A stretch of DNA of 64,000 bases from Asparagopsis taxiformis (lineage: Eukaryota > Rhodophyta > Florideophyceae > Bonnemaisoniales > Bonnemaisoniaceae): assembly GCA_030407315.1 (NCBI GenBank), contig JALQPE010002165.1, forward strand, positions 26,136 to 90,135, written 5' to 3'. Under the pieces are notes generated by a model. It was not told where the DNA came from. It ran no database searches and saw only the letters and a program-made list of their open reading frames with translations. Below, piece after piece: positions 1-64,000 of this stretch (the stretch's first letter is position 1; each line of letters begins with the position of its first letter). Made by a program: the position numbers and the translations under genes.

Positions 1-2
1 AC

Positions 3-1067
3 CGTTCGTGTCCTGAAAATATCGTACGGGACTCCTGTGCTCTACAGACGCTTCGCTCACAACCGGGGTCTCAGAAATGTGCACCGTTCCTTCCGAAGAG
101 AAGGGGAATGTGTTATAAGTTTGGAGATGCTTTATACGCGAGGAATTCTTCTGCTTTAAGCTTCAGTGATGCTCTTACTGAGTGCGCCGGGTTCGGAGGG
201 TCTTCCAAATTGGCAAGAGTAGATACAATCGAGAAGAATGAAGTACTTTCTGGTCTGTATGGTTCGGATGGCAGTTGGATTGGGTTGAAAGCTGACATTG
301 GCGGGGACCTATTATGGACGGATGGTGATGTAGTGAATAGTACCGTTCGTCAGTTCGGATTCGATGAGACTGAGGCACTTAAAACGGTACATGGTCAATC
401 GAATGGACCCGCCTGTGTCACAGCTGATCGTCGAGGCATCAAAAACAACTGGAATGTGGAATCTTGCAGTGCACGGAGAGGGTTCATTTGCGAAATTGAT
501 GGGATGGCTGCGGAGTTTGGAATGAAATGTGAGGAGGTGGTTGACATAAACGAAGAAGTCAGAAAGGATAGTGTCGTCAATGAAATTCGATGCGATCCAG
601 TAACGCAAGGGAATGATAGGGGATGTACTGAAGAGCAGCAGAAGGAAATTGAAAATGCAAATCCGTTATGCAAACAAGTTGGGAATGAATTCTCAGAAGA
701 GGACCGGGTATGTTGTGGTGGACTTGCAGATCCAAATAGACCAGAACCCACGTCTGGAGTTCCAACTGCTGCAATTGTTTCTATTGCGGTAGGAGCAGCA
801 TTGGTGGCCTTAGTTATTATTGGTCTACTCGCGTTGCGTGCCAGAAACCGGAGAAGGGTTCAGGACGAGATTGTAGAAGGAGAAAAAGAACTGGAAGAAA
901 AGAGATGGAATCGCATTGCTAATCCTGATTATGATGGAGACAAGATACTTGAAGACCCTTTCGCAGAAATGGCTGGCACATCTACTGATCACACTTCAAT
1001 TGCACCGTCAAATCCAAATACAATGACTACTGGCCGACAATCGGAGGACAGTGACCCGATGGCGTGA
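3..1067 (+). CDS. C-type-lectin-like single-pass membrane protein (5' partial)
   Basis: The reading frame is open from the first complete codon at position 3, so the gene begins before the window. The first in-frame ATG (108) lies at the edge of the lectin domain and is unlikely to be the true start. Numbered from that ATG, residues 2-128 form a C-type-lectin-like domain: Cys2, a WIGL motif at 57-60, Cys103, Trp115, Cys120 and Cys128. A second cysteine-rich stretch (141-203) follows, then a hydrophobic segment at about 219-243, a basic stop-transfer cluster (RARNRRR) and an acidic cytoplasmic tail. The topology is that of a type I surface protein. CTLDs often bind carbohydrate or protein ligands, but the usual EPN/QPD sugar-binding triplet is not evident, so the ligand cannot be predicted. 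Confidence 0.8.
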   Translation, partial: RSCPENIVRDSCALQTLRSQPGSQKCAPFLPKRRGMCYKFGDALYARNSSALSFSDALTECAGFGGSSKLARVDTIEKNEVLSGLYGSDGSWIGLKADIGGDLLWTDGDVVNSTVRQFGFDETEALKTVHGQSNGPACVTADRRGIKNNWNVESCSARRGFICEIDGMAAEFGMKCEEVVDINEEVRKDSVVNEIRCDPVTQGNDRGCTEEQQKEIENANPLCKQVGNEFSEEDRVCCGGLADPNRPEPTSGVPTAAIVSIAVGAALVALVIIGLLALRARNRRRVQDEIVEGEKELEEKRWNRIANPDYDGDKILEDPFAEMAGTSTDHTSIAPSNPNTMTTGRQSEDSDPMA

Positions 1068-1876
1068 AGAATCAATTTGCAGAACAATGAATGATTAGGG
1101 GGAATGGGAATGAAATTATGCGGCACTGATGTATTGCAAGATAGTATCAGTATGCCTGTTGGGGAACCTCTACATTTGTCAGTTCGTTTCTTGAAGACAT
1201 TGCAATTGAAGGGAAACTGATCTTTCTGATGAATAAACCGACAAGCATGCTTCTGTGTTGCTTCGCAACCACCGGTTACATGATATATATGCAATAGAAC
1301 TAAAAAGTTGTTTCCTTACACTACGTGACTCGTTGGCCAAACCTTGCTCTCAATTCACTTGAATATTGTTTCTGTAAAGGCGCAAAAGTAGCGGGAGAAT
1401 AAATCGGAGCCTGCGAGGGGATTTTGCTCAGGAGGCGGAAACTGAGGGAAGCTGAGATTCTGGTTTACGATTGAAGTGAATGCTGTACACCCAGACTTGG
1501 ATTGAGAATGTGGGGTGGGGGGCTAGACGTGGGACAACAGTGCTCTCGAGGCGCAATGGTAATTGCGAATTTGGACGCGCATAACCTCATATGCAAAACG
1601 TGTGGTCAAAATTAGTGTGCCATATTTGCTTGGAGAGCGCAGTCGAACACAGCAGCATGTCTACTGATCAATTGCACGCATGCGCACAGGGAGATCAATG
1701 AATAGTTTAACTGGAACATGTGAGGACATATGCCATGTCTAAACGCACAGGATCCTTATGGCGCGCTTGGTGTGCCGGTCGAAATATAGCTGCCTGTGAA
1801 GACAACCTGCTAGAGTAGACGAAACATAGTTATAGTACAAAATGACAAGCGTCATTACAACGTCGCATTCAATGCA
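1068..1876. other. Intergenic region between convergent genes
   Basis: This stretch holds the 3' ends of the lectin gene (+) and the inositol phosphate kinase gene (-). I see no further gene, RNA or repeat in it. Confidence 0.6.
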
Positions 1877-3157
1877 TCACGACGAGTCTGTGTTGCTCAT
1901 ACTGGCCGAGGAACTGGATCGCTTTGTATGCTTCACACCGTCCCTGTCGAGAGCCATGGGTGTCAGTTCGCTGAGCAGGCTGCTAAAGGTGAATTCAGCA
2001 TCTGGCGACGCGGCAACTTCCTTCGATCTCTTCTCCTCCATAGCGTCGACGACGGCGTTGACCATCGAGAAGATCGGCTTTGCTCGATAAACACGTATGG
2101 CTTTGAGCGCGTTCAGAATCGAATGCAGACCTGTGATGTAGCCATGATCACGGTCCATGCCCTTGGGCATAGGGCCTGTATGTGCAAAATCGATCATTCG
2201 CACGTCGCAGCGCGTGTGCCGCGTCAGGCCGGAGATTTGATCCTCGGACAAGCGAGCGCTGGGGTTGATGGTATGTAGCTTGCGCAGGGCGCGCGCCCAG
2301 TGCATATAGGGGGCGCGATTGTCGTTGTCGTAGATGAGCAGAATCGATGAGCCGATGAAACGGAACTTGTCATTCTTTTCAAATTGGCGAAGAATGTCCT
2401 CGATGGCGAGCTGAAAACGTAGCGCGACATCGCTTCGCACACCTGATTCGTCGGTTAGAAAGAAAGTGAGCACATCTTGCAAGGACACACGCATATGAGC
2501 GGAGATGGAATGACTTTGCGCTTTGGTCCCTTTCACGCGTGTATTTTCCAGAGTGCGATACATACTGAGACCCTCCAATCTGCAACCGACGTTTTTGGTG
2601 CCGGTGACACGGTCGAGCGCATTCATTTTGATTCTTTTCAACAAGCTGGATTCGTCGTCCTCAACGGTTTGCACACCCATTTTGAGGTCGATGACGCAGG
2701 GTCTCTCAAAGCCATAGGTGAGATTCTCGATCTTGATGGCCTTTCCACCGTCAAGTGTGCCTTTGAAAGCGGGGATTAAGCGAGCGGGCCACTCGCCGCG
2801 TTGAGCGGCTCGATAAAAGTTTACTTCGCGCTCTTCAACTCTCTTGACGAGTGTAGCGCCATCGCTGTGAAAGCTGCCGTCGTGACCGCCGGCCTGTTCA
2901 AAATCGGAATCGGAAGATTTGGAATGCTTTGGTTTGGGCTCGATTGGCACGAGATTGAAAGTGGCGGGAATGACTTTTTGACCGGCGTGCGACATGGAAA
3001 TGGCTCGCTCATCGTCCGTAGCGACCTCCACGACGCTATCGCGCTTGAAGAGGGTGACGAGCGTGTCGGTCTGGCCGGGCTTGGCGCTGAATCTACGCGG
3101 AATGCGCGAGAGATTGGACGTCATGCGCGTGGCCTTGGTGGAGGACGAGGGACGCAT
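1877..3157 (-). CDS. Inositol polyphosphate kinase (IPK/IP6K superfamily)
   Basis: A 426-residue protein with the signature motifs of the inositol polyphosphate kinase family. PCVIDLKMG at 153-161 is the PxxxDxKxG inositol-binding motif. GSSILLIYD at 269-277 is the SSLL motif. MIDFAH at 321-326 contains the catalytic/metal-binding Asp. The basic, Ser-rich first ~110 residues and the Ser-rich C-terminus look disordered. Family members phosphorylate inositol phosphates using ATP (IPMK, IP3K or IP6K activities) and act in the cytosol or nucleus. The domain length fits IP6K/IPMK, but the precise substrate cannot be set from sequence alone. No introns are apparent. The gene is divergent from the first sulfotransferase gene. 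Confidence 0.88.
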   Translation of the reverse strand: MRPSSSTKATRMTSNLSRIPRRFSAKPGQTDTLVTLFKRDSVVEVATDDERAISMSHAGQKVIPATFNLVPIEPKPKHSKSSDSDFEQAGGHDGSFHSDGATLVKRVEEREVNFYRAAQRGEWPARLIPAFKGTLDGGKAIKIENLTYGFERPCVIDLKMGVQTVEDDESSLLKRIKMNALDRVTGTKNVGCRLEGLSMYRTLENTRVKGTKAQSHSISAHMRVSLQDVLTFFLTDESGVRSDVALRFQLAIEDILRQFEKNDKFRFIGSSILLIYDNDNRAPYMHWARALRKLHTINPSARLSEDQISGLTRHTRCDVRMIDFAHTGPMPKGMDRDHGYITGLHSILNALKAIRVYRAKPIFSMVNAVVDAMEEKRSKEVAASPDAEFTFSSLLSELTPMALDRDGVKHTKRSSSSASMSNTDSS

Positions 3158-5023
3158 GATGCGACGCGGGAGAAAGGTTGGAAACTTTATGGTGGCAAAT
3201 GGTCGCGGAGCTGCAGCGTGGCGTGGCGTGGCGTGGCGGCTAATGAAAGTTCATGGTGCACAAGTGTGTTGCCGGTTTGGTCGTTTTTGTAACAACGAAG
3301 CGGCTACCAGGTGGCGGCGCATCGTCCAATTTGTATCGTGCTGTTGGCGTCGCGATGGGGAACGCAATCGGTCGTGCGCGTCATGTCATGTCGTCTACTG
3401 TAGTGCTTGCGTAGAATTTTTTTTCGTTTGAAAATTGCGTATGTGATTGGTGCCTGTTGGATGTTTTGCAATGTTCAAAACATGATTGGCTAATTACATC
3501 TGATGCTTTTTAATGCGCTTAAAATAGAACCTCTTCCCAATTGGTTGTTACCACGACAGATTCACGGTTTTTCGAACACGTGCACGATTCGAGAATGAGA
3601 CGAATGGAGTTTGACGAGGACTTTGCACATTGCCATCCTAACGATTATACATTTGTCATTAGGAAAACTGCAATGTTCAAACAACAACACATATGTTATT
3701 ATGAGATCGTTTAGTGATGAACAGTTTCATCACTGCATAGAAAACCCACCCATCTCCAGTGGAGTGCTCTCTTTTGGAAACTGCGTCTCCACCGAATCGT
3801 AGTGTCATGCTGTCCAGGAATGTTAAAAAACGATGCTCCTTTTCCCCCAGACGGATTGAAGAAGACTGAAGCTATTGTAAATTCTATGCGTCAGTCATTC
3901 GTACAGACTTGGCTAAATTTCGCACATTTGAGAGAAAAATAAACACAAACAACGATGCTTTTCAACAAAAAATTCAAACCTCCAGTAATGGTTATGATAC
4001 AGTACACGTAAAGGCGCTCGGCCGAATTAATTTGCCCCGTATGGGTCAGTTGTCGTGGACCCGAGGTCTTGTAAGTAAGATGTGCGCCAAGACCGAACGC
4101 GTATTCTCCACATGGCGAGCTGCGCTGCGCTTCTTGCCACACTGGCGTATCGTCAACTAGGTATTAGCTAATCTTGTGCTAGCGCCACCCAATAATCACT
4201 GCTACAACTGTGCGATCAAGGCGTAGACTCGATTTATTTTTCATGATTGCAGGTTGAAAGCCAACGGTAACCCCGGTTAGGGTACCTACCGGCGCTAAAT
4301 TTTCGCAGAGCGAGAGTCTGCCTGTTTCAACGGCATCATTCCAACCAGCCAGTTTCTACACCAACTTTGTATTTACAGTGTATTACGACTCACTGACGTC
4401 TCATCAATACTCACTTTCTCGGTTACCGTATCACGGTTGTGATGAATGGCAATGATAATTGCATGATATTTGCACAGTACGCCACCTCGATGAACAATGT
4501 TTGCGCACTAGTCGATCAACTACACTGTACTGTATCTGTCTACTATACACTACCAAGTTTTAGCTTTGCTTCCATGATTTCTTTTCTTTAGTATGCCAAA
4601 GCTGTTGTTGCAACTCTTTTTAGATACGTTTGCGATAGCGTATTTTCCTCACTCGCTTAATAAACAAACGTCACATTCCTCTGCTTCCACCCTGTTATTT
4701 ATAAATCCCGTTCACTATTAACACGCTTTAGCTCTGTGGGAGATTACGTGCGATGAGTTCCAACTATGATGCCGTTGCAATCCTGTGGTGATATGGCCAG
4801 CGAAAATCAGGATACTTGTTGATACAGTACCGTGTGACAGCGAGGCTCATTGCTGAAACCAGTAGAGAATATTGAGTATGACATCACATGTACTGCCATC
4901 CGACTTAGCCGTGCCGTCGAGCTGCAGTATATAAATCTTGTAGCCTTCGCTGATGCCCTTCACGCAGAAACTTCATATATTGCAATTGGCTTAGTTTCAA
5001 CAGTCTCTGTTGAATTCACCAGC
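3158..5023. other. Long divergent intergenic region
   Basis: This region lies between the start of the inositol phosphate kinase gene (-) and the first sulfotransferase (+). A short pentameric run (TGGCG repeated four times) sits near 3218-3240. Short ORFs of 60-80 codons here show no recognisable motif, and I do not call them genes. A good TATA box lies near the right end and is listed separately. Confidence 0.5.
4928..4935 (+). promoter_or_regulatory. TATA box of the first sulfotransferase gene
   Basis: TATATAAA lies 96 bases upstream of the ATG at 5024. This decides the start: an in-frame ATG at 4850 lies upstream of the TATA box, so the mRNA most likely begins near 4960 and the first ATG in it is 5024. 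Confidence 0.55.
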
Positions 5024-6043
5024 ATGAGTGCGACAGGAAAGAACTTGATTACAAAGTCTCTAACAAGTCCAACCTATGGCATAGTCTCGGTGATTTTCGC
5101 AGCCCTTCTTGTGTTCATCACTTTTGGCGGCTCGGTTCGTCTCTCGCGTCAAAATAAGTTCTCCATTCCCGCCACCGAAACACCATTCCGAGCCTCAGCA
5201 GGATGTGGCGCGTTCGAGCTGCGCCACGAGGTCGACGGCCGTTGTCGCGCGCTGTCGACCATTCTATCAGGCGCTCAAAATATTTATTTTGTGAATTCCA
5301 AAAAGGCATCGTACATGTATTGTGCGATTCCGAAAAATGGCTGCACCTACCATTACTCGCTGCTGCATCGAGTCCAATTCGAAACGTGGACGCTCAACGG
5401 AGTCGAAATTCACACAAACAAGAGCAAGAACACGTTGCATTTGGGATATCTCCCTGATGCGAAGATAAGTGACAAATTGACAGATGTTTCAATTCCGAAA
5501 TATGTGATCGTGCGAAATCCCTTGACGAGAACACTTTCCGGGTATAGGGATAAGGTCGAAAGATACATGCCGGCTGAGGAACAGACTATTGGCAGATTTC
5601 ATGAATGGGTGAAAGAGGAGTTTCCACCATATAGCCCCCGCAATGCTACGGTGAAATATAATGTGCATTGGAGACCACAGATGCGATATTGTGGATTCCG
5701 TTATCCTCAGATTTATCAGCGTTTCACCATGTTGAGATTCGAGGAACCGAAGAAGTATGTAGAGTTTCTATACAAGCATATACCTCGGAGGTACCTCGAC
5801 TCTGGGTGGGGCGACGGGTCCCAGTCTTTTCGAGAGGCTTCGCTGGCCCCCGTTTATAGCCGAACCGGGAATACGAATGAGCTGTTTTATGAATATTTTT
5901 CTACGTTGGAGATTTTTGACTATTTGGCCGACATATTGAAGGAGGACATTGATTTTCTGGGGTACAGACGTGACGTTGAGGAGATGAGGAAAGAGTTGGA
6001 GAAGAAAGTTGCGCGAACGAAGAATGCAGATACGAAGGGATAG
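5024..6043 (+). CDS. Golgi-type carbohydrate sulfotransferase, paralogue 1
   Basis: A 339-residue type II membrane protein: short cytoplasmic N-terminus, one hydrophobic segment at about 18-36, then a lumenal catalytic domain. AIPKNGCTYHYSLLHR (101-116) matches the 5'-phosphosulfate-binding loop of the Sulfotransfer_2 (HNK-1/chondroitin type) family. YVIVRNPLTRTLSGYRDK (160-177) matches the 3'-phosphate-binding motif. Such enzymes transfer sulfate from PAPS to sugars in the Golgi. The acceptor is unknown. In a polysaccharide-secreting alga, cell-wall or mucilage glycans would be the natural guess. The start at 5024 is preferred over an in-frame ATG at 4850 because of the TATA box and alignment with the paralogues. 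It is convergent with paralogue 2. Confidence 0.85.
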   Translation: MSATGKNLITKSLTSPTYGIVSVIFAALLVFITFGGSVRLSRQNKFSIPATETPFRASAGCGAFELRHEVDGRCRALSTILSGAQNIYFVNSKKASYMYCAIPKNGCTYHYSLLHRVQFETWTLNGVEIHTNKSKNTLHLGYLPDAKISDKLTDVSIPKYVIVRNPLTRTLSGYRDKVERYMPAEEQTIGRFHEWVKEEFPPYSPRNATVKYNVHWRPQMRYCGFRYPQIYQRFTMLRFEEPKKYVEFLYKHIPRRYLDSGWGDGSQSFREASLAPVYSRTGNTNELFYEYFSTLEIFDYLADILKEDIDFLGYRRDVEEMRKELEKKVARTKNADTKG

Positions 6044-6308
6044 TGAAGCTAACGTGTTTAGAATTTATACACTAAGATGATGGGGCGATATTTTCCGTGT
6101 CGTTCAAATCAAGTGTCACTCCAAACGCGCTATCGAAAACAATTGTCGCGGGGAGAAGCACTGCTTTTCGTCTGCATTCTTTCTTGAGCATCCCTGTGTG
6201 GTGAACGAAAAATATTGCTGGCAGGTTGCGCAAGGATGCTGACGTCGATATCGACAAAATAAATTTATACTCATCAGTTAGGGCTAAAGTGCTTCCGTGG
6301 AATACATA

Positions 6309-6324
6309 GTACCCTCGAGGGTAC
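6309..6324. repeat. Perfect 16-bp palindrome (GTACCCTCGAGGGTAC)
   Basis: An exact self-complementary 16-mer in the convergent intergenic region. A near-identical palindrome lies 525 bp away at 6834. It could be a protein-binding site or a cruciform. Confidence 0.7.
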
Positions 6325-6833
6325 ACCATACCGCAGTTACAGACACAGCAAATGTAGAATTTTAAAAACTGATATACTCTCATCTGTCAGACAAGATTGT
6401 TGAGAATTGAACAAGTCCAAATTCGCTACTTTAGCTCCACATGTGGCTCATTCCAACACGTTTGCTTCAGCAAGCAGTAAGGTATGAGACTTGGGGAAGG
6501 CTGTCTTTTTTCTCTCTACCCGAGCAACGCCTCAATGAGAGCACACGGCTTCTGATATGCCATGACTTGCTTCCAATCACCGACTGAACAAAAACTGACA
6601 TGTTTAGAACTGCATCGTATATGGTCCACATATTGTGGACACTTAGCAATGTCGTACCGCCTTGACCCTAGATAATGTCAGGTCGGATGTGCAACAGACG
6701 ATGACCTTTTGTCCCAAGTTTCTCTGCCGCTTTACGAGAGCTCGATTAAAATACTACTGTAACTGCAGATTACAATGGAACATCAGAAAACGAACGAAAT
6801 CACAACTATCCAATTTTACTGTTATTGAAAATA

Positions 6834-6849
6834 TACCCCTCGAGGGGTA
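6834..6849. repeat. Perfect 16-bp palindrome (TACCCCTCGAGGGGTA)
   Basis: A second exact palindrome sharing the CTCGAG core with that at 6309-6324. It lies about 85 bp beyond the stop codon of sulfotransferase 2. Confidence 0.7.
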
Positions 6850-6931
6850 AATGCGCGTTTTCAACATGTTTAGGTAGCGGTGGAACATACTCAGAGCTTG
6901 TACAGCCTCAGAAACAAAAAGTTATTTGTCA

Positions 6932-7936
6932 TCACATCTCATCGTTCTCAGCCTGTACAACTCGCTCCTCCAATTTCCTCTCCAGCTGCCTTCGCATCTC
7001 ATCAACCTCATCTCTGTACCCTAATCCGTCTATGTCGTCCTTCAATTGCTCTGCCAAATAGTCAAACCTGTCCAAAGATGGAAAGTAGTCGAAAAACACC
7101 TCATTTGTGTTTCCAGTTCTTTGATAAACGCCCAACGAACTTTCCCTGAACGTTTGATGCCCGTCACCCCAGCCTGTTTCTAGATATTCGCCGGGCATAT
7201 GTTTGTACAAAAAGCTCACGTACTGTTGCGGTTTCTCAAATCTCAGCACCGTCAAGCGCTGATAAATTTGCGGATAACGAAAGGCACAGAAGTGTGTCTG
7301 CGGCCTCCAATGTGCATTTGTTTTCAACCATTCACTGGTGGTCCGATCGCGACTATGCTCAGGAAATTGTTCGTTGACCCATTCATAAAATGTGTCGGGC
7401 GAACGTTGCTCAACCGGTATATATTTTTCAACCTTGTTCATATACGCAGAAAGTGTTCTCTTCATAGGATTGCGCACCACTACATATTTCGGAATTGAGT
7501 CGTCTCTCAAATTGGCACTGATGCTCTCATCAGACTGCCGAGCCAAAAGCAAGGTGTTTTTGGTTTTGTTGGCGTGGATTTCGAAGCCTTTCAGCGTCCA
7601 TTTGTTGTACTGGATACGATGCAGCAGGGAAAGATGGTAGGTGCAGCCGTTTTTTGGAATGGAACAATACATGTACGATACCTTGTCTGTGTTCACAAAG
7701 TATATATTCTGGCCGGCGTCGAGAATGGAGGACAGTGTTCGACAACTGCCTTCGATTTCGTTGTGCAGTTGATATGGAGCGCAACCTTCGGAGGCGGAAA
7801 TGGGAAAGTTGCCCCTGAAGAGGGTGTTTCCTCGGAGGTGGGGGAGTCGAAACGGCAGGTCAGATATGAGGAAGCAGACGAGCGCTATGAAAAATAAGTA
7901 GAGGAGGAAATGGGTTCGATTAGTTGAAAGCTTCAT
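6932..7936 (-). CDS. Golgi-type carbohydrate sulfotransferase, paralogue 2
   Basis: A 334-residue paralogue of the neighbouring sulfotransferases, starting MKLSTNRTHFLLYLFFIALV with one N-terminal signal anchor. The 5'-PSB loop reads SIPKNGCTYHLSLLHR and the 3'-PB motif VVVRNPMKRTLSAYMNKV, both intact. An in-frame ATG exists 51 bases upstream, but paralogue 3 aligns from this methionine, so ATG 7936 is preferred. The C-terminal 60 residues (GWGDGHQTFRESSLGVYQRTGNTNE... and a charged helix) are shared by all four copies. It is predicted to be a PAPS-dependent, Golgi-lumenal enzyme with unknown acceptor. Paralogue 3 is its closest relative, and even the upstream DNA is recognisably shared, which suggests a fairly recent tandem duplication. 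Confidence 0.85.
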   Translation of the reverse strand: MKLSTNRTHFLLYLFFIALVCFLISDLPFRLPHLRGNTLFRGNFPISASEGCAPYQLHNEIEGSCRTLSSILDAGQNIYFVNTDKVSYMYCSIPKNGCTYHLSLLHRIQYNKWTLKGFEIHANKTKNTLLLARQSDESISANLRDDSIPKYVVVRNPMKRTLSAYMNKVEKYIPVEQRSPDTFYEWVNEQFPEHSRDRTTSEWLKTNAHWRPQTHFCAFRYPQIYQRLTVLRFEKPQQYVSFLYKHMPGEYLETGWGDGHQTFRESSLGVYQRTGNTNEVFFDYFPSLDRFDYLAEQLKDDIDGLGYRDEVDEMRRQLERKLEERVVQAENDEM

Positions 7937-10090
7937 TTCGAAATGAAGTGATGATGCATACGGGCTGTGATTTGTGGTGTTGAACAAATCACTTATCTAT
8001 CTGTTTGGTGTGTGTGTTTTTTCTGAGCGCTACAAAGATGACATGTTGCATGGTGGAATTTGAATTGGCTCCATACAAGTTGAGGTGATGAGTAATATCG
8101 AAGATTGAACAATGGGGAAAAAGTATTTGTAAGGTTTTGTCGAGCCACGACTTGCGCAACAAGAGCACATCAACTGAAGAAGAAACCACTGGAAAGATAT
8201 ACAATGAACCAACAATGCAATGTACACATCAAACAGGGCGGCGTTTTCCCAGCGGCTGATATACAAATGTACGCTATCGCACCAGTGATAGATAACGCAC
8301 GATATTATTAGAAGAAAAGATATATCGAAATTGTTAATTGCTTGACGCGACGCCGTGATTCTCTCGGGAAAGCCAAGCCTAGCAGGCTTCATGTTGGCGT
8401 TGACATGCGCGAGTAGCTGAGCCAAATCTGCATCTGATCACATCTCTCCGATTCCATACAACGACAGTGCGCTCATTTACGAGATCTTATCATTTCGGTT
8501 GTGTAATGGCAGCCAACTTTGCTACCGGTACAAATTGCGCTACAAGAGCGACAAGTACCCTCGTGTGACAATCTAGCCACACTGCTCTCCACAAAACCAT
8601 TAGTGATCATGGCACAAATTCGGCAAGACAAATCTGCCATCTCACGCTATTCGCTCGACATACGCGACACGCCATGCACGCACGGACACGCTGCAACTGC
8701 GCGACGGTGGAAACTCTCCGACGCGCACATGCGCCACCATTGCGGACGCCGTTACCTCGATAATTGCATCCAAATGATGGACACCGCGCGCTGCCCACCT
8801 GCGCTTATAGCATTCTATACAGACATCCATCCTCGGCCCGTGCGCGGCTCGGGCCGTGTCCGTCTGCATGTGCGAGGCTCTGGCTTGCAGGAGACGGGCG
8901 CTGGTACATTGAAGTATATTATGGATGCGGCGGTGCGTTTCGCGGCACGGTACTACCAAATTTTAATGATTCCTGGGGTGGCAACGATACGTGCCGGAGG
9001 AATCCTATATATGTTTCAAGGTGAATATTTTAATTTTTTAAATAAATAAATATTATAATCGGAGACCTCAAACGTACATGTCGTGTTTGTGGACGGCGCC
9101 GATTACAAGCAATACGTTATCCTGCTTGCACAGAACGTTTTATTCTCTTTGGACGCGACTAGAATCGGCGTCGAACTCACACTCTCCGAAAAACCTACGC
9201 CGCTGCTGCTGTCAATTGTTTAGACTTGCAAACAACCATAGGTATCATAGAACATGGACAATTTGGGCTGATCTGCGTTTCCTTCATGGAAAATTCAATC
9301 TTTGAAAGAGCTCTATTTTCGAGTTGAAAATGACTGTCTGGACTACAATTCGAACGGTCATTTTATTTATTTCGAAATAAGTTTTAACATTTCCAAACTC
9401 ATGGACCCCCTCCCCCCCGCCCATACATGCGTACTACTACTCGCCGGCGTAAACGTAGCAGTAAACAACAACAACACACCCAACCATCAATGAATAAACA
9501 ATTCGCTACTGCGGCCATCTATACATAGTTCAACAGACAAGCTTGAATTGCAGGGTAAGTGCCCATTCATTTCTGCAATTTCACAACTTGTTTACGCTAC
9601 CCTAGGGTACCAGCGCTTCAACCGACCCACGTACTAGTCGTTGCCACCATGCCACGTGCGCTTTCCGCCGTTTCCCACCTGGTTACATCAGCTCGACACC
9701 AAGTGACGCTCTGGTTCGGAGTGCCACGTGTGCAGAATCTTTCATGATAATTGGCGTACGCTATCGCATCTCTCAACCACACCCGATGTATGCCTTGGCT
9801 CATGGCGATACATTCCCCGTATGCCCCGGTGGCAATACCCGTCCGCCGAAAACTTGCCCACTTCCTGCCCGTGTAGAATGGATGCAACTCGCTACTGCAA
9901 TACCTAAAAGCTTCTGTAAACCCGTGATGACTATGTAACAGCTCTTCAATTTTTCATATTTTATCCTTCTGATGGTGAGGTATATCCTGCGCTGTCTGTT
10001 TGCGACAATTCTACGTGGACAAGGATCATATTCACGATTATTACAGCCTCAAGTTACAAAACATAACCGTCGCCAACATACATACTTTTC
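7937..10090. other. Upstream region of sulfotransferase 2 and spacer
   Basis: About 8098-8330 is recognisably similar to 11250-11520 upstream of paralogue 3, so promoter DNA was duplicated with the gene. An open frame at 8519-9049 (+, 176 codons, first ATG at 8519) has no motif I recognise and no homologue here, so it is not called as a gene. A short TACCCTAGGGTA palindrome lies near 9599-9610. Confidence 0.45.
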
Positions 10091-11095
10091 TCACATCTTG
10101 TCCTTCTCACCAGCTGCAACTCTCTCCTCCACTTTCTTCTCCAGCTGCCTTCGCAACTCATCAACCTCATCTCTATACCCTAGTCCATCTATGTCGTCTT
10201 CCAACTGCTCTGCCAAGTAATCAAACCTTTCCAAAGAAGGAAGGTAGTCGAAAAACAACTCGTTTGTATTTCCAGTTCTCTGATAAACACCCAACGAACT
10301 TTCCCTGAACGATTGATGCCCGTCACCCCAGCCGGTCCCTAGAAAATATCCAGGTATATGCTTGTACAAAAAGTCCACAAATTGTTTCGGTTCCTCAAAT
10401 CTCAGCGCCGTCAAGCGGTTATATATCTGCGGGTATTGAAAGCCACAAAACTGTGTCTGTACTCTCCAATGCGGATTTATGGCTTGCCATTCATTCGCAG
10501 TCCGATTGCGACTGTTCGGAGGAAACTGTTCCTTGACCCAAGTAAAGAATTTCTCCGGTGACCGCTCCTCCACTGGCATAAATTTTGCCACCTTGTCCAG
10601 ATAGGCGGAAAGCGTCCTCTTCATCGGATTACGCACCACTACATATTTTGGAATGGAACCATCACCCAGATTTGCACTGATTCTCTCATCAGACTGATGT
10701 GCCAAAAGCAACATCGTTTTCGATTTGTTGCCGTGAATCTCCGACGCTTTCAGCGTCCATTTGTTGTACTGCACGCGATGCAGCAGCGAGAGATGATACG
10801 TGCAGCCGTTTTTCGGAATGGCACAATACATGTACGATACCTTGTCCGAGTTTACAAAGTAGACGTTCTGACCGGCTCGAAGTATAGAGGACAGAGTTCG
10901 ACATGTGCGGTCGGTAGGGTTGTGTAGTTGATACGGGGCGCATCCTTCCGAGCTCGAAATGGGAGCGTTGTCCCTGAAGAGAATGGTTGCTTGCAGGTGG
11001 GGGAGACGCCCCGGTACGTCCCATACGAGGAAGCCGATGAGTGCTATGAAGAACACGTAGAAGATGAAATGGGTTTGGCTTGTTGAAGGCTTCAT
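10091..11095 (-). CDS. Golgi-type carbohydrate sulfotransferase, paralogue 3
   Basis: A 334-residue protein with the same architecture as paralogue 2 and closely similar throughout. It starts MKPSTSQTHFIFYVFFIALI with a signal anchor at about 9-28, then the AIPKNGCTYHLSLLHR PAPS loop and VVVRNPMKRTLSAYLDK 3'-phosphate motif. The ORF extends 74 codons upstream, but those residues match nothing in the paralogues, and both genes share LHFE just before the chosen Met at an identical TTCATTTCGAAATGAA palindrome. It probably sulfates the same or a related glycan as paralogue 2. Substitutions outside the motifs show both copies are diverging under constraint, because the frame is intact. Confidence 0.85.
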   Translation of the reverse strand: MKPSTSQTHFIFYVFFIALIGFLVWDVPGRLPHLQATILFRDNAPISSSEGCAPYQLHNPTDRTCRTLSSILRAGQNVYFVNSDKVSYMYCAIPKNGCTYHLSLLHRVQYNKWTLKASEIHGNKSKTMLLLAHQSDERISANLGDGSIPKYVVVRNPMKRTLSAYLDKVAKFMPVEERSPEKFFTWVKEQFPPNSRNRTANEWQAINPHWRVQTQFCGFQYPQIYNRLTALRFEEPKQFVDFLYKHIPGYFLGTGWGDGHQSFRESSLGVYQRTGNTNELFFDYLPSLERFDYLAEQLEDDIDGLGYRDEVDELRRQLEKKVEERVAAGEKDKM

Positions 11096-11721
11096 TTCGA
11101 AATGAAGTGGTGTTGTATTCTGGTGATGAAAGTCGGCTAGCGCCCATGAGATGGTTATGTATCTGTTTGGAATGATAAAGTTTACTAATGAGGTTATGAT
11201 GAACTGTTGTCGCCTGGTGGCATTTTGAATCGATATCAAAAAAATCGAAGAGTTTGGGTAATGATCGAGATTGCTCACAGGGATAAAGTAATGGTAAGGT
11301 TCTGTCGAGCGCGCCACTAGGGCGAAAGGTGTACCTCTACCGCACTAGTGATCCTAGGAAAGATATGTGACAAAGCATCGTCATCCATGAGCATTGAGGC
11401 GCGCAAATCAAACTGGACATCGTTTGAAAGGTGGACGATAAGCAGAGGTGCATTACCACAGCTGCGTTAGATAACTCAAAAGATATTATTAGACACAAGT
11501 GATTATCGAAACTGAGTACTGCCTTGACCAGTTCAATGGATTGTATACCACAACCGCTTTTGCTTATAGTCTTCAATTCCAATATCACGCAAACCAATGA
11601 TATCATTCCAGGTGGCAAATTCAGCCTTACAACACATTACGACACTGTGCCCGAGTCAATGATGAGACATTATTCCAACAACGCCTTGATCATTTATCCA
11701 CATAATTCCCAATTACACACA
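11096..11721. other. Upstream region of sulfotransferase 3
   Basis: Contains the segment (about 11250-11520) similar to the upstream region of paralogue 2. No gene recognised. Confidence 0.5.
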
Positions 11722-12819
11722 CTACAATTTAACTATCTTGTCCAATTCAGCTCTCATCGCGTCTACCTCTTCTCTATACCCAAGTCCATCGATGTCATCT
11801 TGCAATTGCTCCGCCAAATAGTCAAACATCTCCAACGAGGTAAAGTACTCGAAAAACTCACTATTCGCATTGCCAGTTCTCTTCAACTCGCCCAACGTAC
11901 TCTCCCGAAACGATTTATCGCCATCAGCCCACCCCCTTTCCAAATATTCACCCGGCATATGCTTGTACAAATATTCCACATACTGCTCCGGCTGTTCAAA
12001 CCTCAACAACGTAATGTGCTGATGAATCTGCGGATAATGAAAGCCACAATACTGCGTCTGCGGTCTCCAATGGGCGTTGGTATTTGTCCAATCCTCCTCC
12101 GACCGATTGCGACTATCCGGCGGAAACTCGTCCTTCAACCACTGATAAAAGATTTCTGCCGATCGCTCTTCCAGCGGCACATACCGTTCCACCTTATCCT
12201 TATAGGCCGAAAGGGTCCTCTGCATCGGGTTGCGCACCACGGCATATTTTGGAATGGATTGGTCACCCAATTTGGCATCGATCTTCGCATTGGGCTGATA
12301 CCCTAATCGCAACAAGCGCTTCGTTTTATCGCCGTGAATTTGGCCGCCCTGCAGCGTCCATTTATTGTACTTGATACGAAGAAGCAGCGAGAAATGATAG
12401 GTGCAGCCGTTTTTCGGAATGGCACAGTACATGTACGACACCTTTTCAGTGTCCACAAAGTAGATGTTCTGACCGGCGAGCAGAATGGACGACAATGATC
12501 TACACACGCCCTCGATTTGATGGCGCAGTTCGTACGGAGCACATCCGTCCGACGAGTGAATTGGCGGGCCGGTTGCCCATTGCTCGTCGTCGTCGTCGTC
12601 GTCGATGGGCGATTTGGATCCTGTTGGACTCGATCCGAGTACTTGGTCTACGGAGAGAGAGTTTTGTCGCGGACGAGTGCGGCGCGCTGCGACGGCGCCG
12701 GTGTTTTGCGCGGTTTGTGCAATTTGTTTGGATGGACGTAGGAGAACGTAGAATGTTAAGAGGGTGATGAAGAAGACGGTGAGCAGGATGAGATTGGGGC
12801 GTCTTTTTCGTAGCGTCAT
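11722..12819 (-). CDS. Golgi-type carbohydrate sulfotransferase, paralogue 4
   Basis: A 365-residue protein and the most divergent of the four. The start is MTLRKRRPNLILLTVFFITLL, a classic type II anchor with three basic residues before the membrane span (about 10-26). A longer stem of about 60 residues follows and carries a run of six Asp encoded by a (TCG)n/(GAC)n microsatellite near 12577-12604. The catalytic domain has AIPKNGCTYHFSLLLR and AVVRNPMQRTLSAYKDKV, so both PAPS-binding motifs are intact. It is predicted to act in the Golgi lumen with unknown acceptor. The longer acidic stem is the main difference from its neighbours. It is divergent from the PH-kinase gene. Confidence 0.85.
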   Translation of the reverse strand: MTLRKRRPNLILLTVFFITLLTFYVLLRPSKQIAQTAQNTGAVAARRTRPRQNSLSVDQVLGSSPTGSKSPIDDDDDDEQWATGPPIHSSDGCAPYELRHQIEGVCRSLSSILLAGQNIYFVDTEKVSYMYCAIPKNGCTYHFSLLLRIKYNKWTLQGGQIHGDKTKRLLRLGYQPNAKIDAKLGDQSIPKYAVVRNPMQRTLSAYKDKVERYVPLEERSAEIFYQWLKDEFPPDSRNRSEEDWTNTNAHWRPQTQYCGFHYPQIHQHITLLRFEQPEQYVEYLYKHMPGEYLERGWADGDKSFRESTLGELKRTGNANSEFFEYFTSLEMFDYLAEQLQDDIDGLGYREEVDAMRAELDKIVKL

Positions 12820-13494
12820 GTTGTGATGGAAATGGTGGGTGGTGGCTAACGGAGTGCGGGTATTTGCAAGTGCATTTGATAATTTACATCGAGTTGAGGT
12901 CAGCCGACGGAAGAAGAGTTGACAGCTGACATGGTGTCACGCTTGTAGCACGTAGAGATGAATTGTATTGAGTCAAGATGGTACGCACTTACGTGGATGT
13001 TGAATGAAGATTGGATCATGGATCCAATTGCGATGAGGTCCTATAGGACCTGTGTGTCGAAACACTGTCGTGCAGTGGGGACCTCTCGAGTGGCCACGTC
13101 ATTACAACCGCAACGCAATGATTATAAGTGTAGCAGCGGGGGAGACTGTGACTGGCAGCAGGAGCGACCGCTCACAGCGTCCCATTGCCAACAAAATTAA
13201 AAAAAATTGCGAGTGCAACGTACAGTAGTAGTTATCGCGTCGGGGAATGATGAAAACGATCCGACCAACTCTGACTATATACACGGACGCCACACAGCGA
13301 CCCATCCAACCAAACGTCAACACACCAACCAACACAACTGTATCCGTTCACATAACACACTCCCCCTCCATCCCAAATATATATGACCTCACTGTGCGCC
13401 GCCGCAACTTACTCCCTCACCCTCCAGACATTGCTCCGCCTCGCAACCCATCTGCCGCCGACACCCGTCCGTCCGCCCTGCCCGCGCTCCAGGC
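12820..13494. other. Divergent intergenic region, sulfotransferase 4 / PH-kinase
   Basis: A TATA-like AT run (AAATATATATGAC) lies near 13375-13386, about 110 bp upstream of the kinase ATG. Otherwise I see nothing recognisable. Confidence 0.4.
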
Positions 13495-14607
13495 ATGGTT
13501 CAATTACGCTACGCCGCCGATTCCAAAGAGTCGCACTGGCTCACACGCACCAGTGTGCAACGAACCTCCTTCTTCTCGCGTGAAAACACCACCGAACGAC
13601 GCCTCTACTTCAAGCTCCGCGGCTCGATGCTGTCCGCCCATCAGGAGCCGACCTACCCGGAAATCTGGCGTTCGCCGCTCAAACAGCTCCGTCGTGTCGA
13701 TCCCGACACGTTGTCCTTCACGCTGCTTCTGGATAAAACTGTCGTCACCCTGCGCGCCGATAGTGTGCACATCTTCGATCGCTGGGTCGCCGCCGCCCAA
13801 CGCTCGGCCGGTACTTCGTTCAACAAGTTTTACAAGCGCGAACGCTCCATCGGGAAGGGTCATTTCTCCTCGGTTTACCTCGCGGCCGACCGAATTACCG
13901 GCGACAAATTCGCCGTCAAGGTGATTAAGAAGGATAAGAACGACATGGAGAAGAGTAAAAAGTTTATTCGCAGAGAGGTCAAGGTGCTGTCGACGACGAA
14001 TCATCCTAATCTTGTCACAGCTGTCGACTTTTTCTCGTCGGACGGGCGTCCGCATATTGTGATGGAGTATGTTAAGGGCGGGTCGTTGCGCGATTTGATC
14101 CGTTGTCGTAAGCGTTTGGCCGAGGTCGAGGCGCGACCGATTATTCGTGGCATTCTTAAAGCGTTGGCCTATTTGCATGAAAATAATATTGTGCATCGCG
14201 ACATCAAGCCGGAGAATGTGCTGATGGAGACGCCGACATTTCCCAAGATTACAGACTTTGGTCTGGCGACTTTTCTGTCGGAAGACAAACATATTCATTC
14301 GGTGGTCGGTACACCGTCTTACGTCGCGCCGGAAATTATCCGAAATGTTCCGTACGGACCGGCGGCCGACGTGTGGTCTTGCGGCATTCTGCTCTACTTT
14401 ATGCTGGCTGGCGAACGGCCATTCTCCGGCGAGAGTCGCGAAGAGATTAAACGAGAGGTGCTCAAGGGCGACTTGAAATTTCCAAGTCAGTTGTTCGGAA
14501 CGCTCTCGCCGGAGATCAAGCATCTAATTAACCTCATGCTCAACTACGACCAGCACAGGAGAGTATCTGCAAAAGATGCTCTGCAGCACTCGTGGCTTTG
14601 TCGATGA
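13495..14607 (+). CDS. Ser/Thr protein kinase with N-terminal PH-like domain
   Basis: A 370-residue protein. Residues ~1-103 look like a pleckstrin-homology domain: alternating hydrophobic strands, then the closing helix ending VHIFDRWVAAAQRS. Residues ~112-368 are a complete kinase domain with Gly loop GKGHFSSVYLA (120-130), catalytic Lys142 in VKVIKK, Glu161, HRDIKPEN (234-241), DFG 254-256, and APE 278-280. The kinase core resembles the CAMK group. Single-exon and close-coupled PH-kinase proteins of this layout are common in protists, where the PH domain is expected to bring the kinase to phosphoinositide membranes or to autoinhibit it. The substrate is unknown. All catalytic residues are present, so activity is expected. 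Confidence 0.88.
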   Translation: MVQLRYAADSKESHWLTRTSVQRTSFFSRENTTERRLYFKLRGSMLSAHQEPTYPEIWRSPLKQLRRVDPDTLSFTLLLDKTVVTLRADSVHIFDRWVAAAQRSAGTSFNKFYKRERSIGKGHFSSVYLAADRITGDKFAVKVIKKDKNDMEKSKKFIRREVKVLSTTNHPNLVTAVDFFSSDGRPHIVMEYVKGGSLRDLIRCRKRLAEVEARPIIRGILKALAYLHENNIVHRDIKPENVLMETPTFPKITDFGLATFLSEDKHIHSVVGTPSYVAPEIIRNVPYGPAADVWSCGILLYFMLAGERPFSGESREEIKREVLKGDLKFPSQLFGTLSPEIKHLINLMLNYDQHRRVSAKDALQHSWLCR

Positions 14608-15566
14608 GCAACTAATTTCAACTTTTGCGGAGACAACTCGTGGAGTAAGGTGCGATGTACAGCGTATCTTTGCCTTGTAGACTCGAGTGGAATGTAAAGA
14701 TTATGTTATATCACTGGACATGGGTGGAGTGTAACGACGGTGTCGCGACCGGTAGACCAACTCTGAGCGTTGCGCGTACGCGCGTGCGTGATGCGTTTGA
14801 GCACGTCAGCGTCACATGAATTGCAACGTGAATTTGGCGTGCGTGCTCGCAACCCTGTTGTGCGTCGATTGCGCCGTATGATGTTTTGTCAATTTATTTT
14901 CAACATTTCCAATTATTCGTTATGAATTGATTATAATCAATCAAGTTGCGGCTGAACTTGTTGCCGCTTACAGTAAAATGTGGATATACCAGCAATGATA
15001 CTGTCGATGACAACGCTCGCTCGGCAAACTTTGCTCCTGTTTCGAGACCGCGTCCTCTCAATTGCTTCCTTCGATTGTTCCCGTTGCGCGTTACAACTTG
15101 CTGAAACAGACAAATCGCAGCAATCAACACAACAGGCTGCGTGCACCGTTTGCAAAGCTTGTTTTGCGCACAAACATGATGTGGTTCAAGAGGTGTGTCA
15201 AACGCTCGTGCAGCGCGTATGATGCAAACTAAGTTGAGCTCAAGAGCTGCGTGTTGCCCGCATGACCAAGGTACCAAGGGTAACCACCTTGCAACAAGCT
15301 CTTTCTCGCGCATTGCTCCTGGCGACAAAATGTCACATCAGCTCAAGATCTGCCGATGACCACAAAATATTCCAAAAGATCTCATATTCCCTAAAATATT
15401 TCATAAAATCAGAAAAAGACGCCGTCGATCGTGCGACGCGTACCAACCCTCAAGCTATGATACAAGCGCCAATGCCTCTGTCCATTCTGCGAAACATCGT
15501 TCCCTAACTCGCTCTCCGCTCACACGCCCAGTTTTCGCGCCTCCTCGACTTTCGCATCGTTCAAAC
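14608..15566. other. Intergenic region upstream of RPS29
   Basis: Holds the kinase 3' region and RPS29 promoter. I see no gene, RNA or repeat that I can support. Confidence 0.5.
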
Positions 15567-15737
15567 ATGGGTCACGAAAACGTCTGGGGATCTCATCCGA
15601 AGAGATATGGCAAGGGCTCCCGCGCCTGCCGTGTCTGCGGATCTCGCGTTGGTGTCATTCGCAAGTACGGGCTAGATATTTGCCGTCGGTGTTTCAAGGA
15701 AAACGCCAACAACATTGGTTTCCACAAGTATCGCTGA
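15567..15737 (+). CDS. RPS29: 40S ribosomal protein S29 (uS14 family)
   Basis: A 56-codon intact gene starting [19 protein letters not shown] and ending NIGFHKYR. The length and sequence are diagnostic of eukaryotic S29. Four cysteines (C21, C24, C39, C42) form the zinc-binding C-x2-C...C-x2-C site. The protein sits in the head of the small ribosomal subunit near the mRNA and tRNA path and is essential for translation. The start is fixed by the universally conserved N-terminus. The gene is uninterrupted here, whereas S29 is often intron-containing elsewhere. Confidence 0.97.
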
Positions 15738-16140
15738 TTGCAATCGGTGTTTCGACTCGCTTTCTTCGACTTTATTCTTGAAGAATCTGCTCAATGGGGC
15801 ACTTTTTGTTGCGTTTACTGCGCGCTGTTTTCAATCTCGACCGCTCTCGTTGTATTATCCGGGCCGCCGCCCGCGTAGCCTCGATTGTTCGGACCGTTTC
15901 GGGTGCATTGTCGCCGATTGATGCACAAGTTGCTTTCGATTAGCAATGTTGGGCAGTGTAGTTCGTATCATGCGTTGTATTACTATGTTTTACATGCTAA
16001 AGCTTTATTTGTAAACGCGACGAAACTTTCCTCGATTGGGCATGTGGCTTGTCTTGATACCATTGTCTATTTCCTGATTATCGAGTGACGTTTCAGTTTA
16101 TTGTCTTCTGTACATATCATTCCTGCTAGAGTATGGTAAT
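15738..16140. other. Convergent intergenic region
   Basis: The 3' flanks of RPS29 (+) and the ankyrin gene (-). Nothing else recognised. Confidence 0.5.
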
Positions 16141-16995
16141 CTATTTCGATTCCGGCTCCTTGACTCGAATCGTCACTTTAACATCCGTCGCAGATGGAGG
16201 AGTTGGCGGGGGCGTTTGTTCCTCTCCCTTCGGTTTTACACGAACGACAAACTTTGCAGATTCCGTTTCCTCAGTAATTTCACCGGCACCATCCAAAGTT
16301 TTCGCATCACCATCATCTTCCTCCTCGTCATCATCTTCAAGTTCTGTCGCCGCATCGAGCACTCGAACAATCTCCGTGAGATTCTTATGATCGGGGTTGT
16401 CCATGAAGAACCTCTTCTGCGGCACTTTCTCAAGCATAGTCTCCGCAACCTCTACCGGTAATTGGCCCTGAAAGCTCTGAATATTCGGGTCCGCGCCCAA
16501 CTCCAACAACAGCCGCACAGTATCAACCTTCTTATACCCAGTAGCCATATGCAACGGTGTGAAGCCCATGATATCTTGCAAGTTGACATTACCGCCCTCA
16601 TCCACAAGCTTTTGACACAGAGTAGGCAGTCCATTTCCGGCACAAAAATGTAGAGCGTTTCGACGATTGACGTCCGTGCAGTCGATATCAACACCTTCAG
16701 TCAACATAGATTCTATCAGTTGCACATCGGCATCATAGCACGCTTCAATGAATTTGGCTTCCTGTTCGCCAAGACCAGCCGTCGAGACACCCTTTTGTGT
16801 GGGCGCCTGTGACGGCCCCTGCATTTCATTCTCGTCTTCCTCTTCCTCGGCCGCCATGCGCATTGGGATGCGAGCGCGCCAAGTGGCGGCTGCGCGCTGC
16901 GGGATGCGACATGTGCGAAGCGGCGTAAACGCCGACGGAAACGGGCGCAAAGTGGAGGAAAGATGTGGCGTGATAACAAAGGCGAAACCCGCCAT
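16141..16995 (-). CDS. Ankyrin-repeat protein with predicted plastid transit peptide
   Basis: A 284-residue protein. An in-frame ATG lies 69 bases further upstream, but the start at 16995 (MAGFAFVITPHLSSTLRPF) gives a basic, Ser/Thr/Arg-rich, acid-poor leader of about 50 residues. It has a phenylalanine close to the N-terminus, typical of primary red algal and glaucophyte plastid transit peptides. The mature part begins near MRMAAEEEEDE (acidic), followed by three to four ankyrin repeats (NRRNALHFCAGNG, MGFTPLHMATGYK and SFQGQLPVEVAE are clear). An acidic linker and a C-terminal tail with prolines follow (PPPTPP). Ankyrin proteins of plastids serve in protein targeting and complex assembly. 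I cannot assign this one to a named member. Confidence 0.75.
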   Translation of the reverse strand: MAGFAFVITPHLSSTLRPFPSAFTPLRTCRIPQRAAATWRARIPMRMAAEEEEDENEMQGPSQAPTQKGVSTAGLGEQEAKFIEACYDADVQLIESMLTEGVDIDCTDVNRRNALHFCAGNGLPTLCQKLVDEGGNVNLQDIMGFTPLHMATGYKKVDTVRLLLELGADPNIQSFQGQLPVEVAETMLEKVPQKRFFMDNPDHKNLTEIVRVLDAATELEDDDEEEDDGDAKTLDGAGEITEETESAKFVVRVKPKGEEQTPPPTPPSATDVKVTIRVKEPESK

Positions 16996-17640
16996 ATTCC
17001 AAACTTTGATCGCTCCCGTTGTTGGTCTACAAAGTGGATTGTAGTGATGAAAACAGGAGATCATTTCCTTCCAGCGCGATGACGTTGCCGCAGTTCAGCT
17101 GCGAGGGTCGATTCGACGACTTGGGAGCAGCGTGTGACCAGTGCGCAGGTTGCGAGAATTTTTATTCATAAAATATGATCTCCTGCCGTTTCTGACCGCA
17201 GTGCTGAATCTGGTTGGCCGCTGTTGCGATGCTTCAGACGCCTGTTGTCGATTCTAAGTCGTAGCCAAGTACTCTCATCATTCATTGACGCAGTTGGTGG
17301 GACATGGATTTTACTTTGTGTACAGAGGAGGCCGCAAAAAAGGCGGCAGAAGGCGTTGTTATCGTAGTCATTCAATTGCGGCATTACCTACGCTCATTAC
17401 ATCGGCAGTCCTTTAGATTGACAGAGACCGTTTTGTTGTACTCAATACAATCGAAACCGATAGTAACGACTCGTTACTAACTGTTCCGAGAACACAGCTT
17501 GCATTGAGCACGCTCAAGACCGAGACTATACCAATACCGACACTAATACATCGCAGAATAACACAATGGACACACTATGGATACAAGTTTAGTTGGTTTG
17601 ATATACAATTCGACATTCATCAACGTCGCGAGCACAACAA
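16996..17640. other. Intergenic region between ankyrin gene start and CDC6 end
   Basis: Upstream region of the ankyrin gene and 3' flank of CDC6. No other feature recognised. Confidence 0.5.
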
Positions 17641-19068
17641 CTATTTGACAACCAGAAGTGGCAGGAACCCGCGGTCCGAAATACCAGCACGAACATCCTC
17701 AACTGGAACACGCAATCGAACTGGCTTGGACCTCAAAGTTCTTGCGACATTCTTGGCTTTGGATGACACAACTGGTACGTCTAACAGCCCATGATGCACC
17801 AGAGAATTGCAACAAATATCCGCAAACTCTGAAAATGATACACTTGATACACGTGCCCTGTTGCACATCCTCACAAACGAGTCGAACAAACCTCCTAAAG
17901 TCGTCTTCTTCTTCGTCTGCGTCCTCCCTCTCGCAGACTTGACCGGCTCCACAGAAACCAACTGCGCTGCATTGGCCGCTACACATAGTGCCAACTGCTG
18001 CTGCACTGGCAATTTCCTTATTGTATCGACAGCGGCTGACAACCCACCTCGTTTGTTGATAATACCCGAGACAACCATAATGGAGTTCTTCCCCGCTTCG
18101 CGACGCATTTGCATTATTGCCTCTCGACAAACATCAAGTACCAAGCGCGCGTCACCAGAACCAGCGGCGACTTTTTTCGCCGCGAGCGATATCGCCTTGT
18201 CACTCAGGGCACCGTCTGTATGATCGCCAAGTCGCTGCTCAACAATTGCGGCAAGATCTGTGGCATCGTACGGCGTAAATGGCACGACATCAGGCATGGC
18301 ACCACTCGCCCGAAGCCATGGCAGCAGTCGAACAGGCAGATCGATAGCGTTTGCGATCCCTACAAGAACCAGACGCGAGTTTGGAAGGCGGGGCCATTCG
18401 AATGCGGCATAGAGCACCATTTGATCGGATGACGTGAGAAAGTCGACTTCGTCCAAAACGATCAGCACCTTGGAACCTGGTGAGGTCGCGTACGATCGAA
18501 TTGCCTCCTGGGCGGCGTTCACGGTTTGGGTGGACGTCGCACCCAACTCGGATGCAAGATGGGCGTAGAGATCTTTAGGCTGACTGAGCGTCGCACAATT
18601 GACCCAGATAGTTTGGGGGTTTTGCTGCGTCGCATCGCAGCTTCGTAGACGTTTGGCGACTTTAGATACGGCGTATGTCTTACCCGTTCCGGGCGTTCCA
18701 CACACGTAGATACTCTTCGAGTCGGAGTCCGACGACATGGCCGTAGATACAAGGTCGGACAAGTGCTCAAATTCGGTCCGTCGACCGACGACGGGACCAT
18801 CGGGTTCGAAGCTCAACGAGAGCAGCGAGGCGTCCGGCGCGGCGACGGGCGGGGGTGTGGATTGGGTGTCGTCTTGGGTTGAGATAGGGGACATGGGAAT
18901 GGAGATATGCGGAATGCCATGTGCGAGCTGAGACGATGTTAGGTCGGGCTTTGTTAGTGCGGCGACGGTTTTCGCGAGGGTTTTATTGGCGTGCCTTCGG
19001 GCGGTCGGCTTGGTAATGCGGCCGGTGATGGTCGCGGCGCGCGTTGGTCGCGCGGTGGTGTGTGGCAT
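17641..19068 (-). CDS. CDC6: CDC6/ORC1-type AAA+ replication licensing ATPase
   Basis: A 475-residue protein from MPHTTARPTR (ATG 19068); the open frame continues upstream into low-complexity sequence that lacks conserved features. The basic, Ser/Thr-Pro-containing N-terminus (TKPTARR, IPMSPISTQ) would suit CDK control. The AAA+ core has Walker A GTPGTGKT (124-131), Walker B LIVLDEVD (202-209), sensor 1 GIANAIDLPVRLLPWL (237-252) and sensor 2 GSGDARLVLD (303-312). A C-terminal winged-helix region follows at about 370-475. GIANxIDL and the length favour CDC6 over ORC1, which usually carries a BAH domain. CDC6 loads MCM helicase onto origins in G1. E2F-like sites lie upstream. Confidence 0.88.
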   Translation of the reverse strand: MPHTTARPTRAATITGRITKPTARRHANKTLAKTVAALTKPDLTSSQLAHGIPHISIPMSPISTQDDTQSTPPPVAAPDASLLSLSFEPDGPVVGRRTEFEHLSDLVSTAMSSDSDSKSIYVCGTPGTGKTYAVSKVAKRLRSCDATQQNPQTIWVNCATLSQPKDLYAHLASELGATSTQTVNAAQEAIRSYATSPGSKVLIVLDEVDFLTSSDQMVLYAAFEWPRLPNSRLVLVGIANAIDLPVRLLPWLRASGAMPDVVPFTPYDATDLAAIVEQRLGDHTDGALSDKAISLAAKKVAAGSGDARLVLDVCREAIMQMRREAGKNSIMVVSGIINKRGGLSAAVDTIRKLPVQQQLALCVAANAAQLVSVEPVKSARGRTQTKKKTTLGGLFDSFVRMCNRARVSSVSFSEFADICCNSLVHHGLLDVPVVSSKAKNVARTLRSKPVRLRVPVEDVRAGISDRGFLPLLVVK

Positions 19069-19242
19069 TGTGGCGTGTGGTAAGATTGTCGAGAGAGGGA
19101 TTGGTCGAATGGGGACGGAAACGACACTGTCGTGCGGACGGAATAGGCATGGTCTGGTACTAGTAGTGGTATAGATAGTAGAAAATGTGGCGCCAAGTCG
19201 GAAGTGAAGCGCGGGCGGTAGGAGGGTATGTCGTGAGGGAGA

Positions 19243-19253
19243 TGGCGGGAAAT
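19243..19253. promoter_or_regulatory. E2F-like site upstream of CDC6
   Basis: TGGCGGGAAAT matches the E2F/DP consensus TTTSSCGGGAAA at its core. It lies 175 bp upstream of the CDC6 start codon. CDC6 is a classical E2F target, so position and identity agree. Confidence 0.5.
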
Positions 19254-19404
19254 GGATGAATAAATGGCTTTCGACTATTTTCACGATATATTCGTGCTAC
19301 AGTATCGAGTTGTGAGCTGAGATGAATGACCTTTGATTAAATTTTGAATCGGGCCATGGGTACCACGCGTTGTTTGGATGCCAAACTTTAGCTCCTTCTC
19401 GTTA

Positions 19405-19417
19405 TTTTCGCGCCAAA
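19405..19417. promoter_or_regulatory. E2F-like site in the CDC6-GPN1 divergent promoter
   Basis: TTTTCGCGCCAAA is a strong match to the TTTSGCGC-type E2F consensus. It sits between CDC6 (-) and GPN1 (+). Confidence 0.6.
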
Positions 19418-19432
19418 TTTCAGGCCTGTTGC

Positions 19433-19443
19433 TCCCGCCAAAT
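19433..19443. promoter_or_regulatory. Second E2F-like site in the CDC6-GPN1 divergent promoter
   Basis: TCCCGCCAAAT is the reverse complement of ATTTGGCGGGA, an exact match to the E2F core. It lies 15 bp from the previous site. Confidence 0.6.
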
Positions 19444-19547
19444 CAATTCAATTGAATCTGTGATCTAATCACTGTACCATCGCAATCCTTTTACGCCACC
19501 GCCACCACCATTCTTCTTGCCCGCGAAACGCTGACAACAATATCATC

Positions 19548-20717
19548 ATGGAGTCCGATCAGCCACCACCTCTTCAAACTCCAGCATGTCTCATACTTGG
19601 CATGGCCGGATCCGGGAAAACAACCCTCGTCGACGCGCTGTCCTCCTGGCTGGAAGACGAAGAGGACATCGCAAGCGCTCTGTCTCAGCTGGCAGTTGAA
19701 TCGCAAGTTTCTAAAACCCTCACCCAATCTGCGCAAGCCTCCTCCTCTTCTGCTGCCCAAAACCCACTCCCTGGTGAGGGGGCCTACGTCGTAAATCTTG
19801 ACCCAGCTGTCTTCCAGCTCCCCTATGAACCCAATATCGACATCAGGGACACCATCAAATACAAAGACGTAATGCGCGAATACAGCCTCGGACCGAACGG
19901 CGCCATCATCACCTCCCTCAATATCTATGCCACTCGCTTCGACCAGGTGATAGCACTTATTGAAAAGCGCGCCCCAGAGGTTAAAGCGCTCATATTCGAC
20001 ACGCCTGGCCAAATTGAAACGTTTACATGGTCGGCTTCTGGGGCTATTATCACAGAGTCTTTGGCAATGGTCCTACCAACGGTTGTGGTTTTCGTGATCG
20101 ACACGCAGAGAAGCCAGTCAGCGATGACGTTTGTCAGTAACATGCTGTACGCGTGCTCCATCATGTACAAGACGCGGCTGCCAATGGTTGTGGCGTTCAA
20201 CAAGATCGACGTGGTGAGTTGCAAGTTTGCGCAGGCATGGATGGAGGACTTTGATGCGTTTGACGCCGCGTTGAGAGAGGATAACTTTGTGGGTACCCTG
20301 GCCAGAAGCATGGCGATGGCGCTGGAGGAGTTTTACAAGTCGATGCGCAGTGTGGGTGTCAGTGCGCAGACGGGCGAGGGGATGCAGGAGCTGGTCAAGG
20401 CCGTTCACCAGGCTGCTGAGGAATATGAGCGAGAGTATAGGCCTGTTCTCGAGCAGATGAAGAGAACGAGGGCGCAGGAACAAAGGGAGAGGCAGGATGA
20501 ACAGATTGACAATTTGAAGCGCGATATAAAGAATGAGCGAGAATCAGCCTTTGCGCCGTTTGACAGAGAGGATGGGGATCGGGAGGAGGACGATGGGCGG
20601 GACGCGCATGCCAAGCGGTTGGGTCAGATGAAAGGTGTGGCGGAGGATGACGCAGAGGAGAAACTGGCTTATGAACAATTTGTTCGGAACATGGAGGAAA
20701 AATCGAAGAAGACTTGA
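19548..20717 (+). CDS. GPN1: GPN-loop GTPase 1 (XAB1/Npa3 family)
   Basis: A 389-residue GTPase. P-loop GMAGSGKT at 18-25, the family-defining Gly-Pro-Asn (GPNGA) at 115-119, DTPGQ at 151-155 and NKID at 218-221 are all present. The Ser-rich insertion at about 45-75 between the P-loop and NLDP (83-86) is longer than usual. After the GTPase domain (to about 290) comes a long charged, probably coiled-coil tail rich in Glu and Arg, as in GPN1 rather than GPN2 or GPN3. GPN1 pairs with GPN3 and brings RNA polymerase II subunits into the nucleus. It is divergent from CDC6 (480 bp apart) and convergent with the next gene (72 bp apart). Confidence 0.95.
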
Positions 20718-20789
20718 TAATTTGCACCGTATGTGGTTAGAGTAGCTGCAATATTTATATTAAACATGGCCTATGTCCAGACAATCCGA

Positions 20790-23576
20790 TCATTGAGAAG
20801 AGGTCGAAGCTGCCGCTGACTTTTGCAGTTCGTTTCTAGCCTTGTTCATTACTTCAATGTCAAGTTCGAGGAAATCTACTCGCAGTCTTCGCCATCCCTC
20901 AATCTGGTCCATTTCAGCCGCTTTCCGCATCAAGTTCATCGCATCTGTACACATTCTCGATTTAAAAGATCTAACGGTCTCCTCTTTCCTCCGAACTGAA
21001 CTGGCACAACGCGACCACATATCAATGTTCTTCAAGATGGTCTTGCCTGCGGTATAGTATGGTAACGGATTTAAATCTTCTTCAGGCTGGGTGGTTGCCA
21101 ATTTTTTGCCAGTCTCTGTGAAACATGCTAGTACCTGTTCAAGCAATGTTTCCACCTCCAATAATAGACTTGCCCCCGTATCGGTATCCTCTTCAATCGT
21201 TTCCATTCTGGAAAGTATTCTGGGTCGCCAACTTCGCGATAGATTCGCTCTCGACCTCGATTCATTCGCAGGATCGTCATGCACATTTTGAGCACCCTGC
21301 TGTTCGAGATACAAACTGTACTTCTCTTTGGCTGTATCCAGTTTCATCAATCCAAATCCATAATACGCATCTGCACTTTCCAATCTGCGCGCCTTTCGAT
21401 TCCATTCCAATGCCTTTTCCCGGTTTTTCGTGAGCGAACTGACACCGAGGCGGTAAAAGCGTGAATACAATGCCATTGCTGCGGGGTGTCTACTTTTCGC
21501 CGCTAACTGGACATATTGCAAAGCAAGTGTGTTGTTCTTCGGTATAACACATTCGGTATCCGACAATTCAAAGTCGGTCTGGAGCAAACCCGGACGCATT
21601 TGTAGACCATAATGATGCCATCGCGCCAACCAGAAGTAAGCAGCACTTGCTGCTTGTGTGGAGCCGCTCTGAGCTGCTTTTTTGACGTCTTCCACTCCTG
21701 ATAGTATTTGTTCGGCCGACTGCGCGATTTGAATTTTCAACAAGCCAAGTTCTAATGCGCCGGGCGCATACATCATGTTATTTTTGGCTGTCATTAACCA
21801 TGCGCCCGCTTGTTCATAATTGACAGGTAATCCAGCCTTTCCCCTTCGCCAGCACTTTCCAATTTCGACAACATACTCTGGGAATCGGTCCATGAAAAGT
21901 ATATCGCGGTCATCTTCTTCGCCTTCGCGGAACAATTTCCGTGGAAAGGTTACTCCAACAGTTGGAACACGACGGAGAGCGTTCATGGCGAATCTGTTAT
22001 CGCAAGCGGCAGCCTCGAACAGAAAGTACAGCATTGCGGCATGGGACACATTGTTCGGGGAATTTGGCAAACTACCGGAAATCCAATCAGCTAGCATTCG
22101 CGCCATGTACACATATCCATATCCCTCGCCGAGTTTAGCGGCCGAGTCATAGCAGAGAAAGGCTTGCTTCAACGCAAAATCCACACGGTCCTGCTGTTTA
22201 GATGTCAGTTGTTGTGTGCTATGCAGTAATGTTTTGGCCTTGTCCTCCCATAACAAGCCGAGATGAATGGCACCCTCTGGCTCCTCTGTGTACGACGCAT
22301 ATAGCACGCATCGAAGACAGGCCTCGTACAGCGTCTTGGTCTGGTCGGTCGAGGTAGATGTCGGCTCCTTCATGAGCACTCGGGAAATCGAATGGGGGTC
22401 TATTTGCTTGTCCAGGATGGCTTGCAGGAAGATGAGCACCGTTTGCATGGATATTCGACTGTGGTCCATGATAATCCATCGTAACGGCCATGGGACATAG
22501 GACATGATCTCCTCGTTACCCTCGTCGTCGATATTGAAATTTGGCGGCAGTTTATGACCAGAATACAACCAGAGGATGAGTGAAGCGAATGAGGACAGGT
22601 CGATACGTTGGCCCTCTTCCGACGGGCTATTTCTGGACGGATATGAAGGGGTGGGGGAGAAGAAGATGGTGGACTGTTGGTTGCCAAAGTGGTTGGTAAA
22701 GTCTTGATGCACAGCGGTTGTTTGCAAATCTCTGCGACAATTGGCACAGCCGTCATAGCAGCCGGTGGTGATGGGACAACGAAAGTGGAGAATTTTGACA
22801 AAAGTCGACGATATCATCCGGACACAATTGTCCTCGTTGCAATGTGTGCGACGCACGAGGATGTTAGCGGTCGACAATCTTCGATGATACCATTTCTGGT
22901 CATGAGTAGTGCAGAGCGCGGTGGCCACGGAGACGAGAAAGGCGAAGCGGCGATGGGAATCGGCATTAGCGAAGAGATGGGGCGCTGTGTTACCAATAGG
23001 CCACAGGGGAAGCACATGACCAAGACGATCATCGCATCGAGAAACGGGGCGAAACTCTACCGACAAATGGGAGGGCAAATCATCGAGATGCACATGGGAC
23101 GAGGATAAAATTTTCTCGGCGGCAGAAAAATTCTTACACGAACCCAGTGTGACTTTGAGATCGATATCTCTCAGACTATTCTGAATCGAATTGGACTGAT
23201 CGAGGAGTTGCTCAAGAATATGATCGGTTTGCAAGCGATCCATCTGGTCGCATATGTGCTGCAAATCGTCGCGACGCAACGCCATTTTAGTGCGGTGCAA
23301 GACGCGCTGAAAGGTGTGGTGCTGACGGGCGGCGTCCGGCTGGAAGCGATGCTCGTTGTCGCGATAGAGACGCATGTATGCGGGGGACGGGTCCACATCG
23401 CGTTGTTCCTCCGACACATTGGTGAGCGACGAGCCGGACAGGGCGCATGCATCGTGCAGACGGACATGACGGTCCAATAGGTAGCGGGTGCGTCCCTGTA
23501 GACGTTTCGGCGCGCGATAACGGTCGTAGATGTCGACTAGCGCGGAGACAATGTCTACCGCGCTGATGATTTCCAT
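20790..23576 (-). CDS. Pseudokinase-like protein with Sel1 repeats
   Basis: A 928-residue protein not assignable to a named gene. Residues 1-160 are helical with heptad-like patterns, beginning MEIISAVDIVSALVDIYDRY. Residues ~175-395 look like a degenerate protein kinase: KWYHRRLSTANILV (228-241) resembles the HRDxxxxN catalytic loop with Asp replaced by Arg, and QRIDLSSFASLILWLYSG (323-340) resembles subdomain IX. No DFG or APE is visible, so catalysis is unlikely. Residues ~440-760 hold several Sel1-like (TPR-type) repeats, for example GEGYGYVYMARMLADW, SAAYFWLARWHHYGL and AMALYSRFYRLGV. The C-terminal ~150 residues are charged and helical. Such proteins usually scaffold signalling. The layout helical bundle - pseudokinase - repeats is discussed in the findings. 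Confidence 0.65.
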   Translation of the reverse strand: MEIISAVDIVSALVDIYDRYRAPKRLQGRTRYLLDRHVRLHDACALSGSSLTNVSEEQRDVDPSPAYMRLYRDNEHRFQPDAARQHHTFQRVLHRTKMALRRDDLQHICDQMDRLQTDHILEQLLDQSNSIQNSLRDIDLKVTLGSCKNFSAAEKILSSSHVHLDDLPSHLSVEFRPVSRCDDRLGHVLPLWPIGNTAPHLFANADSHRRFAFLVSVATALCTTHDQKWYHRRLSTANILVRRTHCNEDNCVRMISSTFVKILHFRCPITTGCYDGCANCRRDLQTTAVHQDFTNHFGNQQSTIFFSPTPSYPSRNSPSEEGQRIDLSSFASLILWLYSGHKLPPNFNIDDEGNEEIMSYVPWPLRWIIMDHSRISMQTVLIFLQAILDKQIDPHSISRVLMKEPTSTSTDQTKTLYEACLRCVLYASYTEEPEGAIHLGLLWEDKAKTLLHSTQQLTSKQQDRVDFALKQAFLCYDSAAKLGEGYGYVYMARMLADWISGSLPNSPNNVSHAAMLYFLFEAAACDNRFAMNALRRVPTVGVTFPRKLFREGEEDDRDILFMDRFPEYVVEIGKCWRRGKAGLPVNYEQAGAWLMTAKNNMMYAPGALELGLLKIQIAQSAEQILSGVEDVKKAAQSGSTQAASAAYFWLARWHHYGLQMRPGLLQTDFELSDTECVIPKNNTLALQYVQLAAKSRHPAAMALYSRFYRLGVSSLTKNREKALEWNRKARRLESADAYYGFGLMKLDTAKEKYSLYLEQQGAQNVHDDPANESRSRANLSRSWRPRILSRMETIEEDTDTGASLLLEVETLLEQVLACFTETGKKLATTQPEEDLNPLPYYTAGKTILKNIDMWSRCASSVRRKEETVRSFKSRMCTDAMNLMRKAAEMDQIEGWRRLRVDFLELDIEVMNKARNELQKSAAASTSSQ

Positions 23577-24465
23577 GGCTGGTAGACGGCGAGCGGCGCG
23601 ACGTACAGACGTGCGACAGCGTGTTTTGAAACGTCAGCTGATGAGGTGGAGGTGACACGGATGGGCGTCGAGTGTCGTGTGAGCGGACTTCTGTGTGCGG
23701 CTGGCGAGGTTGCACAAGTTGTTGGGTGTCGGACCAATCATCGCTGTTTTCGAAGCGTACAGCTATGCGCTACTGGATGTGCACGTGTATGTTGGCGAGA
23801 AATTTGCGTGCGCTGTGGAGATGATCATGATGGGCGTGTGGACATGGTACATTCGATGTTACCCTTGGGCGCCAGTGGAATGGGCAGGCTTTGACAGGTG
23901 CGACAGTGCGGGGTGATGGGATGGGATGGGATGTGAATTGGTGTGTTGTGTAAGAATGGTCTACAAGCGGGTCGTTCGGGTGGTGTGCTGCTGCTCGTAC
24001 ACTGGGATGAGCAGTCGTCGTCGTGCGAACGCACGTCGCGGAGGAGATTGGCAGTCTGGCGGACAGAGTCACTGGAAACAGGGCGGATGCAAGGGTGCGT
24101 CGGCAAATATCACAGCGGGCGATCGACGAATGGAATTGGGTGCCATTTGTTGACGGCGTTCCCCTGACTACGACGACTCAGACAAATATACTGCACTAAA
24201 ATTATAATGTCGTTATTCCGTCGTACTACGCGTCGACCAATCACCGATGCGATCCATCCGTTCAAATTTGCCTGCATCCCGTGCGCAGCTCGTGCCGTTA
24301 CATCTTCCCGCTCCGACTCTACATTTCAAAATTCAAAAATCGCATACATACATCCCCCGCCAACCAGCCCAACCATCCCAATCCATCTCAACCCATCCCC
24401 ATCGCCTACCCTCCTCCCACCCAACTCCAACCGCGACCGCCCAGCTTGAGTCCTCCACGATCAAA
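23577..24465. other. Divergent intergenic region, Sel1 protein / CBM48 protein
   Basis: Holds two divergent promoters. Short open frames exist on both strands but show no motif. An in-frame ATG at 24247 precedes the chosen start of the CBM48 protein. Confidence 0.45.
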
Positions 24466-26031
24466 ATGCTCGGCCGGCGCGCCGCCGGCCGTCGTCATCG
24501 CCATCTGCGCGATCGCGGCAATGCAGGCACCGTTCTGCCGCGAGCGACGCCACGATCCCCGCTCGCCCAAGTGTACGACACGTCGTCGACCGTCGTCTCA
24601 TCGTCGCCGTCGCACACATTTGTCTGGCCGGACCCGGCCTATGTGTACACCAATGTGCTACTCGTCGCGTCGTTCGACGGCTGGTTACACCATCGTATGC
24701 TACGCGACGCCGATGTGCCCTCCGTGTTCCGCATCCAACTCCGCGTGCCGCCCGGTCGTCACACCTACAAATACCTCGTCGACGGCGTGTGGAGCACCCG
24801 TCCCGCCGGCGACCCGGTGGAAATCTCCGCCGATGGCGTGCGTCACCATGTGCTCCATTGTCCCCGCGTGTCCCATGACGACTCGACCGCCTCCTTGGCC
24901 GCTTTACTCCCCGATAAAATCGCGACCGACCGCTTGCAGAACGACATCCGTCATGACGATGACACGACGCGTACACGCGCAACCGTCTTTCGCTCCGCCT
25001 CGGCCAATGTCGTGCCGCAGTCGCATATTCGTGCGACGGGCGATCTGGCACGTCCGCGCATTCCCTTCAAGAGTCAGTCCAGTTCCGTCTCCGTGCAGGA
25101 AGTGTCACGACGCAACAAGGAGCCCGTCGCGCCGAGAGGCTCGTCGTTCACCGCTGCGCCAACGATGCCGTCGATGTCGGCCGCGCACATGGCCAATCGA
25201 AAGTCGATGCTGCTACGCGTCGGTTCGGGTTGGATGAAGAGGTTTTCAAGTCGCGCACCCGACGCTGATGCGTCGTTGGATTGTGCGTCGACGACCGCGC
25301 AGGATCGCTCCACGTCCAGTATTTTCCGCCCCAAGGAGCGCGCCTCGTTGTTCCCGTCGTCGTCGGAGCCGCTGGTGGGCAAGACGGATGATAAGGAAAA
25401 TGTGCGTCGTGTGAATACACCCGCCACGCCCGATCGTTCGCGACGCGCCGCCGGCCGCGGCTCGCGTACCGCCAATGTCAAGGTGTCGCGTCCGACAAAG
25501 GTGGACGAGCCTAGAGATGTGGACGAGGTGAATCGACAGGCGGACAATTGGCGACAGATGGCGCGCCATTTGCAGGACGATCTATGCGACCCCACTGGCG
25601 CGCGTGAATTGTTCTCGAGGGCGATTCAGCATCGGGAGAAACATGGATTGTGGTGTACGTCGCAGAATGCACAGGCTCATGTGGATCTCGCGCGCAATTT
25701 GTCCAAGGCCGAAATGATGAAAGATGCCGAGTTTCATCTGCGCATTGCTCTGAGGATTTATAACCAAATCGAAGCTGGACATGAGCACATTGCAGATCTA
25801 CTGCTGTACGTCGGTGTCGTCGTCGATCGACAGAAGAAACGACGAGAAGCTGAGGACCTGTATCGCACCGCGTTGCAGATGTACAAGACGCACGGCATTT
25901 CTGGGAATAACTTGGACATTGCGGTGAAGAATCTGAGCTTGAATCTTCGCAAACAGAATAGAGAAGCTGAAGTTGAACAAGTGAGAAAAGAGTTTTGCGC
26001 TTACAAAGCTTCCAAGCAACAAGTGGCTTGA
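24466..26031 (+). CDS. CBM48 (AMPK-beta-type glycogen-binding) and TPR protein
   Basis: A 521-residue protein if started at MLGRRAAGRR (24466). The 73 codons upstream are low-complexity and Pro-rich. Residues ~50-132 form a carbohydrate-binding module 48/AMPK-beta glycogen-binding domain: HTFVWPDPAYVYTNVLLVAS, FDGWLHHRM, and PPGRHTYKYLVDGVW, the 'GxHxYKFxVDGxW' hallmark. Residues ~135-410 are Ser/Arg-rich and likely disordered. Residues ~425-521 are tetratricopeptide repeats of the kinesin-light-chain type (ARELFSRAIQHREKHGL, AEDLYRTALQMYKTHG). The module binds glycogen or starch, so the protein may tether partners to cytosolic starch granules, which would suit a red alga. An AATAAA signal lies about 60 bp downstream, in CAATAAAAA. 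Confidence 0.75.
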   Translation: MLGRRAAGRRHRHLRDRGNAGTVLPRATPRSPLAQVYDTSSTVVSSSPSHTFVWPDPAYVYTNVLLVASFDGWLHHRMLRDADVPSVFRIQLRVPPGRHTYKYLVDGVWSTRPAGDPVEISADGVRHHVLHCPRVSHDDSTASLAALLPDKIATDRLQNDIRHDDDTTRTRATVFRSASANVVPQSHIRATGDLARPRIPFKSQSSSVSVQEVSRRNKEPVAPRGSSFTAAPTMPSMSAAHMANRKSMLLRVGSGWMKRFSSRAPDADASLDCASTTAQDRSTSSIFRPKERASLFPSSSEPLVGKTDDKENVRRVNTPATPDRSRRAAGRGSRTANVKVSRPTKVDEPRDVDEVNRQADNWRQMARHLQDDLCDPTGARELFSRAIQHREKHGLWCTSQNAQAHVDLARNLSKAEMMKDAEFHLRIALRIYNQIEAGHEHIADLLLYVGVVVDRQKKRREAEDLYRTALQMYKTHGISGNNLDIAVKNLSLNLRKQNREAEVEQVRKEFCAYKASKQQVA

Positions 26032-26187
26032 TGAGCGAGCGCTTCTAGGTGTGACAATAACGATTCGGTTGTACTATTTACAAGTCAATAAAAACAGGTT
26101 GTGCCGCGCACATGCGCCTACGGTTTTTCGTCGTATGAGGCTGCAAGATTTGTTTATCAGAGCACTAGATGGTCGTCTCTAACGCGC

Positions 26188-26458
26188 TTATGACGCCGAC
26201 TTTTTGGCCTGCTCAGCTTCGTAATGCTTGTAAAAGTCGTCGACGCCTGCTTTGTACGACAAATGCCACGACCTCCACATCATACCGCCCTGCGCACGTA
26301 CAATTGCAGCATCGTTTGGGTTAGTAGCGGCGGCGCTTGCGCTCGCGGAATTGCGGATGGATTGCACAACTTACGACTAGCCCGAGGGAGAGGCCGATCA
26401 AGATTTCCTTGGTCGCGCTCACTTGCTTGGAGGCGACGCGAACGACACCACCGGACAT
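26188..26458 (-). CDS. COX5C: Cytochrome c oxidase subunit 5C-like protein, two exons
   Basis: A short gene split by one spliceosomal intron. Exon 1 is 26375-26458 (28 codons, MSGGVVRVASKQVSATKEIL...) and exon 2 is 26188-26289 (33 codons plus TAA). The intron (26290-26374, 85 nt) starts GTAAGT, has TACTAAC at 26320-26326 and ends GCAG. The spliced 61-residue protein contains KEILIGLSLGLV and GGMMWRSWH around the junction, then FYKHYEAEQ. This is the pattern of plant COX5C (KEIxIGLxLGLxAGGxWKxxHW...FY), a small single-span subunit of mitochondrial complex IV. Length also matches (about 63 in plants). The first exon is a membrane-anchored N-terminus without a cleavable presequence. Confidence 0.87.
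26290..26374 (-). other. Spliceosomal intron of COX5C
   Basis: 85 nt, GTAAGT donor, perfect TACTAAC branch site about 29 nt before the CAG acceptor. It is the clearest intron of a host gene in the window and shows the splice-site preferences of this genome. Confidence 0.87.
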
Positions 26459-26748
26459 GTTTGAAATGGAAGAGATTGGTGCGACGAGTTGCTGTTATTG
26501 GTTGTGTGTTCGAGGAAGGATGCCGATGCGATGCGATGGGAGGTGAGTCGAGGCGGAGTGGTAGAACGCGCCTATGTGTCTGGATTGAGGACGCTTGGCA
26601 GAGTAAATGACCAAGTTTTTTGAAATATTTTTGAAAATAAATTGGAATATTTACACGTCAACAACTACAAATAAATTAGTACCACCAGAGTGCTTGGCGC
26701 CAAATGCGTGCAGTTTTCGGCTACGAGCGACAGCGAGCGAGAGGCATC

Positions 26749-27102
26749 ATGGGCGACAAGGAGCAGTTGAACGAGTTGGGCTGTCTGCTAGGAGCGTTTC
26801 GAGACGTAGCGTTCAGTATCGGGGTAGAGATTCTGGCAATCACACTAGTACCACAAGCGCAATGCTCATTGGTCGCGACCAGTGCTCCGAGCAGTCTTCC
26901 GCGCGGTCATTCCAGACGCATCACCAAATTAATGGCATTAATTCAAACGTTTGGCGACAACATGAAGCATGTCGGCTACGTACTGACCGACGTCGACCTG
27001 AAACCGGTGGCAGCCGAGCGTACGGGCGGCAAGAAAGAATGGACGATGCGCGTGACGATCGGCGAGCAACAAGCAACACGCGGCGCATCGACTGTTGGTT
27101 GA
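26749..27102 (+). CDS. Small hypothetical protein
   Basis: A 117-residue frame starting MGDKEQLNELGCLLGAFRDV and ending RGASTVG. I do not recognise a family. The last ~60 residues (KLMALIQTFGDNMKHVGYVL TDVDL... KKEWTMRVTIGEQQ) have the composition and G/C-ending codons of the neighbouring real genes. That and its place in a densely coded block are the only support. An upstream in-frame ATG at 26704 is possible. It could carry an unrecognised intron. Confidence 0.35.
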   Translation: MGDKEQLNELGCLLGAFRDVAFSIGVEILAITLVPQAQCSLVATSAPSSLPRGHSRRITKLMALIQTFGDNMKHVGYVLTDVDLKPVAAERTGGKKEWTMRVTIGEQQATRGASTVG

Positions 27103-27312
27103 CAAAGGATGCAATCCAAATGGTGTGGCATGGCTGCATCTGAGCTATTAAAATTTTCAACAAAACACTAAATTTACAAATCACTTGCCGTCTATATTAC
27201 AACGACCGTCTCCAACTTGCCCAATCGATTCCCAATCCGCTCGTCCGCCCGTCTGTCCGCCGACCCACCCCATACATCCCCCTCCCACTCGACCTTTCCC
27301 CGTCAACCGATC

Positions 27313-27318
27313 TATAAA
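27313..27318 (+). promoter_or_regulatory. TATA box of the Nup98-type gene
   Basis: TATAAA lies 31 bp upstream of the ATG at 27344. If used at the normal spacing it would place transcription start almost at the start codon, giving a very short leader. This argues against the in-frame upstream ATG positions. Confidence 0.45.
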
Positions 27319-27343
27319 TCGCACCCTCGCGCGCAGCGACACC

Positions 27344-29890
27344 ATGGCGTTCGGCGGAGCATTCGGCGCTTCGACTTCCATGTTCGCTTCTGCACCCACC
27401 CCAGCATTTGCATCACAAAGCGCCTTTGGTCAACAACCCCAATCCGCCTCCATGTTTTCTCAACCGCAGCAATCTCCTTTCGGCGCCCAATCCGCCCCGT
27501 TCGGCTCCTCGTCCAACACTGGCACACGCGCTGTGCCCTACCAGCTCTCCACGCTGCACGACCAGCACAACCCGTCTGCCGACCCCGGCAAGTACATGGC
27601 GATATCTGCTATGGACGTCTATGCCGACCGCTCCTTCGAAGAGCTCCGTCTCGAAGATTACGCACGCAATGATCGCGGTGGCGACCAGCCTGCAAACACG
27701 CCCTCCAACAACATATTTGGCACCCAGCAGCAAAATCCCCAGTCCAATTCCCTGTTCGGCGCCCAACAACCGAGCAATCCTTTCGGCGCTTCTGCAAACT
27801 CGGCCTCCGCTTTCGCTAGCTCGACACCCTCGCTCTTCGGCTCCCAATCTGCTACCCCGTTTGGCGCCCAGTCCAGTTCTTTCGCAGCATCCAGCGCTTC
27901 GCTGTTCGGAGCCCCGCAGAGCACAAATATCTTCGGCGCCTCCACTCCCTTTGGCGCCCAGTCCGCATCGGCTTTTGGCGCCCAATCGACCCCCGCTTTT
28001 GGCGATCAATCTCAATCAGCCTTCGGTGCTACTGGCTCGCTTTTCGGCGCACAGTCTACACCTGCTTTCGGTGCTACTGGCTCTCTTTTCGGCGCCCAGT
28101 CCACTCCTGCAGCGGGCACGTCGCTATTCGGCAGTACGACCCCTGCAACAGGTCTAACCGGTGCGACAGCGCCCGCCACAAGTGCGTTTGGCTCGTTTGG
28201 CGGCGGGTCGTCAGCGTTTGGTGCTCCAAATACTGCGCCCTCTTTATTTACATCGAGTAGCTCAGGCTTGTTCGGCGGTTCAACCGGTAGTTCGCTGGGG
28301 TTCGGCGCCAGTAGTGGCAGTTTGTTTTCAAACCCAAATCCTGGCTTTGGTTCCGGAGGACTGTTTGGTGGTGGAAATACATCCGGTTCACTGTTCGCTT
28401 CTTCACAACCCGCTTTCGGCTCTACATCGTTTGGCACAAACTCATTCGGGACCGGTCTCGGTTCTTTTGGGTTGAATGCGCAAAGCGGCAACAACGCTGA
28501 TCAATCGTCGCTGCAAGGGCCGTTGCATACATCGCTCACGCAAAACCCGTTCGGAGACTCGAAATTGTTTCAGAATTTGCCTCCTCCGACTACAGCAACT
28601 GGTCCGGCGCCGTCTGTCGTCGAAATCGGAGCCACTGGGCAATCGAAGAAAGTCAGTGTGGTGCTCGCCCCACATCGCAGTCTGTCGTCGGGTCGTGCGC
28701 GACCCTCGCATATGCTCGCGCGACAAATGTCGTCGCGACGGCGTGGCCCTGGTGCCGGGTGGTTCTACTCGTCGCACATGCAAGCGCGCAACAGTGATGC
28801 CTCGCTGTTCAACGCAGGGAGCACCAATGTAGGCAATAGGTACAGCGGCCCCGGTAATGCGCAGAGATATTATACGCAATGGCGGACGCCAGAGCAAATC
28901 CAGCGTGCAGCAAATATTAAACGTCTGGTGATTGAGCCGTTGACGGAGGATGAATTACCTGTTTCATCTCGACGGGTGCAGGACGCACTCTCTACACCGC
29001 GAGAAGTGAGATGGAATCGTCCGAGTTCAATGCTGGTTACTAATGCCGAGAGGTCGGCATTGCAAACAATGCGAGAGCAGAGCGAGAATGGAAATGAAGG
29101 TGCGGCGACTGTAACACGAAAGCGACCAACTTCTTATACACCGCATCAATCGGTGAGGTCGTCTTTGCGTGGTTCTGGAATGGGTGATAGTGGTCAAGAA
29201 GAAACCGTTGAAAGTGTGGATGAAGAGTTGGGTGGTATTGGTAGGACGCATGATGATGTTGACGAGATCAAACAGGAAGCGCAAGTGGAAGAAAATGAAG
29301 AGAAGACAGGGGAAGGTTCGCGCGCTGAGAGTGGTTCAGGACTGTACGCACCGTACAGTGAGTTCTACAAGGGACAGATGTCCGCCTCTCGACGACGTTC
29401 AAGTCTGGGAAGCGTACCAAGTGTGGCAGCACACACTGAAAGCAATGCTAATGTGCCCAAATATACTGGCAATGACGTCTACACCAAACCACCAATCGAC
29501 GTGCTGCGAAGCATGACGGAGCAAGAACTGCAACACGTGGACTCGTTCACATATGGCAGAAAGAATGTTGGAGAAATTCGCTGGATTACACCAACTGATG
29601 TTCGCCGTCTCGACCTTGATCGATTGGTTCAAATCCGACGACGCGAAATAAGTGTCTATCCAGACGACATGGATGTACCGCCGGTGGGCGCACAACTCAA
29701 CAAGCCTGCAGTTATCCAGCTAGAGGGCGTGTGGAGAATTGACAAGAAAACAAAACAGCCGCTCAAGGATGCGTCGTCGACCGCGCTGATTGTTAACAAA
29801 TTGAAAAAACACTGCGACCAAGAAGGCCTCACATTTCTCGGCTATGATTCTCGAAGCGGCAGGTGGACCTTCCAAGCATCCAGCTTTTAA
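27344..29890 (+). CDS. NUP98: Nup98-type FG nucleoporin
   Basis: An 848-residue nucleoporin. Residues 1-~440 are a disordered FG region with dozens of FG dipeptides, mostly in FGAQS, LFG and SAFG contexts. Residues ~480-700 are a charged linker containing QSKKVSVVLAPHRS and basic patches. Residues ~707-848 form the C-terminal autopeptidase-fold domain that docks to the pore scaffold: YTGNDVYTKPPIDVL, DSFTYGRKNVGEIRW, IRRREISVYPDD, PPVGAQLNKPAVIQLEGVW, GRWTFQASSF. In Nup98-Nup96 precursors this domain ends HF and is cut before the next Ser. Here it ends SSF followed directly by the stop. The protein is therefore not a precursor, resembling yeast Nup100/Nup116. The FG region forms the permeability barrier of the nuclear pore. 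Confidence 0.93.
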   Translation: MAFGGAFGASTSMFASAPTPAFASQSAFGQQPQSASMFSQPQQSPFGAQSAPFGSSSNTGTRAVPYQLSTLHDQHNPSADPGKYMAISAMDVYADRSFEELRLEDYARNDRGGDQPANTPSNNIFGTQQQNPQSNSLFGAQQPSNPFGASANSASAFASSTPSLFGSQSATPFGAQSSSFAASSASLFGAPQSTNIFGASTPFGAQSASAFGAQSTPAFGDQSQSAFGATGSLFGAQSTPAFGATGSLFGAQSTPAAGTSLFGSTTPATGLTGATAPATSAFGSFGGGSSAFGAPNTAPSLFTSSSSGLFGGSTGSSLGFGASSGSLFSNPNPGFGSGGLFGGGNTSGSLFASSQPAFGSTSFGTNSFGTGLGSFGLNAQSGNNADQSSLQGPLHTSLTQNPFGDSKLFQNLPPPTTATGPAPSVVEIGATGQSKKVSVVLAPHRSLSSGRARPSHMLARQMSSRRRGPGAGWFYSSHMQARNSDASLFNAGSTNVGNRYSGPGNAQRYYTQWRTPEQIQRAANIKRLVIEPLTEDELPVSSRRVQDALSTPREVRWNRPSSMLVTNAERSALQTMREQSENGNEGAATVTRKRPTSYTPHQSVRSSLRGSGMGDSGQEETVESVDEELGGIGRTHDDVDEIKQEAQVEENEEKTGEGSRAESGSGLYAPYSEFYKGQMSASRRRSSLGSVPSVAAHTESNANVPKYTGNDVYTKPPIDVLRSMTEQELQHVDSFTYGRKNVGEIRWITPTDVRRLDLDRLVQIRRREISVYPDDMDVPPVGAQLNKPAVIQLEGVWRIDKKTKQPLKDASSTALIVNKLKKHCDQEGLTFLGYDSRSGRWTFQASSF

Positions 29891-32553
29891 CGTCGTGGAT
29901 GATGACACCGGTGTTGTATTTAATTTATCTCTTTGATAGAAGAACAAGCATGTCTTTTCAATATGTTTGCATTCCAAAACGCCACCGACTAGGCAGCACA
30001 ATTAACTTAACTGAGCGATAAACAATTCAATTTCCTCGTTAGAGCACTTTTAGCTCGCGAGGAAGAAGATAATGGAAAGCGCCCCCTATAGTTGTCGTTG
30101 ATTTCATTCCACGCAATTCTTGTAGGTCTTTTACTTTCACTGGCGTTCCAACGCAAGCATACGAGACGAGATGGACTGGCTGAAGATATAGCACTGATAT
30201 TCACCCTTTCTCCTTCGTACGGCTTGCCCAGCCCTCTTCCTATGTCGAATAATCTGCTCATGAACTGTTCGTTTTTCCACTTGCAGAACATTCCACCTTG
30301 TATAATCGTCCCAAACCGGAACGTTGATACCACCCAAACGTCAACCAGACAAGTAGTTGTTTAGGTTTTTTCAATGCAAGTTTGTCACCTTGCCTATTCC
30401 TGGTATCGAGATTGGTGTAATGCCTTGCGACTGGTCCATTTGGAATCATCAGCAAGCTACCATATGGTTGTTACCAGATTCTCCACCGAGGCAATCTACT
30501 CTCGAGAGCGAAACAAACTCGTGCCATCTCGACAATACCACTCGCTTGTTTGGTGTATCGGACGAAAGTGCACACCAGAAAATTCGCTCACCCAACGAGC
30601 CAGTTCTGTTCAAGCTTACATGAGACCATTCCTTACATTCGCGTGGAAACCAGAATCATTGATGATGAACTAGGTCGTTCCGATTGCTTAGCAAAGCAGT
30701 TAGGTAAATCTGGCGCAATATATGCATTGCAGTTTTATCGACATGATGATGATGACGAGAGCTGTGGCCCACCCGTCGCACAAGAAAACTTGACGTGCCG
30801 TCAAATATGAATCGGCAGATTCATGATCTAACCGGCACGTGAGTCACCGGTTACAGACGTTCAACGGTGAGGACCTTCTTCCGTCGCCTACAAATACGCT
30901 TACTTTTCATTCTTAGCTCCGACGTTTCTTTTCATATCCTGACGTTCCGGAAAGTTGGAAGGCGTCTTTAAACTATCGAGACCGCCAGAACCATTTACAT
31001 ATCTCATAAGAGAACGGCTTGCGCCTGCAACATCCTCACTCTTCGTCACTATTTAACTCATGGGCACTTGTGAGCCTCCATATTTGCCTAATTTGTAATC
31101 CCGGCTGAAGGGCATCGCTTGAGTTCTCCAAGGAAGAATTCATCATTTGGACTATGTTTCAATGCCCACACTGGAGGGGACGAGAGGACTAACCATGCGC
31201 GGTGTATGTACATGATACGACGAGGTGCGCAATGTGTGTCATTATACTGCGAGGAGAAGCGTTGGCGGGGGGGGGGGGGCTGTTGGGCCAGCCTCCTTTA
31301 TTGCTCGTGAGACATGATTAGATTACTGAAGTGCGTTTTCTATTTGAACTACTTGCTGGAAGCATGGAATAAACCCCGTTGGTGGTGGTCCACGACTACG
31401 ATCTAACTGGTAACTGTTTGCGAAGTTGGATTTGCGGTTTGCGACAGAAATAGCTCGTTTGCGTTTTGAGGGTTTTGTGATGATCCTCTCAGGAATGGAG
31501 GTTTCGAGCTAGTCGGCGTTGGCAGTCGATTCAATGTTTGCGTATCGTGCAGTTGTGAGTGTATCGAAAAGTGAAGCGGGATATTCGTCTGTGATGGAGT
31601 AGTATTCGCAATGGAATGAGAACAGAGCAGAGTCGCGTGCAATAGAGTCAGCGATGGAGGCATGTTATGAGTGGGTTTGGATGTGAAGAGCTCGTATCAG
31701 ACGAATTTTGCCATGGCGGCCGACGGGGTGGAGACCGAGGAATCGTATATGTGGTTCCAAGTTTGAGTCACTGACACCTGAAGCGTCTGGGCTGGAGTAA
31801 GGCGTACCGAGCGCCATCTGTCGAAAGGCAACGCGTCGCCCATTGTTTTTGACAACGCACGCTGAGACCGGAGTCATGATGAAATCACTATGGAGACTAT
31901 CGCACCTTCCCGCTTGCTTTTTTAGGTTATACATGGAAGAACCCATCCAGAAAGAATGAAAGGCTCCGTTCATTCTTTGGTCGTACGTGTTAGGACTTCT
32001 CGAAATGGGGAGGGGGTAGATGTCATTTCGGAATAGGTTGAGTAATGAACTGACGGCGGGGATAAGAGCAATTGTGTATGAGTGAGTGATGTCTTTGTAT
32101 TGGTGGTCGCTTAGGGGAATTGGTGTTGGGAGCATTTATGTTTGGTGGAAGGACCACATGCTACAACTGTTGCGCTCATGTGAGCACCCTCTTCTTTAGA
32201 GATTTGAATGGTTCGCCAGCGAAGATTGTGACTCTGTATTTGGACTGGCAATGAAATAGATACACCAAGAAGAACTATCAATCTCCTTCACGAACAACGA
32301 TGCCATTTGAGCGTGATGAGCATCCAGCTCAGCAAACATTGAGGGTCACCGTCGATTTGACCACCCAAAAGTTTTTCAATTTTCCGAAAATATTTCAAGG
32401 TATTGGGAAAGATCCGTAGACAAAGCTGTTCGATTGATACTCCATGTCAACTATCATCCGCTGATACTTTCCCTCCTCCCAGTCTCGGATCGGATTCAGT
32501 TTCCCGCCTACCGCTCCGTTATCGTCGTCTCATCCCTACATCAGCAAACCGCG
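29891..32553. other. Long gene-poor region
   Basis: No gene I can support. Open frames at 30007-30333 (-) and 31665-32135 (-, 156 codons) have no motif. A run of about 13 G lies near 31267-31279. This is the first long gap after the dense housekeeping block and marks the change to a gene-poor, repeat-rich landscape. Confidence 0.5.
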
Positions 32554-34407
32554 ATGGAATCATTAGACTCCGCCGATCAGCTCCCGCTTCTAGAGCTCCC
32601 TGACTCAGTCCTGCTCCGTATCTTTGCTCACTTATGCTGCCAGCCACCATCACCTTCTCTTCGACTCCATTTGCCGATCAAACAGCAGCCAGCTTTTGTG
32701 CTCTCACAATGCTGTCGTCATTTGCGCACTCTCTTCCATCAACATAATCTGCAAGTATTGGATGCTCGTCGCTCCTCTCATCCCGTCTTTGAGCTCGGTA
32801 CCTATGTTACACAAAATATGATCCCGCGTTCAACGACATTCACCGCTTTGCGTCATCCGGAGCGTCTCAAACGTCTCATCCAGATTGCCGGCCCCAATCT
32901 GCGGAAGCTGCACCTGCCAGACTTTCGAGAGACGACAACAGGAGTTGACGAACTATTAAGATGTGTGGATAAGTACGCTCCGCAGCTGGAGACTCTAACT
33001 TTTATTAACGATGACATCAAAATGGGCGGTGATACAGAGGATGACAGATCTCGTCAGTCTTATCTCCCAAAGCTCATCCCTAGGGTGAAAGACTTCACTG
33101 TTTATGATCCAGATAAGATCACTATGGCCATACTTGCCACCCGCCCGCAATCCGGTATGCGACGTCTTGTGATGCACGATATGCAAATAGACACGGGTGA
33201 AGTATTCGTACATCTTCTTGTGCAAGACATACTTCTTCCGCCGCCACGTTTGCACACCTTGGAAGTTTCGTTTGCAACGCCCACATCCGACCTATCCCTT
33301 CACGTTACGTATCTTTCACAAGCTATACAATGTCATGTCGATTTACGCGACGTAACTGTGCTGGAACGCACAAATGTTCTCGTGTCACACCCGTCCAATT
33401 CTTTCCCGACCAAGGCAGAGCTCAAAGCAATATTTGAAACGTTGATCGAAACGGTACGCCAAGTGAAGACAGGAGCTGGTCTTCCCGAGCCCACCGATTC
33501 CTCATCAGGCAGCAAAATATCTGATGGTACAGGTTTGGATCATGGAGGGCCGTTTGATCGGCTGGCCTTATTCTCTGCCCATTTCCAAACTCGCAACAAA
33601 GATATTTCCCTTATCGACATGGTACAACTTTTCAAGGGTCGCATAGGGCCGAATACCCTACTCGAGTTGGACTTTCAGGAGGCGCGTCTCATCTCGCCAC
33701 CAAAATCTTGTCCCTCACCTGAGCCATACTTTAGTGTGCTTCGTATCAGCAGTCATTCGGGGTTCTTGTATGAACTACCTGACAGCTACTTCCGCAACGT
33801 TGGTGAGATTTGCATTGGGATGAATACAATGTTTAAGACGGGAGTAACTGGCCGCTCCCAGATCTACGCTCCCAGTTACGATAACGTTCGTTCGGTGTGT
33901 GCGCGAGCCGGACACAATGTAACTATATTCCGTGCAGGCATGGGCCATGGATTTAGTGCCAACACATTAATACCATTGCGTGAATCGTTAGAGACGCTGT
34001 CGGACGTTGTGGCATGTTGCCCCAACATCAAATTACTGGAGATGTCGCAAAATCTGATCATAGCTGAGGAAGATGATTGGGTTCTGTTGGACTTGTTGTT
34101 CGACTCGGTGAGAAACATGGAAACGTTGAATCTAATTGATCCGCGCCCATTCCTGGAAGATCTTGCTATTGAAAAGGTATTTGAACATTTACCGAATCTT
34201 CTGGATGCCATTAAATCTCGTTGCCCGTTCCTACAGGTTATTCTGATGAGCAGGCCGATTGGACATGGAGTTGTTGGAAGACCGACGAAAGAAGCACTGG
34301 AAGAGGTACATGTCGCTCTACGGCGATTTTCGAACGCTAGGCCAGATGTTGATACAAGTGAGGTGATGCATGTCCTTACGTATTTTGAAGAGTTGGTTGG
34401 AAAGTAG
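32554..34407 (+). CDS. F-box protein with leucine-rich C-terminal region
   Basis: A 617-residue protein from MESLDSADQL (32554); a 40-codon upstream extension to 32434 is possible. The N-terminus LPLLELPDSVLLRIFAHLC (residues ~9-27) and the following ~45 residues ending CCRHLRTLFHQHNLQVLD match an F-box, which binds SKP1 in SCF ubiquitin ligases. The remainder has irregular leucine-rich motifs (NLRKLHLPDF, PQLETLTFINDD, MRRLVMHDM, NIKLLEMSQN, NMETLNLIDP) like many FBXL-type receptors of protists. The substrate is unknown. The frame is intact and intronless, although neighbouring sequence is repeat-rich. Confidence 0.7.
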   Translation: MESLDSADQLPLLELPDSVLLRIFAHLCCQPPSPSLRLHLPIKQQPAFVLSQCCRHLRTLFHQHNLQVLDARRSSHPVFELGTYVTQNMIPRSTTFTALRHPERLKRLIQIAGPNLRKLHLPDFRETTTGVDELLRCVDKYAPQLETLTFINDDIKMGGDTEDDRSRQSYLPKLIPRVKDFTVYDPDKITMAILATRPQSGMRRLVMHDMQIDTGEVFVHLLVQDILLPPPRLHTLEVSFATPTSDLSLHVTYLSQAIQCHVDLRDVTVLERTNVLVSHPSNSFPTKAELKAIFETLIETVRQVKTGAGLPEPTDSSSGSKISDGTGLDHGGPFDRLALFSAHFQTRNKDISLIDMVQLFKGRIGPNTLLELDFQEARLISPPKSCPSPEPYFSVLRISSHSGFLYELPDSYFRNVGEICIGMNTMFKTGVTGRSQIYAPSYDNVRSVCARAGHNVTIFRAGMGHGFSANTLIPLRESLETLSDVVACCPNIKLLEMSQNLIIAEEDDWVLLDLLFDSVRNMETLNLIDPRPFLEDLAIEKVFEHLPNLLDAIKSRCPFLQVILMSRPIGHGVVGRPTKEALEEVHVALRRFSNARPDVDTSEVMHVLTYFEELVGK

Positions 34408-34854
34408 TGTACTATATTATACTGAACAGCTATCATATAAAAACCTAACCATAGCATCAGGAATACACACTGTCAACAGGGATATATCTCGGCGGGAGGC
34501 ATTGAGTGTTGCAAGGAAAGCGCTTGTCTGGGGGATGAAGAGCACCTGTCAGACATAAATCTTCCAAGCTCAAGCTTACATCGGGTCTCATCTATTACAG
34601 TTTATAATCCAAAGCTTGGGCATTGGATGTGAATAGTGCATCTACCTCTTGCCTCGAGGATTATTTCAACATACCCTGGATAACCCGTAACAGCCAGAGA
34701 AAGTCGGCAAGGTCATCAAGAATCTTCACAATTTTTATTTGTAAACTGTACCTCGTAAAGGAGCCGATTGTATCGTTCGAATAGTTCTCAACTTACAGGG
34801 ATCCAACATCCTCTACTACCGACTGGAATACTCATCCAATGAAGTCCCCCCTAC
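34408..34854. other. Intergenic region
   Basis: 3' flank of the F-box gene and of the first small peptide gene. Nothing else recognised. Confidence 0.5.
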
Positions 34855-35061
34855 TTAGCATCTCCATTTTGCGCAAATACAATAGTCGTTATTGCGATTG
34901 GTATGTTGGTCCATGCAGTTAGCACATGTTGCAGCATGTACACTATCCACTGGTTGAGAACCTGTTTCTGTTTTCTCATTTCCCTTTTCGGCAGCACTTC
35001 CGACGGCGAACAACACAAAGACCAACAGGATGATGGCAAAAATGCGACTGCTGATAGACAT
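34855..35061 (-). CDS. Small secreted cysteine-rich peptide 1
   Basis: A 68-residue peptide starting MSISSRIFAIILLVFVLFAV. The first ~23 residues are a signal peptide with likely cleavage near GSAA/EKG. The mature part ends in CANC-x11-CIC-x4-C at the C-terminus. The second gene at 37398 has the same MSISSRI start, the same signal-peptide layout and exactly the same cysteine spacing, though the rest differs. That makes both genes convincing. A TATA core lies 105 bp upstream of the ATG (35166-35170). The five cysteines could make disulphides or bind metal. A secreted signal or defence peptide would fit, but function is unknown. Confidence 0.72.
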   Translation of the reverse strand: MSISSRIFAIILLVFVLFAVGSAAEKGNEKTETGSQPVDSVHAATCANCMDQHTNRNNDYCICAKWRC

Positions 35062-37397
35062 TCTTGAAAGGTAGATGTTCGATGGATACAACGTTCAATG
35101 CTTGTTAACGATGAGTGTGCTTCTTGCTCTCTGCTTTCTCATTTTCGAGCATTGGTGAGCTTCTCTTATACCAATTTAGAATCTCCCCTTTGCCTCGATT
35201 CGCTAGTTATGCCTATGCTAGTCACTCCAAAAGTGTATTCTATGTAGGAGTTTGTAAGATGGATAGCTTACAAAGGGGGTTGTCTGGAAATGAGGAAATT
35301 GTCGTATCGGCAAAACTTCTAACGGTGGAACTTAAATCCTCAAACAACGGTACTTATCTGTCCACTGTGCTCATACTTTCCGACAGGAGCAGATGGCATT
35401 CGTTCCATTTTTCGATTATGGAGGATTGGCAACAGTGTGATGATCAAGTATTCTTCTAAGAGGTGTTTTGAATGCCTGAAGAAAGCAGAAATGGTAGATG
35501 CAAGTTGCCTACAATTGAACTTATTCGTCGGAGGCTTTTGGGACTATCTTAGGTCTGCCAAACACGTTGGTACTGTGTGAATGGACAACGTTTACTTTCA
35601 AACACTACCCGTGTATGTATGCAAACACTCTCCCTTTACCCAACTTTACTGCAACGCGCACAAACGCACATACCGCTCTTTCTATCATAGAACGACAGCC
35701 ACATAGAACTTGGTGGAGGTACGAGAAATCAAAATTTAAGGCAGTCGATACTTTATTGCTTTTAAAACACCACCTCAGAATTACGAGTTGGAATGATGCC
35801 ACGCTTTTTACATGTTGTTACTCTTCCTCTGGTCACATGACTTGCACAATCGAGTTGCGCGACCATGCCGCGTCCCAGTCTGTAAATAATGACATCTCAG
35901 TAGTACATCATAAAAATAGTAAGAGTGGAGAGGTATCGCGTCTCAGTTCGCTAGCGATGAGATTGCTTTCTCTTCTCCAGCATCAGATGAGGTGGCACAA
36001 CATATGTATCTCATTGTGATATTGGCATGTTGCACATTCGTCCGAAACTGCTGGAAGGTGTACTCAGAACCACATATATGCTTCGTATTATCGCTCGACC
36101 CCCGCATATCTCCCCTTGTGACAATAGATAATCATTTTCTTGTGCCATCTCCGTCTTCTCGAAAGAGTGTAATGGAATTGGCTTGACGCAAGTTTTGTGT
36201 GTTGTCCCAATTTATTGCGAATCTCAAATCAAGATTCAACAGAGTAGGGGGCAACAAGTTGTCTTTTTCAGCCTCTATGAAACTTGTATGTTTACCCTCC
36301 TTTCTTTCAGGAGTGAATGGCAAAGAATATAAATTGTAAGCGAGACAAACATGTTGGACGAAGAATCGCAAAAAATATAGCGCAAAGGTCCAAGCTTAGA
36401 TCACTCTACATACCACATATTCAGACTTGCTTCAAAGGCATGCCCTTGATCACAGCTGATTTCTTTTCTCCTGGAAGGCACACATTTGTTAGCACGTTTG
36501 GAGATATGTTTCCTCATATGCCTTGTGGAACACTCTTTTCTTGAGCTTGGCATATATTCGTACAGCCAAGCACCATTCAATAGGTTGAAAACCAAAATGA
36601 CAATTCGAGCTTCGTTGTCATTTTGGTTTTGACGACTTGGAAAAAAAATGGCAGGATAGAGATTCACCGTTCCATTGCATATGTAAAATACATCTGGTTC
36701 CAGGATGCAACCGCAGACAAAAGTTTATCACCAGTCAACTACGTAGATTCTCCTTCACTCGATGAAAATCTTCGCGAAAAGTGTGCTCCGGTTTGTACTA
36801 GCCTCTTTGTATCAAAAAATAGGTTATGATTGGGTTCACTCGCATCTCGTTTAAAATTGAATGGACGTCAACGCAAAAAGAGGCTGAGATGTTAGCTTCT
36901 CTATTGGTCGAAATATTCCTCCAAATTGTATTTGTTTTTCCTTCCGCATTGTTCTGTAACAGCGCCAGGCAGGTTTAGATGTTTGTGGCTAGAAGGCATG
37001 CATGCAAACGGACATAATTTGTTCGCCAAGTGAACATAATGATCTTTCGAAACAACTGTATAGTCGCGTCTTTCAATGTAGAGATAGGCAGTATTATTTT
37101 CCTTGGCTCTCTTGTTCTTTACGATGTATAAAAATGCGTAATTCTTCTTGAAGAAAAATATGTCTACTAGGTGAAGACATGGTCTTGATAAGAAATACAG
37201 TACATGTCATTTTGTTTTGAATACTCTCTAATAGGCCTTAGTTTCTCACAAATGTTGCATGGAATTTTAATGTTGATTCATATCTCTGAATTAACGCTAG
37301 ACAATTAACCACAGTGATCTTCATGAATCATTTGGAAGCATAATTGAGCACATGTTCCGAATTGCTAGCAATTCGACAATTTCCTTGCTCGGGCTTC
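35062..37397. other. Gene-poor spacer between the two peptide genes
   Basis: 2.3 kb of AT-rich sequence. I searched by eye for further copies of the MSISSRI/CxxC peptide gene and found none. No other gene is supported. Confidence 0.4.
35166..35170 (-). promoter_or_regulatory. TATA core of secreted peptide 1
   Basis: TATAA on the minus strand (GGTATAAGAGA context), 105 bp from the start codon. The distance equals that in the paralogous gene. Confidence 0.5.
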
Positions 37398-37613
37398 CTA
37401 CGGACATATCCAGATTAAGCAGATGCAAGGCAGTCGAAGAGATTCTTCTAATTCTTCGGAGCAACTCGAGCAGTCCAGAGTCTTGGCATCCCCGAAAAGA
37501 TCAAGGGCATTGGAATCGTTAATAGATACCTCTTCTCCAGATGCTACGGCATTCACAATGAGAATACTCATGAGAATGAAGAAGACGACAGTAATTCTGG
37601 AAGAGATGGACAT
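37398..37613 (-). CDS. Small secreted cysteine-rich peptide 2
   Basis: A 71-residue peptide starting MSISSRITVVFFILMSILIV with a signal peptide probably cleaved after AVA. The mature part is acidic (GEEVSINDSNALDLFGDAKT) and ends CSSC-x11-CIC-x4-C-P. The cysteine spacing is identical to peptide 1, the first seven residues are identical and the TATA core is 105 bp upstream, as in peptide 1. The region between is highly diverged. That pattern, conserved leader and cysteine frame with a variable middle, is typical of rapidly evolving secreted peptides. Function unknown. Confidence 0.72.
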   Translation of the reverse strand: MSISSRITVVFFILMSILIVNAVASGEEVSINDSNALDLFGDAKTLDCSSCSEELEESLRLPCICLIWICP

Positions 37614-39866
37614 AATTTGAGGCTGAAGCGGATAAAGTTTGACAGTGAAGATGCGAGGTGAAGCTGGTTCGATGTAGGCAGTTCAAGGCTTAATCAGATT
37701 CCCCCGGGATCACAGTATTTATACAAAGCACGAAGCTCCTGCAGCAAAAATGCAGCAGCACACGAACGACGAAATTCACTCAAAAGACTTGGAAAGACAA
37801 TGAACCCCAAGAAAACCTACTAGTATGACTGATATTCCATCACGGTGGATACTGACACCATACGTTCCACATACAAAGAGTTTTACGAAAGGAGTTACAT
37901 AACCGTTCTGCAGCACGCCACTGGTAAAATGAGAATATAGGACTGTGTGTTCTTCGTGTTTGCAAAGAATAGAGTTGGGCAGCGAATTGCAGAATTGGTA
38001 CAGTTTTCTCGATATCGCCTTTCACTCTCTGATTTTCAAGATAAAGGTGCTGAGATTATATTGACAGAGCAAACGCAAAGGCACAATTTTAGAAGAAGCT
38101 GAGCGTTTATAATTGTGCGGAATTAAACACCGGGAACGGTGAATAAAGAGTTCTATTTTAGGCGTATCATACCAACTCTTTAGCTGTTACAATCTCGTGA
38201 TTTGTCCCATGGACATGCTGCCTATAAGAGGGCAACAATGTCGTTTCCTGCGCAGATTTGAAGATCATAGCATTTGGTCTGAGTCAGTGTGACGATATTG
38301 AAAGATTTCTATCCCAAAATTCTTGTCATCCTTTGTCGCACACATCTGGCAAGCGTGTAGCAATAGACATGACAAGCTTGGAAATCTTGTGAATGCGAGT
38401 ATTAGGTATCGCACTGTCAGAACTGTAAATTGTTGGAAACTATGGTGGGTTTGGAAAACGCTGGCAAATTGAAATTTGAGGATGGACTGCACAATACACA
38501 CAATAGAAGACTATCTATGTGCCATATAAGTATCATGAGGATTAACACACGTGCGTTGTTAAAATAAGTGCTCACGCTCGCCTCGTAAGAGTCGAATCGC
38601 GTGGCACTGAGCATTTGGCTGATGTTGTAAATTGCGTGGGGCGTCAACGCTGTGATTCACTGTATTGTGTTGAGCTGGAATATTAATGGTGGCCGATATG
38701 TTTGCTCTGGTAACGGTTTCAGAGGAAAGAATGAAGAGTGAAAGTCTCTCAAGACAGTTTTCAACGCACAAGGTTTTGCTTTGCTGGATGCTCAAGCGTA
38801 GAAATATGGGCGCATGCGTGCGACACGCTCAGCTTCGGGCGGAGCGTCGTTGAACATTCTGACGCTCTTCAGTCATATCGAGACATGGCCGGGGGAAGCG
38901 AGCGCAGCAGGATCATTTCTTTTCTGCTCCAAGTCTGCAACTGAGGCTTTACATTTGATTAGTCCACTTGTTGATATAGTTGCCGATGTTGTTTGGTGAT
39001 TGCTGTTGAGCAAGCACATCTCACTTTTCGTGGAACAGCCTCCAGTAGCTCCAGCTTGTCACGCCATCTAAAAGAGTGTGATGTCACTGCAGCAAGACTA
39101 GACCAGGTTTCATATTCTCCGGAAGCTGACGCTGCACCGGTGCATACAACAGAGAACGCAACTTTACTTATTTCGAAGAACCAATCTCATTCTGACGGTT
39201 GCTGCAGAAATCAAATCCTTTCAAGTTGCGGTCCCCATCGCGCTAGGCTGATATTTTCTTCCCCGGCCCGAGAGAGTTAATTCTCCGACATGCTCCAACC
39301 AATTAACTTGCTCTATATCACTGGACCATATAATCTCATTCGACAAAGGAAACCCTGGACCTGCCCTTCGCTTAGCAAATGCAGTTGGGTTTACTGTAAG
39401 CCATCTCGTTCAGCTGGTGCTAAACTTGTCTCTAGATAAGAGCCTTCCCGAAAACAACAGGGCTAGTAGCCATTAACCCATTACAGTTTCTAGGTTTCAA
39501 CTTTATGAGCGAAATTCGCAATCTGATAGGGAGAAAACGCCAATTCCATCCGAATTTGTCGCAGAGTATGATGAATTCCACCTCGATGAACCGTCCCCCG
39601 AAGATGCTTGTCTAGCCCCCCGAGTAACCCACAAAATTATCAAGCTTACAGTGGCACGAAACGGTTGCCGTCAGCTGGTTGATCAAATTGCAAGAACGTA
39701 TTTCACCACACGTCAGTTTGGTGAGATCATCGATGGAAAATAGACCTAATACTGAGCGTTAAATCTTGTCTTGAGACTATTTATTCCGCTCGTATCTATT
39801 GTTGAAGAACCCCTCTCCGTTCGATTCTGTTCGACATAGATTGCATGAGGAACGACTACACTTCTA
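37614..39866. other. Gene-poor region before the Tc1 elements
   Basis: No supported gene. The sequence is AT-rich with scattered short frames lacking motifs. Confidence 0.45.
37718..37723 (-). promoter_or_regulatory. TATA box of secreted peptide 2
   Basis: TATAAA on the minus strand (GTATAAATA context), its near edge 105 bp from the ATG at 37613. Confidence 0.55.
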
Positions 39867-41069
39867 CAGTGCGCGACACTTCTATAAATCACCCCCACAT
39901 TTTGCGATTGCTCACTCAACATGAACAGCAACTCACATTCCGACTGCGTCTAATGAATGAGTAGGCCAAATCCATTACGACGCACGTTCTATTCCTCCAA
40001 AAAGAGCCGTTCAGGCGAGTGCAGCGGGACGTTAATTTATTCTCAGTGCGACATTTCTATAAATCAGGTCCAAAAAAACGGTCATCATCCAAGAATGAAC
40101 GGATCATTTGGCATGAAACTTCGAGGATAGATAAACAGAGGTCGGTTGGTAAGACTCACTATCCCAACTGGGTGTATTTTCGATTTCAAAATGCCCCGAG
40201 GTGTGGTTCTCACCGAGAAAGAGAGGGGTGAGATACTTGGAATGTGGCGGTGTGGGAAGTCAAAATCTTTCATTGCAAAAGTGCTGGGACGATCTAGGGG
40301 TGTAGTGACAAGCTTTTTAAAGAATACAGAGGGGTACGGAACGATAATGAGGCGCCCAAAACCGAAAAAAATGTCGAGGAGGACAATGATGCAGGTTTTG
40401 AGGCAAGCTTCATTAGGAAATGACACATCTAGCTCGCTCAAAAAAGTCTTCAACCTGACCTGTAGCGTTCGTACTGTACAACGCTTATTGCACAATGAAT
40501 GCAATCTGCAATATAGAAAGATGAAATGTGCACCAATGCTTCAGGAAAGACATATTGCTCGCAGAATTTCTTTTGCATCGCAATTCGCCCATTGGAGGGG
40601 AGAAGAATGGGGAAAAGTGATATTCAGCGATGAAAAAAAGTTCAATCTAGATGGTCCAGATGGTTTTGCCTACTATTGGCATGATTTGCGCAAAGAGGAA
40701 CGGGTTTTTTCGAAAAGGCAACAAGGGGGTAAGTCTGTCATGGTTTGGGGAGCATTTTCGTCAAGAGGTACCATGCAAAAACGCATGATAAAAGTGCTGA
40801 AGGGAAGAGGACAGACGACGAAGTATTGACATACCTCCATCTGGCGTTTGGAATGTATTCAATGCTCCTGATTTATAGAAATGTCGCACTGACAATAAAT
40901 TAACGTCCCGCTGCACTCGCCTGAACAGCTCTTTTTGGAGGAATAGAACGTGCGTCGTAATGGATTTGGCCTACTCATTCATTGGACGCAGTCGGAATGT
41001 GAGTTGCTGTTCATGTTGAGTGAGCAATCGCAAAATGTGGGGGTGATTTATAGAAGTGTCGCGCACTTG
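39867..41069. mobile_element. Tc1/mariner element 1 (non-autonomous), with IR/DR-type ends
   Basis: About 1.2 kb bounded by TA dinucleotides (39865-39866 and 41070-41071), the expected target duplication. Terminal inverted repeats of about 203 bp lie at 39867-40069 and 40866-41069, nearly perfect. Each TIR has an outer motif GTGCGCGACACTTCTATAAA and an inner, direct copy GTGCGACATTTCTATAAATC, an arrangement like the IR/DR transposase sites of Sleeping Beauty. The internal transposase gene is truncated. The close match of the TIRs suggests fairly recent insertion or movement by a partner enzyme. Confidence 0.88.
40191..40829 (+). pseudogene. Tc1-like transposase, C-terminally truncated
   Basis: A 212-codon frame from MPRGVVLTEKERG (40191). 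It has the N-terminal paired-like helix-turn-helix region (SFIAKVLGRSRGVVTSFLKN) and the start of the DDE domain, IFSDEKKFNLDGPDGFAYYW, with the first catalytic Asp. It then reads through VMVWGAFSSRG into unrelated sequence and stops 37 bp before the right TIR. The segment with the second Asp and the final Glu is deleted, so the protein cannot be active. The frame up to that point has no stops, so the deletion is probably young. Confidence 0.85.
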
Positions 41070-41276
41070 TACTTGTTTCGACCTGAACATTGATGACATG
41101 TTTGACGTAGAGCACCAGATACAAATTACAAAAATACGAAATATTTTAGAAAATAGTGTGAAGAAGAGAGGTTTGTTCTTTCATGAGTAGGAGTGGGAAT
41201 TGCATCTCCGCCGGTTAGAACAGTTTAAGAAGACTATAATATTGTGTTTATGCAAGTGTAGAATTGCTGTAAGCAT

Positions 41277-41510
41277 ATACAGTGCGGACAGAAATTATAA
41301 GACAACCTCAAACATTTGCACTGCTCTGCACTGCGAAGCGCTTTTTACACGCAGTATCCGCATGTGCGCCGCTGTGCGTGATTTGACTTGAGTGGGATAT
41401 ACTGTTTTACGCGCGCTCTTTCCCGAAACTGTGGACCGAGGACGTGGGCGATATCGAACGGCAAACAATTATAGGACAACTCAGCTTATTTTAACATTTG
41501 CGAGGTGGAG
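41277..41510. mobile_element. Solo left arm of a third Tc1-like element
   Basis: Starts TACAGTGCGGACAGAAATTA and matches the left end of element 2 (41744 onward) for about 120 bp, including CTGCACTGCGAAG and GTGCGCCG. An inner motif ACAATTATAGGACAACTC lies near 41467. No right end or transposase is attached, so it is a fragment, inserted next to element 1. Confidence 0.65.
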
Positions 41511-41745
41511 CATGTAGTATAATGCAATGTATGATGCTTGGCGTTTCGCTATTGGCCGCCGTCCTTATCTGAGGATTCCACAGCAGTCAAGGTCTCCCGA
41601 CCACTCAATGCGTATTCACTATTTCACCTGCACATCTGTACATTACTAACCGGTGGAACTACTGGCTGACCAACGGTCCATAATGTTGTTGAGTAATTCT
41701 AACTCTATCATAAAACATCCTTCTCCGTGTAGTTTTATTGGCTTA

Positions 41746-43325
41746 CAGTGCAGACATTAATTTAAGACACCCCTCAACTTTTGCACAGCTCTGCACTGCG
41801 AAGTGCGTTTTATACTCTGTTTTCGCGTGTGCGCCGGTGTGCGAGATTCGACTTGAATGGGGTACAATGTGTCATGCCCGTTTCCCCCGTTTCGCTGTAA
41901 CGTTCAAAAACAAACAATTCACAGGGGGTTAGTAATTATAAAACAGTTTGCATTGATTATCGTTTTCGCGGGAAACTATGGTACTGGCAGCAACTCTTGC
42001 TTCTGTAACAGAATAAAAAAGCACTGCACTGACTGCCAACAGATAATGCCACGCATCTAAGTGAATGAATGGTCAGAAATGCCTCGTGGAGTGAGGCTGT
42101 CGGAGATGAAGGGCAAAATTTTGGGGCTGCATGGGGAGGGTCTGTCGCTTTAGGCAATAGGAAAAAGGACGGGAAGAAGTCGTTGTGTTATTAGGAACTA
42201 CTTGAAAGACCCTGAAGCCTATGGAAAGGTGAAGAGGTCAGGGAGAAAGCCCAAAATTTCCAGCGCTTCAAAAAGAGCTTTGCTGATATTGGCAAGAAAA
42301 GGCGATTTAAGCGCCAACCAGCTTCGCAAAGACCTTTCACTACCAATAACGACCTCTGGAGTGAAGCAAATACTTCTAGCAGAGCCTAATTCGGTGTGGC
42401 AAATGATGCAAAGAGCTCCTCAAATGAGTTCAATTAACATGGAAAAAAGGCTGAATTCGGCATTGGACAACGTTGGGTGGAATAGCATCTGTTGGGGTCG
42501 CGTTGTCTTTACTGACGAGAAAAGTTCAACTTAGATGGACCGGATGGTTTCCGCTACTATTAGCACAACCTGCGGAACGAGACACGCATTTTTTCTAAGC
42601 GACAAAATGGAGGAGGTTCAATAATGTTCTGGAGAGGTTTTTCATCGCAAGGGAAGACAAATTTGGGGGTGTGCAGCTCGCACTAAAACTCGGCAAAGCA
42701 CATCCAAACATTATGGGACCATCTGATTCCGTTTGTCGAAGATTGGCACCCAGGAGAATAATCGATTTTACAGCAAGAAGGTGCTCCGATTCATCTTTCC
42801 CTTGAGACTCAACAGTGGCTTGCAGCGAATAACATCACTGTTCTGGACTGGCCTGCGAAGAGTCCAGATCTCAATCATATTGAAAATCTCTGGGAAGTGT
42901 TGGCAAGGCGGGTGTACCACAATTGTGGACTATTTGATACTGTAGAAGAGCTGGAGGAGTGTGTTATGGAGAAATAATTTGAAATAGAGCATTCTGTTCT
43001 CGATTCGCTCGTAAAATCCATACCAAAGAGGATCGGAGAGGTCATTAGGCTCCACGGGAAAGCTACGAAGTACTCAGGGTTAAATAAATTGATGTTTCAC
43101 GTCGTAAATGTTAAGAAAAGCTGCGCAGTCTTATAATTATTTACTGTCTGAAATCGGTCACATGCCCAGCCCACAAGTTCGAGAAAGAGCATGCATAAAA
43201 CTGTATCCCCCATTCAAGTCGAATCACGCACACCAGCGCACACGCGAAAACAGAGTATAAAACGCACTTCGCAGTGCAGAGCTGTGCAAAAGTTGAGGGG
43301 TGTCTTAAAATGAATGTCTGCACAG
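41746..43325. mobile_element. Tc1/mariner element 2 (decayed)
   Basis: About 1.6 kb with inverted repeats of roughly 125-140 bp, starting CAGTGCAGACATTAATTTAA on the left and ending with its diverged complement near 43325. TA lies at both edges (41744-41745 and 43326-43327). An inner inverted pair containing TAATTATAA occurs near 41932 and 43132. It carries a disrupted transposase. It is related to element 1 by protein but has distinct ends, so it is a different subfamily. Confidence 0.8.
42079..43136 (+). pseudogene. Tc1-like transposase, disrupted by stops and frameshifts
   Basis: It begins MPRGVRLSEMKGKILGLHGE. An in-frame TAG lies near 42151, a one-base frameshift in the FTDEK...FNLDGPDG region near 42525 and a further stop just after (Y-Y-stop-H). 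The conserved DWPAKSPDLNHIENLW block with the final catalytic Glu is readable in another frame near 42850-42900, and reading continues to about 43136. The second catalytic Asp position, in the QQxxAPIH motif, appears as Glu. Dead by several independent lesions. Confidence 0.82.
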
Positions 43326-43327
43326 TA

Positions 43328-45303
43328 CATTTGCTGCCTATAGGATTGTAATTTGTTTACATTATAATTTATCCTACGGGAATATCATTAACCTAGTGCA
43401 TAGTCACTATTTAGTAATATGGTTGAACATTTTAGCAAAAGTACCGACTCCTGGCCGTATAGGGCACATATAGACTAACCTAGTATAGCGGGTGTTTTAG
43501 GCAGGTTTTACCACCCCATTTAGTAGTATAAAATGGCTCCAGTTCGGGTAGCGAATTTGGATCAAGCCGTCATCTTCTTCAAAACCTTCATCAGTAAAGG
43601 GCAGTTGTCTTTTCTCAATTTGCTATCTACGGGTAATTACGTTACGCGGCGACAATTTGATCTAACTATCTTTTTTGTAATTTTCACAACATTCTGGAAT
43701 CAAGTGCAATTCAAAAGTAAGTCAATTTTATGCTTTCTCACACGTGACAAATCCTGCCAGTCAAAATTTAGCGTTACTGCGCCGAAAGGCAAAATCCGCG
43801 CCAGTCAAAATTTTCACTACATGATTTTTCAGAATTCCCATCTAACATTTGAACTTTCAAATTCTATGTTGCGGGCGTGCGACAGTGGATAAAATTTTTA
43901 TTTTTTCAAAACAATGAAAAGAACTTGACAGAGTCTCTCATGGGGCTTCAGTGGACGTTATCGAGCCGTGATCCGACACTGAGGATTCAGGCCGCCTATT
44001 GGCTATCGGATCGCCGCCACCGTACCGTATCCCGCGTAAAGTGCCTCCTGCGCAGTCGGCCTCCGACTGTAGCAGGTAGAAAATCCGCTAGAGCGGCAAA
44101 CCACCCGACTGGTGTCCCGAGCCTCGGTAGAGGGGGTGGTAGAGCAGATGAACCTTATAACGTACCCGGCAGGTAATCTCGTATGAGAGAAAGTATCGCT
44201 ACCCGGAGGGGGTTGTGCGATTAAAGCGCTCATGCGAGGTGCGTATTAATGGAGCAGAGTGACGTAATCCGTCGAGCTGTTGGCTAACCCTAAGGTTTTC
44301 CCGGAGAGGGGTTGAACAATAGGTATGCGAACACTGTTCCTGTGGGTCGTAATTCCACTTGAGTTTACGTTACTCTAGAAACCGTGCCTACTGGCTATTC
44401 CAGTGGCAGTTTTATACTAAGTCTACTGTAAGCTAGGGTTAGTGGCTAGGAATAAATATCCAGTTATTGACCCACCAGAGCCCAGTTAACGGCACTCGCC
44501 TACCCGCGACGTTATTGCCAGTTAGGCTTACATTGTAATGTACAGCTGATTAGCTCAAGTTAGAAATTTGTCCCTTGTGGGGTCTTGGCCGGGGCCGATA
44601 GGCTCGAGTAGGGTATTTACAGCCTTGCGCTAGTCCCAATTTCAGGAAACACGCCCAGTTGGCTGGTGCCTTGTGATTGGCACATCCCTTAAGTGGGTAC
44701 CCAATAGGGAAGCGACACGGCTCAGATTGTGAGGACCGCCAGGCGGTATGACATGGCCTCCTCCTGAGAGGTTTGTCGTCCCGACAAAATTAGAAAAATT
44801 ACAATTTTTGGGCGATAGCCGTTGCATTTTCTGCCTTTAGATTTTCCCGCGCCCAGCGCGTGTTCAATAATTTCGTTTAGTCCACCCGACTCTTCCGGAA
44901 GTCCACCGACCGTTTCCCATTGGAATCAACACCTGTTGCAGGTTTCTTATCGATCTTACGCGAACAGCGTATTCACCCCTTCGGTGTCCAACTGCGTTCG
45001 AGCATTCGCGTCCCTTCCGTCATCCCTCAAAGGGTTTTTGCATCCATCTGCAAGATAATTAACCGCGTGATCGCGTGAGCGGTGCTAACTCGAGGCTTTG
45101 AATTCGTCATCCCGGCCAATCGCCTTGCGATCCCCCTTCAGGGTTGAATACTGTAGTATATGTGGCCAATTCGAAAATGGCCAATATTTACAATTTCCGC
45201 GGAATTCGAATTTCGGCGGATACGACCGGCGACAGCAATGTACGAGCATTGCTGGCGCATGCGCGCGCGCAACCGGCACACGTGTGCAGCGAACGACGTC
45301 TGA
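43328..45303. other. Unexplained region with many short inverted repeats
   Basis: No protein-coding gene is supported. About 43930-45100 is unusually rich in stop codons in all frames and in short GC-rich self-complementary segments, unlike the surrounding spacers. A short direct repeat (GCCAGTCAAAATTT) occurs twice near 43757 and 43800. It may be a structured non-coding element or the decayed remains of a mobile element. Confidence 0.4.
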
Positions 45304-45420
45304 GTTTCTGGAAGTGGACGCGGACGTCCAGTCTCTCTAGTACGGGTCCTAGTCGGCCCCGAGATTTACTAGAACAAATGAACGTCCGCGTCCAAAAAAA
45401 AATAAAAATTTTTTGGATGC

Positions 45421-45557
45421 GGACGTCCACTTTCCCTAGTACATATGGCGGAATACTAGGGCCCGACATCCACTTTCTCTAGTACATATGGCGGAATACT
45501 AGGACCCGACATCCACTTTCTCTAGTACGTTTGGCGGAATACTAGGACCCGACATCC
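45421..45557. repeat. 43-bp tandem repeats, left arm (3 copies)
   Basis: The unit contains CTTTCTCTAGTACATATGGC then GGAATACTAGGACCCGACAT. Each unit holds the inverted pair CTAGTA...TACTAG. It is mirrored by four copies in the right arm. Confidence 0.9.
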
Positions 45558-45675
45558 AGTATACAATATATCAGCGAAAACCGGGAGGGAAGAAACTACA
45601 GCGGATGGTAAATTCAGGGCCCATATCGGACCGTATTTTATTCTCTCATTTACGAAACTGCTCGTATACAATACG

Positions 45676-45820
45676 TCTCTCTAGAATAGGAAATACAGAT
45701 CTGGTCAGAATAGGAAATAAATACCCGGTTAGAATAGGAAATACGTATCCAGTCAGAATACGGAATATGTATCCAGCCAGAATATGAAATACGTATCCAG
45801 CCAGAATACAAAATACCTGT
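45676..45820. repeat. 24-bp tandem repeats, left arm
   Basis: Six to seven imperfect units of AGAATAGGAAATACGTATCC followed by AGTC or AGCC. The same array is present, inverted, at about 63424-63575. Confidence 0.85.
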
Positions 45821-45989
45821 CAGCATATCGTCGATCACCCATCTCCCTCACTATCGCGTTCTCCCTACCATCCGAACGCCATGCACCACCATCCGCACAT
45901 ACTTCAAGAACCCTCACGACCTAGATTACAAAAAATCCGCTCCTTCCCAATTCCATCCCCGCTTTCCTCGACACCACCCCAGCCCATTA

Positions 45990-47040
45990 AATCATCAAGA
46001 CATCAAACACGAACATGGTCAGCAAAATCTTACACCACTTGAAACCCACTCTCACTTCTATCGTATGCCCCAAAATATACACATACCAGAAACACCTCAC
46101 AGCTTCATTCCCCATCTTCCTAGATCCCTTCTTCACTCTCCTTGAGTCCTGCCGTTCCTGCTTCACCACTCCTGCATCACATACACAACATCAGAATCAA
46201 CCACAACAGTCAGACTCAAAACCAACCTTCCGTCGCAGCATACTTTCAGAACTCGCACACTTACCTTCGCTCCACACAATACACACCATGACTCAATAGG
46301 CTTGTAATGAATGAATATTGGATCAACAGCAACAGTCAGACTCAAAACCAACCTTCCCTCGCTGCTTACTTTCAGAACTCGCACACTTACCTTACCCGTT
46401 CCATCCTGCACACAATAAAAACCATAAGTCACGTAATTGTGTAGCCAAGAAAAGTAGTCAGCATTCCGCATCTTCGCACAACCGGTCTGGGCGCCCAATG
46501 TGACTTACCTTCCGTCATCACTATTCCTCCATCACCTACGCAACATCGGAATCAATCGCAACAGTCAGATTGAAAACCAACGTTTCCCTCGCTACATACC
46601 CTGAGAACTCGCAAATGTACCTCTCATCCATCCTACACACAATACAAACCATGATCCAAAAACCTTGCAATGAATAATAATCATAGTCAGCAGTCCATAC
46701 CTTCGCAAACCACATCTTGGCACTCAATGAAACTTACCTTCCGTCATTAACATTCCTGCATCATCTACACAATATCGGAATCAACCACAACAGTCAGACC
46801 CAAAACCAACCTTCCCTCGCAGCATACTTTCAAAACTTCACGTACCTCTCTTCCATCCTCCGCTCAATACACACCATGAGTCAACAGGCTTCCAAGGAAA
46901 AATATCGCATCAACGGAAATAGTCAGACTCAAAACCCACGTTTCCCTCAATGCATACCCTCAAGATTCGCGCACGTACCTTCGTCCATCCTCTACACTAA
47001 ACAAAGCAAAGGCGGTCAAAGAATCTCAGTCGGTGATGAG
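45990..47040 (-). repeat. Tandem microexon-like units, left arm (outward strand)
   Basis: Several imperfect units of roughly 200-240 bp. On the minus strand each carries GTAAGT-type donors and AG acceptors flanking a 27-nt block (for example one ending near 46739 that reads ATGATGCAGGAATG...GGAAG) and a shorter block such as GATGGATGAGAG. The last unit runs into a longer frame, 45987-46169, starting MVKQERQDSRRVKKGSRKMG. See the right-arm copy for well-preserved examples. Confidence 0.6.
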
Positions 47041-47599
47041 GGCGGAGTGGAGCCTGCGGCGTCGACCGGACAGCTTTCAGCGTCCGCTTAAGTCTTGCTG
47101 TGCATACTCGAAATCATCGCCGGCAGTGAGATTGAGTATGGCCCAAACCATGGTCTATGAATCCCCGAACAATGAGATCCGGATCGAGAACAACGAATAT
47201 AAACATATAATCATATATATGAGAATCCATCTGCTTTCCTTACATGATCCGTGGCATATCCGCTGTAAAGCACATTCAGATTCCACGAAGTTCGGAAATA
47301 AAAAAGTTTATTATTACAAATGAATTAATTGAAAATTCATGTCCCAGGGCGGTCGTTCGTCCTTCCATGCACACGTTGCCAGCACGCAATGTGATGTAAC
47401 AGTTGGAAATGATTGAACTCTCGGTTAAATTCCACCGTTGGGATGTCAGCTGGAGTGAGCACAAAACTACTACCCAAAAAACTACGAACACGTTACATTC
47501 CAAGTCTCGAAAGCACCACAAAAATAAAATTGGTCGCATCTGGACGGCACAGTCTCCCCTGTTCAGCTCGCAATCCTCCCTTTTGCGTCAAAACTCGAC

Positions 47600-48121
47600 A
47601 TGGAATGCAAGTATGAAGGGTGCTTCTACTACTGCGTAGATGCTTATGCGCTCGCGCTGCATGAGCGAACGTGTCGCTACCGTTTCAACCCCTCTCCCCA
47701 ACATTTCAACAACGCTCGTGTCCCTGCCGTCACCCATGAGCCTGCTCGAAACGGCGACCATGATTCCCCGCAACCCAGCTCCCCAGACCCAGAATCTGGT
47801 CGTGCTTGCTCCAGCGACTCACCCTGTGACGCTCCACTGCCACCAAACTCAACCCCCTCCCGCGCAGACCTCCTCGTGCAATCCCTCGCCGCCAGTCTCA
47901 CAACCCTCGAGTACAAGGCCGGGGCTGGCCGCGTGAGCGAAGTCATCACCATCCTACAAGACCCCGCATTCTCCCTAGAAAAGTTCAACAGCGCCGTTCG
48001 CACCGTAGAAGAATGTCGCCACGTTACCGCTTCCATGGTCGAAACACATTTCCGCACCGAAGGTTACAAGAGCCACACGTCTGTGTTCTCGGAAATGGAC
48101 GCGGACGTCCACAACCTCTAG
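47600..48121 (+). CDS. Hypothetical protein with N-terminal zinc-finger-like motif
   Basis: A 173-codon frame in the extra segment of the left arm. It starts MECKYEGCFYYCVDAYALAL and residues 3-25 fit a C-x4-C-x12-H-x3-C zinc finger. A Ser/Pro-rich linker (residues ~50-90) and a helical segment (LLVQSLAASLTTLEYKAGAG to about 140) follow. It ends FSEMDADVHNL with the stop inside a copy of the element's terminal motif. The same closing residues, FxEVDADVQSL-stop, can be read at the left tip of the element. It may be a DNA-binding accessory protein cut by insertion of a second element end, so its natural C-terminus is uncertain. Confidence 0.45.
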   Translation: MECKYEGCFYYCVDAYALALHERTCRYRFNPSPQHFNNARVPAVTHEPARNGDHDSPQPSSPDPESGRACSSDSPCDAPLPPNSTPSRADLLVQSLAASLTTLEYKAGAGRVSEVITILQDPAFSLEKFNSAVRTVEECRHVTASMVETHFRTEGYKSHTSVFSEMDADVHNL

Positions 48122-48390
48122 TACACCTAGTATTACTAGGCGGACGTCCATGTTGTCCAGTATTTTTGGATGTCCGCCTAGAACCGGACGTCCATGCGGT
48201 CTAGTACGTCTAGTATTACTAGGACGACATTCATTGTTTCTAGTACCACGGATGTCCTCCTCGGGATGGACTTCCACCATGTCTATGTCCGCCTAGGACG
48301 GGCGCCGGTTCAGAAATTCAAAAATTTCGACCCCAGAAATTTCTGCCGCCGTGCTCGACATGGATGTCCGCATCCATCACGGCGACCACT
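48070..48390. repeat. Internal copy of an element terminus
   Basis: Begins CGTCTGTGTTCTCGGAAATG then GACGCGGACGTCC, which matches the left tip (near 45296) and the right tip in the same inward orientation as the left tip. It continues with shuffled pieces of the terminal repeats (CTAGTATTACTAGG twice, several GGACGTCC). It looks like the end of a second, nested or rearranged copy. Confidence 0.65.
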
Positions 48391-48399
48391 CTAATTTTC

Positions 48400-49450
48400 C
48401 TTGTCGGTCGACTCCAATTTAGTCTTTAATTTTTTCATCCTCTCGCTCACACCCCCTTCCTGTTGGTGCTCACCTCCCCCGTACTGTACCTCAAACACCC
48501 CCAATACCACTCTAGCGCGCATTTTCAGCTACCTGTCCCCGCTTCCACGGTGCACACCTCCATTCCATACCTACTTTTCGGCTTTACCGTACAGATTTCG
48601 TATAACCAGTCCTCATACTACCTCAGAATAAGGAAAAACACCCCTAACTCCTCGACCATGCTCTCCCCCATCACCTTTGCAACGTATTGTTCTTCAATAC
48701 CTCTCTCCTCTACCTTCAACCCCTCTCCTTCGCCCTCTCCACAAACTTCCCCTGCAGCTTACTCTTCGAAAACCTCTGACTCCCCATCCCGTGCCCGACC
48801 TGCTCCATCCCCTCCCTCCCTCAGCTGCTCCATGCCCCCCACGCCATCCGCATCTTAGATACCGTATACAGCACCACCACCGGCCCACACTCCCGCTCCC
48901 CCGCCGTCTCCTCAGAAACATCCTCTCTCTGAGCCACATATCAACTTGATAAGGGTTGAACCCCCCACTTCGCACCCTTCCTCCCACTCCCCTCCCTCCC
49001 CAAATACAATAACCCCCTTCTTCTCCATCACATCCCCACTCACCACAGCCAGAACAGACGCCACCCCCCTCCCCCTCTTTCTCCTCACTTTCCTAAAACC
49101 CCCTCCTCTCGGCGCCTTCAACCACAGCCTCCTACGGTCCCACCTAAACACCTCCTCCGCCCTCACTACCCCCAACACCCCGCAGCGTCTCTCTAATCCC
49201 CATAATATGCTCGTCAGCACTCCTCTCCGAATCACATTCCAGTCTAAACCCGCACTCCGTACATTTCCACCTCCCCCTGTACCATCCCAAGATTCCATCC
49301 AACCCCCCCACTACAGAACACATCCTCATACCAAAGAAGAATTTTCTTCCTCCCATACATCATCCTTAAAACCTCCATCAGCTCCATGTAAATTTCGATG
49401 TAAATATTTTCTCCACTATGCAATCTCAAACATGTATGAGCGTATGCCTT
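48400..49450. other. Strongly pyrimidine-rich segment (plus strand)
   Basis: The plus strand is nearly G-free over long runs of CCCCTCCC-type sequence. The minus strand is correspondingly G-rich and holds overlapping open frames in two registers (for example residues KCTECGFRLECDSERSADEH near 49230, which contain a C-x2-C pair). No frame is long enough or conserved enough for me to call. It may be a decayed gene or low-complexity filler. Confidence 0.45.
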
Positions 49451-49587
49451 TCCGCTTTGTCAACCCTGAATATTTGTATTCATGTATTCATAAAATAGGG
49501 CCACCCACATCCCTATCCCGTTCTGCAAGCTTTACAAACCACCAGACGCATACTCCACAACTATACAACAAACACTACTCGCTATTT

Positions 49588-49644
49588 CAGACGACGCGGT
49601 ACACAAGTAGCATAGGCTATGCTACTTGTGTACCGCGTTGTCTG
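49588..49644. repeat. Near-perfect 57-nt palindrome
   Basis: Two 28-nt arms (outer CAGACGACGCGG, inner TAGCATAG) around a single central G at 49616, with about one mismatch. A smaller palindrome (GAGACTGAGTCTC) follows at 49643-49655. The matching place in the right arm (about 61075-61095) has only the left half, so the second half is an extra, snap-back copy. Confidence 0.8.
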
Positions 49645-50123
49645 AGACTGAGTCTCAACCTTCCGTGACGCCTTCCCTGATGCGTACAAGTGCGAAACAC
49701 GTCTAGACGTATATCACAAGTGAGTGCGGGAATTTTCGGCACAGGAGATGCTGGGCCACCAAATTGATTTTTCGGAAATTTTAGAATTTCTGGGCTGGCC
49801 AGCAACGCAATCGAGCTGGACATCCACCGGACGTCCATTTCAGGTTGGTCGTGAGAGAGTGGGGCGGGACCATGATGAAACAAGGACCAAGACCTGTCCC
49901 TGGCGTATTGAGCCTGAAATCGACCCTTCGTGAGACGCCATTTAGCCATACAGTTGGTGCTTGTAGAAGCCAGTGATAGCCCCGATCGGGGCGGTGACCG
50001 GTTCCGGCTTACAGTTGGTGCTTACAGACGCCAGTGATAGCCCCCGATCGGGGCCGACGGTCGGTTCCTGGGGCCGTTGTGGCCAAATTAGACACCCTGA
50101 TTAGAATTAAAATTTGGGCTATT

Positions 50124-50157
50124 CTCAAAAACATGCACATGTGAACATGTTTTTGAG
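50124..50157. repeat. Hairpin/palindrome copy 1
   Basis: Arms CTCAAAAACATG and CATGTTTTTGAG (12 bp, perfect) around a 10-nt loop that contains the palindrome CACATGTG. GTGCCGTACGGCAC follows at 50166-50179. Confidence 0.9.
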
Positions 50158-50626
50158 ATGGGGGTGTGCCGTACGGCACAATCGACCCGCCCAAATCGTT
50201 GATTTTTGCAAGATTTTTTTTGCCCGAAATTTTAGAATTTCTGGGCTGGCCAGCAGTGCATCTGAGCTGGACATCCACCGGACGTCCATTTCAGGTTGAT
50301 CGTGTGCTGCCTACATCCACGCATTGCAGTAACTAAGCAGGCGGGATCACTACTAATATAAAGTGCACGGAATATGAGTAACGTGATGGGTGAGTAGTGT
50401 TTGTGTTGAGGGAGTAAGGCGGGACCATTATGAAACACGGAAGAAGATGCGTACCTAGCATAACTTAGGCTTGAAGCCTGGAATCGACCCATCTTTCGGC
50501 GCCATTTAGCCTCACAGTTAGTGCTTACAGAAGCCAGTGATGACCCCGCTCGGGGCGGCGGCTCCGGTTCCTGGGGCCGTTGTGGCCAAATTAGACACCC
50601 TGATTTGAATTAAAATTTGGGCTATT

Positions 50627-50660
50627 CTCAAAAACATGCACATGTGAACATGTTTTTGAG
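50627..50660. repeat. Hairpin/palindrome copy 2
   Basis: Identical 34-nt hairpin, followed 8 nt later by GTGCCGTACGGCAC. Confidence 0.9.
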
Positions 50661-51076
50661 ATGGGGGTGTGCCGTACGGCACAATCCACCCGCTGAAATC
50701 GATGTTTTTTGCAATATTTTTTTCTGCCCGAAATTGTAGAATTTCTGGGCTGGCCAGCAATGCATCTGAGCTGGACATCCACCGGACGTCCATTTCAGGT
50801 TGATCGTGTATCGTGCACGTCCACACATTACCGGAAGCAAGTAGGCGATGAAGCACGTACATACCCAATTGTTCTGCTATTTCTAGCATAGACCATCGAG
50901 TCTAGAGATGTGAGGGAATCGTCCTGGAAATCATGCTCCAACCCACGAGGGAATGGACAATCTAGTTTGAAAGCATGGAACGGAAGTACATTATACTAGG
51001 TTCATAGATTGGAAGTGATAAAGGAGATGATTATATTCTCGATAATTGTTTACCAAAGTAGTAGTTGTTAAGCTAT

Positions 51077-54000
51077 CTAGCCGTCGGAAAATTCTTCTTC
51101 GTCTTCGTCCTCACTATATTCAGGATCTCCCGGCAGAATAGGCGTTATCGGCAACTGTGGAGTTGAATAGCTCAAGATGAATTTTTGACCCGGTGTGAGG
51201 GTTCTCTTCTTGGGAGCTTCTGTCGTCTTCATCCGCATGATTCCGAGTTGCCCTGTCTTCGGCCTACGATCTTTCTTGACCGGGATGGGAACAACTGTCT
51301 TGTGGCGAACATTGACAGGTCCCGGTTGACTTTGCCTGGCAGACCGGCGCGGAGCATTGGCGATTACTTCTTCTTCGAATCCCAACCGCCTGATGAAACC
51401 AAACGAAACATTGTCGGGAATCGGATACGACGCATTCCTGAAATACGTGTGATACCTCGTTGTCGTGTGTGACACAACTCTGTCGACATGCCCTGCCCCG
51501 GCATGTTGTACATAGCCGTGACCGATGAAGACTGAACGTGGCGGAACGATTACCTTCTTCAGCTTCATCGTCTTGGCGTACATATCTAATTCCAGCGCTT
51601 TGGAAAAGACGTACTTGTGGGACCCTGGACACACCCAGATAGGGAATGGGTCATCTCCGTTGGCAATAACAAAGTAACCCGGAAGTTGATCTTTGCGGTC
51701 GCGAGGAGGAACAGGGAAATCATTGTGTGGGACCTGCCGAGGACACCCCTTTCCCGTTATCAAAAACCGTCCCCCAGATGCCGGCATGACAAGTTTTTCT
51801 CCCGGTAAACCGCACTCCTCCAGCCCTATCAGCCGGACAAGGATTCCCAACCACACATCCAGCAGGGCTCGCCGCGTCACAAACTTGAACCGGTCGATAT
51901 GCGTCTCATCGTTCTCGGCATAGTCAACCAGGCAGTGGCGCGTAGACGTGAAGCGAGCCCTCCCCTCATTCCGGTTCTTCTCATCTGTTTCATCGTCCCC
52001 CGTATTGACAATGGGACTCCACAGCTGCCGGTTCCCAGGGTCCTTGTGCACCTCCTCCCCCTCCCACGTTCCCAAAAAGTACCGAAACAATTCCTGGATA
52101 GGAATTTCTTCCATGAGACCCAAGTCAAATGGGAACTTGTCCGACGCATCGAGGTAGCTTACATCCGCGAAATTGTGCATCACCGTATACCCTCGCTCGT
52201 TGATTTCCGTTCGGCAATTGTGGAAGTACGCCATACCAGTGCCGGCCTCATACGAATCCTTCCAGCTTGTAGACATTCGCGCAACCTGGGCGAAGTCCAG
52301 CCTCGAGGGTAGAAACGTCGATGTAGGCTCACACATCGCCTTGGCAGCCATCTTCCACGCTGCGAAAAACATCGGATAGATGGTGTCGATCTCGAAAACA
52401 AGATGACGAGCCCGATGTTGTTCCGGAATATGCAGCCCCTCAAACACAGGGTCCATCGCCACTTGCTTCAAATACCTCACCTCTCTGCCCTCCTCATCGA
52501 TTTCCACACTCTCCAATAACAACCTGAGCTCAATCGGGGGCAGACAACCAACCCTCACCGATGCGATGACGTCCGCGGGACGCTGCGCCAGATGATGCCC
52601 TTCAGCTCGGTCTTTGACTTCGAAATCGTCGGGAAGAGATGGCATCCGGTCGTCGAACAGGAGGTCGTGTTCAGAAGGAGAGTCACGAACGATGTAACCG
52701 TCTTCATCGACTTCGACTCCTTCCGGAACAGTGAGTGTAATTGTCACTTCGCGGACCCCCTTGCTTTCGACTTGGCCCTCGTCTGCACTGTTGTTTTCTT
52801 CCTCGTCCGAAACGTTATGGACAGATTCTTGGTTGGAGGGAGTCGCACCAGCACGTTGGTTATCTTGGGGGACAATCTCAACGGCAGAATCGGGGGAACG
52901 GGCGGAGTCTTCGTCAACCTCATCACCGGAAGCAGTGGCTTGTTGTTGATCGGTGGGTTTATCAACAACGGCCTGTTCTTCTTCCCCGGCGGATTGTTGT
53001 ACCACAACCGGCTCTTCTTCCTCGAGACGTGTGCTCCCCGTCGAGCGAAGTCGCTGTGAACGGCGGCGGATGCCATGCGAAGCAGGCTCATGTTCGACAT
53101 TCCGCTGCTTCTTGTGAGTGAGTCTCACATTGGCAGCAGAAGGGCGGCGTTTGCGTCGAGCCTTAGTCTTCTTCTTCAATGTCGGATTGAAAAACTCTTT
53201 CAAGTTCGTTTCCAAATCCTGTAAACGCGTGGCTCTCCGTCGCATTCGAACCTCACTGCTCCGGTCGTCCCCTCTATACATTGCAATGGCATTGGTGAGA
53301 TGCCATTGCAACTCCTTCGGCTGCTTAACCGACCCAATTGCCATCTCTGTGCTCAGAAATGACTTGCGCATAATACTCTTTGGGCGCCCAAACGCAGCGT
53401 ACAGAGAATTTGCTATTGCAGTCACGCGACGGACGTATGTATAGAAGTCGTTCACGTCAAAGCGTCCATCCGGACGTCCACCATGAGCAGGGTTCAAGTA
53501 CTCCGAAAGACCACGCAAGACGAAGACAAAGTTTTCTTCCAGCAACTCGCGCACTATCTTGTGGTCCAGGTGCGTTATCCCAATCTCGTTGCGGCGCTCG
53601 GAATTGTTCAGCTCACGCAACACTTCGTCGAGAACAGGATGCTTCAGCGTTGCTATAGCCAAACGCGTCCACCGCCGGGCCGTGTTCGTTGAATTCATCA
53701 TCCCCATGAACTGCGCCTCGAACAATGTTCGGATGACATCAGACTCACGCAAGTCGCCAGCGTTTTCCACGTTATTTGCAACAGCAATCGTACGGATGAA
53801 CTGCTGGATGGACGACAAGATTCGAACCAGGGAGCGCTCCGTCAGTTGCGTCCCAGTCGTATGGTTCGACTCTGCACTCTTGTGGATGATCTCATGAGGC
53901 TGAAGATCACTGTCGTCCTTGCGGCGAAGGTAGTACACATCCAGAGGCTGAGTAACCCAGCGCAAGCGGTTTGCGTCCTGTGGCAGCTTGGTTCTGTGCA

Positions 54001-55033
54001 TACGGGTGAGGCGAGTGAAGTCATCGGCAATGCTATGCATAGCATTGAGACGATGCAGTCCGTCGATCACGGTCACGTTCGCATTGGCATGGAATTTGCC
54101 ATTCTGGAACAGACGCGTGTCGGCGGGCAGATGCGTGTTCTGCGACCTCAGCACCGTCACAGTGATACGCGAAGAGCTCACATACCCCACAGCCAACATA
54201 TTGTTGCGCAGGTCCTCCACGTGGTCTTCTTTCACATCCCGAAGGGTCACGGCCGGTTCCACTAGCTGCCTCACCAGCACAGTCGCTCCTTCTCCGACGT
54301 AATCCGACGTCACAAACTTGGGCACCGTAATTTGCGTCCCCTGCTGCTCACGAATGCTTTCCGCCACCTCCGGTTCGTCGTCCACTTCGGTTACGTCCTG
54401 CGTAGTAGCTTCGGTGACGTTGGAGCGAGCAGGGTGCTTCGTGCCTCCACTGGAGGGTCTTGCAGAGCGAGCAGGGCGCTTCGTGCCTCCCGAAACCGGA
54501 GTGGAGCGTGCTGGATGCTTCGTACCCCCCGAACCAGTGATTTCGCCTGCCGGACCGGTACTGGGCATCCGTCCCGAGCTGGCCTGGTTCGTCGCTGCGT
54601 TGAAGTTTGACGCTGCAGCAGGGGTACGAATGTCGCTAGGGCCATCCTCCGCAGCGGGGCGCATCATCCGAGTATCCCAAGGGTAAAACGCCGCGGCGTA
54701 TGCTCCACCCATCGTCTCCGGTGGTCCCTCGGCGCCATCAAACATGTACGGGAACGGGAGGTCCTTGAACTTGTCCTTAGTCGCAATGTTGCGCACGACG
54801 ATATAGTCCGCCTCGTCGGTTTCCGGCAGCTTGTGGTTGTGCAGCGTGCGCGGAAGGCCAACATCGCCACCAGCAGTGCTCACCGAAGCCGTCCCAATAT
54901 GCACAGCCGCACCGTCCACGTCCGCAAACAAATTGACATCGACGCCGCGCTTGAGTCCGCGCGACTCCGCTGACGCGCTCACTTGATCGCCGCAAACCGT
55001 TGAAAACAAACTGCTGAAATGCGTATCCGCCAT
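51077..55033 (-). CDS. ParB-like domain fused to 2-oxoglutarate/Fe(II) dioxygenase-like domain
   Basis: 1318 residues from MADTHFSSLF (ATG 55033; an in-frame ATG 120 bp upstream is less likely). Residues 165-205 repeat GGTKHPARS three times. Residues ~235-420 carry a ParB/sulfiredoxin-like domain: LRDVKEDHVEDLRNNML, then NVTVIDGLHRLNAMH (319-333), which matches the ParB 'DGxxRxxA' motif. A helical region follows to ~600, then a basic stretch (KKKTKARRKRRP) and a long acidic linker (~680-800). Residues ~860-1230 contain a dioxygenase-like double-stranded beta-helix: HND (H1103, D1105), PGYF, WVCPGSHKYVF, GHGYVQHAGAG (H1172/H1177) and R1193. These fit the HxD...H iron site and 2OG-binding Arg. 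The C-terminus is basic then acidic. It may oxidise nucleic acid or protein; substrate unknown. It is the only large gene of the element. Confidence 0.75.
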   Translation of the reverse strand: MADTHFSSLFSTVCGDQVSASAESRGLKRGVDVNLFADVDGAAVHIGTASVSTAGGDVGLPRTLHNHKLPETDEADYIVVRNIATKDKFKDLPFPYMFDGAEGPPETMGGAYAAAFYPWDTRMMRPAAEDGPSDIRTPAAASNFNAATNQASSGRMPSTGPAGEITGSGGTKHPARSTPVSGGTKRPARSARPSSGGTKHPARSNVTEATTQDVTEVDDEPEVAESIREQQGTQITVPKFVTSDYVGEGATVLVRQLVEPAVTLRDVKEDHVEDLRNNMLAVGYVSSSRITVTVLRSQNTHLPADTRLFQNGKFHANANVTVIDGLHRLNAMHSIADDFTRLTRMHRTKLPQDANRLRWVTQPLDVYYLRRKDDSDLQPHEIIHKSAESNHTTGTQLTERSLVRILSSIQQFIRTIAVANNVENAGDLRESDVIRTLFEAQFMGMMNSTNTARRWTRLAIATLKHPVLDEVLRELNNSERRNEIGITHLDHKIVRELLEENFVFVLRGLSEYLNPAHGGRPDGRFDVNDFYTYVRRVTAIANSLYAAFGRPKSIMRKSFLSTEMAIGSVKQPKELQWHLTNAIAMYRGDDRSSEVRMRRRATRLQDLETNLKEFFNPTLKKKTKARRKRRPSAANVRLTHKKQRNVEHEPASHGIRRRSQRLRSTGSTRLEEEEPVVVQQSAGEEEQAVVDKPTDQQQATASGDEVDEDSARSPDSAVEIVPQDNQRAGATPSNQESVHNVSDEEENNSADEGQVESKGVREVTITLTVPEGVEVDEDGYIVRDSPSEHDLLFDDRMPSLPDDFEVKDRAEGHHLAQRPADVIASVRVGCLPPIELRLLLESVEIDEEGREVRYLKQVAMDPVFEGLHIPEQHRARHLVFEIDTIYPMFFAAWKMAAKAMCEPTSTFLPSRLDFAQVARMSTSWKDSYEAGTGMAYFHNCRTEINERGYTVMHNFADVSYLDASDKFPFDLGLMEEIPIQELFRYFLGTWEGEEVHKDPGNRQLWSPIVNTGDDETDEKNRNEGRARFTSTRHCLVDYAENDETHIDRFKFVTRRALLDVWLGILVRLIGLEECGLPGEKLVMPASGGRFLITGKGCPRQVPHNDFPVPPRDRKDQLPGYFVIANGDDPFPIWVCPGSHKYVFSKALELDMYAKTMKLKKVIVPPRSVFIGHGYVQHAGAGHVDRVVSHTTTRYHTYFRNASYPIPDNVSFGFIRRLGFEEEVIANAPRRSARQSQPGPVNVRHKTVVPIPVKKDRRPKTGQLGIMRMKTTEAPKKRTLTPGQKFILSYSTPQLPITPILPGDPEYSEDEDEEEFSDG

Positions 55034-55407
55034 GATTGTTGAGTTGGAAAGTAAAAGAGATGGTTGACGTTGACGTATTCGAGTGATGTGGATGGTAGGT
55101 TTCACGTTGCTTGAAGAATGGTCGTGAACGCCAATCGCTGGAAATAATAACACAATACAACCGAAATTTTGTTAGGTACACACCTATCGTGACCGCTGGA
55201 ATGCAAGAGAGGCAATCGAGATGTGAGTGTCCGTTCGGAACGGGCCCGAGTCGGGCTCTCGAAACCTGACGAGGTGGCGTGAAGCAGGCAGTGTCCTTGA
55301 TGTGTAATGTGTTAAAATTACAGCTGTCAAGCTAGGCGGGTTTTGGGCGGCTGCGAGCACCCCTTTATCCGGGGAACACCCTGATTTGAGTTAAAATTTG
55401 GGCTATT

Positions 55408-55441
55408 CTCAAAAACATGCACATGTGAACATGTTTTTGAG
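55408..55441. repeat. Hairpin/palindrome copy 3
   Basis: Identical to copy 1. GTGCCGTACGGCAC follows. Confidence 0.9.
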
Positions 55442-55908
55442 ATGGGGGTGTGCCGTACGGCACAATCGACCCGCCCAAATCGTTGATTTTTGCAAGATTT
55501 TTTGTGCCCGAAAGTTTAGAATTTCTGGGCTGGCCAGCAATGCATCTGAGCTGGACATCCGCCGGACGTCCAATTCAGGTTAGTCGTGTGCTGCCTACAT
55601 CGACGCATTGCAGAAACTAAGCCAGCGGGCTCACTACTAATACAAAGTGCACGGAATATGAGTAACGTGATGGGTGAGTAGTGTTTGTGTTGAGGGAGTA
55701 AGGCGGGACCATTATGAAACACGGAAGAAGATTTCTCCCTAGCATAACTTAGGCTTAAAGCCTGGAATCGACCCATCTTTCGGCGCCATTTAGCCTCACA
55801 GTTAGTGCTTACAGAAGCCAGTGATGGCCCCACTCGGGGCGGCGGCCGGTTCCTGGGGCCGTTGTGGCCAAATTAGACACCCTGATTTGAATTAAAATTT
55901 GGGCTATT

Positions 55909-55942
55909 CTCAAAAACATGCACATGTGAACATGTTTTTGAG
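55909..55942. repeat. Hairpin/palindrome copy 4
   Basis: Identical to copy 1. GTGCCGTACGGCAC follows. Confidence 0.9.
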
Positions 55943-56407
55943 ATGGGGGTGTGCCGTACGGCACAATCGACCCGCCCAAATCGTTGATTTTTCACAATTT
56001 TTTCTGCCCGAAATTTTAGAATTTCTGGGCTGGCCAGCAATGTAATTAAGCCGGACATCCACCAGACGTCCATTCTGGGTTGTTCGTGTGCTGCTCACAT
56101 CCACGCATTACAGCAACCACGCAGGCGGGCCCACTGCTCATACGAAGTGCACGTAGTATGTGCAGCACGATGGATGAGTAGTGTTTGTCGTGAGAAAGTG
56201 GGGTGGGAGCATGTCGAAACAAGGACCAAAACTTTGCCCTGGCGTATTGAGCCTGAGCCTGGAATCGATCCTTCGTGAGATGTGGCTTTGCTTACAGTTG
56301 ATGCTTACAGAAGCCAGCGATGGCCCCGCTCGGGGCGTCGGATGGCTTCTTCAGGGGCCGTTGTGGCCAGATTAGACACCTTGATTTGAGTTGAATTTTG
56401 AGCCATT

Positions 56408-56441
56408 CTCAAAAACATGCACATGTGAACATGTTTTTGAG
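56408..56441. repeat. Hairpin/palindrome copy 5
   Basis: Identical to copy 1 although the flanks differ (AGCCATT before it). GTGCCGTACGGCAC follows. Confidence 0.9.
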
Positions 56442-57349
56442 ATGGGGGTGTGCCGTACGGCACTTTCGACCGCCCAAATCGATATAATTTTGCAATTTTT
56501 TTTCTGACTGAAATTTTAGAATTTCTGGGCTCGCCAGCAATGCAATTGAGCTGGACATTCACCGGACGTCCATTTCAGGTTGGTCGAGTATTGCACATGG
56601 ATACAGTTTTGCAGCTATTTCTCAGCCCAACATTTTAGAATTTCAGGGCTGACCAGCAATGTAACCGAGCCGGACTTCCACTGGACGTCCATTTCAAGCT
56701 AGGCGAGTGCTGCACATTTGCTCGCATCGCAGCAACTAAGCAAGTGTTGAGAGCACCGAGATGCCATGCAGACAAGAGGGAATCGGCTGCAAACGGCTTC
56801 CCTGGTCGGCGGCTGGATGTCTGGATGTGAATGGCTGCAAGCATGGAAATCTTGCTACCGCACGGCGCATACACACTGCAGCAGCACATCACTGACGCAT
56901 GCGAAAGTTGGGTGCTGCAGTGCGTGGTTGTTTGTGTGTTTGTGTGTGTATGACGAACCTTGTGGTATCCCTAGGCGTGCACTGGTGCAAAAAGTTTGGA
57001 CTGCCCCATCGGTCGTACTTTGACGCATTTACATGCATCGGAGAACGACCAAGGAGGTAGAGCAGCAATCGCTGTTGGCTGAGCGTCCAAACTAGAGGGC
57101 TTTGGGCAATGGTTCTATAGCAGTCATTTAAAGGACGCCCACCGTTGATGACTGAGATCCACGGTGTGTTTAGTATTCGTGGTGTTGTCCTGCATTGGCG
57201 GACGTCGAAGACGAGTACTTCCAGTGAGCGTCCAAGGTGAACAGCTCAGCAGAGGATTATGATGTGGATGTGAAGGCATGGATGAGGCCAGCAGGAACGT
57301 TTCTGCAAGATGGGCGTGAGTGGGTAAGTGAGCGGGGAGGGGCCGCTCG

Positions 57350-57625
57350 GGGCGCTTGGTAGCCTCTGGGGCCGTTGTGGCCAAATTAGAATCAAGCCTA
57401 TGTCCGGCGGACGTCCTGAATTGCTTTATTTTTTGGGCTATTCTCAAAAACATGCACATGTGAACATGTTTTTGAGATGGGGGTGTGCCGTACGGCACTT
57501 TTGACCGCCCAAATCGATGTATTTTTGCATTTTTTTTCTGACTGAAATTTTAGAATTTCTGGGCTCGCCAGCAATGCAATTGTGCTGGTCATTCACCGGA
57601 CGTCCATTTCCATTTCAGATCTACT
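57350..57625. repeat. Partial ~500-bp module
   Basis: Retains GGGGCCGTTGTGGCCA, the hairpin (57443-57476), GTGCCGTACGGCAC, TTTAGAATTTCTGGGCTCGC and CACCGGACGTCCATTTC. The middle is altered. Confidence 0.85.
57443..57476. repeat. Hairpin/palindrome copy 6
   Basis: Identical to copy 1 in a diverged module. Confidence 0.9.
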
Positions 57626-60394
57626 GGTTGCACTAGGCCTGAAAGTGTTTCTGGATAGGGCCGAATAACGACCTGGGCAGGACGCACTGCGTAAGATGAT
57701 CTGTGGGATGCAGACTGCAAGGATTGCTATGGTGATTCTGGCTGGGGAATGTGGTAAGCTTGATTGTTGCGTGGCTTTGTATCTCCTTGCCTGCCATTTT
57801 GCTTGGATATCATATCATATCGTAAATGATTCACACGAGCGATCAAACCGAAGACGCCGACTCGGCACAACTACCAACTCTCCTAGCTTCGAGCTAGCGC
57901 CATCTAAGAGCAACTTGTGACACTCAAGACGAATACGTTGTGCTGATCTCTGCAATGAAAATTGAATTAGTGCTGCAGTTCTTTTGGTCGATGCCAATAT
58001 GCAGGGATACTGTTTACACCATTTGGGAGTCAAGAAGTTCTCGGATTGCAAATCAAATCAGATTGTGGTAGAATATCTGACTGTTCTCTCTTCCCTTCAC
58101 CACATCTGCATCCGGAGCTGAGCTAAGCTGAGCTGGAGGGAACCCGGCCGCTGACCCCTGTCATTCTCATAAAAATCTTAATGCAATACTATTCGTGTTT
58201 GGTAATGTAATTGCTAATGAAAATGTATACAAGTCTGGAATAAACGTTGCAGTGGTTTTTTGTAGCTATCGATACTTGCTAAAAATCTGCAGCTTTTGCT
58301 TCTCGCATGGACGAGTTGCAGTAGGGGGGTTACAAAACGTATTGTTTCATATTTTGCACCGTGGCTCCGAGCTCCAGGCCGCATACGACCGCCTTCAATT
58401 CAGATTACCTGGTGCTGCGCATCGGGGTTTGACAGGTGTCGGAACAAGACAAATCCTCCCACTTTGTGTTTGTTTGATTTCTGCCACAAACGAGAGGCAA
58501 TCAGGGTCTCTGTTCACATAGAGAAGGATTTAATATATGCGCTCATTGCCGTCGTAGATGCTTTTAACAATGGCCAGTACGTTACTCTCGGCCGCCGCCG
58601 GGTACGGTCGGACTGAAAGATCGGGGAGATGTGTGGAGAGTGGTGTTTGGATAGAGACGCACGTTGCGATGGATGGAAGGTGATGATTTCATGCTGAAGC
58701 GATGGGAGATGGATGGATATGGTTGGATGAAATCTAGTACTCCGAAGGAGGCCTTTTCTCGAGGAAGAGGCATTATATTCTCACAAAGCATGTAGATACT
58801 GGTTTCCAGTTTGGTATGCTATTGTAGCTCAATTCACATCTTATCTACACGTACGTATGGAGAGAGATCCAAGTGTGCGTGGCACAAGTCCAATGGTGAA
58901 ACAACGCAGTATGAAACTACCACAGATAAGGCGGCGTACAAAAGCCTCGACTCAAGGCAGCTCTCAGGCTTTCGTGAGCACCGACTTCGTTCCACCAAGA
59001 TGTTGCGGAAATATGTGCTGGTCTAACTTGATACGACCATTGGACAGTTTTGCTCTCTAAGCAATGAGCGAAAAATCAATGATTGCGCGTGTCGTCGGTA
59101 CGGTCTTGTAATGTTGGCTCAACCAATAACATCTAACGTTCAGTTATCCACCCTCCGCCGTGTCGCGTCGTAAATTTGCACAGAAAATTTGTTTCAAATC
59201 TTTGCTCCAATTATCAGCTCAAATACGGCATTGATCTCCAGCTTCATCTGGACAGAAACACCGATCGCTCGATGTCTGTCTCAAATAAACCGCAGTCAAA
59301 CGCCATGCGGAAAGTTTCATCGCTTCCCGTTGCGACTGAATCTGCAAACGCCACACAACAATTTGCCCTTTCCGCGTCCGGAACGAACGCCGAGTACATG
59401 TCGCCAGGTTCCTGATCAACTGGATCGATGGAGCTTGCTCTGCAGGAGAGCAGGACAGGCGGTTTGTTATGCCTGGACAATTTCCATACCGATCTCCCTT
59501 CTTGAGTGCAAAATTATGAGTCTAGAAATTGACCTGCATCGGCTGCTGTATCACATCTGTGCTAAGGATTGATGATACCCGTACCGCTGAGAAATTGCAG
59601 CTCTGGTAACGTGGGGATGATGTGCTGAACACGCAGAACGCTGATCCATAACGGGACTGCTTCATAGGCATAGTACGGAATGTATTGAGACAGCCCAAGC
59701 GAATTCAGGAGGGAGCACCAGGGCAGTGCGCGGTGACTCAGCAGATACCAGTGGTGAGTGGTCTAAATGGGGCTACACACGAGTTTGTCAATGAACAGTC
59801 TAGTTTAGTTTGGAAATGTGTCGGATGGATGGTATGTTGTAAATGTCGACAGATTTGAGGAAGCGATAGAAGCAATCAGCACCGTGTAGTTGCATCAAGG
59901 CTTTAGTGGCCATTGCTAGAGAACTTTCTCCAATGCCATTATTGCAGGATAGGCAGAAAACCCGGCCGGCTTCGAGATTGAAGAATTCATTGCGCAGATT
60001 GAATGAATGCAATTGACGGAGAATGCAGAAGTATACAATGGTATCGTTTTGGAGGGTGACGTAGGGGAAACATGTTGGGCTTGTTGGAAATGCTGAGAGC
60101 GATGATGAGATCCAGTCGTTTCCGTCGTAGATGGCGGTGCTTATTTTCTGCACGGCTAGCTTGTCTGCTGGGCGACTGGGCGGTATTGGCGTACGATGAA
60201 GCGGAACTGGTGGTGTTTAAATGACATTTTTTGTTTGGAGATGGATGTATGTGTGCGACTAGAATGTAGTAAGAGGATGAAATTGTTTATGTTTGATGGG
60301 CGTCGCATGTTGGGGGACTTTATGTCGTGTGGGGCAATAATGTCTCAAGTATTTGAAGCAGACAGCAATCGCTTGAGCACATATAGACGTCCGA
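57626..60394. other. Interior segment of the element with short minus-strand frames
   Basis: Minus-strand frames at 57815-58051, 59244-59480 and 59800-60153 read like ordinary protein sequence but carry no motif. The last (117 codons, MQKISTAIYDGNDWISSSLS...) shares an IYDGN(D/E) segment and surroundings with minus-strand sequence near 58545-58590, suggesting two diverged copies of a gene fragment. I cannot define a complete gene. Confidence 0.35.
59800..60153 (-). CDS. Hypothetical protein fragment inside the element
   Basis: 117 codons from the first Met. The open frame extends about 20 codons further upstream (PPSRPADKLAV before QKIS). Hydrophobic/aromatic residues and cysteines (CILRQLHSFNLRNEFFN, CLSCNNGIGESS) look protein-like. 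No family is recognised. It could be an exon of a larger minus-strand gene or a relic. Confidence 0.3.
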   Translation of the reverse strand: MQKISTAIYDGNDWISSSLSAFPTSPTCFPYVTLQNDTIVYFCILRQLHSFNLRNEFFNLEAGRVFCLSCNNGIGESSLAMATKALMQLHGADCFYRFLKSVDIYNIPSIRHISKLN

Positions 60395-60965
60395 TGAATG
60401 ACCAGCGCAATTGCATTGCTGGCGAGCCCAGAAATTCTAAAATTTCAGTCAGAAAAAAAATGCAAAATTATATCCATTTGGGCGGTCGAAAGTGCCGTAC
60501 GGCACACCCCCATCTCAAAAACATGTTCACATGTGCATGTTTTTGAGAATGGCTCAAAATTCAACTCAAATCAAGGTGTCTAATCTGGCCACAACGGCCC
60601 CTGAAGAAGCCATCCGACGCCCCGAGCGGGGCCATCGCTGGCTTCTGTAAGCATCAACTGTAAGCAAAGCCACATCTCACGAAGGATCGATTCCAGGCTC
60701 AGGCTCAATACGCCAGGGCAAAGTTTTGGTCCTTGTTTCGACATGCTCCCACCCCACTTTCTCACGACAAACACTACTCATCCATCGTGCTGCACATACT
60801 ACGTGCACTTCGTATGAGCAGTGGGCCCGCCTGCGTGGTTGCTGTAATGCGTGGATGTGAGCAGCACACGAACAACCCAGAATGGACGTCTGGTGGATGT
60901 CCGGCTCAATTGCATTGCTGGCCAGCCCAGAAATTCTAAAATTTCCAAAAAGTCAATTTGGTGGC
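60395..60965 (-). repeat. Inverted ~500-bp module
   Basis: The reverse complement of about 56030-56545, almost without differences: a 64-codon frame is identical in both (56181-56375 + and 60580-60774 -). Together the two form an inverted pair with a 3.9-kb spacer. Confidence 0.9.
60514..60547. repeat. Hairpin/palindrome copy 7 (inverted module)
   Basis: Same hairpin in reverse orientation. GTGCCGTACGGCAC lies on its left at 60492-60505. Confidence 0.9.
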
Positions 60966-61639
60966 CCATCATCTCCCGTGCAGAAAACTTTCGCACTCAT
61001 TTCTGATATACGTTTTGACATGTTTCTTACTTTTAAGCATCAGGAAAGGCGTTACGGAAAATTGGGACTACGCCACTTGTGAGCCGCGTCGTCTGAGATA
61101 GCGAGTAGAGTTTGTTGTATAGTATTTATATTGTATTCTAAATGTGCGTTCGAGACCTCGTTTGTAATGTTCTCGTGGTTTTGTGGGTATCAGTTTTGTG
61201 CTCACTTCTGGCAGCCCAATGGTGGAATGTGCCTGAGCGATCAATCATCACCTACTGCTAGGTCATACATTTTGCTGGAAACGTTTGCTTGGAAGGACGA
61301 ATGACCGCCGTGGGAGATGGATTTTCAATTAATTCATTTGAAATAATAAAAATATTAATTGCGAACTTCATGGAATAAGTTTGTGCTTTACAGTAGATAT
61401 TACAGGGATCATTTAAGGGAAGCAAATGGATTGTGATATATATGATTATACCATTTCGATGTTCTCGATCCGGATCTCATCATTCGGGAGTTCAGAGACC
61501 ATGGCTTGGGCCATTATTAATCTCAATACCGGCGATGATATGGAGTATGCACAGCAGGACTTAAGCTGACGTTGAAAGCTGTCCAGTCGACGCCGCAGGT
61601 TAACCTGTGGAATTCCACTTCTCCGCCGTCACTGGCTGA

Positions 61640-63140
61640 GGTTCTTTGGCCGTGTTTCCTTTCTTTGGTGTAGAGGATAGAACGACGGTGAGTATGGCAG
61701 TTTGGAGAGTATGCAGCGAGGGAAGGGTGTGTTTTGAGTCGTACTGTTGTCGTTGATGCGATATAGATTCAATAGAAGCTTCGTGAGTCATGGTTTGCAT
61801 GTTGTGAACGATGGGAGGCAGGTAAGTAAGTGAGTCTCGCGGGTGTGCAATAAGGGATGCATGGGTTTTTAGTCTGACTGTTCTGGTTCATTTTGATGTT
61901 GTAGGTGGTGCAGGAATAGTGATGAAGTAAGGTAAGTTTCATTGAGGTTAAAGACGGGTTTCGCGATGAAATGGAATGCTGACTACATTTTTTTCGTTGC
62001 ACGATTTGTGACTTATTGGTTGTATTGTTTGTATGATGTAACGAGATGAAGAGGTTAAGTGCGTCCTGACTCAGGATTCACCCTCGGAGGGTACGAAGCG
62101 AGGGAAGTGTTTGTTTTGAATTTGACTGTCGTCTTTTATGCAATATTTATTTATTGGGAGCTTAGTGATTCATGGTGCATATTTGCTGAAGGGTGGAAGG
62201 GAGGTAGGCGAGCATTTGAGGGGTGCAGTGAGTGGAATGTGGGTTTTGAGTCTGACTGCTGTGGTTGATGCTGATTTTGTGTAGGTGATTCTGGAATGGT
62301 GATGACGGAAGGTAAGTTACATTGAGCGCCTAGTTAAGTTGCGCGAAGATATGGAATGCTGACTACATTTTTTTGTACAACTTTTGACTTATGGTTTCTA
62401 TTGTGTGCAGGATACAACGAGGGTAAGTGAGTTCTGAGGGTATGCAGCGAGGGAAGCATGGGTTTTCAGTCCGACTGTTGTTGTTGATTTCGATTTTTGT
62501 AGGTGATGCAGGAATGGTGATGACGGAAGGTAAGTTGCATTTAGCGCGTAGGTGGTGCGAAGATGCGGAATGTTGACTTCATTTGTTGGTTGTGAGATTT
62601 TGACTTTTGGTCTGTATTGTGTGTAGAATGAAACGAGGGTAAGTGAGTTCTGAGGGTATGCATCGAGGGAAGTGTTTGTTTCGAATCTGACTATTGCAGT
62701 TGATGCGATATTTATTCATTGGAAGCTTATCAAGTCATGGTGCGTATTGTGTCGAGCGAAGGAAAGTGCGGAAGTTTTGAGAGTATGCTGAGAGGGACAT
62801 GTGGGTTTTGAGTCCGACTGTTGTTGTTTGATTTCGATTTTGTGCAGGTGATGCAGGAATGGTGATGACAGAAGGTAAGTTTCATTGAGCGCCAGGATGT
62901 GTTTTGCGAAGATATGGACTGCTGACTATGATTATTCATTGCAAGGTTTTTGGATCATGGTTTGTATTGTGTGTAGGATGGATGAGAGGTAAGTAAGGGA
63001 GTTTCTAGGATATCTGTCGTGGTGAGCGTTGCATTTGAATCTGACTGTTGAGGTTGATGTTTTGTATGTGATGCAGGAGTGGTGAAACAGGAACGGCAGG
63101 ACTCCAGGAGAGTGAAGAAGGGATCTAGGAAGATGGGGAA
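61640..63140 (+). repeat. Tandem microexon-like units, right arm (outward strand)
   Basis: Well-preserved 27-nt blocks lie at 62285-62311, 62503-62529 and 62848-62874, each preceded by a T-rich tract plus AG and followed by GTAAGT. Twelve-nt blocks lie at 62411-62422 and 62977-62988, also between AG and GTAAGT (62627-62638 is similar). Intervening segments of 80-100 nt contain TGCTGACTAC, a plausible branch site. All blocks are multiples of three and open in one frame (DxGxVMTE for the 27-mers), except the 12-mer at 62627 and the degraded units near 61650-62100, which carry stops. Confidence 0.6.
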
Positions 63141-63423
63141 TGAAGCTGTGAGGCGTTTTCTGGTATGTGTATATTTTCGGGCATACGATAGAAGTGAGAG
63201 TGGGTTTCTAGTGGTGTAAGATTTTGCTGACCATGTTCGTGTTTGATGTCTTGATGATTTAATGGGCTGGGGGGTGTCGAGGAAAGCGGGATGGAATTGG
63301 GAAGGAGCGGATTTTTTGTAATCTAGGTCGTGAGGGTTCTTGAAGTATGTGCGGATGGTGGTGCATGGCGTTCGGATGGTAGGGAGAACGTGATAGTGAG
63401 GGAGATGGGTGATCGACGATATG

Positions 63424-63575
63424 CTGACAGGTATTTGTATTCTGGCTGGATACGTATTTCGTATTCTGGCTGGATACATATTCCGTATTTCTGGCTGGAT
63501 ACGTATTTCCTATTCTAACCGGGTATTTATTTCCTATTCTGACCAGATATGTATTCCCTATTCTAGAGAGACGTA
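63424..63575. repeat. 24-bp tandem repeats, right arm
   Basis: Inverted copies of the left-arm array, unit GGCTGGATACGTATTTCCTA with variants. Confidence 0.85.
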
Positions 63576-63686
63576 TTGTATACGAGCAGTTCCTAAATGA
63601 GAGAATAAAATACGGTCCGATATGGGCCCTGAATTTACCATCCGCTGTAATTTCTTCCCCCCGGTTTTCGCTGATATATTGTATAC

Positions 63687-63866
63687 TGGATGTCGGGTCC
63701 TAGTATTCCGCCAAAGTACTAGAGAAAGTGGATGTCGGGTCCTAGTATTCCGCCATATGTACTAGAGAAAGTGGATGTCGGGTCCTAGTATTCCGCCATA
63801 TGTACTAGAGAAAGTGGATGTCGGGTCCTAGTATTCCGCCATATGTACTAGAGAAAGTGGACGTCC
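63687..63866. repeat. 43-bp tandem repeats, right arm (4 copies)
   Basis: Unit TACTAGAGAAAGTGGATGTC then GGGTCCTAGTATTCCGCCATATG, the complement of the left unit. One copy more than the left arm. Confidence 0.9.
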
Positions 63867-64000
63867 GCCCTCCAAAAAATTTTTATTTTTATTTTTTTTG
63901 GACGCGGACGTTCATTTGTTTCTAGTAAATCTCGGGGCCGACTAGGACCCGTACTAGAGAGACTGGACGTCCGCGTCCACTTCCGAAAACACAGACGGCG

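Follow-up and report, generated by a model that had tools for sequence, protein, structure and literature searches.

The 64,000-nucleotide stretch of Asparagopsis taxiformis DNA analysed here (the window) raises the question of what its last ~18.7 kb represent. An earlier note had read positions 45304–63998 as one inverted-repeat element of a new class, whose only large gene fuses a ParB-like part to a dioxygenase. The feature is very probably a nested pair of copies from one Plavaka (CACTA-like, DDE-type) DNA-transposon family (Table 1). A 15.92-kb copy lacking a transposase would sit, in opposite orientation, inside the transposase gene of a copy at 45297–48077, and the two outward R-type tips of the nested copies would imitate one 18.7-kb element.

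Table 1. Positions of the transposon copies, genes, tips and repeats in the window.
Feature	Position	Strand	Basis or detail
5' part of second same-family copy: R-type tip (variant, CGTCTGAG..), subterminal region, start of transposase gene	45297..48077	+
43-bp tandem repeats, other copy	45422-45558		Tandem Repeats Finder
First 159 codons of Plavaka transposase gene, cut by insertion	47600..48076	+	Matches elsewhere in genome
Dioxygenase-bearing transposon copy, 15,920 bp, without transposase, R tip on right	48078..63997	-	Left end: C2426/C2475; right end: tip comparison
L-type tip CGTCTGTGTTCTCGGAAATGGACGCGGACGTCCACA	48078..48113	+	579 forward and 579 reverse exact copies genome-wide
1318-codon dioxygenase-like (D) gene (51080-55033 without stop; DGLHRLNA N-terminal and 2OG-Fe(II) oxygenase-like C-terminal region)	51077..55033	-
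Residues 770-1245, HxD...PGSHK...HAGAG...R signature	51299..52726	-	Alignment A2 (five sequences), motif positions
Residues 235-640, ParB-like DGxHRxxA motif	53114..54331	-	Motif in window gene and P0002
43-bp subterminal tandem repeats, R end	63687..63865	.	Tandem Repeats Finder
R-type tip CGTCTGTGTTTTCGGAAGTGGACGCGGACGTCCAGT	63962..63997	-	25-base R core: 659 forward and 672 reverse

The long inverted arms are real, with 74–99% complementarity between ~45.3–47.5 kb and 61.2–63.9 kb, as is the gene; the outer boundaries and the status of a single element do not hold. In the copies on contigs C2426 and C2475, homology 3' of the gene stops at the position matching 48078, where a proper tip is followed by unrelated sequence, which rules out 45304 as the left boundary. 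Since the homology ends there, the long arms are the R ends of two different outward-facing copies. The second copy is cut at 48078 by the insertion of the 15.92-kb copy. Within it, 45300–45600 is matched at at least 97%, over the full length or nearly so, by all 40 candidates scored (1291 first-look candidates), and 46322–48077 shows 98.4% identity to the C921 transposase copy. The right flank in the window is three bases (GCG) at the contig end, in which the interrupted transposase gene does not resume; the nesting is thus visible only from the left.

The cut 5' end of the transposase gene is matched at 99–100% by all 150 places scored (1532 first-look), many with open frames of 1036–1078 codons; there is no transposase match within 48078–63997. 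The full 1013-aa ORF of C921 matches PF18759 (Plavaka) with an E-value of 3.9e-24 and 85.9 bits against a cut-off of 26.3. The transposase contains a C(2)C motif (C394/C397 in HPCHRC, from 392) and an H(3)H motif (H651/H655 in FHLLDH, from 650), identified by their spacing. C(2)C and H(3–4)H motifs, lying between the second catalytic D and the last E, are described for CMCT transposases in the main text of Kojima 2025 (PMC12730594). As far as that text describes Plavaka (PF18759; CMCT clade), the family resembles it in its transposase domain, in both of these motifs, in having inverted tips and in the 2–3 bp duplications, present at nine of the 14 tip pairs. It differs in its termini, an apparent two-gene unit of 21–23 kb, and an accessory protein that by sequence is not of TET/JBP type. 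The termini, CGTCTGTG..CACAGACG, fit neither Plavaka terminal type given there, TGT..ACA (PlavakaA) or CATCA..TGATG (PlavakaB). As the terminal types are unmatched and the placement rests on the transposase, 'Plavaka-like' is the safer name for the element. With a Plavaka transposase motif at 976 places in the genome and its cut 5' end in the window, the proposal of a new class is not supported. The description of the fusion as the only large gene is accurate for the 15.92-kb copy and not for the family, which also encodes the transposase.

A search of the assembly with the tip and the protein returns many copies of both, with short target duplications at some pairs. The suspected mobility is borne out by more than 1000 tip copies, duplications at nine of 14 tip pairs, near-identical gene copies and insertions of copies into each other. 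Genome-wide, the R core has 1331 exact copies and the L tip 1158, with none for either reversed-pattern control; the two tips of the 15.92-kb copy agree at 32 of their first 36 bases. The duplications are of 2 bp in eight pairs (chance 5e-7 at 1/16 per pair, uncorrected for the chosen tip start) and of 3 bp in one, TAA at C102, where the empty site is known and the insertion lies inside another D gene. Target duplications are absent in the other five pairs, among them all three complete copies with R tip, transposase (T), D gene and L tip (R-T-D-L; C88, C164, C135), of which the C135 copy has an altered R tip. The C2426 copy, with D and without T, has an AA duplication. Gene-less copies of 10–12 kb with the same tips also occur, several with target duplications, and contigs C4–C199 hold 14 gene-less R-L pairs. 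The 43-bp subterminal repeats are candidate transposase-binding sites. Some of the joins in the assembly are open to doubt; at C960, the tip pair and its flanks form a perfect palindrome. This palindrome is exact over 3301 bases, 1.5 kb of them flank, and for this reason the pair was rejected as a 12-kb element and left out of the 14 pairs scored for target duplications.

On contigs C4–C199 a recurring order is observed: tip, transposase, about 13.5 kb, D gene, tip. Neighbours in the same orientation are regularly spaced there, with R and T at 3.9–5.1 kb (43/43), T and D at 11.9–14.4 kb (11/13), and D and L at 3.0–4.7 kb (57/57). The D gene is also found at its predicted spot in the C88 sequence. 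Because the T and D motifs recur in one order on these contigs, two-gene forms of some 21–23 kb apparently exist in the family, with the window copy lacking the transposase. It is quite improbable that T and D instead belong to separate elements sharing tips, a two-component family in which R-T-D-L units would stem from assembly joins or from nesting. The three R-T-D-L copies without target duplication favour such an arrangement, as does the existence of copies with T alone (C12, C113) or D alone (C2426). However, T and D keep a regular spacing and orientation, no exact tip lies between them, and the layouts at C88, C254, C2475 and C2372, together with the spacings, also tell against separate partner elements. 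The transposase presumably acts on the tips both in cis and in trans, so that transposase-less and gene-less forms would also move.

The 1318-residue D gene is real, with DGLHRLNA at 324, PHNDF at 1102, GHGYVQHAGAG at 1171 and TTRYHTYF at 1191. All 35 copies scored (4390 first-look candidates) are full length at 99–100%, 34 of them without an internal stop, and the 30 best-scoring genes are 98.9–100% identical (median 99.4%). The gene also has relatives, P0002–P0005. When scored with the distant relative P0002, 43/43 copies keep frames of 1264–1434 codons (3728 first-look candidates). The family is abundant and recently active, with a high recent copy number. The CpG observed/expected ratio is 1.12 in the D gene, showing no depletion, and 0.82–0.90 in the non-coding parts of the element, a mild depletion.

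Homology searches place the D protein outside any Pfam family. The whole protein has no Pfam match up to E 1 and no recognised recombinase domain, and a profile search with alignment A1 returns nothing at E 0.01, missing even P0002, itself a member of A1, and therefore carries little weight. Phage tblastn gives no match for the N-terminal part and lists two hits at E 5 for the oxygenase region, while PHROGs yields a single weak match, for P0002 only (E 0.02), to an entry of unknown function. It is extremely improbable that this is a new class of giant element that owes its mobility or maintenance to the D protein itself. D copies without T do exist (in the window, and in C2426 with its AA duplication), and the D motif, at 907 places, comes close to the T motif in frequency. 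Nevertheless, the same tips flank Plavaka-transposase copies and the gene-less 10–12 kb copies, several with duplications, and the protein has no recombinase domain that Pfam recognises. It is also rather unlikely that D, as a captured host gene, travels as cargo and serves no function for the transposon. Its position outside Pfam and the many family copies without D, such as the 14 gene-less pairs, are consistent with cargo, but the motif's 907 places and the long frames kept in all 43 copies scored with P0002 argue against it. A synonymous excess points the same way, with 35 synonymous and 49 nonsynonymous changes among 30 copies vs. 22 and 62 expected (P 0.0017), in copies picked by protein score, which favours such an excess.

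The N-terminal domain of ParB and Srx proteins has a DGxxRxxA-type motif layout, on which the ParB half of the proposed fusion was based. This half proves to be a motif resemblance only, unsupported by PF02195 or by profile-profile comparison, and the suggested partitioning or self-maintenance likewise gains no support. The motif alone is weak, being found in 186 of 5000 shuffles of the D protein; better support comes from DGLHRL being kept in P0002, a relative at 29% identity. D resembles ParB/Srx (PF02195) in DGLHRLNA and a P..LR...L..N...G stretch that hhalign places in ParB register, but no D copy matches PF02195 and the hhalign score is within the shuffle range. The genome search with PF02195 (ParB_N), which works in 11 of 14 control genomes, matches only C1526 and no D copy. 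Against 26 ParB proteins, hhalign gives a score of 13.3 and a probability of 0.1, with low power as the query profile is two sequences. At least five of 60 column shuffles beat this score, the best reaching 22.2, as do two of four other regions of the D protein. In Pfam, the N-terminal region alone has only a sub-threshold match to Cytochrom_C_2 (E 0.21), and structure prediction of the ParB-like region gives a pLDDT of 36.

The C-terminal part appears dioxygenase-like, as had been proposed, judging by the HxD...H...R signature of 2OG-Fe(II) oxygenases. The predicted iron triad and 2OG arginine are H1103, D1105, H1177 and R1193. Three divergent relatives retain this signature over the length they cover: all four residues are present in P0004 and P0005, and HxD in P0002, whose sequence stops short of the distal H (A2). 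An HxD/E...H triad with a 2OG arginine is common to the whole oxygenase superfamily and not TET/JBP-specific. PhyH/EctD-type 2OG oxygenases have an HxD...PGSHK...H...R layout, which D shares. Unlike these enzymes, the oxygenase region of D alone has no Pfam match up to E 10, and its predicted fold is of low confidence (AlphaFold2 with five sequences, pLDDT 33). PF12851 (Tet_JBP) has no matches in the genome, in a search that also passed its cut-off in 0 of 14 control genomes, and PF00145 (DNA_methylase) finds nothing in the genome. MT-A70, meant as a control on intron-bearing eukaryotic genes, is silent in the genome and all 14 control genomes, so the empty DNA_methylase and Tet_JBP searches are weak evidence against an anti-silencing role. 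The main text of PMC12730594 describes TET/JBP types PU, AG and PE in TET+ fungal transposons, with Plavaka TET+ members reported from Agaricus bisporus and Gymnopus confluens. Compared with that description, the D-bearing element is likewise a DNA transposon whose second gene bears a 2OG-Fe(II) oxygenase signature, but it lacks a PF12851 match, has HxD rather than PE-type HxE, and carries a PGSHK motif as well as a long N-terminal region. The words 'ParB', 'fusion' and 'fused' are absent from the main text of PMC12730594.

The element is best read as a Plavaka transposon whose accessory gene encodes an oxygenase that may act against silencing. Transposon-borne TET/JBP enzymes are known in fungi, where an anti-silencing role has been proposed. 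By analogy, a tentative suggestion, somewhat short of an even chance, is that the oxygenase-like protein helps the transposon and not the host, most likely by oxidising a nearby silencing mark on DNA (or on protein or RNA). A more elaborate scheme is highly doubtful, in which a ParB/Srx-like domain loads at the subterminal repeats, spreads, and delivers the fused non-TET 2OG oxygenase to rewrite the silencing mark on the element's own copies only. If true, such a self-targeting modifying enzyme would help explain some 900 gene places in one genome. For annotation, the lesson is that nested members of a single family can pass for a giant new element. If true, a different, Pfam-orphan oxygenase in a Plavaka family would imply repeated recruitment of such enzymes by transposons. 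With its high recent copy number, the family is well suited to testing whether these enzymes aid escape from silencing.

The earlier note described a single element with its left end at 45304. The inverted arms it described are present at about 45.3-47.5 and 61.2-63.9 kb, and tandem repeats of 43 and 24 bp sit close to the ends, but the left end lies instead at 48078. This position is fixed by copies on contigs C2426 and C2475, in which homology on the 3' side of the dioxygenase-like gene (D) ends at 48078, at the tip, with unrelated sequence beyond. The window copy is therefore 15,920 bp long. Of its two tip types (R right, L left), the L tip starts CGTCTGTGTTCTCGGAAATGG. In another C2475 copy (L049), the match to the transposon breaks off at window 49006; L049 and the stretch L040 together occupy G000:C2475:182586-187500, and L040, at C2475 186101, reads like a Copia-type polyprotein by eye. 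Pfam matches to Nup98, a Cdc6/ORC-like ATPase and inositol polyphosphate kinase identify the host DNA as eukaryotic, and the Plavaka transposase described below is the main reason for suspecting a fungus, probably a basidiomycete. Two Sulfotransfer_2 frames stand among these ordinary host genes and ATP_bind_1.

Features of the window and of related copies elsewhere in the assembly
Feature	Location	Size	Description
Second-copy part	45297-48077		R tip (variant, CGTCTGAG), then the 159 first codons of the transposase gene (T), cut at 48078
Window copy	48078-63997	15,920 bp	Carries D
D gene	51080-55033(-)	1318 codons	Uninterrupted frame
Internal inverted repeat	56010-56502 and 60453-60945	493 bp	99% complementarity
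Repeats related to it	about 50.1-50.8 and 55.4-56.6 kb
Sulfotransfer_2 frames	4850-6043 and 10091-11317
Complete R-T-D-L copy	C88	20.8 kb
Complete R-T-D-L copy	C164	21.3 kb
Complete R-T-D-L copy	C135	23.3 kb
T-only copy	C12	15.6 kb
T-only copy	C113	14.2 kb
D-only copy	C2426	16.9 kb
Reverse complements	C960 66534-69834 (L005) and 54830-58130 (L006)	3301 bases	Exact, 1.5-kb flanks included

The assembly searched (G000) comprises 141.5 Mb in 3156 contigs, with the window at the end of C2039. The tip and protein search proposed earlier as a check of mobility returned many copies. Across the genome there are 659 forward and 672 reverse matches to a 25-base R core (none to the reversed-pattern control), and 579 L tips per strand (control 0). 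Allowing up to two mismatches, the D motif occurs at 907 places (448 + 459) and the T motif at 976 (454 + 522), each with no control matches. D is full length at 99-100% identity in all 35 scored places, 34 lacking an internal stop (4390 first-look candidates). The opening 301 bases of the left arm find matches at >=97%, full length or nearly, in 40/40 scored candidates (1291 at first look). As a rough estimate, one tenth or so of the assembly could consist of this family.

The 159 T codons of the left arm were matched at all 150 scored places in the genome (1532 first-look candidates), many in frames of 1036-1078 codons. A T ORF taken from C921 encodes 1013 aa and matches PF18759 (Plavaka, E 3.9e-24), which places the element in a Plavaka-type family and not in the new class proposed earlier. 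T has no match in the window beyond this cut 5' part, hence the window holds a T-less copy nested in the transposase gene of another copy, seen from the left side. The contig ends three bases beyond the right tip (window 63998-64000). Since their sequence, GCG, is no continuation of the interrupted T gene, the insertion is documented at the left only and the right junction is not trustworthy.

Gene order was analysed from motif places listed on contigs C4-C199 (98 R, 99 L, 74 D and 69 T), tallying adjacent pairs in the same orientation and in the order R-T-D-L; opposite orientations and other orders also occur. Among these listed matches, all 43 R-T pairs span 3.9-5.1 kb, all 57 D-L pairs 3.0-4.7 kb, 11 of the 13 T-D pairs 11.9-14.4 kb and all 14 gene-less R-L pairs 10.0-12.0 kb, while three T-L and five R-D pairs vary in distance. 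In the complete copy on C88, the 600 bases at the predicted D position are the D gene (98-99%). An R-L unit of 11,125 bp on C107 corresponds to the D element minus its gene, with long aligned stretches 93-99% identical. Two readings fit the C960 palindrome, namely a fold-back join and a genuine inverted duplication.

CG stands before TCTGTG at all unaltered tips sampled and was counted as element sequence, giving the termini CGTCTGTG..CACAGACG. Flanks are identical by two bases in 8/14 tip pairs, by three (TAA) in one, and unmatched in five (C11, C12b, C88, C164 and C135). The chance of 8/14 at 1/16 is 5e-7, a value not adjusted for having placed CG inside the element. The short target duplications named earlier as a test of mobility thus flank 9/14 tip pairs, with one empty site. 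This is the TAA case on C102, which lies within another D gene, so that uninterrupted D genes supply its empty site. Duplications are absent at all three two-gene copies (C88, C164, C135), which could result from chimeric joins in a fragmented assembly. A further R tip is inserted in a D gene copy (L039, G000:C2475:168116-168120), and C102 and L041 are other cases in which the family has inserted into genes of its own.

The 1318-residue gene reported earlier was recovered intact, and the whole D protein has no match in Pfam (up to E 1), NCBIfam or PDB sequence searches. Its relatives include P0003 (99% identity, 32 member sequences), probably from the same or a sister species, P0002 (1060 aa, 32% identical across 37% of the query region), P0004 (36%) and P0005 (43%). 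All 43 D copies scored with P0002 have stop-free frames of 1264-1434 codons (3728 first-look candidates) and match in the N- and C-terminal regions alike. The proposed HxD...H...R set is complete in P0004 and P0005, which keep HxD (H1103, D1105), the distal H1177 and the RYxxY arginine R1193; P0002 carries HxD and a DGLHRL motif but stops short of the distal histidine. AlphaFold2 models of the D protein were not usable.

The ParB domain fared less well. A ParB-like motif is present, but PF02195 (ParB_N) matches no D copy in a genome profile search; its only genome match (G000:C1526:7582-7839, 38.9 bits, 290-codon frame) lies on what could be a bacterial contaminant contig. Using hhalign against 26 Bacillota ParB proteins, the N-terminal region of D scored 13.3 and four other regions of the protein 12.4-16.5, within the range of 60 column shuffles (maximum 22.2, at least five above 13.3). 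The aligned register P..LR...L..N...G, which we take to be that of ParB, is compatible with the idea but is no support for it. Within literature coverage that left out most subscription papers, no paper was found on ParB combined with TET, JBP and dioxygenase, nothing on ParB with dioxygenase, transposase, eukaryotes and DNA modification, and, judged by title, nothing on a fungal transposon with dioxygenase and ParB; 'ParB domain' was also absent from the papers listed by a further search.

PF12851 (Tet_JBP) has no match in the D protein or the genome. According to Kojima 2025 (PMC12730594), many fungal transposons carry TET/JBP genes, among them Plavaka elements in Agaricus bisporus and Gymnopus confluens. 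The PE-type TET/JBP described there has HxE, whereas D has HxD, and 'ParB', 'fusion' and 'fused' are absent from the main text of that paper. With the same partial coverage of subscription papers, this was the sole paper found on Plavaka with a dioxygenase.

Among the 30 D genes with the best protein scores, identity is 98.9-100% (median 99.4%), and 29 are stop-free. Their 84 variable sites comprise 35 synonymous and 49 non-synonymous changes vs. 22 and 62 expected (P 0.0017). This excess is only suggestive of selection, because ranking the genes by protein score biases the set towards synonymous changes.

The transposase would act on the tips, those of T-less copies included, and the oxygenase-like D protein might, more uncertainly, counter silencing. 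No cytosine methyltransferase was found in the genome by a search uncalibrated for intron-bearing genes. With its tips, transposase, gene order, duplications at nine of 14 tip pairs and nesting from one side, the family is a young, abundant Plavaka-type one, an unusual version of a known type of element. The unusual part is its large, Pfam-orphan, oxygenase-like accessory gene.
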